Shown: positions 1 to 64,000 of the stretch, in pieces
Layout of the letters: every line of letters begins with the position of its first letter
How positions within the stretch are numbered: the stretch's first letter is position 1
Source of the DNA: Pisolithus tinctorius
Lineage: Eukaryota; Basidiomycota; Agaricomycetes; Boletales; Pisolithaceae
DNA: 64,000 nucleotides
Reading direction: 5' to 3'
Assembly: GCA_024663395.1 (NCBI GenBank)
Contig: JANFAH010000027.1
Span: forward strand, 802,234-866,233
The notes under the pieces: model-generated
Seen by the model: the letters and a program-made list of their open reading frames with translations, nothing else
What the model was told of the DNA's origin: nothing
Database searches by the model: none
Position numbers and translations under genes: made by a program

Positions 1-571
1 GTAGCCACTCTCTGACGTTGTATTGCAAAGCGAGCACCACTTTGTCTATAGGGTCGACCGGCTTGGAAGGAATGTCCAAATGTTGAATAGCAGCATTACG
101 CAACCCAACGAACTCCCACATCGTAGACAACTTGAGGACCGAGATCCATTGGCCGCGGTCCAAATCCGAACCCCTATTTGTCCCATGTTTTCCGGTGCAT
201 GGCATGAACGTCAACTACGGGTGTAAATTACGTGAGTGCACACACTGACCTGTACATGAGGGCTTGCAACAAACTTTCAAATTCCTTCTTAGAAATGTCT
301 TGCAGAATCACGGCGCACGTATCACTCTGTCCTTCAACTGTCTCGGATTCACCTTGGGGGAGTAGAAACATGTCCCTGAAGACAGTGGACTCGGCCTCTG
401 ACGGCTCCCTGGAAATCCGGAACAGCGAATCCTCTACCTAGTAGAAGGGCGCGTTGGAATATGAGAACAGAAGGCAGAAGCGAGACGTACGAGGAAGGTG
501 ATTGTGTGAGTATAAAATTCCGAGTGCTTTGAGTAGCTACTTGCTGTAGCTGAAACGGTGCTGTCGGACAT
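1..571 (-). CDS. BTB/POZ domain protein, 5' part (cut by window edge)
   Basis: Three exons on the minus strand: 571-491, 437-250 and 173 to the window edge. The start ATG is at 569-571; the introns are 54 and 76 nt with GT-AG ends. Exon 1 ends FYTHTITFL and exon 2 continues VEDSLFRISREPSEAE and STVFRDMFLLPQ, the usual start of a fungal BTB fold. Exon 3 reads WISVLKLSTMWEFVGLRNA followed by DKVVLALQYNVREWL, a pattern typical of mushroom BTB proteins. BTB domains mediate dimerisation and often Cullin-3 binding; the partner here is unknown. The second intron is in phase 2, as in the BTB gene at 4889-5917, so the two share ancestry though they are not close copies. The 3' end lies outside the window. 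Family assignment is firm; function is not known. Confidence 0.85.
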
Positions 572-1339
572 GAGAGAAACGACCAGGGTGTTGAACGTGC
601 GAGTCCAGCGAGGCGTACAGGCGGTATCGAGTGGTGGTCCACACGTGAACTGAACATCCTAGGATTGAGGCAGAAGACCACCACACGAGCTTACCCTTAC
701 CATGCGCCGTGCATGGCTAATCGTGTCAAGGCAAAATAGGGGCTTCGCAGGTCTCACTGACGACTGCGAAGGTCAATACAAATGTCACCAACGCTTCGAG
801 CTTCAAGATATGTTCCGCGGACTCTTTCAATTTTACTAGTCTCTAACCCAACTGAGAGACTCGCCCCGGAAGGATACAGAGATAACCTTCTGGGATGAGT
901 CAGTACTAGCAATAGGGTAAGTTCGAGGTCGCATCTGAAAATCTGACGCACCTCGGGAAGACAACTTGTTCAAAGACCCCGTCACTGAATTACGTAAGTC
1001 GGACAGTTGGATTCCTCACCGATGGACTCGATGATGACTGCGAACATTACTCCACACAAACGATGCTGAAACTTCGCTGCGTACGTACTACGCGTGTCTT
1101 ATTGGAAGTCTGATCGTTCTGAATGGCGAGTGTGCTACTTCCAGGTGCTTTTGGAGGGTTAACGTTGCTCGTCATTTGGCTCATCCCGTAGATGCTCAGG
1201 GATATCGGTACACGACGTCCAGGGACTGTTCCTCCCTGCTTGCGTATCTTAGAAGAGCGTACAGTCCCGCAGTATGCAAGTGTGTGTCGGAATGTGTTGC
1301 CTCCGCAAGCTTGCACGGGTGGCTGACAGGGACAGCACA
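572..1339. other. Intergenic, no gene recognised
   Basis: Only short overlapping open frames without recognisable motifs are seen. It separates two divergently transcribed genes and probably holds both promoters. Confidence 0.5.
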
Positions 1340-1347
1340 TATATAAA
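1340..1347 (+). promoter_or_regulatory. TATA box upstream of the membrane protein gene
   Basis: TATATAAA followed by an A run lies about 58 nt upstream of the ATG at 1405. A pyrimidine-rich stretch follows (1360-1400), as is common before fungal start codons. Confidence 0.5.
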
Positions 1348-1404
1348 AAATGTATCCTCCCCCCTGTTTTCTACCCCCCGCCCGGTTTTCTTTCTTCGCC
1401 CACC

Positions 1405-4400
1405 ATGTCTCCTACCCTGGTACCTGTCGTCAACGCTCGCTCGGCCGTCCTTTGTCATGTCAAGCGTGCAGAGGGCCACACAGATACCTCAGTCGTCGTG
1501 CTGGCAGTCATATGCGTCGTTATTCTCACCGTGACTCTTCTTTCCATCGCACGTTACTTCTGTCGGGAACGCCGCCGGAACTCGTCATCCTCCACCGATC
1601 CCAGCAGTCGATCCCCGTCTCACTGGTACTCTCCTCGATGTCTTGGGTCACTCCGGACTGGCCGTACCGCGACTTCCAGCCACCAAGACCCTTTGCCCGC
1701 GCTCCCGCCCAGAGATCCAGTTCGTCCTTGGCCTGCGACGTACCGCCCAAGGTATCCCCGTGTGCACTTCGCAGATCGTCCATATTCGCATCGATCACAT
1801 CGTTTTGGCGAGTATCGTCCGGGTAGTCTCGCTGTATATCGACTCAGCGGCCTCAATGCATACCAACCGGGAGATCATCCTCCACGCCGACCGAGTGGCT
1901 TCAATACATACGCCCCTGGTGGTCTTCCTTTGCACCGCAGGCCCCGTCCATACAATATGAAGCGTTCACGCCTCCGGACAAGCTCCCCCATCCCTGAGGC
2001 AGATCCTGTCCCGGAGAGCAGTGAGACGAACGAGGTTGACGTTCAGGTTAGTGTTCGTGTTGGCATCGTGCACTTGCACTCATCGTTCGGTTAGCTTTCC
2101 GATATACCCCAATCACACAACGCACAGAGCGTTCGTTGCACGCCGGCAGTAGTACGCAAGGTAGGTGTACGAATATCTTGTACCATATGTACTTATCCTC
2201 CGTAGACGAGTATTGGAACGTCGGAGGAGGCTCGAATAAGCCATGAAACTGTTAACGAAGTTGATGCAGCCAACGACTCGGTATGCCTCTTCTTTGTCAT
2301 AAGTGGCGCACTTAACATGCTCCGCTCCGTACAGGCTCCCGAGTGCGCCTCAGGAACTGACACGCTTCGGGCGGGAACAGATGAAGAACGCTTAGGAGAG
2401 TGTGAAGTGAGTACGTGACGACGAGACCCTACAGATCTGACGTCCTTCAGCCCAGCGAGGCCCACAAGGACGAGCATACTGGAAGTGCGGTGGTATCTCT
2501 TCATTCCACCTTTTCGGATGAGGACGATAGTGATATCGACGAATGTGGCGATGATGATTCTGGGGAATCCGCCTGTAGCGTAGAGCAAGGCCGATGTGCT
2601 GTCTCCGGGGATCCAGAGCTCGAGATATCGTTCGGTTCCCTTGCTGACTTGTACGTCCTTGATGATGAAAACGACGAGGTCGACGTCGAAGACGAAAACG
2701 AAAACGAAGATGAAGACGAAGACGAAGACGAGGACACTATCAGCAAAAGCTACGACTTCTCTCTCGAACTCGTTGGCTCGTCTCACCGCCCAGGCTCTTA
2801 CCTTGGTATTCCGGGGCCTGCGTGGTATCCTCCTGCGGTTCGATTCTCTCCTCCAGTCAAGGTTCGACTGCCGACTAGTGGTCCTGCAAGTCCGATGCGG
2901 CCACCGTGTAAACGACTCTCCTTGGATCAAAAATATGCGAACCAACCAGAGACGCAATTGCTGGTTGTCGACGAGGCTGACGTCGACGTCGATCCACTTA
3001 GAGATCCACGCTCCTCGTTAGATGAAGAATACGCGAACGACCTGGAGACGCGATTACTGATTGTGGATGAAGCTAACACCGACGTTGATCCACTTGCAGA
3101 CGCACGCCCCTTATCAGACGAAGAATGCGCGAACGACCTGGAGACGCAATCGCCGGTCGTCGACGAAGCTGACATCGACGTTGGTCCACTTGCAAATACA
3201 CGTTCCTCATCAGACGATGAACGCGCGAACGAACTGGAGACGCAATCGCCGATCATCGACGAAGCTGACATCGATGTTGGTCTACTTAGATATATACGTT
3301 CCTCATCGGACACAGAAGGGGCGAACGATCCGGAGTCGCGATCTCTGATCATCGAGGAAGTCGGTATAGATGTTGGTCCACTCACAGATACTGTCCGTGC
3401 ATCGATTTGGGGGCGGACTTGTCAAGAAACGCTTAACGCCGTCGTTGTCGTCGAAACCGAAAACGACTGTCAATTTTTACGATTTACTGCGAAACCCTCG
3501 ATGGCCGACAGTCCAGAAGACGACACGGCAAGGCATTCGGATGATGACGCTGGCGTCACATGCGACCTTCCAAACGTCGGCGCCGATAACGCGACTACGA
3601 TTACGACTCCTGTGGAAAAACAGGAGGGGGGCGAGAGCCATTACTCCGAGAGCCCGAACGAAGATGCCGACATCGAGTTAGACGTGATTCTGCGGGAACT
3701 CCGCTACGATATATCTTTTTTCCCTTCTGACGAGTGTGCCAAGGACGACGATAGTCTTGTTCACGATTTGAATACAAGCGCACCATCCCTTTCTTCGTCT
3801 CCTGCAATGTCGAGCAGCTGGGACTCGTTGGCAAGTCTGAGCCAGAGAAAGCAGGTAGACCCCGGATCTCACGCTACGGACCCTCTCTCGACATCTCCAG
3901 CACCAGTCGAGCGCGTCGAGCACGAGGAAGTTCACCCGCTGCCTGGCGCGTCGGAATACGTAACGATACTCATCCCCACTCATCGTCGGAGCCAGGCTTT
4001 GCACGTCAAGCGCGTGGAAGAACTTATCGGCTGCGAACGGCCATCCGACAACGGCTCCACGGGTGCGACCACCGAGGAACGACGCGATTCTCTACCAAAG
4101 TGGGCCCCTGTTGACGGGATGATCATCATCAAGGTATATGTTCAAGACACCGATGACACGTGGAAAGTTCGCGTTCCGGAGGACATTACTCTACAGCGAT
4201 TCACGTCGAAACTCCTTTCGAAGCTTGGATTCCACGTCGCATTTAGCGGTAGCTGTTTCGATGGCCCCGAATATTACTTCCGCACGGACGACGTCTTTCG
4301 ATGTTGGGTGGCCACACGTATCCGAAATGGTCGTAACCTCCCCATAGCTGCACACGTCGTTGGTCCCCCTCCACCTCCGAAAACGGATATGGGTACGGCG

Positions 4401-4568
4401 AACGCTGTCTCGATTCCGACGACTCTTAGCGTTCGCGGCAAGTCTGCGAGTGGTGTGCGTTCGGAGTTCTTCCCTTTCAGATATAGGGATTCTCTTGATA
4501 TCATTCTTCAACGTATTTCGAACGTTTTCCAATCGCCGATCGGGCGTTTTCATAGGTGGGATGGGTGA
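1405..4568 (+). CDS. Single-pass membrane protein with acidic repeats and a PB1-like C-terminus
   Basis: Five exons: 1405-2046, 2095-2160, 2206-2280, 2335-2406 and 2451-4568. All introns are phase 0 with GT-AG ends, giving about 990 residues. Near the N-terminus is one hydrophobic segment (SVVVLAVICVVILTVTLLSI) followed by the basic stop-transfer RYFCRERRR, so the bulk is probably cytosolic. An Arg/Pro-rich linker follows, then a run of Glu/Asp (exon 5, about 2680-2740), then five 32-residue repeats at 2922-3401. The C-terminus (about 4120-4370) reads IIIKVYVQDTDD, WKVRVPEDITLQRF and ends in GRNLPIAAH, which resembles a PB1 or ubiquitin-like scaffold domain; this last point is inference. No catalytic motif is seen. 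It may be a membrane adaptor, but no function is assigned. Confidence 0.7.
2922..3401 (+). repeat. Five tandem 96-bp coding repeats
   Basis: Five in-frame units of 32 residues lie inside the membrane protein gene. The shared pattern is A-N-x-x-E-[TS]-x-x-x-[IV]-[IV]-[DE]-E and then D-V-[DG]-x-L. The units differ at many sites, so the array is not recent, and it stays in frame throughout. Confidence 0.85.
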
Positions 4569-4888
4569 ATTTTGTCGTATCATTTGGACTATAGACCGCA
4601 TACTACTATTTCTCGTGGTTGATTCTGTACGTTGTGACGGATATCATTATTACATATCATTATACGGACTATCCACAGTTGATCTGGCAGTGCGAACACC
4701 GCAGAATTAGAGTTCCTGTGTAATGTGAAAAGAATGACGTTTACTACGAGGTCCGAGCGCGACGCCGCAAGTATTTCTCCTACCCTCACGGCGCACGCTC
4801 GGAGTCCACCCTATATGTAAAAAATATAGTGCGCGAAATTTATGTGAGCCGTCCACATGCGAAGTACAGAAGCCTTAAGATGAATTCG
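4569..4888. other. Convergent intergenic spacer
   Basis: Lies between the 3' ends of two convergent genes. It is AT-rich in part and has no gene; polyadenylation signals of both genes are expected here but none could be fixed. Confidence 0.4.
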
Positions 4889-5917
4889 TTACATGTCGAC
4901 TGAATAGAGCACATCGTCGAACAGAGGTTCCTTGATAAGACGACCCGCCAAATCCTGAGAAGTGGCTTCAATAAGTATGCGTTCATGAACGAACGCCTTC
5001 TCCGATTTGCAAAAATCAAGCATGTGTCTCCAGCAGTCTGGACAGACACGTCCGTAATCGACTTGTTGGAATTGTTGCATTGCATCAGCGTATGAGAGAG
5101 GGTTACGTCCGTCGAGCAGAGATCGACCCATGCCATTCCACCAGACCTGTCGCCAGTCATTGGTGCAGGACTTCCGGTCCTGGCAACGCTTGGAGTGGAT
5201 CATCGATGGGGGTTCACATGCCACAATGCGGCGATGAATGTCAAGTTTCTCTTTGACCATGGCGAGAGTGTTCCAGACAGGGTGGGTAAGAAGGTTGCAA
5301 TCTAAGTCGTTCAGGAGAAGCGGAATAAGCCGGCTGAATGCATATTGGAAGGTCTCCTTAATGTGATATTTCAGCGAGATGGAGATTAGCTTGGCGGGAT
5401 GTATAGCCTGGCGGCGGTTTTCGAGTTGATCGAGGGCGTAATCACGAGCAGCCTTCGACTGGTACTTCCAACTTACTTCGAGCAGCTGAAATATCGTTTC
5501 GTCCTGCATTTTTGCAGTGTCCGGACGCCACCTGAGAATAACAATATGGTTCATGACGATGTACAACGCTCGTAGGTTGAACAGACTTACTTGTTGTAGC
5601 AAACTGAGAGGAATAATTCGAACCCTTCAGCCGTGACTTCAGAGATGATGATTGGCTGCTCATCACTTTTTCCGTCAACTGGGACGAGTCCGGCATCGCT
5701 ATTGGTGCCTAACATATCCCTGAAAGTCATGGATTTGTCCGAGAGAATGCTTCCGTGGACTTTAAATAACGTATTTTCAACCTACAGGCAATATTATGCC
5801 ATTTCGATGATGAGCAGTAAGTAGAAAGGGGAGGTACATATAGCTCACCCGAAGAACATGAGTGCCGTCAGGGTAATAAAACATTGGATGGTGTTGGGGA
5901 CTCGGAGCAGCGGTCAT
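4889..5917 (-). CDS. BTB/POZ domain protein
   Basis: Three exons on the minus strand: 5917-5849, 5781-5591 and 5531-4889, 300 residues in total. The phases (0, then 2) close exactly. Exon 1 encodes PMFYYPDGTHVLR; exon 2 continues VENTLFKVHGSILSDKSMTF, the core of the BTB fold. Exon 3 has the helical back end usual in this basidiomycete family, including SKAARDYALDQLE, HPAKLISISLKYHIKETF and VKEKLDIHRRIVACEP. The last part has several cysteines (CQDRKSC, VCPDCW) that may bind a metal. The role is probably protein-protein interaction; the partner is unknown. The gene looks intact. Confidence 0.9.
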
Positions 5918-6237
5918 GTTGTTGACGTTAAGTGAGGGAGTTATTCGATGACTGCTAGGACAAGTTGCTAGAGAAATACGCAGTATGGTTTATGTTGTGA
6001 GAATGAACTCCGAAAATGTGCGCGGCACACAAAAAACGTGTAGAGGAGAAATGCGCACAGTACCTCGGGAGGGCATCGGCAAAAAACATGCATCGCTAAG
6101 CTAATACAGTTGCAGCATCGTACGTCCCGATCGCGACTTTGACGTTCATGTCGTCCAAATCTGGATACCTCCCCATTGCCCTGAATAGGAAAGAAACGGC
6201 ACAAAAATTCCGATGGTCCGTGCGCACTCTGAAATCC
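5918..6237. other. Intergenic, no gene recognised
   Basis: Short spacer between the divergent BTB gene and the U2 gene. No coding signal beyond a short unexplained minus-strand open frame. Confidence 0.4.
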
Positions 6238-6245
6238 TATATAAG
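6238..6245 (+). promoter_or_regulatory. TATA box of the U2 snRNA gene
   Basis: TATATAAG ends about 20 nt before the inferred U2 5' end at 6266, the spacing expected for a fungal snRNA promoter. Confidence 0.6.
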
Positions 6246-6265
6246 CCCGAGCTGCACATCCCTAA

Positions 6266-6450
6266 ATCCTTACCACTCTGGCCTTTTGGCTTAGATCAAG
6301 TGTAGTATCTGTTCTTTACAGCATAACCGCTGTAACGGGGGCACTGCCCCCTTTAGTTGGTTAGCAAATTTTTGCCGCCCTATGTCGCCTGTGAGCTCTG
6401 CTTGCAACTCCGGGTGACGCGATGACCTTGCTATTGCACCTTACCGGCTT
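6266..6450 (+). ncRNA. U2 spliceosomal snRNA
   Basis: The 5' part carries the universal U2 signature: GGCCTTTTGGCTTAGATCAA directly followed by GTGTAGTATCTGTTCTTT. GTGTAGTA (about 6299-6306) is the branch-site recognition element. A GC-rich hairpin (GGGGGCACTGCCCCC) matches stem IIb. AATTTTTG near 6368 is the Sm site, followed by 3' stem-loops. The 5' end was set at 6266 from the TATA spacing and the start of similarity; the 3' end is approximate. U2 pairs with the intron branch site in the nucleus, so it is needed to splice every intron in this window. Confidence 0.93.
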
Positions 6451-6996
6451 GCGTCGTCAGGGGATCTTCATTGTATCCTTGGCTTCTTTTGCTTTCTTTT
6501 TGTTGTGTTTCTACTTCTCTACCATTCGGTAGGGCATGGGGCTCAGCAAATGGAATGTAAAAGGTTATGTAGCTTTCTTCTGATTCTTTGTTTCGCGCTG
6601 CAGTATTAGATAGCAAATGCATGTTGGGCTTGGAACATGAATATGTGCATGTCAAACAATCTACGTGTTTAATTGACAATTATCCTGTCTCTATAGAAAA
6701 TTTACTACAATGGTATGTGATATTCCCTCTCAGAGCATGGTGGCTGAACAGACTGGTGCTCGCTTTTTCAGAAGTGGAGGAGCAAGTGCTGGGAAAAGGT
6801 AATTATGCTGACTGAAGCTGATAAACCATTTGGCTGAGAGCTACTCCTTGGATCACACTGTTGCCGTTTGCGACCGTGCGCGGTGATCATGATCAATGGA
6901 ATTACAAAGTGCCGCCGTCTGATGGCGTGCTATCGGCCCATGGATACCTATATGAAGATGGCTTTATCATCCAGTCGACGCTATCAAACACCCGCA
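6451..6996. other. Intergenic, no gene recognised
   Basis: Lies between U2 and the flavin-reductase-like gene. Only short open frames without motifs are present. Confidence 0.4.
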
Positions 6997-8089
6997 ATGT
7001 CCCTACCTCCCTTCAACCATGATGCCCGCACCAAGTTCACCGAAACACCTAATACTTCATGGACGTTCGGTCAGAAGATCGAAAGTACGGAGTCTGGGCG
7101 GAAATGGTTGGAAGGAGAAGAACAAGGGTGGAAGGTGATCAATACGGACGAAGATACCTCGTAAGTCCTGGAATTTCACCCTGTCATTTGACATCGGAGC
7201 GTAAAGACAACCTTTGTAGGCGACTATACCCACTTATGATCAGTGCGATTGTACCTCGACCCATAGCATTCGTCTCTTCCGTCTCTGAGAGCGGAGTGGA
7301 GAACCTCGCCACTTTCAGGTACGATCGTTAGTCCCGTAGGAGATCCATCTTGTTCAAACACTGTTCTAATACGTTATGAAAGTTGGTTCAATATGGTAAG
7401 TTCATATGTTGTACTCTCGTGTCTGTTTGACCACAACAATACACGTCGTTTAGGTAACCCATAACCCGCCGCTCGTTTCGTTCTCATGCAGTAATACTCC
7501 GCGTGTCAAAGACACGCCCACAAATGTGAGGAATGGTCTAGGCTTTACCATCAACATCATCAGCGAGCCATTCGCCGAGAACGCAAACGCAACGTCCATC
7601 GACGCTCCGCCTGAATTCGACGAATGGACTATTAGCGGGCTGACAAAAGTGCCAAGCGTGGGTGTAGCTGAGCTACGAATATATGATATGCCCCTGGTTA
7701 CCTTGTTTCTTAGATTCATGTCAAGGCCCCGCGTGTCAAGGAGAGTGCGTTCAGCATGGAATGCGAGGTAAGAGATCGTAGGGTCTGTGGTGACACTTTC
7801 CTCTCACTTCTACCAATATGTGAAGTTCTTCCAAGCGATCGATGTCACTCATCCCGTCAGCGGGGAAATCACTACAACACTGATCCTCGCACGTGTGAAG
7901 TATATCCACGTTCGCAAGGATGTCCTCAATGAACGCGGGGTTGTCGATATCACCAAGTATAAGCCGATCGCGCGTTTAGGGGATATCTCGTACGCAAGAA
8001 TCGGTGATGCCTTCAGGTTACCTAGACCAGTGTGGGAACAAGAAAAAGGGAAGATCAAGCAAGCATTAGAGAACAATGAGCAGTCGTAG
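6997..8089 (+). CDS. Flavin reductase-like, FMN-binding protein
   Basis: Six exons: 6997-7160, 7220-7318, 7383-7395, 7454-7657, 7714-7767 and 7826-8089. They total 798 nt, 265 residues, and every phase closes. The flavin-binding core is RLYPLMISAIVPRPIAFVSS, then SWFNM, then VTHNPPLVSFSC and GFTINIISEPFAENAN. These are hallmarks of the split-barrel flavin reductase-like family, which binds FMN and reduces it with NAD(P)H or acts as an oxidoreductase. Exon 3 is only 13 nt and supplies most of SWFNM; without it the frame and the core motif are lost. The C-terminal half has FQAIDVTHPVSGEITTTL and a helical tail. The gene is the intact partner of the decayed copy at 18607-19340. The substrate is not known. 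Confidence 0.88.
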
Positions 8090-9504
8090 ACAAGGGGAGA
8101 ATTCTGTATGACCACTGGTAAACCACTGTATACCACGATGTTACATACCAAAGCCCTCCGGACAGGCTCCTGGACACATTTGGAGAGAGAGTGTGTGGTG
8201 TCCATAGTTACGAAGTCTTTCAAACGAAAGCACTACAAGGAGGGAGTGTCTCTTATCGATGTAAGAGATCTGTTATCATCGATTGTGTGGCGGAATGAGA
8301 AGCTGTATGGTAGTAGAGTTTTACGAATGAAACCATTGTGGGGAGGAAAAAGACCCGGAGGATAGGTGGGACGCATAATGAAGTAGCTGTGTACGGGGAG
8401 AGCGGAACTGCATCCGGGTGTATCTCCACGTTCTAGTGAGGATTGTGGGCGCGTTCTGGGTCATTGCGACCAGTGCTAGTTGTGCCATGTTCTTTGGAAA
8501 AGTAAGTTGACAGCCATCCCTTTATTGCATCTTCTCGGTGGGTTTACGAACCCACGGATTTAATATCTTGGCCGGACGTTTCAACTGCTTCCCACGCCAC
8601 TTGGCCGGTCATACATACCATAAGAGGAATATGTGGCTGTGCCCTGTAAACGGAGGAAGTCGGGTTTCCTTTTCCTGCTGGTTCTGAAGGACAATAGTCC
8701 GTTCCCCGTGAGTCCCTCGTCAGCATTTTTAGGAATTGTTAGATCTGCTTGGGGAAGCCCAGAGGCCCAGAAAGGTGTATATTCGATGTCCCTTGGATCC
8801 TACAGCTTGTGGCCCAGTCACCTTGAGTCGACGCACAGATTCACAGTGGTCGCGGGCTGTGCTTGTACTGTGGAGTAAGCAGTATCGACGGAATCGCTGT
8901 ACTTGTTCCTTATCGATCCCTCTTTAGCAGGTGTCAAATTCCAGCCGCAGTATTCCTGTGGTCGATACGCGTCCGGTAGGATGAGGCAATCGGCGAAAAT
9001 CAAAACGCGACGGAAGCTCGAGATGGACTCGAGAAACTCGTCGCGTCTGTTTTGAGTCCTGAGGATGCATAAATCCGGTTATGTTGCTGTCATAGTCATG
9101 CTGTCCCCCTGTCTGGCAAGCACTGTGCGTGTACGGCCCTGCTACGGGCACGCCGCCACACGACCTTACGTCCATTCTTTGTCGTGCCGACGTCGTTCTG
9201 GGGCAGTTATCGATACGTCGCTCCCGCCGCCCGTGTCTCTTCTTGTATTCATTCACTGAGTGGTCAAAGCGAGGGGCATCATCCTGGCTCTGCACTGCGG
9301 GGATGCCCTTACGACGCGTCGACAGCACTGCCTGCCCAGGGACTGTATTTTACTGGGTGAGATTCCTTAGGTGCCACTCCCTCCCTTTCTACCCCTCTGT
9401 TCAACCTGACCGACGTAGACGACGGTCTCAGACCCGCTGGACGGCGGCCTCTGCCTCTACGACGAGACCTGTGGTAACACGTGAATAGATGCGTGCGCGC
9501 CACA
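8090..9504. other. Spacer, conserved in the inverted duplicate
   Basis: No complete gene. Segments 8770-9060 and 9180-9450 can be matched to 18360-18060 and 18000-17740 on the other strand: translated stretches such as PQEYC and SSWLCTAGMPL with DSTACPG recur in both. The second segment sits directly before the DUF6699-like start in both copies, so it is probably shared 5' flank or promoter. The first may be a fragment of another gene. Confidence 0.5.
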
Positions 9505-11112
9505 ATGAATCCACACGACGATGAAGTTAGATATTGGCGTGACCTCGCCATGCGGCGGGGACATGAGGGACTCGACCCCGATTACATTAACAGTGCTATC
9601 AGGGACATATACGAAAACAACTTTCGCCGCAGCGATCATGATATTCATCAAACCAGGCGATCTCGTACCCCGCATCCTCATCGTGCTTACACCCCTCACA
9701 TCCCTCGTGCTCATACCTCGCGCGGACATCGTGGCGACGAACCTCATCCCCGTGCCCAGAGTCAAACTCGTGCTCCATTCCTGAGACCAGTCCCACTCCC
9801 AGAAGAGGTGGTAACCCCTGTCATTCCCCCCAGTACCCCACGTGATCATCCGTCATCTACCTGGACAGGCTATCCCTACTCGGGAACCCAATTTCATCCG
9901 CTACCCCAACCTCCGTATCTCCACCCACCCCCGTCTTTCCAACAACAGCCACACAGCTCGCATATACCCGCGTACCATCGAGTGACAGAGTTCAACTCTG
10001 CCCGTCCTTCGCACACACACCAGCCACCTTTGAATGAAGGAATTCGGATCAATCCGGGTACGTGGGTTTAACTCTACAGCTTTTGACGCCACATATTCTT
10101 GGCAATTGTAGAACCAATGCTATCGAATTACCAAGCACCATGGCATCCGCCATTCGACCATAACACGCCAGGGACGTCGCAAGTACCGCAAGCCCCCCCT
10201 GCACCCACCTCCGGGCTATATGCGTTCCATATTCCTGCTCATTCACTACCCTACCCACGCCTATACCCCTATGTGCCAGCGGGAACGTTCCGGACCGGAA
10301 ATACCAGATATGGACAAACGCCCGGATCTGCACCTGCACCGCCCCCTGCCTCAGCGCCGGTGCAGCAACCACCTGGTCCGTACACGGCAGGCTATGTATT
10401 GGGTGGATGGCCTCTTTCTGGTCCATCTCCGTGGTTGCCTCCGTTGGCACCGGGCGTTGCACCCGGTTCAGAGAGCGTCCCCCAATGGAGTCCTGGGACA
10501 TGGCCACCTTTACCCTGGCCCACTGACGTTCCTGTCCGACTAGCCCCATGGCTCATTCCCAACCCGGTAAACCCGGGTGTTCCCCAAATAGAATGGGATG
10601 TGAGTACACATCCCACGACAGCTCGACGTGTCACCGGTGCACACATTATCCTACCCTTGGACTCGGGAGGGGGTGGGAGCACGGGCACTGGAATAGATCG
10701 CGAACCAGCGACACTACCTCCGTCCGAGAGAATAATTGTGCTATGTGACGTTGGCTGGATCAGCCAACTCTGGGGCCCGATCGTCATCGAACGACCGGGA
10801 GGAAGAGTCACGATTCGTGACCTTCTCGAACGTATATATGCGTTCTTCCAAACACACCTTACAGCTGCCGAAGTCGAACATATCTCCTCTCTAGAACCAA
10901 ACAATTATGGTTTACTAGTAGACGCTTACCAGAGGAGGACGACGCAGAGACGTTTGGGTGTGTTGAGAGATTGGGAATGGAGGGAGGGGATGCGACGGGT
11001 GGATTGTCTTGGGGATCGGAGGTGGTGGTGGGGGGTGTGGGTGACCTATAATTCAGATGAGACGTGGCATTTAAATTTGGGATTCATGAACCCTGCACAC
11101 CGGAATACATAA
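9505..11112 (+). CDS. DUF6699-like protein, copy 1
   Basis: Two exons, 9505-10057 and 10112-11112, 517 residues. The start was chosen at MNPHDDEVRYWRDLAM because the paralogue starts at the same place. The N-terminal half is Pro/His/Arg-rich and low in complexity, probably disordered. The C-terminal domain begins at PQIEWDVSTHPTTAR and includes IIVLCDVGW, WGPIVIERPGGRVTIRDLLE and YAFFQTHL. This pattern matches the mushroom-specific domain DUF6699, of unknown function. The exon boundary was set by comparison with copy 2; reading through the intron meets a stop. It is a paralogue of the gene at 16058-17680. Confidence 0.8.
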
Positions 11113-12722
11113 CCGGTACTTTCATGGGGGTGCATGCGTACCCGTGCTATCATCTGTGTTGAGCATACACCACGATTTGCCAGGTACGTCATCAGACTTT
11201 CAAGCATGAGCGGGGACAACTGACAAAAATATTAATCAAGGTGCATATGAGCACTGCACAGTCGTCACGCGAACAGGTTGAGCTTCTCGCAGGTTGATGA
11301 ACTTATTGATGTGACAACCCGCGAGCGGTAGCGATTGAAGGTATGCTGTCGGTGAAGCAAGCCCTGGGCGGGAATGAAAACGCACATGATAATAATTTTA
11401 CAGATCACCGGATGTCGTACACCATTTTGTACATCACTTTTGTCGTACATTCATGGTCGTTCAAATCGCCATGAGGTTATATTCTCATTGCTGGGAACTG
11501 GCACTGTGTTACCCTCATGTTGGAGAAAATTCTGAGGTTACGTACATATACCTCCCCGATTCTTCCTGTATAGCGGAACGCGACCGTCATCATAAGCGGA
11601 AGTGGTCATTATGGGAGATATGGAACAACCGTACGGTATATGCTGGAGCTGAACAGACTTGATGTCTCCAGAAGGGATAATGGGGAAGAACGGTGAGAGA
11701 AGCACGAGGGAACTAATAGGGCAACATATGCATTTGCAAGGTGTGGAAAGTTGTTCTGCTTAGTCTCGATAGCCAAATCAGATGTACCATCTGGATTCCC
11801 TATGAGCGCGAGTGAGTGGCATAAATGCCTGACGGGCGTCCTTGGCACACGTTGTATGCAGAGCTTAGAGCAAGGTAGGTCGAATATGGGAAGAGGAAGC
11901 TTCTCTGGATCCGGCGTTGAAAAAGGTCACAGAATCCGTGCCCTTTACAACACTGGATTCAGGGGCTATTGACTCATCATAGTCCGACGCAACGCGAGAA
12001 AGGTATCGATACTTACTTTTGGTCTTTCAGGGCTGGAGTGTGAAGTATTCGATTGACATCACGCACCGTACTTTTTGAGGTCCAGAGGTCAAAGCATCCG
12101 TCTCAATTCTGACATAGGAATAACACACTTCTGCTCCTGGCGAACGAACACCGCACAAACTCAGTTGAGCCACTCTGGTCCCCACAGGTGACGGGTTCAC
12201 CTTTGAAATATCATATCTTGAGTAGGAGGAAAAAGAGTTCAACGTCGCTACCGTGCCCGTTCCCATGCCCGTGGTGGACGCTGCTAATGAAGTCCTCGGA
12301 CTGTTCAGAAATCACTGAGAAAATACACTTATCCACGGATCGTTTTCAATTGCACGGACGTATGCAAGGTGTCGATGACGTTTGTGAAGCCATCGAAGCG
12401 TTGCATTACGTCAGTGCTATTTGGCGTGTTGTCGATAAAGAAATAGAATACAAGAGCATTAATATTTGTGGACTGGCTGAATGCACCGACTGGCCGATTC
12501 AGTGCATCTGCGAGTCGCTCGGTAGCGAGCGAAGAGCCAATGGCTGTCTTATGTAAGTTGAAGGTGCGATCAACATCGCTGTGTTGAATTACGTAATCAT
12601 CAGGTTAGACAAAGTTGCACGTAGCCTTTGGTAGTGTACAGTGACCATGGAAAATTATCCAACAGAACAACATCGTTCAACTAAGTATATTCACATTCAC
12701 CGTGCTCTTCCCCACCTTCAAG
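11113..12722. other. Intergenic, no gene recognised
   Basis: 1.6 kb between the 3' ends of the DUF6699-like and GH3 genes. Several open frames of 60-120 codons overlap on both strands, none with a recognisable motif or a paralogue in this window. Confidence 0.4.
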
Positions 12723-14975
12723 TTAAATATCACGCATCACTCGTTCTTCCAACCATGCACGATTGACGTCATCCCAAACGACAATGGGAACCTTCACCTG
12801 CCCGGCAGCGATGTTGTTGGTCCTGATCTTCCACTCTCTGAAATCCCCAAAGGTACCCGGTCTGAGCACCCTAACAGCCGGGACGCCGATTTTCCCGGAT
12901 TGACTGTCTCGAAGGTAATTCTCGTTGAGCTTCTGGAGTTCATCGTGCAATGCAGCAGGCGTGGCAGCACTGTCTTTTCCTTGGAGAGGAAGGTACATAT
13001 CAGTCTGAGTATAATCCTAGAGCGTTCCACAAGACTTACCAAGATTTCCCTGTAGTTCCACAAAGAAAGCATACCGACCAACGCTCTCACGGTAATCAGT
13101 GCAAACACAGAATTCAGACACTCCTCCCAGAAGGTCTGACGTCGTATCGATGACACTACGCAGCTGCGTCTCTGTTGTCACCTCGTTTGCAATTCGGATA
13201 TGCATGCTAAAAATGATAACCCATCTTGAATAGTCGTTACACCAATATTGCAGAATACTTACTTTCGGCGCTACAGAATGGAGACGATCAAAAAAAAACG
13301 GATAGACTGGAAATCTAGGAAACATACCTCGATATATCTGACGAGAGGCTGCCCATCGCGAGGATCAAATCCAACGACGTTGACAACATCGCCCAGGCGG
13401 TACCGCCAGAACCCGTCTCTCGTCGTGAGAACCACTTCGTACTTCTTACCCAGTTCGACGTTCCACTGGTACAAGGGTCAGCATTAGTCACACGTGCACA
13501 AGCCTGTGGCAGGAGTACCGTTTGGGCAAGATATTTCGACTCCTCAGGCTCGTCCACAGGTAAGAACTCGATTACGTCGTCGGAACCCACGATCTTGTAT
13601 AGATTGAGGTCCGTTGGGTCATATGCCAGGGCAAGGAATGCTTCACTACTAGCAATACTCAAAGTTTGGAGAGACACATCAGGTCCAATGTAGTGCCTAA
13701 TCTAGTTATGGGTGTCAGAAGCCGTGCATCTAAGAAATGGGGGCGAGAGGTAATACCTCTGGGATGACAGTGGCGAATGGACCGCTGGCAGTTGCCAGGA
13801 TGGCACGTAACTCTGGCCAAATCTGTCGGAACCATCCCGGGGTTCCAGTCGCCCTTCCGATCTCCCGCAGCTCCCCCGCCCGATCGGGATTAGGTTTAAG
13901 GAAACGCTGTCGATCAAAGAGTTAGCATCATTGGAACCTCGTATGCAATCTTGCCGACCAACCTGAAGGTTGTCCTTCACTTGTTCAATGCCTTCAAGGT
14001 CCGGGATTATACCGGTTTCGATGCAATGAATGAAGTCATCCCAGTGGTCATGTATAGCACGACATAGGTCCCTGCACGTAGTGGTGAACAAGGTATTGAT
14101 GGTCTCGAGCTTGGGCTCCACCAAGGCAAAGAGAGCATGCATGAACAAGAAAGACTTGTAATTTGGGATGAAGGAGACAGCGAGGGGCGACGAGCAATTG
14201 GGAACTGCAGGCGAGGATGGATCACTCAGACGCTATGCAGACGCAGAACTCATATACTCACCCTTTATGGTAGAGTAGATAGCGTCCCTCTCGACCACCT
14301 GGTAAGTGAATGTTGTCAGCACATGCTAGAAAAGTCTGCTCTGTCAACACGACATACCATATTATTGCTCACCCGAATGACGCCGCTTGTCATCAGGCAC
14401 ACAGGAATCTGTCCGTCCATATTTCCGTCCTCATCCAGCGGAGCCACGACCTGCCGGTATCCCAGAGAATACATGATGCAGTTCTTGCCCCCGCTCTTGC
14501 TCGTCGGGTTCGACATTTTCATCGCCTCGGACGTGGACATCGACATATGGTCCGGGTGGCGGTACTTTGGGAAGTGCTTCGTTGCACCACCTGAAGTGCC
14601 GGAGGAGTGCGCAATGAAGCAGGGAAGTCCGGGGGCCATGAGGTTCTCTACCGAGGACTTTTTGCATGGCTGCTCGAAGAAACGCGAGATAAAGGGAAGG
14701 TAGTCCTCGTAGACACTCAATGCCACGTTATTGTGATAGACCTCGAACAACTCTTTGGCGGAGCAAGTCTGGTCAACTGCCTGCAGTAAACCATTGCTAC
14801 TACCATCGGTGAGATGAAGCGCAGACCGAAACCGTGAAAGAACGTCGGATTCCTTGAAGTAGGTAGTAGCAGAGTTGGTCTTGACGAGGTACGAAAGCAC
14901 GTCCAGCGCGCGTCCGCGGAGCTGCTCAGCAAGCTCGGGGGTGAGTGAGGTAATGGGTACGGGTGGTCTATCCAT
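12723..14975 (-). CDS. GH3 family acyl-adenylate-forming (amido synthetase-like) protein
   Basis: Nine exons on the minus strand: 14975-14358, 14298-14262, 14204-13963, 13906-13757, 13701-13519, 13465-13328, 13270-13263, 13206-13040 and 12979-12723. They total exactly 1800 nt, 599 residues. The adenylate-binding loop is AHSSGTSGGATKHFPKY in exon 1. The second hallmark is GFWRYRLGDVVNVVGF in exon 6. Exon 7 is a micro-exon of 8 nt that completes the family motif YIERRNMHIRI across two splice junctions. Plant GH3 enzymes adenylate jasmonate, auxin or other acids and join them to amino acids; the fungal substrate is unknown. Length matches the family. The gene looks intact and lies between the arms of the inverted duplication. 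Confidence 0.92.
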
Positions 14976-16057
14976 CTAGGACGATATAACAGAGATCAAG
15001 TGGAGGGGTAAAAAAAGACGAAAGGACTTGGAGTGGTTGGTGTGATTGCTTCCCCCATGACCAGTCCATGGTCATTTTATAACAACCAGGTAGATCGACA
15101 AGGCTATACAACCTGCACCCGTTGAAGAGTCGGAGTCTCTGTGGCTGCCATCCATGGCTGTGATCTGTTGCTGTCTGATGCAACTCTCATGGACTGAGGC
15201 GACATTGAATCACTGCAACCTTCACGAATATATTGAATTGAATGGGAACTACCGATCAACGGTCATATTTTGGTACGTAACCGCCCTGTGGCGGTAGTGC
15301 TATAATTAGCACCAATATATTCCTGTTCTATTTTTACTTCAAGGCAATGGCCGTAAATATTGTGATTTCGTCGTAAAATGTTTCCGCCGTACTCGCAGGC
15401 ACTGCATAGCCTGGGCAGTACAACATATAAATAACTGAGCTGGAGGCTCTCTCTGATGCGATCAGCAGTGTACAGAGAAGCGGTAGTGTGCACCGTAATG
15501 ATAACATACGGCGATGCCATCGAAATTCCGAGTCAGTGAGTTTGTCATTAGAAGATAAGGAGAAAGAACTAAGGTAGCAGTTGCTATCAGGCCCTTTGCA
15601 TATGGTTGGTCGCCCCGCATCCATGACGAATTAGCGAAGTATACATATACGTAATATCAGAATTTTTACTGAGATAGGGCTGCGCTGTGACAGCTCCCAG
15701 CCATAAGAAAAAATAGAATACAGCCGTGTGGAGATTGAATATTGAATCCGATCACTGGATGATCATATCAGACTTGCGCGACAAATGCGATGTACCGCAC
15801 TGGTACAAAACGGCGTTCCAAAGTTGATGATCTGTGGAAATGTATTGTAATGCGCGTTCACGTTCCCCCTCGTTTCCGAAATTAGCCGCCAGGGGCGGCT
15901 GATCATTCGCACCCTAGCTGATGTTGTTGTCAGTTCCCCACTATGTATCCTGAGAGTCTGATACAGCAGTACCTGGCATATCATATGAAAGCACCGGTCA
16001 TATATTTCAGTGAGGAAGGTTCACTAGTCCCAGATTTTTTTTTTAAATATCATTGCT
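14976..16057. other. Intergenic, no gene recognised
   Basis: 1.1 kb, rather AT-rich. It contains the GH3 5' flank and the 3' flank of DUF6699-like copy 2. No coding or RNA signal seen. Confidence 0.4.
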
Positions 16058-17680
16058 TTAAGTGCGTGATGGTCTAGTGACCCTTATACTATCGCGGTTT
16101 AAGCTAAGTCCCAGATTTAACTGCCATGTGCCATTCGGGTTATGTGTTACCCAGGCACCCCACCACCGCCTTCCATCCCCAAGACAATCCACCCTCCTTA
16201 TCCCATCCCTCCCATCCCGATCTCTTGGTACTCCAGACGGCCTTTGTGCCACCCTCCTCTGATAAGCAGCTAGTGGTAAACGATAATATTCTGGCCCGAG
16301 AGAGGAGATATAGGCCACTTCTGCACGTGAAAGGTGCATCTGGAAGAAGATGTAGATACCTTCTAGAAGGTCACCAATCGTGACTCTTCCGCCCGGTCGT
16401 TCGATGACGATTGGGCCCCAGAATCTGTTTATCGAGCTAACATCACATAGCACAAAAAGCTTGTCAGATGCAGGCGAGGTCGCTGGTTCTTGGCCTATTC
16501 CAGCGCTCATGCTCCCACCCCCTGACGAGTCCAGGGGAAGAATAACATGCGCACCAGTGAACCATCGGGCTGTTGCGGGATGCGTACCCAGATCCCATTC
16601 TATCTGGGGAACATTGGGATCTATGGGGTTTGGAGCAAGCCATGGGGAGAGTTGGATGGGAACCTCAGTGGCCCGTGGTACTGGTGGCCAGGTGCCTGGA
16701 TTCCAATGCGGGACCCTACCAGAGCCAGGTGTAACGGCCGGTGCCCATGTGGGCCGCCATGAGGATGGACTAGAGAGGAGCCACCCACTCCATAGACGGG
16801 CTTCCGTGTAGGTATCAGGTGGTTGTTGCACTGGCGGCACAGCCCCTTGTTGTGCTGACGCGGGTTCTTGCCCAGACACGGTATCTCCGGCCCAGAAGGT
16901 ATCCGCTGGCACATCGAGGTAGGGTAGTGGACGAAGAGGAAAACGGAATGCATATAATCCGGGGGTGGTTGCAGGACTTCGTTGTAGTGTTCGCCACGTT
17001 TCTGAGGTGTCGCGGGCGAACGGCGGACTCCATTGTATATAGTGAATTAATAGCGTTGGTTCTGTAACCCATATTAGGATATGTGGCGTCGAAAGCTGGA
17101 GGAACTGGACCCACGTACCTGGATTAATCTGAATACCTTCATTCAAGAATGGCGGGAAAGAGTGGTGGGGACCGTGTGAAGGATAGGGGTCGAATTCCGT
17201 TGTTCGATGGTATGTGGGTGTATGTGAGTTGTGTGGCTGTTCCTGATAAGGTGGAGGCGAGCGATGATAAGGAGGTTGTTGTAGCGAATTAGATTCGATT
17301 CCTGAGGAGGAATATCTTGTCCGGGTATTATGTGGGAGCTGATCACGTGTCGTACTAGAGGGAGTGACAGGGGTCAACACCTCTTCTGGAGATGTGACTG
17401 GTCGACGGGATTGTGTACGAGTTTGGGTCGGGGCGCGAGGATAAGCTTCATTTCCATACGTGCCATGCGAGGTACCGGCGTGAGGGATATGCGGGGGATG
17501 AGCATGAGGAGGATGCGGGGTACGAGAGCGCCTGGTTTGACGAATATCGCCATCGCCGGGGAGGAGATCATGTTCATATATGTCTCTTATAGCATTTTCA
17601 ATGTAGTCGGGGTCAAGGCTTTCGTGTCCCCGCTGCATCGCGAGGTTGCGCCAATATCTAAGCTCGTCGCGCGGGCTCAT
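16058..17680 (-). CDS. DUF6699-like protein, copy 2
   Basis: Two exons, 17680-17119 and 17061-16058, 521 residues when spliced. It starts MSPRDELRYWRNLAMQRGHE, close to copy 1. The middle is Pro-rich, and the C-terminal domain has PQIEWDLGTHPATAR, LFVLCDVSSINRFWGPIVIE and VTIGDLLEGIYIFFQMHL. The 57-nt intron (17062-17118) is a multiple of three and has no stop, so retaining it would add 19 residues in frame. The C-terminus runs about 17 residues past the copy 1 end. Conserved frame over 520 codons argues that both copies are functional. Function unknown. Confidence 0.8.
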   Translation of the reverse strand: MSPRDELRYWRNLAMQRGHESLDPDYIENAIRDIYEHDLLPGDGDIRQTRRSRTPHPPHAHPPHIPHAGTSHGTYGNEAYPRAPTQTRTQSRRPVTSPEEVLTPVTPSSTTRDQLPHNTRTRYSSSGIESNSLQQPPYHRSPPPYQEQPHNSHTPTYHRTTEFDPYPSHGPHHSFPPFLNEGIQINPGTWVQFLQLSTPHILIWVTEPTLLIHYIQWSPPFARDTSETWRTLQRSPATTPGLYAFRFPLRPLPYLDVPADTFWAGDTVSGQEPASAQQGAVPPVQQPPDTYTEARLWSGWLLSSPSSWRPTWAPAVTPGSGRVPHWNPGTWPPVPRATEVPIQLSPWLAPNPIDPNVPQIEWDLGTHPATARWFTGAHVILPLDSSGGGSMSAGIGQEPATSPASDKLFVLCDVSSINRFWGPIVIERPGGRVTIGDLLEGIYIFFQMHLSRAEVAYISSLGPEYYRLPLAAYQRRVAQRPSGVPRDRDGRDGIRRVDCLGDGRRWWGAWVTHNPNGTWQLNLGLSLNRDSIRVTRPSRT

Positions 17681-18606
17681 TGCAGCGAGAACGTATCAAT
17701 TTGCGAGTTACCAATTAGCCTTGTCGTGGAAGACGCCGCCCACGTCGGTCTGGTTGAGCAGAGGTAGAAAGGGAGAAAGGGAATGAGTAACACTCAAAAA
17801 ATCGCCGCGACAATTCATAGTAAAATACAATCCCTGGGCAGGCAGTGCTGTCAAAGCGTTGTAAGGGCATCCCTGCAGTACAGAGCCAGGATGATGACTC
17901 CTCAGTGATTGAAGACAATAGACACGGTGGGCGCGAGCGACGTACTGCTGGACGGCTTCGGTACAAGAAAGAATGACAGAGGGAAGGCAGTATGACGACG
18001 CGTGGTGAGCCCACACACAATGCTTCTAGACGGGGAACAGCATGGCAAGGACAACAACATAACCAGAATTATACATCCCTAGGACTCAAAGCGGGCGCAT
18101 CGAGTTTCTCGAATATTTTTCGATCGTTTATCGCGTCTCGAATTTCGTCGATTGCCTCACCCATTAAGTCGCGTGGACCACAGGAATACTGCAGCTTGGA
18201 ATTGACACCTACTAAAAAGAGACCCCGGGGGATAAAGAACAAGAGCAGCGATTGCGTTGATACGGTGTACACACCTATAGCACAGCCTATGATCGCTGAA
18301 TCTGTGCGATGGGACGATGTGACTGAGCCACGAGCTCTGGAGTCCACAGCAAGCCAATCAGAGTACATTTTCTGACCTTCCAAGTCGCCCACAGAGAGAT
18401 TTAAACGGAAAATATACATGAGGTTGTTTCACCCTGAATCAGCATCCGTTTTACTTCACACAGCCGTTTGTTCCTCTTATGGTATGTGTGCAAGACAGCC
18501 AAAACCGAGGCAGGTTGTTTGGAGGTAAGCGATAAGTAGTTGTCCAAGAGAATATATCCATCGGTTTGGCAGTGATTCAACACTGAACACCATGCCATCA
18601 TCCCCA

Positions 18607-19340
18607 CTAACACGGATGCACGCGGATGATAGTATTACAAACGTAAGTATTTAGCATCGTGGTATAGTTTTCCACGTCACCGAGTCTTCTGTAGGAGACG
18701 TCCCCCGATCGTGCGATTGGCTTACCCTTGGTGATATCAGGAACCCCAGGCTCGTCGAGTACATCCTTGCAAACGTGTACATACTTTACAAGCGCGAAGA
18801 TCAGTGTCCTAGTGACCTCTCCACTGACTGGATGAATGATATCGATCGCTTGGAAGAGCTGCACGCATTTTCAGGAAGTGAGAGGAATGTATCATGCTCA
18901 AGTCGTGATCTCCTCGCATTTAGGCCACCCCTCACACTTGTGGGGGTGGCTTTGATACCCGGAGTGCTAATACTACATCGGCAGCGGGTCGTGGGGTTAC
19001 CTGAACGACGCATAATGTTGGGGTTAACTGAGACCTGTATGCAACATGTGTGCTTGCCATGTCAAACCAACTTCCATAATGCAGATTAGCGTATGAACGG
19101 GGTGGATTACCTCCGGGACATGATGAACTACTTGAAAGGCGCAAGATTCTCAGCCGCTGCGCCTGCGCTTGTACATATGAGTGGCGGATGAGTCTCTAGC
19201 AAACGGGGAGTACCATGAGTGACGTCGTCGGAGGCACACAGGATCACGTGGGTGTACCGGTCTTACGGGACTGAAACAAATGAATCGGCCGGGAATGGAT
19301 GTGAGGTGCGCGAGAAGGTGGATGTGAGATCGGCGTCTGC
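18607..19340 (-). pseudogene. Flavin reductase-like pseudogene
   Basis: Decayed copy of the gene at 6997-8089. From 5' to 3' on the minus strand: AAENLAPFK near 19160 (VENLATF in the intact gene), SWFDM near 19075 (SWFNM, the 13-nt exon), then KATPTSVRGGLN near 18925, then FQAIDIIHPVSGEVTRTL, KYVHVCKDVLDEPGV and DITKGKPIARSGDVSYRR. Most of the intact gene's exon 4 and all of exon 5 are missing, the first exon is not recognisable, and the 3' end is lost. Frames are broken at several points. It is certainly non-functional as a reductase. Confidence 0.8.
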
Positions 19341-20811
19341 TGGAGAATAAATTTGCCTTCCCCACCGGTCCGCCATTCCCGGTGACTGTTTTAGACGCTC
19401 CGCCTTGAATTGGGGATCATGGCTTAATACTTCTGTCAGACGTTAAGTTCTATCTACGCACACCCGGCTGTTGTGAGGCTAGCTGAAATGAAAAGAGAGC
19501 GCGTTCTATGTCCGAGTGGTGAACTTTACTCGAGAGTACTGAGTGCACAACGATGGATATGGTGTGATGACAAGGACGCTGAGGGGACATAGGAACTAAT
19601 TGCAGGATGTGGCCAGGAAAGGGTGTCCTGTGAAGCAATTGGGTTATCTGGTCGATCACTCGCCTATGAGCATGGTAGTTCGTATTAGTTTGACTACAGC
19701 TTTTGTCACTTTGTTGCTCTTGATGGTGGAAGAGATGCGAAGTAGTTTGTCGTCGTCGGGGACGATTTTCTCAAACAGATTATCGTCATAATCGAGTGAA
19801 AAAGTGACAACCGTGCGAATTGGTATGACTCAGTCTCGGAACATCCAGTACCGAGAGTCAAGACGGGCCGCTCCTCCTATATTCCGACTACTGCTATGAT
19901 AGCATGTCCACGAGGGTCGTTACCGTATGTCATAGAATTAGTCCTTCAAGCAGTCCTTTGGCTGTATCAAGACTGTGAAGCGTGATCATAAGTCTTCCAG
20001 ACATTCCACGGGGGCGAAGATGAACTGCGCTCAGACAAAAAATTGGTGAACCGTTGGAAGAGCTGCTTCCTGCACGGAAGCCAAGAGTTTGGTAGACGCG
20101 AAGAAATGCCTCCGATAGAAGTAATCGTATGGAAAAGAAGACTCGCTGTAATATGTATGTGATGTAGGAGAGTCCAGTTGCGATAATGCGAGTACCCAGA
20201 CACCGTAAGGTCTCATGGATACCAACGAATGAAGCGGGACAGCCGATGACACGAACGGTCGCCACTTAGTTTCTTTCGATAAAATGCTGAGGCTCCTCTG
20301 CACATCCACCCTTTTTGTCGGTCTCTGTCTGGGAGTGTGGAGGCTAGTCCTGTGAGTCGTAAAACAACACTAGGCAGGAATCAACAACTCATCAGTGCAA
20401 GCCGTTCTGCTACATGGAGTCTTGGACCACGGTTAATTGATCTGTGGTAGTCTCTTCTCTTGAAAAGCCAAGTTCCTCCGATTGGTTGTTGAGACGATAA
20501 GTAGTAGGAAAGACGCCACAGAATACCTTAGTGATTTGACGGTAGTCCTGATTCCCGTGAAGTGGACTTCAAAGAGTTGCCTTTGGTAAGTACATACTAC
20601 GTTTTGAGAGTTGGATATATTGCAGGTCATGAGTTATGGTGATGAAAGTTTGGGAGAACTCATCTCAGCGTGCAGCCCAGCTTATCGATGGGCGCTTGCA
20701 AGTCGCCGCGCAGTGTGGTCCACGCCCTTTCCACTCGTCCACTCCCATCCCCCCGAAATCATACGCTTACTGCTCTCCATAGAATCTAAGATCCTCGCCT
20801 TTTCATTATTT
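19341..20811. other. Intergenic, no gene recognised
   Basis: 1.5 kb. A minus-strand open frame (20309-20031, 92 codons) has protein-like composition but no motif or second copy. Nothing else stands out. Confidence 0.35.
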
Positions 20812-23800
20812 ATGGCTCCCGGGTGTTTCAGTGGATTATGGTGTCTACGGCGGTCGCGTTCTTGGGTTCTGAGCGACGACACAGTTCCACAGGTCTCCTT
20901 TCCCGTTGAAGCTACTCAACCCGGCACGCTTCAGCAACACAGACGTTCACGTTCTTGCGTTAGTTGGAGTTGCCGTCTAGGTTCCCCATCCGGGGGTCTC
21001 AGCGGATTATGGTGTTCACGGGCACCTCGAGCTAGGAGTGGCTACAAAGCCACTTCACAACCTCGCACACCCACTGAAGCTACCCAGCCACGTATGTCCC
21101 CAGGAAATGCAGTGCATTGTGCTAACCGAAGTTACCGTCGACCTCCTCCAGGTAATGCAGATGTTCGCGTTACCACCACGCCGATCGAAACCACTCCTCC
21201 ACCTTCTCACCCTAACGCTAGCATGGTTACAGATGTTCTCGCTCCTGTGCCTGCTCAGGGTGATTGCACGTCTACTTCTATATGTCTTTTCACGTATCTG
21301 CTGACGCTACTTACCCAGGTTTTTTGCCAAATAGTACTGGTGCCCTCGTCCCTGCGTGCACTGGAGACATACCCACAGGCATGTTATACAAGTTGTGACG
21401 AATGAGAGAAGTCTAACTTTAATAACCAGAGACAACCTTGTTCCGGTCTGGTTATCAACTAGATTCTACTGTAGCTAATCAGCCGGGTGTGCTGGGAAAT
21501 GTTTACATTCATACTCGTGCACTGACTGAAGTTACTGTCTAGATACTCCTCCAGGCAACAAACATATCTCTATTGGGGCATCGATTGAAAACACTCGCAC
21601 ATGTTCTCTCCCTAGTCGTAGTGAGATGTCCATCTCTGCCCCACCTGCGGAAACTGCTTGCCCAGGTTCTCCACCAAGTAGTACAGGCATTTCTGTCGCG
21701 ACTGAGGCTCAAGCTATGGACCTACGTTCTCCCGGAGGTGATGTGGACACTCCTGATCTTGTGTGCATGGGTGACGTTTCTTCAGGTGCAGGTTTTACTT
21801 GTGATAAGCGAGACAAGTCTAACAATAATAACAAGAGCTATCCCCTTCGTGGCCCGCCTATTATCTGGATAATGCAAAAGCTAAGGAGCATGTTGATCGT
21901 ATTCACCGTTTTCGTGTCCTTGTCATTGGTAGAGCAAATGCTGGGAAAACAACAATCTTGCAGAGAGTTTGCAACACTACGGATCAACCAGAAATTTTCG
22001 ATGGAGAAGGACACAAGGTATGCGTGATCCACTCTGTACTTCCTTCAGATTAATGATATGTTGGGCTATATTCAGGTGGATCCCACTCTTGTACAGGGTT
22101 CACTAAAGGTGAGGTTATCATCTGGAGTATGATGCAACATACCATTGAGTGGGTCCAGCGTGGCTACCACAACATTGAGGATGAATTAGTCTTTCGGAGT
22201 AATTCACGCTTTGTATTCCATGACTCACGTGGGTTTGAAGCTGGAAGTGAAGAGCAGTTTGATAAGATGAAGGAATTTGTGATGGATCGTGCCAAGACTG
22301 CCAAACTAGACAAGAGAATACATGCCATCTGGTAAGTGTGACATGAGTGGCTTGTGTTGGCATATCTAGTGATTGTAATTTAGGTATTGCATCCCATTGA
22401 CTGACAGTCACAGGATGGTTACAGCTGCTGAAACAAAGTTTTTTGAAGAATGTGATACAGGGCATGGTGTGTAAATATACATATTCTCTGTGTGTGACTA
22501 TACAATGTTTCTTTTTTTGTCACAGTCCCTGTGATTGTGCTGCAAACAAAGGCTGATAGCTTAGAGCTTGAGGCTGTTCAGCAGCTCGAGCAGGAAGGGT
22601 TGAGCATAGATGATGAATCAAGGGAAGCAGCGTTAGCAAAAGAGATCCTGGATTACCATATTGCCAAGCTCAAGCATTGGTTGGATTTCTGCAGGTTTCC
22701 ACCTCATGACTATTTGACACTCACTGGTAGGGATGCCATATATTATCATTACTCTGGCCAACCACTCAACAATCACTGCAGGAATGGATGAAGAGGGTGC
22801 AGATTGTACACCTTTACTAAGGTGCACAGCAAATGCTCTGAGGGAGGAAGGGCTACAAAAACTCCTCATATCAACACAGCAGTCTAACCTGGGACTGTGC
22901 ATTGAATATACTATAATGGAGTAAGTTGTGGATATCAACACATAAAACATACTGACAAGTGCAAGGGGGTTGAAGGGTGCTATGAAGGAGTATGGCCAGT
23001 TGGAACCTGAAAAACTCTCAGTGCTCCTTATATCATGGTTTCCATATGTAAGAAAATACTGTTGTGTTTGAATGAGATATACTCATCAGTGAATAGTTTG
23101 TGGGTAAAATTAGGAATGTTTATTTGATACATTCTGACCATGTTCATTGGCACTGGTGGACTTGGATTCATAGCTTGTGAGTGGAATCATGGCAGTGGTG
23201 GAGGATGTGTGCTGACCTTGTTCATTGATATGTGGGTGGGCATGACTTTACAGTGGGTGAGCAGAGTCATGGAAGGTGGAGAGGGATGCTTGCTGACCAT
23301 GGCCACTGCTACCCTGGTGGGCTTGATGTTGTAGGGAGTGAGTGGAGCCATTGTGGGTAGAAGTGAATGGATGCTAACCATGTTCACTTCTACCATGCTG
23401 GACTTCAATTCATAGGAGGTGAGTGGTGGCATGGCAGGTAGAGAAGTATGTTGACTATACTCCTTGCAAACTTCTTGGGGATGGGTTGATAGGATGTAAG
23501 TGTATTCATCACAGGTGGCTGGTGGATGCATGGTAACCATGTTCATTGCTACCTTGGTTGACTTTCTTAGTATGTAAGTGGAATCATGAAAAGTGGTAGT
23601 GGATCATGCTAATCATATTCAATGTCATTCTGATGGACTTGGGTTCATAGCTTGTGAGTGGAGACATGACAAAGTGGTGGCTACAAACTGTTGATGTTCA
23701 CTGCCACTGTGGTGGACTTGGGGGTCATAGAAAGTGAGCAGAATCCTGGCAGGTGCTAGTGGGGGATGGATGCTGACCATGTTGACTGACATACTATTGG

Positions 23801-26579
23801 ACTTTGGCTCTTAGCAAGTGAGTGGAGTCATGGGAGGTGAGGGTAGATATGTGCTGACCATATTCACTGCTGTCCTGATGGACTCATAGTTGGTAAGTGG
23901 AGGTGTGGGATGTGGTGGTGGATGTGTGCTGACTGTGTTTCTTGCCACCCTGATGGGTGTAGCTGGTGAGTAGGGTCATGGCAGGTGGTGGATCATGCTG
24001 ATTATTTCCACTATTGCCCTGATGAACTTGGGTTCATAGCCAGTGAGTGGAGTCATGGAGGGAGGTGATGGAGGGACACTAATCATCTTCACTGCTATCC
24101 TGGTGGATGCCATAGGGTGTGAGTAGACTCATGGCAGGTGGTAGAGGATGCATACTGACCATGTTGACTGCTACCCTGGTGAATTTGAGTTCATAGGGAG
24201 TGAGTGAGGTGATGGCAGATGATGAATGAATGCTGATAATGTTTTTCTGCTCTCCTGGCCTTGGGTTCATAGTATGTGAGTGAAGTGATTGCAGCTGATG
24301 GATGTGTGGTGACCATGTTTACTACCACCCTGGTTTACCTGGCTTCATAGGAGGTGGGTGGTGTCATGGCAGATGGTGATGGATGCATAGTAATGATGTA
24401 TGTTTACCACCACCAATGGACCTGGGCTCATAGAATGTGAGTGTAGCAATGATGGGTAGTGGGTGGATGCCTGCTGACATGGTCACTACTACCCTAATGG
24501 ACTTGGGTGCATAGCTTGTAAGTGGAGTCATGGCAGGTGGTGGTGATCATACATACTGACCATGTTCACTGTCCTCCTGGTGGATGTTGGATGATAGGAT
24601 GTAAGTGTAGTCATGACAGGTGTCAGGTGGTGAGCAGTTGAATGCTGACCATGTTCATTGTGCCCTGGTGGATTTGGTGCATAGCCAGTGAGTGGACTTA
24701 ATATATCTAGTGGTGGCTGATTTATACTGATCATGTTCCCTGCACTCTGTTGGACCTGCATTCCTAGCTTGTGAGTGGAGGCATAACAGGTGGTGGATGC
24801 ATGCTAACCATGTTTATTGCCACCCTGATGGACTGGGGTTACAGAAAGTGAGTGGAGTCATGACAAATGGTAGAGAATAGGTGCTAACCATGTTCATTTT
24901 TACCTGGATGCATTGGGGTTCATAGGGAGTGAGTGTGGTCTTGGGATGTGGCAGTGGATGGATGCTGACCATGTTGACTGACATGCTGTTGGACTTGGGT
25001 TCATAGCAAGTGAGTAGAGTCATGGCAGGTGATGCATGCTGACCATGTTCATTTCTACTGTGATGGATCCATAGGTTGTGAGTGGAATGATGGGAGGTAG
25101 TGGTGGATGCATTCATGCTGATTATGTTCACTGCCACTGTTTTGGATTTGGATCCATAGCCTGTGAGTAGGGTCATGAGGTGGTGGAGGATGCATGCTGA
25201 CCATTTCCACTGTTACCCTAATGGACTTTGGTTCATAGGATGTGAGTGTAGTCATAACAGGTGGTGGGTACATGCATACTGACCATGTGAGCTTACTGCT
25301 ATCCTGGTGGGCTTGGGTGCATAGCGAGTGAGTGCTGTGATACTAGCAGTTGATGCATGTTAACCATGTTACTATCACCTTTGTGGACTTGGCTTTATAG
25401 AAAGTGAGTGGTGTTGTGTTGGTGGTGGATACATGCTTACTTTGTTCTCTTCCACCTGATGGGCTTATAGGGTGTAAGTACAACAGTCACAATAGGTGTT
25501 GGGGGATGCATGCTGACCATGCTCATGCCACCCTGATGTGCTTGGATTTACAGCTTGTGGGTGCAATCATTGCAGGTGGTACATTCATGCTGACCATGAT
25601 CATTGCCACCCTGGTCTTTGGTTCATAGCAAGTAAGTGGGGTCATGGCAGATGGCATTGGATGGATGCTGACTATGTTCACTACCACTCCCATGGGCTTG
25701 TGTTCATAGGCAGTGAGTGAAGTCATGAGAATTGGAGACATGAAGTTCATTTTCACACTCCTCTTGACCTTACTTGCCATCCTATTGTGCCTTTGATATC
25801 AGGTGGTGAGTTTTGCACAATATTCATGCTGACCATGTTCTTACCTCTAACAGATGGTGAGATTTCTTAATGCATGCATAGAGTTTTTTTGATTCTATAC
25901 AGCCATTTAGGATGTAGGTGGACATAACTCTTGAAAATTTCTCTGAGAATTATCTCACCCCATACATCTATCAGGATGTTAGTGATCATCATGATTGCAG
26001 ATTGATAACAAGTGCTAATTTATTCTGTGCAGATGGCAAGTTCCAATCTGAATTCAGCATGTGAGAATTGCTAACAAGGCTTTCAGTTGGTTTGTAGCAC
26101 TCCTGTTCCTATTAGTTTGGCTTTTAGGGTTCAGGATATACTTTTCAGGTCGTAAGTTTTCTCTCATTTCTTCCACCATACATGCAATAGGTGTTTGCAT
26201 TGTACTAGCCTGCCATTACCCATCAATACCAATCCTCTGAACATGCCTACATTGTCTACCTCAAAGAAATATTCAATGAAATTTGTTGTAGAACATGGGA
26301 TTGGTGAGTGCACATCTCCTCATCATTGTTTAATAATATTACTCAAGATTGTAGGTTGCACACTTGTATTTGAATATTTGTACTTCCTGTTGCAGGCCAG
26401 ACAAGGCAGGGAGTCATTTTCAGGCAGACCTGACAGTTGCTGTCACAGAATACCAGACATCAGGTGCCCAAGCTAATGTTAACCAACACATTGAGGCAGC
26501 CTTTCAGGAGTATGGTGAAGATGTGGAGACTTTTATGTCCCATTCTTGTGGATATTGCCAGGGAAAACCAGATGTGTAA
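20812..26579 (+). CDS. HSR1-type GTPase with about 40 single-codon exons (copy A)
   Basis: Starts MAPGCFSGLW at 20812 by match to copy B; exons up to 21837 (Pro/Ser/Thr-rich N-terminus) are not fully resolved. Resolved exons: 21838-22017, 22076-22108, 22159-22331, 22384-22466, 22526-22726, 22782-22920 and 22966-23047, then 40 exons of 3 nt (23097-26151), then 26209-26303 and 26396-26579. All phases close. GTPase motifs: G1 GRANAGKTTILQR, G3 DSRGFEAG, G4 TKAD. LLISTQQSNLGLCIEYT and ISWFPY follow, as in the mushroom family of such GTPases. The exon after the array reads EHAYIVYLKEIF and the last exon TVAVTEYQTS. The protein probably binds and hydrolyses GTP; its cellular role is unknown. A one-base difference from copy B shifts the last few residues. 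Confidence 0.8.
23097..26151 (+). repeat. Array of 40 three-nucleotide exons separated by tandem intron units (copy A)
   Basis: Each unit is a full small intron: donor usually GTGAGT or GTAAGT, branch site CTGAC or CTAAC within TGCTGACCATG, and acceptor TTCATAG. Exactly 3 nt lie between each acceptor and the next donor. The first exons are TTT 23097, CTT 23174, TGG 23254, GGA 23335, GAG 23416, GAT 23493, TAT 23571, CTT 23651, AAA 23731, CAA 23815. The last are GCA 25710, GTG 25803, ATG 25854, GAT 25911, GAT 25974, TTG 26087 and GTC 26149. Intron bodies up to about 25710 are alike (70-81 nt); later ones are unrelated in sequence, 48-110 nt. No triplet is a stop, and the upstream exon ends on a codon boundary at 23047. 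Splicing itself is inferred, not observed. Confidence 0.8.
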
Positions 26580-28686
26580 GCTACAGATTGCCTCTGCAGT
26601 CCATTAGAAATTGACTCTGTATTTTAACAAGCAAAGAAGTTCTTGAAATAGGGGAAGATGAATCATTTGATCTTTCAAGGGGTTGACAGATGAGAAATAT
26701 CAATACTTTGATGTGAACAGAAGATAATTCTGAAGACAAATGCAAAATATTATATTCTGATATTGTGTGATCTGTTTCACATAACTTTATTTTGGAGATG
26801 CCTCAGAGTGTCTGACAAAATATATACTTGTATCAAATCTGGTCCCCTTCAGTCCAGGGGTCAGAATTCCAGAGGTCAGGAGCCAGCTCTGTGGCCCAGA
26901 ACATGAAGTGGTGTTCCAGAGGTAGGGGGTTGGATGCCAAGGGCCAAGGGTGGCTGAAGCCAGTTGTGCTAAAGCACAGGCTGTCCAACAGAAGGTGGAC
27001 TGGAGGAAACCACAAGACCAAGGACCAGTGTAGTAGGGGAGCCAGGGGCAGATGAGAGGAGCATAGCCACAGAGAACTTAGTCAGCAAGGGCAGAGCATG
27101 GACAAGGGGGCATGAGTAGAGATGGGTTTTCACATGGTGTGTATCATTGATGATGATTAGATTCCACTGCTTCATCTTGGTGACAAGAGTAGCATCAACC
27201 CAAGCAGCACTAGATGCACAAATATACCATATCACTGTACTGAAACACCATACAGACACTGTACTGACATCACAGACTGCACACCAGGTGACCACATGGT
27301 TTACGTGTGTGTTCAGTCCAGTTTGTCTCTGGTTGTGAGGCCAATCCAGAGTCCAGGTCAAGGGGTTGAAAGGGTCAGGATACTAGACAGGTGGACTGTT
27401 GGACTTAGTAACTGAGTGAGCAGTGCTATTCCCTTGCATGGGCTGTAGTCCAGTTGAGAGACAGAGGGCAGGAAGTGTCTGGGTTTAGAGACAAGACTAT
27501 ATTGATTTCAGACTGAGGGGCTAGACAGAAGTATCTACAGCTTAAATACTGGAGGTAAGCTAAGTGTAATGTAGCACCAGAGACTGGTTACACCAGTGTG
27601 AGTCAAAGTGAGGTTCAGTGGTGTAAACCAACCAAAACCAACACAAAAGACAGTAGAAGTGAGTGGTGGTGTGCCTCTGCAGTACCCAGATGGCAGAAGA
27701 TCTAATTTGGGCAGTTTTTGCAAGATACAACACTCAAAGATGAGTGCTGAGGGTTGGGGGTGCTCCTGATGAAGAAGGGAGCAAGAAAGTGAGAGATTGC
27801 AAAGGGGTTGACTGCTATCAGCCTACAGAAGGATGGATGATGACTTAATTCAATGTTCTAAGCTATTCTGAGCCCAGGAAGGTCTGGATGTGAAGCTGAT
27901 TGATGGTAGGTGGCAATAAGCAAAGTAGATGGCAGTTAGACCCTTGATAAAGCCTCAACTACTGAAGCTGATGAATGAAATACTTTGATAGATGAAGAAA
28001 TGCAAGCAAGAGGGGCTCTCTGATGTCTTCTTCCTTGTCAACTATCTAAGTACAGTGGTTTATATACAGTACAGGGGCATTGCCTATGGAAAACAAGGTG
28101 CAAACACTTGGTAAGTGATTGGTAACTGATAAGTAAGGAATGTAAGTGGTGAGTAATTGACTTAGAAAGTGTTGGTGAGCACTGGTAAGGATAATAAGCA
28201 AAAAAGTGAAGAATCAGTAAGCAGAGCCAAAAGATTGGTAAGTATTGGCAATAAGTGAGTCAAGGGCAGTTAAAATATCAAAGTATGAGTCAAGGATTGT
28301 CAGAAACTGAGTAAGCACGCTGGAATCACATTAAGAGGAGGCTGCACATGTCACATCTTGAAGGAATTGCTTCTAGGCCAAGGTGGGATGACAGAGAGAC
28401 AGTGCTGATCTGATGCCAATATAGGACATCCATAAAGGGACAGCAGGTGTCAGGTGTCAGCTCAAGCTTTGGGGGTCTGTGGGGTGACAGGAGCATAGGG
28501 GATTGCATTCCCCCCCAACTGTCCTCTCAGTAAAGCAAATAAGACCATCATGAATGAGACTCTGTTGGAAGAGAGGACAAATGGGGAGCATCTTCTGCTG
28601 TATCTTGCAATAAGAAGGCAAGATGCGCATCATAGTCATCATGGATACAATTAGAGAGAGCAGAGAACAGTAGATCATACTGTAGC
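26580..28686. other. CpG-poor non-coding DNA with an inverted repeat arm
   Basis: No gene recognised. 27590-27910 is the reverse complement, with divergence, of about 36690-36380, for example the stretches reading CAGTGGTGTAAACCAACCAA and GGGGGTGCTCCTGATGAAGA. This continues the large palindrome outward from the two GTPase copies toward its centre. Confidence 0.6.
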
Positions 28687-29087
28687 TGAAGCAACCAAAG
28701 ATGAATGTCTTCTCAGCTATCACTTCAAACCAGAGAGCAATGGGAGTGGAACCTGTTGATTGAGAAACAAGCTCAAAATAAACTAGATTAGAGAACCTCG
28801 CTACAACAAACAATGGGACTTATATCCTGCCTTACTGTTTGTATGTACTGCCACAAGAGAATGTTCTGGAAAGAAGTAAACAAAAGAGAAAACTATGCTA
28901 TTGGATGAATGTGAACATGTGCTAGCAATGAGGCATGGCCTTACTAAGTATCATGTAAGCATGAAAGAGTAAGTAAAAGGAAAAGTCCGAGATGACTAAG
29001 CATCCCTAAAGTGTAACCCTAACCAGAGGGTGGATATACATGGGCAAGCAGGAAATGTGGAAGTGAAAAAGTCTACTGGTCATTACA
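28687..29087 (-). repeat. 3' LTR of the old retrotransposon
   Basis: 401 bp, starting TGTAATGACC and ending GGTTGCTTCA in the element's direction. It matches 35205-35603 with scattered substitutions, many of C/T or G/A type. Confidence 0.88.
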
Positions 29088-29097
29088 CTATCCCCTC

Positions 29098-32000
29098 CTA
29101 AGGCTCGACTTCCAGGCAAGACCAAATAGGACAAATGGTAGTAAACGGTTCTGGCATGGGTGTGAACAAGCTGTCAAAGCTTTCTGACAAAAGGAGAGAT
29201 AATTTACGGGGTGCCCCAGGGTGGGATTGATAGAAATCCTTGATCACCAACTGTGAATTCTTCAAGGCAGAGGCTGGCTCCCAAGTATGATCTTCTTCAG
29301 GGTATCCCCTCCAATGCACAAGGAATTGAAGAGCTCCACATTTCAAATGGGAGTCGACAACATATTCAACCTTGTACTCAACATCTCCTTCATCAGTAAC
29401 CCTCTGTGGTCCAGGCCTGTTGACAGGCTGCCCATCAAGAGCACTGAGATAGGGTTTAACCTGTGAGACGTTCACAACTGGGTGAATCCTCATGTTGTGT
29501 GGTAGTTTTAATTTAAGAGCATTTGGAAGTGCCTCTAGAACTTCATACAGTCCAATCCACTTCTCGGAGAGTTTACAGTGTAGGGAATAAGTACTCCCTA
29601 CTGAGGTGATTTAATTATTTTATCTTTTCTATTGTGTTTTTGCTTTGATTTACATTAGTGATACTTAGCCTACCTTTGTGGCGCATTTTTGGTAGCTTAG
29701 TCAGCATTTTTTGCGCACTAGTGTAGGTCTACAGTACACAACAAAAAAAAAAAGAAGAACCAGACAGCGAAGACTGCAAAAATCAAAGACTACGAATGAA
29801 AGTCAGCGAAAAGCCCTCTCAGAGGCACCCCTAGACGACCCTAGATGCAATCCTCCACTCTTTTCATCACTCCATTCCTTCTGACCAACTCCAGTCACTC
29901 ATTTGACTCTTTTCACTGATCCAAGCTCAGAGTTCCTTTGGGTTGAACTAGACCCTGTTCTATCAAGCCCTAGGAGTCCCCAGCACTCCCTAGCATCACT
30001 TAATAACTAACTTACAATGGCTCTGCCATTCTTTCAAGGACAGATGGTCTGTAGCTAGCCAGACCTGAGATCCAACAGAGTAGGAAGGGGCAGACAAGCA
30101 GCATCTATCTGCTTGTTGCTTCTGCCAGGAACACACTTTGGTGAGGTTTGCCTTTATGTCCTGGGACACCTGGAACCAGGATTTGGCAACTTCCTCTGCT
30201 GCTTCTACCTTTGATGTTGTCAGTTTGACACCCATCCTAGGTCTATAGGATCAAGTAACTTCAAAGGGGCACTTGCCAGTAGAAGATGAGGCAGAGTTGT
30301 TGTATGCAAACTGAGCCAAAGGTAGCCATTCCTCCCAACGAGCCTGTTGTTGGTTGGCATACATCCATAAATACTGTTGAATCTCGCAGTTCAACTGCTC
30401 TGTTTGTCCATCCATCTGTGGATGGAAAGCCATAGAGAGTTTCTGTTGTACTCCCAGCATTTTAAATAGTTCCTTCATGAAGGAGGAGGCAAACTGTGGG
30501 CCTCTGTCTGATACAATAGAGTCTGGAAGTCTGTGATGTTTCCAAACATGCATCAGGTAAAGTCAAGCTGTACTAGCAGCTTTTTCTTCCACAGTGCAGC
30601 AGATGAACTCTGCTTCCTTAGAGAATCTATCAACAATGACCAGGACATGGGACTTCCCAGAAGATCCCTTGACTCCAAGATCCATAAAGTCAGTCATTAA
30701 TTCTCTCCAAGGCCCATCAGGGACAGGTAAAGGTTTAAGTTCTCCTGCAGGCAGCCTATTTCCAGACTTGCTGGTTTGGCATGTTTGGCAATGCTTCACA
30801 TACTCTTCTACATTGGGCTTTAAGGTGGACCATGTGAACCAGCATGTGATTAACTCCTGAGTTCCTTTTATTCCACAATGTCCTGTTAGGGGAGAGTCAT
30901 GTAGAGCATTAAGTAGCTTCCTTCTAAGTGCACTAGGCACCCAGACTTTTTCTCCATTGTAATGAAGACTGCCTCGGAGCTCGCATCCAGCAGGGACTCC
31001 TTTGGCTTTAGTGGATTCGATCTGCAAATCTTCCATGAAGGGATTTTCTAGCTTTACCGAGTGAACCTGACTTGGATTTATAAATAGGAACTCTTCCAAC
31101 TTTGCCCTTTTTTTTCCTTCTACAAAGTCCTCTTGTCTCAACAGGGCATCTGGCCTTCCCATCGTGACTCTGGGCTTGTGAACTATAACACAGTTAAACT
31201 GACTAAAGTACTGTGCCCAATGCGCCTGGCATGGTTGAAGCTTCTGTGCAGTCATAAACCACTTGAGGTTGTGGTGATCTGTCCAAATTTCAAACTGGTA
31301 TGGAGTAGCCTCAAGGTAATGATGCCATTGTTCAAGTGTGTGGATAATGGCCAGCATTTCTTTGTCATGAACCGTATAGTTAAGTTCAGCCCCAGATAGA
31401 GAGTGACTAGAGTAGGCAACAGGTCTCCAGAGACTGTCATCACATTCTACCGAGAGCACTGCTCTGGTGGCATAGTCTGAAGTGTCCATCTCTAACTGAA
31501 ACTTCTGATCCTGATTGGGGAACATAAGGATAGGGGCAGTAGTAAAGGCTTCTTTCAGCATGTCAAACGCCACTTGACATTTGTCATCCCAAACGAATGG
31601 AAGGTCCTTCTTCATAAGGTTATTTAGGGGTTTCGCGATCTGTGCGAAGTCCTTAATGAATCATTGGTAGAAATTCACTAGGCTGAGGAAGCTGCAAACT
31701 CCATGAACATTGGTAGGTACGGGCTAATCCTGCACAGCAGAGATTTTGGCAGGGTCCATATGTACTCTGTTAACACCAACTATCATTCCTAAAAAGTCCA
31801 CCTCTTGCTGACTGAAGATACACTTCTGTGGCTTGACAAACAAGTCATTTACCTTTAGCCTTCTAAGCACCTCCAGCACAATCCTGTTGTGTTCCTCCTG
31901 ATTGTCCATTTTCGTAAATATCATTAGGTCATGGATGTAGATGATGAGCACATCTTCCATATCACCAAAGATGTCGTTCATCATGTTCTGGAATGTGGCA

Positions 32001-33785
32001 GGTGAGTTACAAAGCCCAAAGAACATGACTAGTGGTTTGAAGGCACTGTGATGGCATACGAAAGCAGCTTTCCACTCATCTCCTTCTTTGATCCTAATGT
32101 TGTTGTAACCCCAGCGAAGATCCATCTTTGTGAAGAGTTTGCAACCTTTCAACTTGTCCACAAGCTGAGATATTAAGGGAGAGGATATGAATTTTTGATG
32201 GTATGTTCATTTAAATATTGATAGTCCTGGACCATTCACTTCTTTCCATCTTTCTTAGGAACAAAGAACACTGGAGAGGTTTGTGGTGATTTACTAGGCC
32301 AAATATAACCCTTCTTGAGCTGACTGTCTACAAAGTCACTGACTTCTTTTTGCTCATCAGGGGAGAGGGGGATCAACCTTCCTTTCTTTGGTACAAATGA
32401 CTCCTTTAGTTCTATAGCATGGTCCCAAGGTTTCCTAAGCAGCATGCACTTGGATTCCTTCTCAGAAAAGACTGATAAATATTCGTGGTATGCCTTTGGA
32501 ACAAGTTCCTCAGGGGTTTTATCTGTTTTTGGTTTGTCCATTCCTAGATTTCAAATCCAGGTTACATAAGAGTCTATGGCTTCTCCTTTGAACCTCTCGA
32601 CCTTGTGTACGAAACAAGGTTTTAGGGGCTAACTGCTGGCATCTAGCCAGACATCTACCCATTTTGACCTTGCCAGTTTTCCAATCTATCAGCAGGTTGT
32701 GCTGATGTAACCACGTATGGCCTAAGATCATGGTGCTACCTCCTAGATCAGTTATCTCGGCAAGAAGTTCCTCATGATGGTCAAGGTATGAGACTCGAAG
32801 ATGAGCTTGATGTGTAATCCTTCAGTGGAATTAGGCGAACCATCGACATTAAATACATCAACTGCCCTTGGCAGCACTACCTTTGGAATCTGGTTCCTTT
32901 CCACAAAGTCCTTATCTATAAATACTCCAGTAGTGCCACTATCAAGTAATGTGTTAACCTTGAATGCCGAACCAGCATTCATCCACAAGACCAAAGGGAC
33001 CTCCACAGAATCCTTCAGGTTCAGTGTGCATTGGGTTTCAGACCATACAGAGGTCTTTGCACTACTACCCTTGGGATCTGGGGGATCAAAAGAAACATTT
33101 TTTTGTTTTTTATGGCAAGCGGAATTAAGCAGGCATGATTTTACATCTGGCCCCAAGCCCTTTCAGGACTCCACTTCAGATGATGTAAAAGTAGGGAAAA
33201 AGAAACAGATTCTGAACCATTAAATAACTCCTGTGGTTCCTCAATGTCAAGAAAAGAGAAACAATTGAAAGAGACTACTGGTACACTATTTTTATATTTT
33301 TATTTTCGACTTTTATATTTTCTTTTGTATTTTTAAGTCCATAAGTAGAACAAAAACCATAAAAGAAGAAGAAGAAGAAGAAGAAGAAGAGGAAACAGGA
33401 ACAAATGTCTGCATACAAGAAGAGTCTGCAGGACCCAATTTCACTGCAGCTCCGATTCTTTTAACTGGTTAATGTGAGCGACGATCTGCTCGAAGCTCAT
33501 CCCTTCCATTGCTTTCAGGCAGGGGTCGGGTCCAGTGTCAGCATTTACAGCCCTGATGGGGCATCCTTGTGGTTGTGCCTGTTTAGGGCACTCACTTCAA
33601 TAATGGTCCTTGAGGCCACATCCAAAACATGTGATGTGGGACTTGTCCTTAGGGGGTCCCTTCCCCTTTCCTTGCTGTGGAGCGGCACCTATGTCCATGG
33701 GAGTGCCAGCCCCAGGTTGTGTGCCTGTGGCAGAGAAGCCATGAGGCTGGTTCTGAGGCCATACCCTTGAAGAGGAGGCTGTCAT
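29098..33785 (-). pseudogene. Broken pol with zinc knuckle and chromodomain
   Basis: Pieces, 5' to 3' on the minus strand. Zinc knuckle CFGCGLKDHY (33600) is cut by a TGA where Trp is expected. Protease LLDSGTTGVFID near 32940. Reverse transcriptase PVFFVPKKDGKK (32240) and [13 protein letters not shown] (32115). The active site reads [10 protein letters not shown] near 31950, where YxDD is expected, so a catalytic Asp is lost. RNase H MDTSDYATRAVLS, then integrase with HCQTCQ and SDRGPQFASSF. Chromodomain VEYVVDSHL and FLVHWRGYPEEDHTWEP near 29300. Stops separate the pieces. A 434-bp insertion at 29578-30011 interrupts the integrase tail. Confidence 0.88.
29578..30011. mobile_element. Nested MITE-like insertion
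   Basis: Interrupts the integrase C-terminal frame: the reading runs to HCK before it and resumes HCKLSEKWIGL after it. It is flanked by TTACA on both sides (29573-29577 and 30012-30016). The ends show a weak inverted match (GTGTAGGGAATAAGT against GTTAGTTATTAAGT). No coding potential. Probably a non-autonomous DNA element. Confidence 0.5.
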
Positions 33786-33788
33786 GTA

Positions 33789-34436
33789 TCAGTGGTTTTC
33801 GAAATTTCTGGCCACCAACTGGAGCTCCATTACATACTCCTTGTATGTGTCCTTCCTCTTTCCCAGATGGTGCATGAGTCGGAGCACCTCCAGGTTTATA
33901 GCCTGTTCGAGGCACAGGATAGCCAGATCATTGGAAGCACTTGCCATAAGCTTCCAACTGTTGAACTCCACCAAGAAGGCATCCATTTGTGACTGTCCCT
34001 GCCTTGCTTTTTGCATCTTCTTCCAGGCCCAATCCCCATTGTTCATGGGCTGGAAGTGAGAGTTGAGATCAGCCACCACCTCATCAATGGAAGGCCAATT
34101 TCCATTTGCCAAGTGGTAGTCCAACTTGGCCCATGCATAGTTGCTGGCAATCAGACCAGTCATCCATGTCCAGAAAGCCATGCAATCCTGACTTGTATAG
34201 TGGTGGACAGCTGCTTTGCAGTAGGCTCTCATTCTAATCACCCACTCTTCATATTTTGCCATGGAACCATCAAAGGTTCTGGGCTCAGTGACACCCCTCT
34301 TGGTGGGGTCAAAGTTGGTGGTTTGCACCACAGCTGGCACCAGCATATACTGCTGCATGGCCTGGGCCATTGCTGCCACCATAGCTTGCACCATGGCATA
34401 ATCAACGGGAGGCAGCTGTGGTTGGGCAGGGTCCAT
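33789..34436 (-). pseudogene. gag of the old retrotransposon
   Basis: Open frame of 215 codons starting MDPAQPQLPPVDYAMVQ. It contains FDGSMAKYEEWVIRMRAY and MDAFLVEFNSWKLMAS, the pattern of fungal Ty3 capsid proteins. A stop separates it from the zinc knuckle at 33597-33785. It packaged element RNA in the original retrotransposon. Confidence 0.75.
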
Positions 34437-35204
34437 TTCTGCTGGTTAGTGGGACCGGTTTACATAAGGGGCGGTGGATGGAACATCTGTTCCAGAGGTT
34501 GTAGGGAGTATTAAAAACAAACCTGAGTTTGTTCGGGTCAGGGGAAGGCGAGGGTGAAGGGTAAATGAGCTCTGGAGTTACTTCTCAGAAAAGCTCGAGG
34601 GGGGGCAAGGGAAGCAGGGTGAGCAGGGAAAGCAAGCACGAGAGGCACAGGGTAGAAAGTTCTCTTTTGTAGGGGAGAAACCTAAGAGGGAGGCAAAGCT
34701 CAACCTCTTCCTTCTTGACAGTGGGAATGGTGGTAAAGTAAGGGTAATGTAGACATACTACTCACTGATGATGTTCAGGACCACTAAACACATAGTCCAT
34801 TTGCTGTCATGCACCTGATCGACCTCCTAGAAATAGGGAGAGACCAGCCTGGCACACTATGCAAACTACAGTGGGTACAAGAACATCGACTACAGGCCTA
34901 CCTCTGCCACTGTGCAGGAACTATGACTAACTATGGCTCAGCCACTCTGGACCTTGCAGGCCCTCTTGATCAAGCATCGCCCTGCATACACTGAGCTTGA
35001 CCTTGGGACAGTGTATATACGTAGAGTAAAAACTCCCTAAGATGTTTGCCCAACTGGCTCCGTTGCTCAGGCACTCTCGGCCACACTGACGGAGGTGAAG
35101 AAGAAAAGCTATGGGGCAGACTGCCCACTACAACTATCATACTGCCATTGACCCTTGGCACCAGGTATGAAGTGGTAGGGGAGAAGTTGTTAATCTAGTT
35201 CGAG

Positions 35205-35603
35205 TGAAGCAACCAAAGACGAATGTCTTCTCAGCTATCACTTCAAACCAGAGAGAATGGAGTGGAACCCATTGATTGAGGACAAGGCTCAAAATGAACT
35301 AGATTAGAGAGACTGGCTATGACAAATGACAGGACTTATATACTGCCTTACTGTTTGTATGTACTGCCACAAGAGAACATTCTAGAAAGAAGTAAACAAA
35401 AGAGAGAACTACACTATTGGACAAATGCGAACATGTGTTAGTAATGAGGCACAGCCTTACTAAATATCATGTGAGCATGAAAGAGTAAGCAAAAGGAAAA
35501 GTCTGAGATGACTAAGCATCCCTTAAAGTGTAGCCCTAACCAGAGGGTGGATATATATAGGCAAGTAGGAAACATGGAAGTGAAAAGTCTACCAGTCATT
35601 ACA
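35205..35603 (-). repeat. 5' LTR (inner) of the old retrotransposon
   Basis: 399 bp, direct repeat of 28687-29087. It is followed without a gap by a second, partial LTR. Confidence 0.85.
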
Positions 35604-35951
35604 ATGGGAGTGGAACCCATTGATTGAGAAACAAGCTCAAAACGAACTAGACTAGAGAACCTGGCTACGACAAATGACAGGACTTATATCCTGCCTTACT
35701 GTTTGTATGTACTGCCATGAGAGAACATTCTGGAAAGAAGTAAACAAAAGAGAAAACTATGCTATTGGACGAACATGAACATGTGCTAGCAATGAGGCAT
35801 GGCCTTACTAAGTATCATGTAAGCATGAAAGAGTAAGTAAAAGGAAAAGTCCGAGATGACTAAGCATCCCTAAAGCATAACCCTAACCAGAGGGTGGATA
35901 TACATGGGCAAGCAGGAAACACAGAAGTGAAAAAGTCTACCAGTCATTACA
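35604..35951 (-). repeat. Partial outer LTR
   Basis: 348 bp matching the LTR but lacking about 50 bp at one end. It carries the outer target-site duplication GTAGC, so it belongs to the original insertion. The inner LTR then reflects a later tandem duplication. Confidence 0.75.
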
Positions 35952-36065
35952 GTAGCTGTCACAATTTTGGAAGAATGATAGATGAGATTGGTAAAAAAGA
36001 TGTTGCAGGGAGCAGGGAGGAAGGATCTGTATGCTTCATGGACCAGAGAGACTGAAATGACCACA

Positions 36066-36290
36066 TACAGTGGCTCACAAAATTGTCCCAATGTTTGAAT
36101 GTTTTTCATTAATCATGGTGTAGTCAGTGAACTATCATCATCCAGTCCATGGTGTTGGTGGATAGATCAAAGCAGCTGATAATGGCTCTCTCATGAGCCA
36201 TATTACATAATATTTGGATAACAACTGGTGACAGAATACCCAAATGAAAATGACAGTTCATTGGGACAATCTTGCAACTTTATGGTCTGC
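36066..36290. mobile_element. Possible Tc1/mariner-like MITE
   Basis: Begins TACAGTGGCTCACAAAATTG. ATTGTCCCAATG at 36082-36093 recurs inverted at 36259-36270. The start resembles Tc1/mariner ends, which insert at TA. No coding potential; the right boundary is unclear. Confidence 0.4.
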
Positions 36291-36379
36291 TAGGGATGCA
36301 GTCCTTGGGAAAAACATATAAAATGATCTAGGATGCTCATAAATGCTTACATCATGTATCATATATCATCACCCATCAT

Positions 36380-36690
36380 CAATAAGCTTCACATCCAGAC
36401 CTTCCTGGGCTCAGAGTAGCTTGGGATATTGAATTAAGTCCTCATCCATCCTTCTGTAGGCTGATAGCAGTCTATCCCTTCACAACCTCTCACTTTCTTG
36501 CTCCCTTCTTCATCAGGAGCACCCCCAACCCTCAGTGCTTGTCCTGGAGTGTTTTATCTTGCAACAACAGCCTGAATTAGATCTTCTGCCATCTAGGTAC
36601 CACATAGGCACACCACCACTCACTTCTACTGTCTTTTGTGTTGGTTTTGGTTGGTTTACACCACTGAACCTCACTTTGACTCAGACTGGA
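36380..36690. repeat. Inverted repeat arm matching 27590-27910
   Basis: Reverse complement of 27590-27910 with substitutions and small gaps. It shows that the palindrome reaches well inside the two GTPase copies and was split by the old retrotransposon. The surrounding 35957-37689 has no recognised gene. Confidence 0.65.
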
Positions 36691-38179
36691 CTTTGACTAT
36701 TAGTCTTGGCACAGCCTCCATGGCTGTCCTCACCTTGCTAATCATTCTAATACCTTATCAACCAGTCTGGCTTTGCATGCTTTACTCTGGACTGGCCTTG
36801 TGTATATAACCCCTGTGTTTACCTCATGGCACTTCAGTCAGAATATCAACAAAGTATTACCCTTGACTCTGTATTATCCTCTGAGCCTTCCAAATAGCTA
36901 AGACTAAGCCTTAAGCTATCCCCTGCCCTTGTTCCAGACCTCTCCCAGGCTTGCATAAGGGTGCAGCACATAAGCTGAGACCAAGGGAGGTAGATCCAAC
37001 CCTGGACCATCTTTCCCCTGTGTGTGCTCTTAGACCAGATGGTTTCCCATGCTACCAGACTTGTTCCCACACTCCTGGCCTTGACTCTGGATCTCCAGAC
37101 TTGGCCACTGTCTCCCAGCCTTAACTCTGGTCCACTGGACTTGGCCCCTGATGCCCAGACTTGAAGCCTGGTCACCCGAGGGTAGCCCCATACTTGACAA
37201 TGAGTGTGAGGCTGAGTCTGGTGGGGGTTGATGCATGGCTATGACAGGTTGTGACAGTAATGGTACACTCTTGGACTCTCATGCATTCTCCTTGTAGAAG
37301 GGGAGCTCTACATGGTTGATCAACTTGCTACTTGCCAATTGACTTGGACTGTGAGCATGAAGTTTGGACATAATGCAATACTCACTGTGATGCCTGCATT
37401 AACTGGTGAAATGCACAGAAAGCCAAAGCATACTACATCATTTCATAACAATTTCAAGACATACATAGTGAAGGCTAGGACCAATAATGCAAACAACATG
37501 CACAGGTACATATGTGTACAACTTGGGAAGTTAACTCCAACTGCTCCTCCAATAGTATGGATGTTCTTTTGTAAGATTTTTTTCAAATTAGCATGCTGGA
37601 AATAAAATCATCAGGAGGTTACAACCAAATGAAAATATGAACTAACAGCCTCAGTTGACTACTTGACAAACCAAATTGTCAATCACTTCCTACTTCCCCC
37701 TCTTTGCTGCACAAGATACATGGTAAGGTTTTGAGTGTGGAAGATATAGTGTCATACACAGTTGGTTCTCCTTTGCAATACCCACAAGGATGGGGCACAA
37801 GATTTCAACATTTTCACCATGCTCCTCAAAGGCTGCTTCAATGAGTTTATGAACATTGGCTTGGACAACTGATGTTTGATATTCTTTGACAGAAAGTGTG
37901 AAGTCCTGTGCCAAAGTCCTCCCTGTCTTTGCCTGCAACAAGAAGTATAAATTTTCAAGCACAAGCAATGTGCCTGAAGCAATGAGATACATCTGGGACT
38001 CCAAACACAAATGTCACTTACCAATTCCATGCTCAACAACACATTTCATTGAAGATATTGTTGGGGTGGCCAAGGAAAGCATTCCAGGGATTATATCTTG
38101 ATGATAAATAGAAGGCTATGACAGTACACATAAGCTACACTGTATATATTGGAGGGAGCAATAAGGAACTGAAACTTAC

Positions 38180-40664
38180 AACCTACATCATGTCCATGAA
38201 AGCAAATATGACATGAGAAGAGGTGGTCACAAACCAACTGTGAATCTAATCAGACTTCACTGTATGTCAAATTCAGACAAAGACTACTACATCCTACATA
38301 AAATGTATCAGTGGCTGTCAAAGATGCAGAATGGTGATGCTTACTAACATGCTGGTAGATGTGGTTGGGGACAAAAGGGTCAAAATGATATGCATAAAAG
38401 GTGCACATACATCCTGGAAGATTGGGTGAGACAAGAGATCTCAAATGCTTACATTAGTTAACCTCACCATCTACACAATATTGACAAACTAGTAAGAGAA
38501 TACAGACAGCAACTGAAACTTACTTGCTATGATTCCAATGGAGATACATGTAAAACAGTGAGTGTGCACCAACTGTCATCTGTTCATGGCTACACTCACT
38601 GCCTATGAATGCATCAAACTTGATCAGTGTGAATCCAGCACCAGCATCCATGGTTATACACACAGGCTATGGATGAGGTCCAACAAAGAAGCAGTGAACA
38701 GGTCAGCATCCATACACCATCACTTCTCAGCATTCCACTCACAAGCTACAAACCCAAATCCAACAAAGTATCAGTAAATATGGCCAGCACACCCCCCCAC
38801 CACCACCTGCAATGACTCCACTCACTGCCTATGAACCCAAGTGCAACAGAGTGGCAGAGAACACAGTTAGCAGGCATCCACTACCACCTGTAATAACTCC
38901 ACTCACTCCCTATGAACCCAAGTCCAACAGAGTGGTGGTGAACATAATCAGCATGCATGCACCACCACCACCATCACTCCACTCACCAGCTATGAACCCA
39001 GTGCAACATAGTAGTAGTGAGTGGCAGTGAACATAGTCAGGGTGCATCCAGCACTATATGCCATAACTCCACTCACTCCCTATGAACCCAAGTCCAACAG
39101 AGCAGCAGTGAACATAGTCAGCATCCATCCATCCACCACCACCACCACCACCACCACCAGGCATGACTCCACTCACCAACTATGAACCCAAGTCCAACAG
39201 GGTGGCAGTGAACATGGTCAGCATCTATCCTCCTGCACCATGACTCCACTCACTTGCCACTGAACCCAAATCCAACATGGTAGCAGTGAACATGGTCATC
39301 ATGCATCCACCATCACCTTCCATGACTCAACTCACCCACTATGAACCCAAGTCCAAGAGTGGCAGTGAACATGGTCAGCATGCATGCCCAACCATCTGCC
39401 ATGACTCCACTCACTCTCTATGAACCCAAGTGCAAGAGTGGCAGTGAACATGGTCACCATGATTTCCCAACCACCTGCTATGACTCCACTCACTTGCTAT
39501 GAACCCAAGTCCAACAGGATGTCAGTGGACATGGTCAGCATGGATGCCCAACCACCCACCATGACTCCACCCACTTGCTATGAACCCAAGTCCAACAGGG
39601 TGTCAGTGGACAAAGTCAGCATGCATTCACCACCACCTGCCAAAATGCCACTCACTGCCTATGAAACCAAGTCCACCAGAGTGGCAGTGAATGCAGTCAG
39701 CATGGATTCCCCACCACCTGCCATGATTTTGCTCACTGGCTTTGAACCCAAGTCCAACAGAGTGGTAGTAAACATAGTCAGCATCCATACCACCACCAGC
39801 CATGACTCCACTCACCAACTATGAATCCAAGTGCACCAGATTGATGGTGAACATGGTCAGCATGGATCCACCACCATCTTCCATGACCCACTCACTCCCT
39901 ATGAACCCAAATCCAAGATGGTCAACATGGTCAACATGCATTTGCAACCACCTGCCATAACTCCACTCACAAACTATGTACCCAAGTGCAAGAGTGGCAG
40001 TGAACATGGTCAGCATCCATCCAACACCACCTACCATGACTCCACTGACTTTCTATGAACTCAAGTTCAAGAGTGGCAGTGAACATGGTCAACATGCATG
40101 CACCATCACCTGCCATGACTGCACTCACCAACTATGAACCCAAGTCCATCATAGTGACATTGAACATAGTAAACATCCATGCACCACCACCTGCCATAAC
40201 TCCACTCACTCCCTATGAACTCAAGTCCAACATATTAGCAGTGAACACAGTCAGCATGCATGCACCACAACCTCCCATGACTCCACTCACAATCTATGAA
40301 CCCAAGGGCAACAGAGTGGCAGTGAACACAGTCAGCATGCATGCACCAACACCTCTCATGACTCCATTCACATACTATGAACCCAAGGCCAACAGAGTGG
40401 CAGTGAACATGGTCAGCATGCATCCTCCATCACCTCCCATGACTCCACTCACATTCTATGAACCCAAGTCCACCAGAGTGATAGTGAACATGGTCAGCAT
40501 GGATCCACCACTGTCTGCCATGTCTCTACTCACACACTATGAACGCAAGTGCAACAGAGTGGCAGTGAATATGGTCAGCATCCATCCTCCACCACCTTCC
40601 ATGATTCCACTCACTTCCTGCTGAACCCAAATCCAATGTGGTGGCAGTGAACATGGTCATGATG
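38180..40664 (-). repeat. Single-codon exon array of copy B, downstream part
   Basis: 33 micro-exons on the minus strand, from GAA 40615-40617 down to GTT 38180-38182. Repeat introns read GTGAGTGGAGTCATGG at the donor side and TTCATAG at the acceptor. One unit lost its usual acceptor and uses an AG 3 nt upstream, giving the 6-nt exon TGGCAA (39254-39259), still in frame. The last units are CAA 38524, ATG 38468, GAT 38411, CAT 38349, GAT 38291, TTG 38235 and GTT 38180, with unrelated introns of 52-59 nt. The final ATG, GAT, TTG and GTN exons correspond to copy A. Confidence 0.8.
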
Positions 40665-40669
40665 TGTCC

Positions 40670-41387
40670 TGTCATAACCGCGCGTTCGTCATAGGTCTTT
40701 ACTCACTCCGCAACCTTTTCCGCCGGTCATTCGTTCACTCCGCACCAACTCCGCCCACCTTCTATCGTCTACGAACCATCTCCACTCCGACTGTTGTCGG
40801 ACTTGTGTTACTCTCCTACCGGACCGAGCGGTCCGTTCTCTGAGGGGTCATGTGACTACCTTCGCAGTCAGGTACTCCGCAGCGCGCTCACCGCGTGGTC
40901 CAGCGCCTGGACTGTTTCCTTTTCTGGATGTTCTGTGTTACCCGTTCGTATGTCCTCCGTCTACCCTTCATTCCGTCGTCCAGGAAATTTTACTTGAAAA
41001 CTTATGAGTCTCCATATGTCAGTTCCGATTCCGGTTACTGTACCTCCGTAGTAGTATAAAAACATTACTGTACTCCGCTGTTCTTCAGTACGAATATCAA
41101 CTTAGTTCCTACTCCCTCTGATTCCGTCTTCTGTCTGTCGGAGTTATCTCCGACTCTCCGTCTGTACTCTCCCTCTGAAATACGAGGGCTTGAGATCGTG
41201 CAAGGGGGTAGCGCACGAGCTAAACCCGACGCCCTCACTCCAGCTCCGCCTTTGTCTCGGCGGTCTTCGTTCCTGCCGACACTCCGCTAGTCGGAGTTCT
41301 GTTCTTCTGTGTCGGACTTGCTTCCGGAACCCCTCCTCTAGACCTTATATAGCGTCGGAGTTGGTCGGAGTAGGCCCGGACTTGACA
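40670..41387 (+). repeat. 5' LTR of the younger retrotransposon
   Basis: 718 bp. Close to the 3' LTR, with scattered substitutions and several one- to three-base indels. A TATA-like motif (GTATAAAA) lies near 41055. Confidence 0.9.
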
Positions 41388-41447
41388 GTATATTCGTACT
41401 CACACTTGTACGATCTCCTTTTCTGTCTTCCAAAAACTTACGCCATT

Positions 41448-44400
41448 ATGGAACTCGAGCTCAATCCCAGAGAGAGGTCGCTGAGAACCTCGCTGTAGCG
41501 CTAGCTAATCCAGCGTCGACTTCCCTTCCGTCGTTCGAACAATTCCAATCTTTCTCCGCTCGACGCCGCTCTCGCGCTGAAGGCGAAAGCGCTTCAGCAA
41601 GCTGGTCGCTCCGACCTCCACCCACAACTTTCCATACTCCGTCTCCTCGATAACCGAGGTGATGGACCCGACCCCGACCCTGACTATCCTGATGGTGATC
41701 CCGAATGGCGGGGGCAGCGGTGACGGGGATGTCCCCGAAGACCCGGCTGAGCCGCCAGAGGATCCCCTCGTAGCTCTTGCTAGAGCTGTCCATGCACTTG
41801 CGCGGTCTAGTTCGCGCACTGGGGACTCCGCTCCGAAAACCAAAGTCCGCGAGCCTGACACCTTCGACGGCTCCGACCCCTAAGAAAGCTCCGCGAGTTC
41901 CTCGTTCAATGCGAGCTGAACTTCCAAGACCGCCCTCGCGCATTCCGCTCCGACAGAGCAAAAGGTTACCTTCGCTCAATCTTATCTTAAGGGTATGGCC
42001 CTGGCTTGGTTCGAGCCAGATTTGCTAAACCCCGACAACTATGACCGCCCGCTCTGGATGGACGACTACCATGAGTTCTTACAAGAGCTCACAACTAACT
42101 TTCGGTCCGCATGATGCCATAGCGGATGCCGTCCAACAACTCGAGAACCTACCATGAAGGATGGGTCTCGAATTACTAAATACGTCGTGGAGTTCAATCG
42201 CTGGGCTTCACAGGTCAAGGACTACGGTGTCGGTGCACTCCGCCACCGCTTCTATAGCGGACTTCCAGACCGCATCAAGGACGAGATCGCTCGCGTCGGA
42301 AAGCCTTCTACCCTCGCACAACTCCGCGAACTCGCTCAGACCATCGATGCGCGCTACTGGGAGCGCAAAGCAGAGATCTCGCGCACCACCAAGTCCGCCT
42401 CCGACAAGTCGCAGTCCTCCAACTCCGACAACAAAAGCTAAATCGTCGTCCTCCTCGTCCTCCGCTCCAAAGTCCGACGCCAAGGGCAAGGGCAAACAGA
42501 AAGATCCGCCCAAGTCCGACGCGTCCAAGTCCGATATTGCCCATCTTCTGGGTAAAGGATGGCAAACTCACCTCCGCTGAACGCCAGCGCAGGATGAAGA
42601 ATAACCTCTGCCTCTTCTGTGGCGAGGCTGGCCATTCCGCCAAGGACTGTCCCAAGTCCACCTCTCGCGCAGCCAAAGCCCGTGCAGCTATGGCTGAAAC
42701 TCCGCCTACTCCGCCTGCGGAGAAGGCAGAGTCAAAAAATTAGTCCGCTCCTCCAGGGAGCTCGCACAGCCTGGAGGAAGCGTTGAACCCAACTGTGCGC
42801 AACCGGACATCCGACTCAACGCGTCCGCTCTTTCTAGTCCCAATTCTTTACTTCCGTCTGTAACTCTTCCGGATTATTCTGTTGATACTGTTTCTGCGTT
42901 GATCGATTCTGGTTCTTCTCATTGCTTCGTAGACCCGTCTATAATCAAAAAATATGACATTCCTGTTTCCTCCGTTTCTCCGCCAATTCCGCTCCGCTTG
43001 TTTGATGGTAGTACAAATGCTGTCATTTCCCAAGAAGTAGATCTTTCCCTCCGCTTTCCTTCCGGCGATGTCAATTCCGCTTCATTTTATGTTACTCCGT
43101 TGGATTCTTCATGTTCGCTGGTATTAGGACACAACTGGCTCACCCGCTTCAATCCGTCGATTGACTGGGTACTGGGCAGTATATCGTTCAAACCATCGCT
43201 ACAGGGAATGCCGACAGCCCCAGGCGCCTTCGTCACCTTCCGCTGCGACCTCCGCTCCGGATCCGACACCCTCCGCTCCGTTTGCAGCTCCGACTGCATC
43301 TCCGACAGACTCGCCGCGCTCCGCTCCGCTCGTCTCACTCATCAATGCTGCTGCGTATGTCAGAGCCTGTGCTCTCCCTGGCTCTAGACAGTTCCGCTTA
43401 CAGCTCTCCGCTGATGATGTGAAGCTTCGTGCGTCCTCCGCTTCATCTCCGCCTCCTGACCTCTCCTCGGTTCCTTCTGAGTATCACGAGTTTGCCGACG
43501 TCTTTAGTAAAGACAAGGCCACTGAACTTCCGCCACACCGCTCGTTCGATCTCAAGATCGACCTCGAGGAAGGAGCTTCTCCGCCCATTGGTACAATCTA
43601 CTCTCTTTCTCCGCCAGAGCTTGAAGCTCTCCGCACCTTCATTGACGAGCATCTTGGCTACGGTTTCATCAAACAGTCCACCTCCGCTCACGGTGCCCCT
43701 GTCCTCTTCGTGAAAGAAGAAGGACGGTTCACTCCGCCTCTGCGTAGACTATCGAGGACTCAACAAAATCACGAAAAAAGATCGCTATCCGCTGCCGCTC
43801 ATCTCCGACCTACTCGACTCCCAAGCCGCGCTAAAGTCTATACCAAGATCGACCTCCGCCATGCCTATCATCTGGTCCGCATAGCAGACGGAGATGAATG
43901 GAAAACGGCTTTCCGCACTCGTTATGGTTCTTACGAGTGGCGGGTAATGCCATTCGGTCTGACTAATGCGCCTGCGGCCTTCCAGCGGTTTGTTAATAGC
44001 ATCTTTGCAGGACATGCTCGATGTCTGCGTCGTGGTATACCTCGATGACATCTTAATCTATTCGCAGGACATGGAGTCGCATCGCGAACACGTAAAAGAG
44101 GTACTCCGCCGCCTTCGAAAGCATGGTCTTTATGCCAAGCCAGAGAAGTGCGAGTTTCACTCCGACTCCGTCGAGTACCTCGGTTATGTTCTTTCTCCCT
44201 CCGGTCTCACCATGTCCGCTGAGAAGGTTCAGGCAGTCCGCGACTGGCCTGAGCCGCGGAAGGTGCGAGACATCCAGTCTTTCCTTGGTTTCGCAAATTT
44301 CTATAGACGATTCATTAATAACTACTCCGACATCGTCGTTCCGCTCACTCGCCTCACGCGAAAGGGTGCTCCTTGGAACTTTTCCGAGGAGTGCCGCTCC

Positions 44401-46462
44401 GCTTTCCTCCGCCTGAAGGATGCCTTCAGCTCCGCTCCCTATTCTCACTCATTGGGTCCCTGACGCTCCGCTTACAGTGGAAACTGACGCCTCCGACTAT
44501 GCCATTGCTGGCATTTTGTCGATCACCTGCTCCGACGGTGAACTCCGCCCAGTCGCTTTCTACTCCCGCACCATGACCGCGCCAGAACTCAACTATGATA
44601 CCCACGACAAGGAGCTGTTGGCTATCTTCGAGGCCTTCCGCCATTGGCGGCATTACTTAGAAGGCTCCGCCTTACCTGTCGACGTGGTGACGGACCACAA
44701 AAACCTTGAGTACTTTTCTACCTCTAAGGTTCTCACTCGTCGACAGGCCCGCTGGTCGGAGTACCTTTCCCAGTTTAATCTTTCCATCCGCTTCCGACCT
44801 GGCCGCTTAGGAGCCAAACCCGACGCACTTACGCGACGTTGGGACGTCTACCCAAAAGGGGGGGATAGGGACTACGCGCAGGTAAATCCTCACAATCTCC
44901 GCCCTATGTTTACACAGGAGCAACTCGCGTCGTCCCTCCGTACCACCACCCTCATGGCACCTGTGCTCCGCGCCGCCATGGTCTTCGATGTTGAGTGCTT
45001 GCACTCCGACATCATCTCCGCCCTACCATCCGATCCCTGTCTCCGCCAGCCATCTCCAACTCCGACTAAGCCTCGGTGGTCCCTGGACTCCGACGGTCTA
45101 CTCCGCCTTGACGGTCGTATCTTTGTCCCTGACATTGATGACCTCCGCCTTCGAGTGCTTCGGTTCAAGCATGATCATCCTCTAGCAGGCCATTTCGGGC
45201 AAAACCGCACCCTAGAACTCGTCCGCAGGGACTACGTGTGGCCCAACCTCCGCTCCGACGTGAAAGGAATACGTCAGGTCTTGCACCGCCTGTGGACGGA
45301 GCAAAACTCCGCGTCACCGCCCTTATGGTCTACTGAAGCAACTCCCCGTCCCAGAGAGACCTTGGAACTCCATCTCCATGGACTTCATCGAACACCTCCC
45401 CAACTCCGATGGCTACTCCGCCATACTCGTGGTAGTGGACCGCCTCTCAAAGCAAGCGGTGTTCATCCCCACCCACGACTCCGTCACCTCCGCCGAACTC
45501 GCTAAGCTCTTCCTACCCATGTCTTCTCCAAGCACGGAGTACCAGCTAATGTCACCTCCGACAGAGGTCCTGAGTTTCGTCTCACACTTCTTCCGCTCTC
45601 TAGGAAAGGCCCTTGATATGCGTCTTCACTTCACTTCGGGTTACCACCCAGAAGGCGATGGCCAGACCGAGCGAACGAACCAGACCCTCGAGCAGTACCT
45701 TCGTGTCTACTGTAACTACCAACAAGACAACTGGGCTGAGCTGTTACCTCTAGCGGAGTTCGCTTTCAACAACGCACCAAGTGCGACTACTGGAGTTTCT
45801 CCCTTCTTCGCTAACAAGGGATACCATCCAAACCTGTCTGTGGTCCCTGACCAAGACTTCACCTCTCCAAGGGCTCACGACTATGTCGTCGAGCTCTCCG
45901 CCCTTCATGACTTCCTCCGCTCCGAAATGTCCGCCGCTCAACAGCGCTACCAGGGTCCAGCAGATGCTAAACGCATACCTCCGCCTGAGTTCAAGGTCGG
46001 AGAACAGGCCTACGTCAAAGCCAAGTACTTCCGCTCCACTCGTCCTTCGGAAAAACTCTCCGAAAAGTACTTAGGTCCGTTCACCATCTTGGCCAGGCCA
46101 GGTACGCATTCTGTCACCCTTAAGCTCCCTGACTCTATGCGCTCGGTACATCCGGTCTTCCATGTCTCACAACTGGAAGCCGCAGCGGCTAACCCTTTCC
46201 CAAACCGACAACAACCTCCGCCTCCGCCAGTGGATGTCGATGGTGACCTTGAGTACGAAGTATCAGAGATACTCGACTCTAAGGTGGACCGCCGTCGCCG
46301 CCACTTGTCAACTCTTGTATCTAGTCCGCTGGGCTGGTTACGAGAACACCGACGAAGAAACCTCTTGGTTGCTTGCAACTGAGCTAGATCACGCTTCCGA
46401 CATAGTATCCGCTTTCCATGAACGCTATCCACACAAACCTGGCCCGTACCAACCTCCGCCAT
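41448..46462 (+). pseudogene. gag-pol of the younger retrotransposon, several frameshifts
   Basis: Recognisable parts in order. Gag KYVVEFNRWASQVKDYG (42180). Zinc knuckle [14 protein letters not shown] (42610). Protease ALIDSGSSHCFVDPS (42897). [21 protein letters not shown] (43850) with intact active site [12 protein letters not shown] (44035). RNase [16 protein letters not shown] (44480). Integrase [12 protein letters not shown] (45180), [14 protein letters not shown] (45375), SDRGPEFVSHFF (45558) and YHPEGDGQTERTNQTLEQYL (45650). Chromodomain YLVRWAGYENTDEETSW (46320). The frame changes at about 41.5, 41.9, 43.25, 43.75, 44.04, 44.46, 45.28, 45.53 and 46.3 kb. Catalytic residues are kept, so the breaks are recent or are sequence errors. 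Confidence 0.9.
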
Positions 46463-46994
46463 AATACTCCGCCCTACATAAACTTCCTCCGCTGGCCAAC
46501 TCCGCCCTCTTACCGAACTACCTTAAGTACTTTAGAATTTTCTCCGCTTATCCGTTTCACTTCTCAGAGTCACGAACAAAAATCACAAGTCTATCTCGTA
46601 GTAGTACAAAAATATACAAACTAAAGACAAAAAAAAAAAAAGAAAAGAAAAGAAAACAAAACTACTCTACTCTTCCATCGCTTGTTCTCCGCCACCCTCC
46701 TGTTCTTCACCGCCTTCCTGCTCTCCTTCGACTTCTTCCTCGTTATCCCCCTCCGCACCTTCATCCGCTTCCTCTCGTCTTGTCCTCCGCCGCCTCCGAC
46801 TGAGGCCTCTTCCATCCTCCTCCTGCGCGTTCGAACTCGGCCACTCTGGCCTCACGCGCATCCTCCCTTCTCCTCATCTCCGCCCACTCTGCCCAGGCGC
46901 GGTACAGCGCCCACTCGTCGGCGGTCCGCTCTGCAGCCTCCGCCATCCGCTCCGCTGCCTCTGCCCATCCTCTCGAAGGCACAGCGCAGCGGTC

Positions 46995-47459
46995 TCATGC
47001 GCTTCGGCCTGCCCTCTCCATGGCCTTGCAGCTGTCTTCTCCCTCTCCCCACTCCACCCACCGCGTGTGGACTCCCGCGCTGAGGGACCCTCGAGCGGGG
47101 TCGCTGGCTCGTCGCTTCTCCGCCTGACTCCACCCCCAGCTCGTATCAGCTCCTCCGTCTCCGTTCGCTCTTGCCTTCACCTTCCCTCGCGGCTTCTTCT
47201 TTTTTCTCCCCTCGGGAGCTTCCGGTACTGCCTCTTCTGCGAGGGTCCCGCCGCCGCCTCTTCCTGCATCCAACTGCAAGGTCTTCTTTTTGTTGGGACA
47301 GGGCACGCAGGCCTGCGTCTTGCCTTGCCCCGGCTCGCACGCCCCGCCGTCAGACTCGCTAATACAGCGAGTGCAGGGGGCTCTTTGGTCGCGGTGACCC
47401 ACCACGGAGGGCCCCATGGGACCTTCTGGGCGGTGTTGACATCGTACACCGCGCCGCAT
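46995..47459 (-). CDS. Antisense cysteine-rich ORF inside the younger retrotransposon
   Basis: Open frame of 154 codons opposite to the element, between the chromodomain and the 3' LTR. It contains APCTRCISESDGGAC followed by TQACVPCPNKKK, a CxxC pattern that could bind zinc, then a basic low-complexity tail. An upstream exon is likely: AG precedes the start and a donor lies near 47520. It may be an accessory protein of the element or a chance frame in GC-rich DNA. Confidence 0.4.
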   Translation of the reverse strand: MRRGVRCQHRPEGPMGPSVVGHRDQRAPCTRCISESDGGACEPGQGKTQACVPCPNKKKTLQLDAGRGGGGTLAEEAVPEAPEGRKKKKPRGKVKARANGDGGADTSWGWSQAEKRRASDPARGSLSAGVHTRWVEWGEGEDSCKAMERAGRSA

Positions 47460-48097
47460 AATCTAAGAAATAAAAGACTGCGAGTCAGCTCCGCCTGACT
47501 CACAGCACTTCCGCCACTCACCTCTCTGTGCGGCCTCGTCTCGCCTGGCCTGAGCCCTCTCCTCAGAGGCCCTCTTGCCTCTGCCTTTCTGCCTCCTCCT
47601 CTGCCGCCTTCTTCCTTCGGCCTCCTCTTCCTCCTCCGCTCTCTCCTCCGCTCCGCCTCCAACCTCTCCTCCTCCGCCTTCCGCCTCTTGGCCTCCTCAC
47701 GCTTGGCCTTGCGCTCTGCTTCGCGTTCTCTCTCTCTCCGCTCGGTCTCCTCTCGTGGGCGCGCCTTCTCCGCGGACTTCTCCCGACTCGGTGTCGGTGG
47801 AGTCGTCAGGTGAGGACGACCAGTTCTTCATCCGCAACTTGAGAAGTAGTCGCGGACGTGCCGGGGTTGCTGGGGGGTGTTGCTCTGGCGCTGGGAAGGC
47901 ATGATGATGGGAAGGAAAGGACGAAGGTTCAGTACCCTAACACGTGTTTTTAAGCGGTACTTCGAACTCCGACGGAGCTCCGCCGCGGCTAAAGCCATTA
48001 TCCTCGAGGCATCAAAAGTAATTTCAAATGATCAACTCGTGTTGATCTCGTTCCGTACATGCGGCCTTCAGGGGTTCAGGCCCTAAGGGGGGGGCAC

Positions 48098-48816
48098 TGT
48101 CATAACCGTGCGTTCAGTCATAAGTCCTTACTCACTCCGCAACCTTTCCGCCGGTCATTCAGCTCACTCCGCACCAACTCCGCCCAACTTCTGTCTGTTT
48201 ACGAACCATCTCCGCTCCGACTGCTGTCGGACTTGTGTTCCTCTCCTACCGGACCGAGCGGTCCGTTCTCTGAGGGGTCATGTGACTACCTTCGCAGTCA
48301 GGTACTCCGCAGCGCGCTCACCGCAGTGGTCCAGCGCCTGGACTGTTTCCTTTTCTGGATGTTCTGTGTTACCCGTTCGTATGTCCTCCGTCTACCCTTC
48401 ATTCGTCGTCCAGGAAATTTTACTTGAAAACTTATGAGTCTCCGTATGTCAGTTCCGATTCCGAGTTACTGTACCTCCGTAGCAGTATAAAAGCATGTAC
48501 TGTACTCCGCTGTTCTTCAGTACGAATATCAACTTAGTTCCTACTCCCTCTGATTCCGTCTTCTGTCTGTCGGAGTTATCTCCGACTCTCAGTCTGTACT
48601 CTCCCTCTGAAATACGAGGGCTGAGATCGTGCAAGGGGGTAGCGCACGAGCTAAACCCGACGACCCTCACTCCGCTCCGCCTTTGTCTCGGCGGTCTTCG
48701 TTCCTGCCGACACTCCGCTAGTCGGAGTTCTGTTCTTCTGTGTCGGACTTGCTTCCGAACCCTCCTCTAGACCTTATATAGCGTCGGAGTTGGTCGGAGT
48801 AGGCCCGGACTTGACA
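48098..48816 (+). repeat. 3' LTR of the younger retrotransposon
   Basis: 719 bp direct repeat of 40670-41387, following the polypurine tract at 48083-48094. Confidence 0.9.
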
Positions 48817-48821
48817 TGTCC

Positions 48822-49163
48822 ACCATCACCTTCCATGACTCCACTCACTAACTATGAACCCAAATCCAAGCAAATGGCAATGAACATGATCAGCATGCAC
48901 CCACCACCACCTTCCATGACTCCACTCACTGACTATGGACCCAAGCCCAACATAGTGGCAGTGAACATGGTCAGCATGCATCTGTCACCACCCACCATGA
49001 CTCCACTCACTTGCTATGAACCAAGTCCAACAGAGTGGCAGTTCAGCACACACTGACAACCACCCACCATGACTCCACTCACATACTATCCAATAAAGGC
49101 CAGCCACAAGGAACAACCACATTGAACATGAATTCCACACAACAATGTATTTGACTTCACACA
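48822..49163 (-). repeat. Single-codon exon array of copy B, upstream part
   Basis: Five micro-exons in the direction of the gene: TGT 49161-49163, TAT 49083-49085, CAA 49011-49013, TCA 48930-48932 and TTA 48849-48851. Introns have the same donor, branch and acceptor pattern as the part at 38180-40664; the array is split by the retrotransposon. Confidence 0.78.
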
Positions 49164-51309
49164 CTTTCTGGTGGTTCATTAGTGTCATATTCATTCAACA
49201 CCCACTTTCCTTACAAATGGAAACCATTGTGACAGTTTCAATGCCAGTTCTGTAGGATCTATCTCGCTCCTCTTCATGTACCCCTTTAATGTTCTTGCTG
49301 CTCTCAGTACATTCTTGACAGCAAGCTAGCAAACCTTACCACTAACCTCAATATAGCATATTCAATACACAGTCCCAGGTTGTTCTGCTGTGTTGATATT
49401 AGGAGCTCTTGTAGCTTTTCCTCAGTCAAGGCATTTGCTGTGCATGTTAGTAGGGGTGTGCAATCTCCACCTTCTTCATCCATGCCTGCAGAAATTTTTC
49501 ACCTGTTTAGCTACTCTCCATGGAATGTATTTGGTACTTACCACTAAGTGGCAAGTAGCACTGAGGTGCAAATTTGAACCCATTCAACCAACCCTTGAGC
49601 TTTGCAATATTGTTATCCAGAATCTCTTTTTCCAGTGCTGTCACACTTGTTTCATCTACAGTCAACTCTTGGTCCTCAAGCTGTTCAATTGCCTCCAGCT
49701 CCAAGGCATCTGCCTTTGTTAGTAGTACAATCACAGGCACTGTCAAAAAACAAAATTATAATACTGCAAAACATGAAGCATGTGAATATAATATACACAC
49801 CATGCCCTGTATCACACTCCTCAAAGAACTTTGTTTCAGCAGCTGTGACCATCCTGTGGATGTCAGTCAATGGAATGCAGAACCTAAATCAATCACCAGG
49901 GGCATGTCAGTATGCAAGTCACATTGCTTATGATGGCCTCACCAAATGGCATGTATTCTCTTGTTTAATTTTGGTGTCCTCGCACAATCCATCACAAAGT
50001 TCTTCATCATGATGAACTGCTCTTCACTTCCAGCTTCAAATCCACATGAATCATGGAATACAAAGCATGGATTACTCTGAAAGACCAGCTCATCCTCAAT
50101 TTTGTGGTAGCCCCGCTGAATATATTCAACAGTATGTTGCACAACTGTCCACAAAAACCTCACATTTAATGAACCCTGTACCACAGTAGAATCTAGCTGA
50201 ATACAACCAAACTTATTGTTAATCTCAAGTATGTATCATGCATATTCCATACCTTCTGTCCTTTTTCATCAAAAATTTCTGGTTGATCTGTAGTGTTACA
50301 GAGCCTCTGCAGGATTGTCGTTTTACCTGCATTTGCTCTGCCCATGACAAGGATGCGAAACCGATGAATACGATCAACATGCTCCTTAGCCTTTGCAGGA
50401 TCCAGGCAATTGAAAGGCCGCAAAGGGGACAACTCTGGTTATTATTGTTACACTTGTCCCACTTGTTCACAAGTAAAATGCACACTCGAAGATACTTCCC
50501 CTGTGCTCATAGGACCAGAAATATCTGCATCAACTTGGAGGGGATCTGTATGATTCAGTAGAGAACTTCAGTGGATAATCTTGATGTGAAGAGGTATGTG
50601 TGTGTGCAACCACCTTGAGTACCTTCTGAAGTGGAACTGTTCACAATACTACAGCCAGAGGGGAATGTGGGCGAATGTCCACAATGCCTGGGAGAATATC
50701 TAGATTGTAACTCTCATCAATGCAAGAATGTGAATGTATGCATGGCTGGGTGATGTACCAGGTTGATTATCTTCAGCAGGATCCTCTAGTCGATAGGAAA
50801 GCTGGGAAGAGGACAACTCTGCTTACTGGTGTTAGACTTCTCTCAATCGTCAGAAGTACTACACTCACCCCTTGATATTTCTCCAGCACTCCTAGTGAGA
50901 GAGTGTGAACTCGTAGTTTGATCATGAGACAGCACAGGAGTAGGAGTGCTAGCACTATTTGGCAAAGTGTCTGGGAAGAGAGCTTCAGCGGACATGTGAA
51001 ATGACACGAAAGAGAATGTGTGGCTGCCTTGAGTGATGGGAGGAGCGAGACCATCCACATACATGCTGGGTGGACGAACAGTTTCAATTGGCGCGGCAAT
51101 GTCAACATCTGCATTGCCTGCAGCAGAATGTCGATAGTAATACCTTCAGTCAATCCAAGAATACCACCATCGTGCAAATCTTTGGACATACTTTGTTGGG
51201 TATCTACAGTGGGAGTGGGAACTCGTGCAACCATTGCGTCGCCGCTCCGCGCCCGAGAATGTGGTCGCCACAAATTTAGCAACAATCCGCTACAACACCC
51301 AGGAGCCAT

Positions 51310-52476
51310 GAATAATGCAAAAACTGTGTTCTTGAAGTTTTCTGAAAAGTAACCAGTGTGCGGCTGTAGGGGGATGGAGATGTTCGAATGGTAGCTGTGG
51401 ACCCGTGCTGAATCTGATCGATGAGAAGAGCGCCCATCAACAAGTTGAAATGTACCCTACCTCAAGAGTCGTGGTGCACGCCCAGACTATTGGATGATCA
51501 TTGATCACGACGCACCCCCCGCACATTCACTTTATGTAAAGTAAAAACGCGGTACTTACGCGGAGCGACTGTTTCGGAATCCCCTCTTCACGCATACGGC
51601 GAGGATTACTGTGATCTTCTGAAGTCTTCCTACTGCGTTTCAGCAGCCATGAGAAACTTGGAGCTTCAAATGGTGAGGAGTCCAGAGACGAGGCTTGCTA
51701 TATGCTGCATGCCCCAGACTTAGCAGCAGAACGGCTTGCACGAATGAGAGTCCCTTTGACTGCTTGTTTCCACCCCCGGTGCGGTTGAAGTATTTCGTTC
51801 GAACGTTGGGCGCACCGTTTGCCATCCTCTGGCTGGTGCTCGGCGGGCATCAATGGTAAGTCTCGCAGTTAAGGAAGCACGACGCATGTCCAAAAGCTTG
51901 TCCTCTCACGATTCCGTTCAGACCATCTTGAACAGGCAGCCTCCCCAGCAACACGCTAACCGTGAACACTCCCATCGAGAAATGATGGACCAGTTAGCTC
52001 CAGGAGTACTTATTAGACCATGCTGAATGACTACGTGGGCACTAAGATATTTCACAGGATTCGAGCCCACTCCTCTCAAGCATCCCTCAGTCAGAGAGGT
52101 GGCCTCTCCCTCAGAACCTGCGGCTTCCATCTCGAGGACCAGTACGCTCCTATGTGGCTCGGGAGTATTAAGTGCAGCACTTGGAAACGCAGGTTCTTGG
52201 AGCTCTCTGGAGAGCAGTAAGCTTATGGTTGCGGGGGAGTGTTGATCCTACGATTTGCCCATGCATGACTGGTGAAGCTGAAGCTACATGCCGCACACCG
52301 AGATGAGTCGTACGTCCTCACCCTAGGTACGACCCAAGCCAGGGTGGTGTCCGATCATCGGATGTTTTGAGACGAGTCGAGTCATACCAATTTGCGTGTC
52401 ATTCTAACTCGAACATGTAGTAAATATAAGTAAGCAAGTCGCTCACGGCGACGACGAAACAACACTCCACCATCAC
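51310..52476. other. Intergenic, no gene recognised
   Basis: 1.2 kb between the divergent GTPase copy B and NFX1-like genes. An open frame from ATG 51838 (about 58 codons, plus) and neighbours on both strands show no motif. A short spliced gene cannot be excluded. Confidence 0.35.
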
Positions 52477-55400
52477 ATGGAAACGTCGACTGCGAACCAA
52501 CAAAGTGCTAGCAGCAGTACTGATCGCACTAATCGGAACCGCCGTACTCATAGAAGACGTGCCGTCGCCAACGACCGTCCCGCGGATGACCCGACTACTT
52601 CACAAGGCACCAGTTCACGATCTACCGCGTCCGCAAGACCACCTCGCGAACGTCCGGCGTCGGAGCGCGATACGAGGCAGGAAGTAGCCCAAAATGCCGA
52701 AAATCGGGACCGATAAGACGAAAACCATACCGGAAGAAAGCTGACGGGAATTGTACTGACCCACAAAGTGATCAGCCGTCCACTGCCATCAACGCCAGCA
52801 CTGCCGAGGCTGATTCGGAAGCCCATAGCGAGCCCTCACGGTCACGCAGTCAACCCCGATCTCATCGCAGAGCGTTCAACGCCAAGTTAACACAACCTAC
52901 GGAGACACAAGCTCCCCAGAGACGTCATCAGGGTCACAGCAGAGAGCTCGAAAACCACAGGGCTCCCCAGCAGGCTCCGATCTCACGTCGACCCTCACGC
53001 GTGCCCTACACACCACCATACCCCGACTGTCTTATTTGTTTCGGTCCCATAAGACCAGAACACCCTACCTGGTCTTGTGCGCCCCAAAGCCATCACTCCA
53101 ATTCGGTCTAGAACTCGACGATCCTGACAAAGAACGCTCGCAATGTTGTTGGACGACATTTCATCTGAAGTGCATTCGAACGTGGGCAGATAAGAGCGTA
53201 AAAAGTATCGTAGACGCATGGCGCGCGCGCGGCGAAGAACGCCCAGGTGAATGGAGGTGCCCTGGATGTCAAACGAAACGAGAACAAGTGCCGACGACGT
53301 ATCAGTAAGTCGTGCAGAACTCTCAGCTTCAGTCGTACATGACACGACTTGGTTTATTTACCAGGTGTTTCTGTCATCGAACCTCTAATCCTTCTCCGCC
53401 GCGTCTATCAACACCTCACTCTTGCGCCCTCCCGTGTTCTCGCCCACGCTCCTCTGGATGCAAGCACCCATGTCCATTACCATGTCACCCAGGCCCCTGT
53501 CCACCTTGTGGCATAACAGTTCAAAGGTCCTGCTTTTGCGGGAAGGTCGTACGAAATGCCAGATGTTCAGCCTCTGGATCTCCTGTGCCGTCTGAAGGAT
53601 CGCAACGGGGTTCCTTTTCTTGTAATAACACTTGCACCCAACCACTATCATGCAAGAACCCCAAGCATAGATGTGAATTATCTTGTCATGCCGATCCCTG
53701 TCCACCATGCCCAGTGAAGGAGGAAGTCAGGTGTTGGTGTGGGAGCGAAACAAAAGTGGTTGCTTGCGGTGAACTCAGCTCAGAGGTCGCTACAGAGTGT
53801 GTAATATTGAAGCCCACGCAACATGATGGAATTGGAGAAGTGGAGACGTGGGTTGGGTGGTTTGGATGTGGTAAGGCCTGCAACCGGTGAGGATCATTAC
53901 TCTGTCCCTTCATCGATTAACTAATGCCAATGTACGTTACCCAGCCCTTTCAGCTGTGGGAAACACACTTGCGCGAAACCATGTCATCCTCCGTCGCGCA
54001 CGCCCCCGCTTTGTCCATTTGACCCCGTCTCGGTCACCCGATGTGGGTGCGGTCGGTACGAGGTGGCTCGCCTCTCTGGCGTCGGTAAGGGAACGTCAAG
54101 CTCTGCAAGTGGTAATACGTCCCCCGTTTTCCCCGCACGCTCATCGTGTACCTCTCCGCTCCCCGTTTGCTCCTCTGTATGCTCAAAATCTCTGTCATGT
54201 GGCCATTCCTGTACAACCACCTGTCATTGGGGGGTATGCCCCCCATGTACGGCAGAGGTTGGGCAACCGTGCCGATGTGGATCAACGAAACGACAGATGA
54301 AATGTAGCGATATCCTACTGACTGGAGATAAATCAACAGAGGCGGCCCGTTTTAGTGAACCTGTACCTGAAGAAATCCTTTGCAATCGTCCTTGTCCCGT
54401 CCAACGATCATGTGGCCGACATCAATGTGGCCGAATCTGCTGTCCATTAGCTTCCTTAGCAATTGGGAAGGGTAAGAAAAAAGTGCGGGGCGATGCCGCA
54501 GTAGACCTTGGGACCGAACCGGGCGGGCTACACGAATGTGATATCCCATGTACTCGCGTTCTTGGATGCGGGAACCACCGTTGCGAGAAGAAGGATCATA
54601 AAGGTCCTTGTGGGGTGTGCTTACGGAGCATATTTGAAGAGGTATGTTTCGGTACTATTTGCCTCAGGTTTCATCGTTGACTCGGGTGTTCTTCGCTGCC
54701 AAACAGATCACCTGTCCATGCAATCGCATGGTCTTCGAACCGCCTATTCCTTGCGGTACACGTCTTACTTGCACATATCCTTGCGTTAGAGAACGGCCGT
54801 GCGGACACCCGCAAGTTCCACATGCATGCCATGAATCTACTATCGTTGCTGGGGCGGACGCTGCTGATGAGGGACTACCTTCCTCTTCGGAGAGTAGTAT
54901 TGCCCGCTCGTGTCCTCCGTGTCCTTTCTTGACTAGGAAACTCTGCGCTTGTGAGAAGAAGATGGTAGACAATGTTCAATGTTCTCAGGAACGCGTGAGT
55001 TGTGGAAACGTTTGTAAACGGTGAGCTGTTCCGCCCAGTATTCTTTGGTCGTGTTCGTGATGACTGGACGCTTTTCAGACTTTTGGCGTGCGGGTTCCAC
55101 GAGTGCAAGCGTACCTGTCACGCGGACGAGTGTGGTCCTTGTACAGCGGTCTGCGGCAAATCTCGCAAAGCTTGGTGAGTCATTTCTCTTGTTGCTGTCT
55201 TTCCGTCATTGTGTAACTGTCGTCGGCAGTCTACCGGAATACCATCCCTGCACGGAAATCTGTCATGCTCCTGCAGCTTGCCCAGAGACAGGTCCATGTC
55301 TCGCCGTGGTCACGCTTACCTGTCCATGTGGAAACCTGCGGTCGACGGCTCCCTGCTCAAACAGGAAGCAAAGTCTTGCATGCAGCGGAGATTGTGCAGT

Positions 55401-56179
55401 CAAGAAGCGCAATGAAAAGCTAGCAGAAGCATTTGGAATCAGTAAGGAGAAACGCGAGGAAATTGCAGCGGGCCCGAAAGTCGTCTGGAGTGATGAGTTG
55501 GTGGACTATGCATGTGCTTCCGCAAACGCGAAGTTCGTGCGGCTCATGGAGGATACTTTTGCAGAGTAAGCCCTGTCCTTTCTGTATGCTTGCGCGAGGT
55601 TTGAGCTTGCCTTGTGTATTATGTAGTTTTGTCAAGTCCAGCCGACGCACACAGGTACTGCAGCATATGCCTCCAGAACGACGCAAGTTCGTGCAGAGTG
55701 TACGTCAACGTTATTTTTCCTGGCATTTTTATATTCCATGCTGACGCGTTGCATCGTGTTGTGTTGTAGCTCGCCTCCGTTTATCGTGTGGACACTGCCG
55801 AGGTCGATCAGGAGCCACACCGCAGCGTACAACTCATGCGGCGTATCGACACGCGCATCCCCGTACCACTCCTTTCACAGTCGGCAACGTCGGCTGCGCC
55901 CTCGAGTAAACTAGTTGACTTGCGCTCGTCCAAGGCTACTGCTTCGGGTGTCAAGACAGTAAATATACCTCCCTCTCGTGTGTCCTCTGCCTGGAAGATG
56001 CCATCGTCATCGTCGCGGAGCGCTCCTTCGTCTGGCGTTCCTTCGTCAGGGCCCCTACCTCCCATTCGAGCAGTCCGCCTCCACCGTCGTATGTGACACT
56101 GCAGCCTCAGGTGCAGCGAGAGCAACCGGCCACGATTGCAAGAGAAGATGTACCCGAGGATTGGGAAGATGATACCTAA
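52477..56179 (+). CDS. NFX1-type zinc finger protein with RING and R3H domains
   Basis: A Ser/Arg-rich N-terminus starts at METSTANQQSASSS (52477). Then a RING finger: CLICFGPIRPEHPTWSC (about 53030), QCCWTTFHLKCIRTWAD and WRCPGC (53255). A long series of NFX1 fingers follows, such as CKHPCPLPCHPGPCPPC, CELSCHADPCPPC and CGHSCTTTCHWGVCPPC. An R3H-like segment FVRLMEDTFAE and PPERRKFVQSLASVYRVDT precedes the end; the stop is at 56177. Introns of about 50-80 nt split the finger region. This is the architecture of the eukaryotic NFX1/FAP1 family: nuclear or nucleo-cytoplasmic regulators with probable ubiquitin-ligase activity. Two junctions are unresolved, after about 52690 and inside the RING near 53115, where the frame changes with only about 27 nt available for an intron. 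Confidence 0.87.
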
Positions 56180-56507
56180 ACAACAACTAGCCTTCTCACA
56201 ATCGATTGCCGTGGATTGCCATAGATAATATACAGGTAGTCACGCGTAGAGCTCAAGCTGTCTTAGTTAAACTGGGCGCCTGTTTCACTGCCAGCTGGGC
56301 TTATTGGCATTCTCTCCGCGTTAGTGCTGGTTCTCCGACAGTCTCATTGTTGGGAATTGTTGGCAAAAAATGATAGGTTACAGTGTTTGAACAGAGAAAC
56401 TGCATATTGGTGAGGAACAATATCAAAACCCCTATGTACATGCCATTACCAGATAGCACCGATATTGTCCCTGACAGAGCGATAACAGAGCACAACTACA
56501 GAAAAAC

Positions 56508-59500
56508 TTATCTATCTCTGATCACCTTTGCTAATAGAGCAACCTCCAGCTCCGCGTGTAACTCACTACTATGGCACATTTCATGGAAGACACCACCTTC
56601 CCTGTTGATCAAATTTAGTGGTGTATCGAACTCAAAACCTTGCGGGCAATCAGCCTTTTTATATGGTCACGTTATAAGAAGCTCACTCTTCCGTCTTTTA
56701 GGACAATTAAACGATCATAGTCAATTATTGTGCTCAGCCTGCTCACAACTACGGTGATCGGCAACCAACCTGTTAGCCGCCAAGCGAAGGCATGATACGA
56801 GTGCTTACCAGTTATTAACAAAACATGCTTAAACCGCTCACGGAGAATTTCTTGTATCTTTGCATCGGTATCAGGGTCGAAGCTGCTTGTTGCTTCGTAA
56901 ACGACAATGCTTGAATTTCGTCTCAGTAATGCGCGGGCCATAGCAATAAGTCGCCGTTCGCCAAGCGAAAAGTTGGCACCTCCAGGAGCAACTTGGGTAT
57001 CTAATGTAATTGTAGTTCTTGAGCTGGCACCACAGTCGGCCTGCCACGACCCGCTTGAACTATCTTGGACTTGTCTGTCGTCACTCAGTAACTGAACATG
57101 GCGAAGGGTATCGAAACAGTCCTCCTCCTCGTGCTCGCCTGCAAGCGCCAGTCAGTGTTATCATTTCCGAAAGAATAGATTACCACCGACAGAATGGATC
57201 GATGTTATCCCGTAGTGTTCCTGAGAACAGTCCAGTGTCCTATATACAATTTTTGGCACCATGAACTCTTTTCAGCATAAATGTTAATACCTCGGAGATA
57301 TACGTCTGGAAAGTGCCATTGAGTGCGGACCTTCTCAAGGACACTGAAAGCTCACTATCCGTGATCTCAAATCATGAGCATTAATCGTCGCAATATCAAT
57401 TCCATCTACCACAATACGACCATCTGCAGGGCTGAGCTAAATCCAGTAGTCAATATCCAACAAAGGGTTCCGAACTCAGAGGGTCTCACCAATCGTAGTA
57501 AGCTGCTAATCAGTGTAGATCGCCCACTCCCGGTTCGCCCGATAATACCTATACGTTCGCGTCCCTTTAAGGTAAATGAGACGTTGTTAAGGACGAGCGG
57601 CAAGCTAGGTCCGTATCTGACGGAGAGACCCTCCACCGATAGGAACGAGGTGTTCGTGTTGGATGGCCAATAGGCAGGGGGTCTTTTATATTCAACGATG
57701 GCTGAGTGATCTTTGGGGATATCCAAATATTGCGCTACCCGCTCCACGGCACTGGCGCAGGAGAATGAAGACGCGTCAAAGGGGCAGAAGCGGGAACTTA
57801 CTTCAATTCGAATTCGACGGAGGCACCGAATCGACAGACGACATACATACTCGTCGTGAAAAGCATTGTGGTAGATATACAGAGACCGGCTGTTCCTGGC
57901 CCTAGGTGCTGGGACAAGACCAGTAACGTAGTCACGAACACTGCAAGTGCCCCAAGAACATCGTGATGAAAAAGCAGCCATATGTTGGTCAGCGAGGCGT
58001 TGTAGTACATCTTGGAGGGAGAGCGATCAAATTCATAAAACAATTCAAAACCGAGGCACGAACCTTGTTAGCGACGTCAAGTTTCTCATGAAATGCGTCC
58101 ACGAAACGACGTTCGGCTTGAAACGCTCGTATGGTCACGATGCCGTCCAGAAGTTCCTCAAGGGCACAAACGATGGGCACCCGAGACGCTGATTCCATTC
58201 GAAGCAGTTGTCGGTGTATATTCAGATATCGTGTTGCAACAAAGTGGTAGCAGAAGGCGATAATTATCGCGGGAAGACGAATGCAGGACAGGATGCCCTA
58301 AAATCGAACTTGGTCACTCACCATAGCCTCATCGGTGACGCAGATGCAACGCACATGACAGTTATGACAGCCACAATGGCGTTGAGGAAGGCATTGCCGA
58401 CCATATTCAGGCAATGAGGGTTAGCATCGATCGCATGCATGTCCTTGCTAAAGCTACTGAGAATCTGACCTGCATATGGTAACTGAGAGAAACGTATGCA
58501 AAAGGGCTGGATGTCTTACTTCTCGGGGGCCAGGCAGATCAGCCCGGACCACGCGTTCTAGCAGGCGATCAAAGAGCGAAACCGACACTTTCGAAGTAGT
58601 GATATACAATGTCACGGATGCCGCAACCCTGCATAAAACCATAATGAAACCTATTGCTGCATAAACCATGACATAAAAGAGTGGGTGGCCGCTTCCATCA
58701 GGAATGAATGCCAAAATCCGCTGATACGTGTTGCTAACAGGATCAAGGAAGGAGGTTTTCTTGCTCAAACCATGCCACACTAGATCACCTGTCAGGCCAT
58801 TACTACCATAAGCACGGCCCCATTCCTGTGCTCTCAAATAAGGATCGAGTGCCTGGGTATAAGAACAGTACGAACTCGTATCCAGAGCTTTTCGACCACT
58901 CCCACACTTTGTGAAAGCACTATCAGCAAAACAAAAGCGCCCCACATCCAGGAAGATCTGTGAAAAGTTTTAGTGTTTATACCCCAAATAGCAACGAACT
59001 ACGCACGCTGCTTGAAAATATGTCTTGTACGTAGAGAACGCGATCCGTCTTGTGAAGGCGGACTCGTGCGGGGTCTGCGTCTCGTCCCGTTGGCGACTCA
59101 TCCCTTGGTATATTTCATCGTCCTGATCTTCCTGGAGCAACCGATGCCGCACGAAAGGTAAACGACCAGAGGCCTGGAGATCCCTCACATAACCCTGAGT
59201 AGAGATTCGACCATCAAGTATATGTACTATATAACTTGCCCTGGGCAGAAAGAGTGTGATGTAATGGGTTACAACGATCTGGAACGAAGTTTCAGGCGAC
59301 CGAAAGTTGAGCGTATCGTGATACCCACCACAGTGCGGCCCTCCAGGAGTGGGCTACAAAATAACCTGTCGTACAAATAGCGCGATGTCTGAGCGTCCTG
59401 CAGCACGCACACGTGGGAAAGCAATATTATGAAGGACAACCTTTGGCACGTACAACAGCACTGAATGGATCATCTAACAAAACATATTTGGTCTGGGCAT

Positions 59501-62500
59501 AGACAGCCCGAGCCAGGACAATCCTGCATGATGATTCAGTAATATTACCATCAAAGTGCGTAGACAACAGACCGAGCCTCCTGTCCGGCTGATAAATTCG
59601 ATCCTCTACGGGTAACACGCCAGTAAGTGCATTGTAGGGCGGGACGCGGGAGTCCACCCACCTATCGCCGACCAACGTTTGGTCACCATTTTCCAAGCTA
59701 TCAAGATCGGGACCCAGCGCACATCGCGTCAGTACATCTTCATATCTCTGCCCGTCATACGGATATCCAAACAAGATGTTCTCCCTGATCGTTCCATATT
59801 GGATCCACGGAATCTGAGCAGCATACGAAATTGCGCCTGAATGACGAAATCTGTCCATTTGAGATATACCCTTGGGTGCTATGGGTTTTCCTTCAATCGC
59901 CGTCATTTCTCCCAACAATGCCAGCTGAAGAAGCATTCAAAAGCTATTCATGTGCGCCAGTGAATATCTACCATTAATGCTGTCTTGCCACACCCCGTCG
60001 GTCCCGTAACAAGAGATAATTTGCCCTCAGGAAAGCGCACATTGATATCTTGTAATTCGAAATTCTTGGTCTGTTTCAGCATGGATTTCCCTGTCCGGCA
60101 GAAAAACCAACTTCAGTTCCTTCGCCCGACGGCAGTCTGTGCGATCACTTGCCATCCAGTTGTGAAGGTACGTCCGTTTCTAGACGTGAAGTAGTGTTCC
60201 ACGTGAAGTGACCAACTTCAATGGCAAGACCATCATCAGGTGTGTCAGTTGCAACACAGTGCTTGTTGGGTGAGGAGACACAATTGAATCTTTCCTCGTT
60301 GAGGAACGCTTCGATACGTTCGAGGGATACATAGCACTGTCACGTATGAGCTAGTTCCGATAAAGAGAGCTAGATGGGGACTCACCTCAAAGACGGGCAG
60401 GGTGAAATCGGCGAAGAGAATCAGAGATTGTCTACAGAATGAAGATGAAGTGGTTCCCGTGTAGAACTAAAACGACCACAAACCGAAGCATGTCCATGAG
60501 AACAATCGTCTGGGCAGAACGATCAGCCCACGTTTGAACACGTGTAGTGGATCCTACCGTAAAAGCAACAGAAGGAGTTAACTGTTCGCCTTGTTTGATA
60601 TAAACGAAGAAGGAGACGGAGGATACCAGCAGAGGAGTAACTATCCCCGCTATAGTGGACAGGACGGAGTCCGTGCGAGCTGATGGTGCATCCAGTTGGC
60701 ACAGTGCATAATAGTAGCATGGCAACCACCCACATCGTTTCATCCAATCCATCTCCTCGCCACGCGCATACTTGACCTGTTCAATCCAGTGATCCTCCCA
60801 CAAAAAGAACTTGATGAATCTGTTAACATTTACAAGTTCATGGACGACGGACATGCGCCGGTCACGGGACGCTGAAAGACCTCTTTGGAGACGAGTGTGC
60901 GCTCGGGTGATGTAGATGTGAAGTATCCAGACAACAAACATCACCAGAAAGCCCGCGAATGCGGCAGAACCTAAAAGGCTATGAGGCAGTGAGGCAACGG
61001 GTCGACTGAAAGGCATTCGAAAACAAGAGAAAAACATACCCATGCATTGTGACGCAAGTCAGGGTAATCTCCCAAGCACCTTTCAAGTAGCTTTTATCAT
61101 GGAATCCGCCGCATGTCGAAATGGTAGCCGACATACCTCCATAGAGAATATAAGCGCTTGAAACTGCCGTGGAAACCTTGCTGACGTCTACCGTCATCAA
61201 GTTGACAATCTTCCCGCAGTCTGTGTCTGGTTTGGGAGGATTGGAATTAGATGAGCTGGCTTCGGGACCAGCCTCAAACGCCAGCTCCTTCGTCACACCA
61301 GAACAGCTCCTTTTGAGTATCTTGTCACAGATCATATTCATGAGCTGTACGTTGATACGGGCTGACGCACGTGTGTCGAAATAGAGATGCTGGGTATCGG
61401 CTTGGCCCTAAAAAACTGTGTCATCAAACGAGCAACGGGCACGACAGTGCCCATATTTCAACGTACCTTCAACAACGCACAAACGAACGCGATCAATGCC
61501 AAAACATACACCTCTGAGCGACCTTCTAGCGTAGGGTTCTCGATCAGATTTAAAATTCGGCTAGGGACACGGACTATAAGGCGGATAACCGACCATAAAA
61601 TGTAGCACGCACTAGAGGAAACATGGCGCGGCATAACTCAATATTACGGTGAGTGTGGTGAGGGCGAGGTCGAGACTGCAGAGATCAGAGGGATTTCGAC
61701 TTTTGGACGGGAGAACAACTAACAGGAAGTCACTGGAATTGGCCACCACCAATCGACGGAAAAGCGTTGGCTGTCTGCCGTTAATCAGACACGTACAAGT
61801 TTTCACCCTGAGACCCACCTACTTGATAGTGCTGAATTTAGTGAAGATGGGTCTGGACTGCATACTAGGGGTTAGACTCCAAACGTCCTCGGGTTTCATC
61901 TCGAAAGTGTTTCCGCGTTTGATGAGAGGATACATCCAGCTGTAAGTTGCCCATTCGAAGATACTGGCATAATCCTCCGGCGAGCGCTTGACATACTGTC
62001 AACATCCCATGTCAAGCTGTGCAATACTGATTGAATACTTCACTCACAAGTTCTTGCAGCGCGGCGGAAGATGGAAATTTTAGCGGCATCCCGGAGGTTA
62101 TCGCGAAACCGGTACCGACCAATGCGAGGTTAAAACTCATCCAGATCCCCTCCAGAACCGCAGAGCGAGTGGTCTGAAGGTGAGATACGAGGACTACAGT
62201 ACGAACGACATCAATGACGAGATGAGTAGCATAAAGGATGAAGAGATGGACATATGCGGCTGGTTTTCGGCAGAGTACAGGCCTCAAAGCAATGCAGAGC
62301 CATGTAATGCCAGTCAAGGCGGAAAAAAATGCGATTCCAGAATTGCCCTCGTCGCCGACAGAGTGGTATATTCCAAGGGTTATCCAAGCTAAAGCTTGAA
62401 GCAGGTAACGAAAATAAGAAACGGGAGACGCCACTGGAGAATCATCGCGTGGGGCGAGTATCATCATCAGTGTCATCATTTTCAGGGGTCGCGCGTGCTT

Positions 62501-62747
62501 CAGCCTCTTCCGGTCGGAACCGCGCCGGGATGGTATCATGAAAGGATCTGGTTAGGAGTAACGAAGGAACGAGCGAGACCAAACTGAAGATAATGATGAG
62601 GAATGCAGGTGCGAACGCGGTCCAGAATGACTGTACGCATGCGTCGTATATGTCAAAGAGATTCCCTCGGTGCAACCAGTAGGAAGCTTCATCGTCGTCG
62701 TGCACGGGGCATGCGGGAGAAATATGTTTGTAGACTAGGAGCGGCAA
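56508..62747 (-). CDS. ABCC-type (MRP-like) ABC transporter
   Basis: Multi-exon full transporter. Order on the minus strand: N-terminal membrane domain (62747-62012, starting MPLLVYKHISPACPVHDDD), first core membrane domain (61341-60432, with GKIVNLMTVDVSKVS), NBD1 (about 60010-59160), second membrane domain (58945-57800), NBD2 (57700-56508). NBD1 has Walker A GPTGCGKT, signature LSAGQ (a short exon near 59610), Walker B YVLLDDPFSAV and VTHYITLFLPRASYIV. NBD2 has GRTGSGRST, FSLGERR and IVVYEATSSFD, all deviating from consensus. The last exon reads EFDTPLNLINREGG; TAA is at 56508-56510. It exports conjugates or drugs across a membrane by ATP use. The frame join near 62460 is unresolved. Confidence 0.88.
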
Positions 62748-63880
62748 TAGCTAAATACACGGCGTCCGAGGAAAATCGTTGACCCCTCATGGGCATTGTG
62801 TGGTTCCTTCGCGATAAGACACCGCGTGTTGATCCATGTGTCCTCGTCGGCGATAGACTAGTCTGATGGATCGATTCCACTGCTATGTCCCCTGAGATAT
62901 ATATATCCATATTGATTCGTCCCATTCAAATGGCACGGTTCGAACACGAGTAAGTAGAGGTGACACGCGAGCCGGTCGCCATCAAAGGCGATGTTCTTCG
63001 GGTTGCCTCGTTCTGCACAAGGCTTATCCGCCCCACCCCTGCCGCAGGGTTCAGGGACTTCATCCCACGGGTTAATAACAAGGGTTAACCAATGACAGAC
63101 CTGATCACGAGTCAATTTGGCTCTGATAAAGTTAGGTGGGGCTTGAAAGTTTCGACCGAATACATATATGTACGAACAAACTGATTACCTAACTATTACA
63201 TAAGATGTTGTCCCTCATACATACACTGTTGTAGTCACGCCAACCCCACTGATCGATCACCAAACATACCTGATATAATAGATATTATCCTTCTTACTCT
63301 TTGTCACAACAGACTGGTCAGTGACCAGCAAGGAAGGGAAGGAGTAGGGTCAAAAATATGAAGCTGAGACGGCTATGAAGCCCCCGGTGCGTACCTGCGA
63401 TGTATTTCGTATTCAAGAAAGGCTATGTAAGAAGACTTAGTCCACGAGGCAGGTGGCAGCCCTTGCTCACTACAAGGAGGAGATAGTAAGTCTCTATTAG
63501 CGCTCCAGAAAACATGCGCCTAGTTGGCCGTGAGGCAAGATCAAGAGAGGTTTCATCATTCCGGAGAGTGAGGATTTAGACGCGTTGTCCCTCTCCCGTG
63601 CACATATGCCTGCCGTATGGCGGAGCTTGACTAGGGACAACGTGCAACGAACGTCGACTAAAAACTTCTTCGTACGTTTGATCGCAAATGACCGTTACCT
63701 ACCAATCGAGGCGTTGATGGGACTCGTGGTAATCTGCAGGTTCCTACACAGCCGAGCTCCCCCCTGGATGTTTACAAGTCTCGTCGGCTGTTTTCTATAT
63801 GTAGTATCCGCCTCACGTATGGTGGATGTGCGAACCAGGCAATGACTATCCGCAGGTGCGATAATAGACCTGGTTTCGTC
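62748..63880. other. Intergenic, no gene recognised
   Basis: 1.1 kb upstream of the ABC transporter, probably including its promoter. Open frames on both strands are short and without motifs. Confidence 0.4.
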
Positions 63881-64000
63881 CTAAGGTTCAGGTTTGCCAA
63901 TGGAAATGGAGACTGCTTTGGTCAAGGCGTTGCTGATATCTTTTGCAACCCTCCGATCAAATAACAGAGACTTCCAACGCTTGCGGTATGCAACACGATG
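63881..64000 (-). CDS. 3' end of an unidentified gene (cut by window edge)
   Basis: The minus strand is open from the window edge for 39 codons to TAG at 63881-63883. It includes RKRWKSLLFDRRVAKDISNA and ends ISIGKPEP. The composition looks like coding sequence but no family is recognised, and it could be a chance frame. Confidence 0.35.
   Translation of the reverse strand, partial: HRVAYRKRWKSLLFDRRVAKDISNALTKAVSISIGKPEP

Follow-up and report, generated by a model that had tools for sequence, protein, structure and literature searches.

The closest described system comes from Tuber melanosporum. Passages of PMC10197012, citing Iotti et al. 2012, describe the sensor domains of its NLR proteins as diversifiable by alternative splicing of 3-bp microexons, and passages of PMC4986451 and PMC3689799, which cite the same work, put the number of codon-sized microexons in Tuber's expanded nank family at 'multiple' and 'tens of'. 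Since such microexons have been described in the Tuber NACHT-ANK genes, the principle of codon-sized exon runs is not new, and the original prediction for the locus studied here, which knew of no described tandem array, has to be corrected on this point. The source behind these citations is reportedly Iotti et al. 2012, Fungal Biol 116:261.

In Podospora, the NWD/STAND nonself receptors HET-E and HET-D form polymorphic families with highly conserved WD repeats, hypervariable codons and concerted evolution (described in passages of PMC4986451). Microexons are present in Phanerochaete P450 genes according to PMC1184071, and the abstract of PMC11121469 states that functional microexons were undescribed in filamentous fungi. 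Among the papers listed by searches of a literature collection with few subscription papers, we recognised none that deals with arrays of this kind, be it in Pisolithus or in other basidiomycetes. Schistosoma micro-exon genes (MEGs) contain many small in-phase exons and give rise to variable proteins; we know of no separation of MEG exons by repeat introns. In fungi and algae, introner-like elements are spliceosomal introns that are present in many near-identical copies in one genome.

Here we analysed a stretch of 64,000 nucleotides of Pisolithus tinctorius DNA (the window; contig JANFAH010000027.1) that harbours a gene, gene 1, with an array of 41 triplets that are very probably single-codon exons, which would be spliced one by one and give a predicted hypervariable loop insert. 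The resemblance to Tuber nank lies in tens of codon-sized exons (41 in gene 1), an expanded family and an ectomycorrhizal fungus as host; for Tuber nank, passages of the cited papers propose that the microexons diversify a receptor-like protein. However, the Tuber proteins are of NACHT-ANK type, whereas those of Pisolithus are G-domain proteins without a NACHT or ankyrin match in a Pfam search at E 0.01 (4/4 family proteins). The Pisolithus arrays are thus a separate variant, in a different phylum and a different protein family. With HET-E and HET-D they share near-identical repeats carrying a few hypervariable codons, but the conserved repeat is coding there, while in Pisolithus it is intronic and its payload is one codon per repeat. 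Schistosoma MEGs likewise have many small in-phase exons, which at 6 nt and more are longer than the 3-nt exons of Pisolithus. The introns of the Pisolithus arrays are near-identical and apparently of spliceosomal type, as in introner-like elements, but among the matches listed they occur at one place in one family, in tandem and one codon apart. The features of the window are given in Table 1.

Table 1. Gene 1, its paralog gene 2 and the inserted retroelement, in window coordinates
Feature	Position	Strand	Support or remark
Gene 1, first part, with P-loop GRANAGKTT and one short intron inside	21626..22017	+	P0001
Gene 1, G-domain exons 22076-22108, 22159-22331, 22384-22466, 22526-22726, 22782-22920	22076..22920	+	Spliced reading equals P0001; motifs HDSRGFE, TKAD
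Gene 1, exon preceding the array, ending on a codon boundary with WFPY	22966..23047	+	
Leading single-codon exon TTT	23097..23099	+	
33 single-codon exons, CTT (23174) to GCA (25710), starts 68-87 nt apart, repeat-type introns	23174..25712	+	
Seven 3' single-codon exons GTG, ATG, GAT, GAT, ATG, TTG, GTC; non-repeat introns, some weak donors	25803..26151	+	
Gene 1, first exon after the array, PAITHQYQ...	26209..26303	+	Single-base length difference from copies C24 and C4
Gene 1, last exon, C-terminal helices	26355..26585	+	Length deviates by single bases from C24 and C4
Gene 2, exons upstream of its array, ending WFPF; further ones above 50000	49210..50000	-	Protein match C27:851815-851973
Gene 2 array, first five codons K Y Q S L	48849..49169	-	
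Gene 2 array, remainder, E C N Y I G L K F G L P A Q Q R W ... L G L G A L P A Q M D H ... L V	38180..40619	-	TRF period 81, 24.4 copies
LTR retroelement in an intron of the gene 2 array, outside the codon-exon system	40669..48816	+	Terminal repeats 96.3% identical, 726 columns

The public protein for the gene 1 locus, P0001, matched with 100% identity across 65% of the query and terminates just past WFPY. Beyond this point, the strict pattern [CT]AG-N3-GT[AG][AG]GT was matched at 36 sites in 23048-26208 and at none on the remaining plus strand of the window. Spacers of 0-2 or 4-9 nt instead of 3 gave no match in the array, and spacers of 10, 11 and 12 nt gave 1, 1 and 2; 1,000 first-order Markov simulations of the array contained the 3-nt pattern 0.24 times on average and five times at most. 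When weaker donors were admitted (GTTAGT, GTTTGT, one GC and others), 41 triplets between acceptor and donor were found between 23047 and 26209, made up of one leading, 33 repeat-type and seven trailing single codons. Concatenated, they read FLWGEDYLKQLLPGGYENLDPLKGQVPDRKGLQAVMDDMLV without a stop. The predicted run of consecutive 3-nt exons was therefore present, with 41 members once weaker donors are included rather than the 40 claimed. That none of the triplets is a stop (0/41) and that the array is bounded by codon boundaries, at the end of the WFPY exon and at the start of the PAITHQ exon, was confirmed.

The 42 introns of the array measure 48-90 nt, with a median of 75. They start with GT in 41 cases and with GC in one and all end in AG, which is partly so by construction, as the triplets were picked with such neighbours. 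A branch site had been described for every intron along with donor and AG, which is too sweeping: in the 60 nt next to the acceptor, 31/42 introns have a branch-like CTRAY motif and 11/42 lack one. Retention of any one of the 42 introns would lead to a frameshift or an in-frame stop.

Two near-identical genomic copies of gene 1 exist, C24 (99.6%) and C4 (98.8%). The three copies agree in all 41 triplets and in their splice dinucleotides, but as only about two triplet differences would be expected, this is too weak a selection test. Between 26185 and 26785, the window departs in length from C24 and C4 by one or two bases at several closely spaced sites, at which these two copies are alike. Because two 3' exons differ in length by single bases from the copies, the reading frame is lost in the window after the array, whereas the C24 copy reads through in frame. 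The differences in 26185-26785 reflect either decay of this gene 1 copy or an assembly fault.

We then analysed the arrays across the gene family. Codon arrays were found in 37 of the 40 G-domain family loci examined, out of about 98 exon matches; since several of these loci are near-duplicates, the 40 do not represent 40 independent cases. The set comprised 30 loci from the protein match, C41 (picked by unit matches), six lower-scoring paralogs (L070-L075), C109 and C4:2503k (both picked because the protein P0113 matched) and C34:114k. The three loci lacking an array (L041, L048 and L049) all derive from a single broken gene, which is rearranged and contains in-frame stops, and were rejected as ancestral array-less forms. 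Among the matches listed (of 971), 23 of 24 array clusters had a family exon upstream on their own strand in a by-eye comparison of the lists, the exception being C26:347k.

Acceptor-donor pairs were scanned in the first 31 fetched stretches with spacings of 0-40 nt allowed and with profiles learned from the 3-nt pairs. Exactly 3 nt were enclosed by 451 of the 454 pairs, and no stop was among them. Two of the exceptions enclose 5 nt and represent the 3-nt pattern two bases out of register; the third encloses 4 nt. Paralogs differ in intron subfamily, while the spacing of one codon is constant. Their arrays have unlike lengths and unlike codon sets and share, by eye, no peptide except at the ends: the last codons are alike (M-D-H-N/D-L-V by eye, similar to the M-D-... 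-L-V series at the 3' end of the gene 1 array), and the middle is private to each. None of the 451 triplets ends in C, and A and T are about equally frequent at the third position; the missing C is possibly a splice-donor constraint.

If the triplets are codons, stops should be missing beyond chance. Among 351 non-redundant triplets, left after dropping loci judged near-duplicates, there was no stop versus 26.9 expected from position frequencies (P = 7e-13); when repeats of a codon within an array were ignored in this set, the probability that none of the 57 cases has a T was 1.4e-7. A further 13 hand-listed arrays (6 overlapping the first set and 7 new, with locus L085 excluded) contained 0/349 versus 30.9 expected. 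These P values are overstated, since stop triplets were also below expectation in a control on the antisense strand, for which no selection is expected (7 versus 19.6 in the 13 arrays and 17/451 in the first set), which means that triplet positions are not independent. The contrast between no sense stops and 7 and 17 antisense stops nevertheless persists. The 351 triplets are stop-free even though GGA, AGA, CGA, CAA, GAA and AAA are common and 24% of triplets begin with T. The excluded L085 (G000:C4:2503000-2507000) is a copy of the C109 array with three TGA triplets and two units missing. Two of its TGA stand at CGA of the sister locus L084, and the third lies beyond the fetched part of L084. 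We judge L085 to be a decaying array, its two TGA being as expected of C-to-T change.

Support for the splicing of the codons came from P0113. This protein runs from its N-terminus to WFPNTK, continues directly with DLPPYEQPQYQQQEGETREQWYERRYQEEQEQEQQHEQEYQEQQ and ends there; its contig measures 1695 nt. In the genome of the window, its closest exon matches are C109 and C4:2502k (85-96% identical), whose DNA was fetched after P0113 was known. Read by single codons, the C109 array (L084) gives DLPPYEQPQYQQQEGETREQWYERRYQEEQEQEQQHEQEYQEQR. This reading agrees with the residues that follow WFPNTK in P0113 at 43 of 44 positions; the mismatch is the last residue, and the C4 copy of the array has a glutamine at this 44th position. 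The genomic exons matching P0113, together with the array, span C109:42582 to 47775 and on, i.e. a gene of more than 5 kb. Given a contig of 1695 nt, a spliced product is the simplest explanation, the RNA origin being deduced from length. The source label of P0113 is 'lgn', which we read as standing for Logan, an assembly of public reads. Removal of the C109 introns from RNA thus appears strongly supported by the comparison of contig and gene. Since P0113, from a likely transcript, joins the array codons of a relative, the gene 1 array is likely translated too.

Public gene models gave a second correspondence. P0013 carries 43 of 44 codons of C41 (H...N) in order, with one glycine absent, which may be a model error; the K in front of this stretch of the array and the M-D-H codons behind it are missing from the model as well. 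It was also the sole return when a composite of the peptides of other arrays (391 residues) was searched against the protein database. The window's own array peptide (spliced residues 270-325) gave 2 candidates among 5.8 billion proteins, none of which scored, so that neither a transcript nor a protein with the gene 1 array was found. In P0027 and P0032, array-like peptides run by eye into a retained intron (VGGVMAGG and VSRGVMDC, respectively); both are possibly partly spliced RNA. P0010 and P0012 were dismissed as further support because they did not match the arrays fetched from their contigs, and P0086 as a product of a locus here because its best-scoring exon matches were merely 60-76% identical; it seems foreign to this genome. 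The stop-free triplets of the non-redundant family set, the arrays at 37/40 loci and the 43/44 residues of P0113 together support the single-codon-exon reading of the original prediction for the family and make it likely for the window copy.

The arrays combine conserved introns with variable codons. C41 consists of 41 units with a period of 80 nt, and the mean pairwise difference among them is 0.57, 0.68 and 0.46 at the exon sites versus 0.016 in the intron; for the 22 units of C28 the values are 0.62, 0.63 and 0.52 versus 0.037. Of the 41 introns in C41, 28 are the same in every letter, yet the codons flanked on both sides by such introns are of 8 kinds. One amino acid is mostly written by one codon per array, with a choice that varies between arrays (leucine as CTT, TTG or TTA, arginine as CGA or AGA). 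Accordingly, pairs of synonymous codons differed in 8.7% of cases within arrays versus 25% when dealt among arrays (p = 0.0005). Point mutation with selection for changed amino acids should also leave synonymous variants, so that reshuffled codon cassettes and homogenised introns fit these data better. Whole-unit differences between copies fit cassette reshuffling as well: the C4:2503k array has two whole units fewer than that of C109. Otherwise these two differ at 3/126 triplet sites, 57/3070 intron sites and 0/164 splice-dinucleotide sites, counts too weak to serve as a selection test. We infer that codon cassettes are copied and reshuffled while introns are homogenised.

A second codon array was found in the window at 49169-38180, in the minus-strand paralog gene 2. 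It is split by an LTR element with gag-pol-like frames at 42258-46382 (by eye) on the plus strand. One spot in the larger part of this array reads as a 6-nt exon or a damaged unit. A like distance from array to upstream exon suggests that the LTR insertion is common to gene 2 and its C4 copy. Elsewhere in the window we observed a coding 96-bp tandem repeat of 4-5 copies at 2937-3391, within a reading frame of 720 residues, another retroelement-like frame set on the minus strand at 29098-34445 (gag-, RT- and integrase-like by eye) and two tandem copies of a 348-bp unit at 35259-35951 with 89% matches.

With respect to the protein, all that the Pfam search returned for 4/4 proteins were G-domain matches of weak to borderline strength (among them Arf, MMR_HSR1, Septin and GTP_EFTU). 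The G1 motif GxxxxGK[ST] of TRAFAC-type P-loop GTPases is present, GRANAGK being invariant across an alignment of 36 sequences, and the G-domain fold of this type was found. Foldseek placed immunity-related GTPases (IRG) or dynamin-like proteins among the first matches, with a TM of about 0.3 and an rmsd near 20 over the whole model, while a sequence search of solved structures with P0002 yielded no match. In the model of P0003, which is annotated without an array, the array position corresponds to residue 409/410, between the helices 396-404 and 432-455, and the model confidence falls there (mean pLDDT 56 at 411-420). Going by this model, the site could be a place where length and sequence vary.

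How else might the arrays be explained? The triplets could be unexpressed parts of a minisatellite within one long intron, with the WFPY exon joined directly to the PAITHQ exon. Tandem repeats are common in introns, and the public models P0003, P0004, P0006 and P0011 as well as P0069 do join the exons on either side of an array directly; the P. tinctorius protein P0069 is identical to P0113 at 353/354 positions up to WFPNTK and then continues with the exon behind the array. Against this stand 351 non-redundant triplets free of stops, a spacing fixed to 3 nt though intron lengths vary, and codons that vary where introns do not. Moreover, P0113 and P0013 carry the codon reading, and we regard this explanation as very improbable. 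Scarcely probable at all is that introner-like insertions cut an ordinary exon codon by codon, leaving the triplets as an old conserved segment. Near-identical introns beside different codons would agree with such an origin, but not the one-codon spacing in 453/454 pairs (the two out-of-register pairs counted), the variation of paralog arrays in length and codon set with no common peptide by eye bar the ends, or the whole units by which copies differ. No uninterrupted version of the array peptide was seen, though genomic DNA alone could reveal one.

Two further alternatives accept the codons as exons. They may be used alternatively, in subsets that differ per transcript, and so act as a combinatorial diversifier at the RNA level; since all exons are 3 nt long and in phase 0, any subset keeps the frame. 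The annotations P0002 and P0003 are identical over 409 residues and then differ by presence versus absence of an insert, P0013 is one inner codon short, P0027 and P0032 appear by eye to enter a retained intron, and the papers named above cite the nank family of Tuber as a case in which codon-sized microexons are alternatively spliced. The P0013 gap may however be a model error, and P0113 keeps all 44 codons in order with none skipped, and we consider such alternative use rather unlikely. The other alternative concerns the window only: the family would splice codon by codon, while the gene 1 copy is decaying or mis-assembled and, as written, would not yield the full protein. Both 3' exons are off by single bases in length from the mutually agreeing C24 and C4, and P0001 stops shortly after WFPY, whereas the triplets and splice dinucleotides are the same in all three copies and the length differences are confined to about 600 nt, as in an assembly fault. 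We hold this to be quite conceivable, somewhat short of an even chance.

For codon-by-codon splicing, the following mechanism can be proposed. Each unit would consist of one intron of about 75-80 nt and one whole phase-0 codon. Removal intron by intron, presumably through intron definition, would concatenate the codons, and any unit could be duplicated, lost or swapped with the frame unharmed. The gene 1 copy in the window would be spliced like its relative. The near-identical introns would provide ground for recombination, by which a small private set of codon cassettes could be reshuffled, with codon diversity maintained by selection. In analogy to the nonself receptors of fungi, the likeliest use predicted for the segment is a variable, fast-changing recognition surface.

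If the P0113 contig is RNA, as its length implies, the spliceosome would join at least 44 three-base exons in order, and such joining limits the requirements of exon and intron definition. Annotation misses codon-array genes, as a number of public models either bridge the array or end at it. As measured in C41 and C28, the arrays are a clear natural example of a frozen repeat that carries hypervariable codons. Given the cited Tuber case, our results suggest two independent origins of codon-sized exon arrays, each in an ectomycorrhizal fungus. As a tentative idea, to which we give less than even credence, these genes may employ a writing system of one codon per intron, in which the near-identical intron acts as a frame-proof spacer for recombination, each array has its private cassette alphabet to be reshuffled into new peptides, splicing is possibly combinatorial and recognition surfaces could outpace point mutation.
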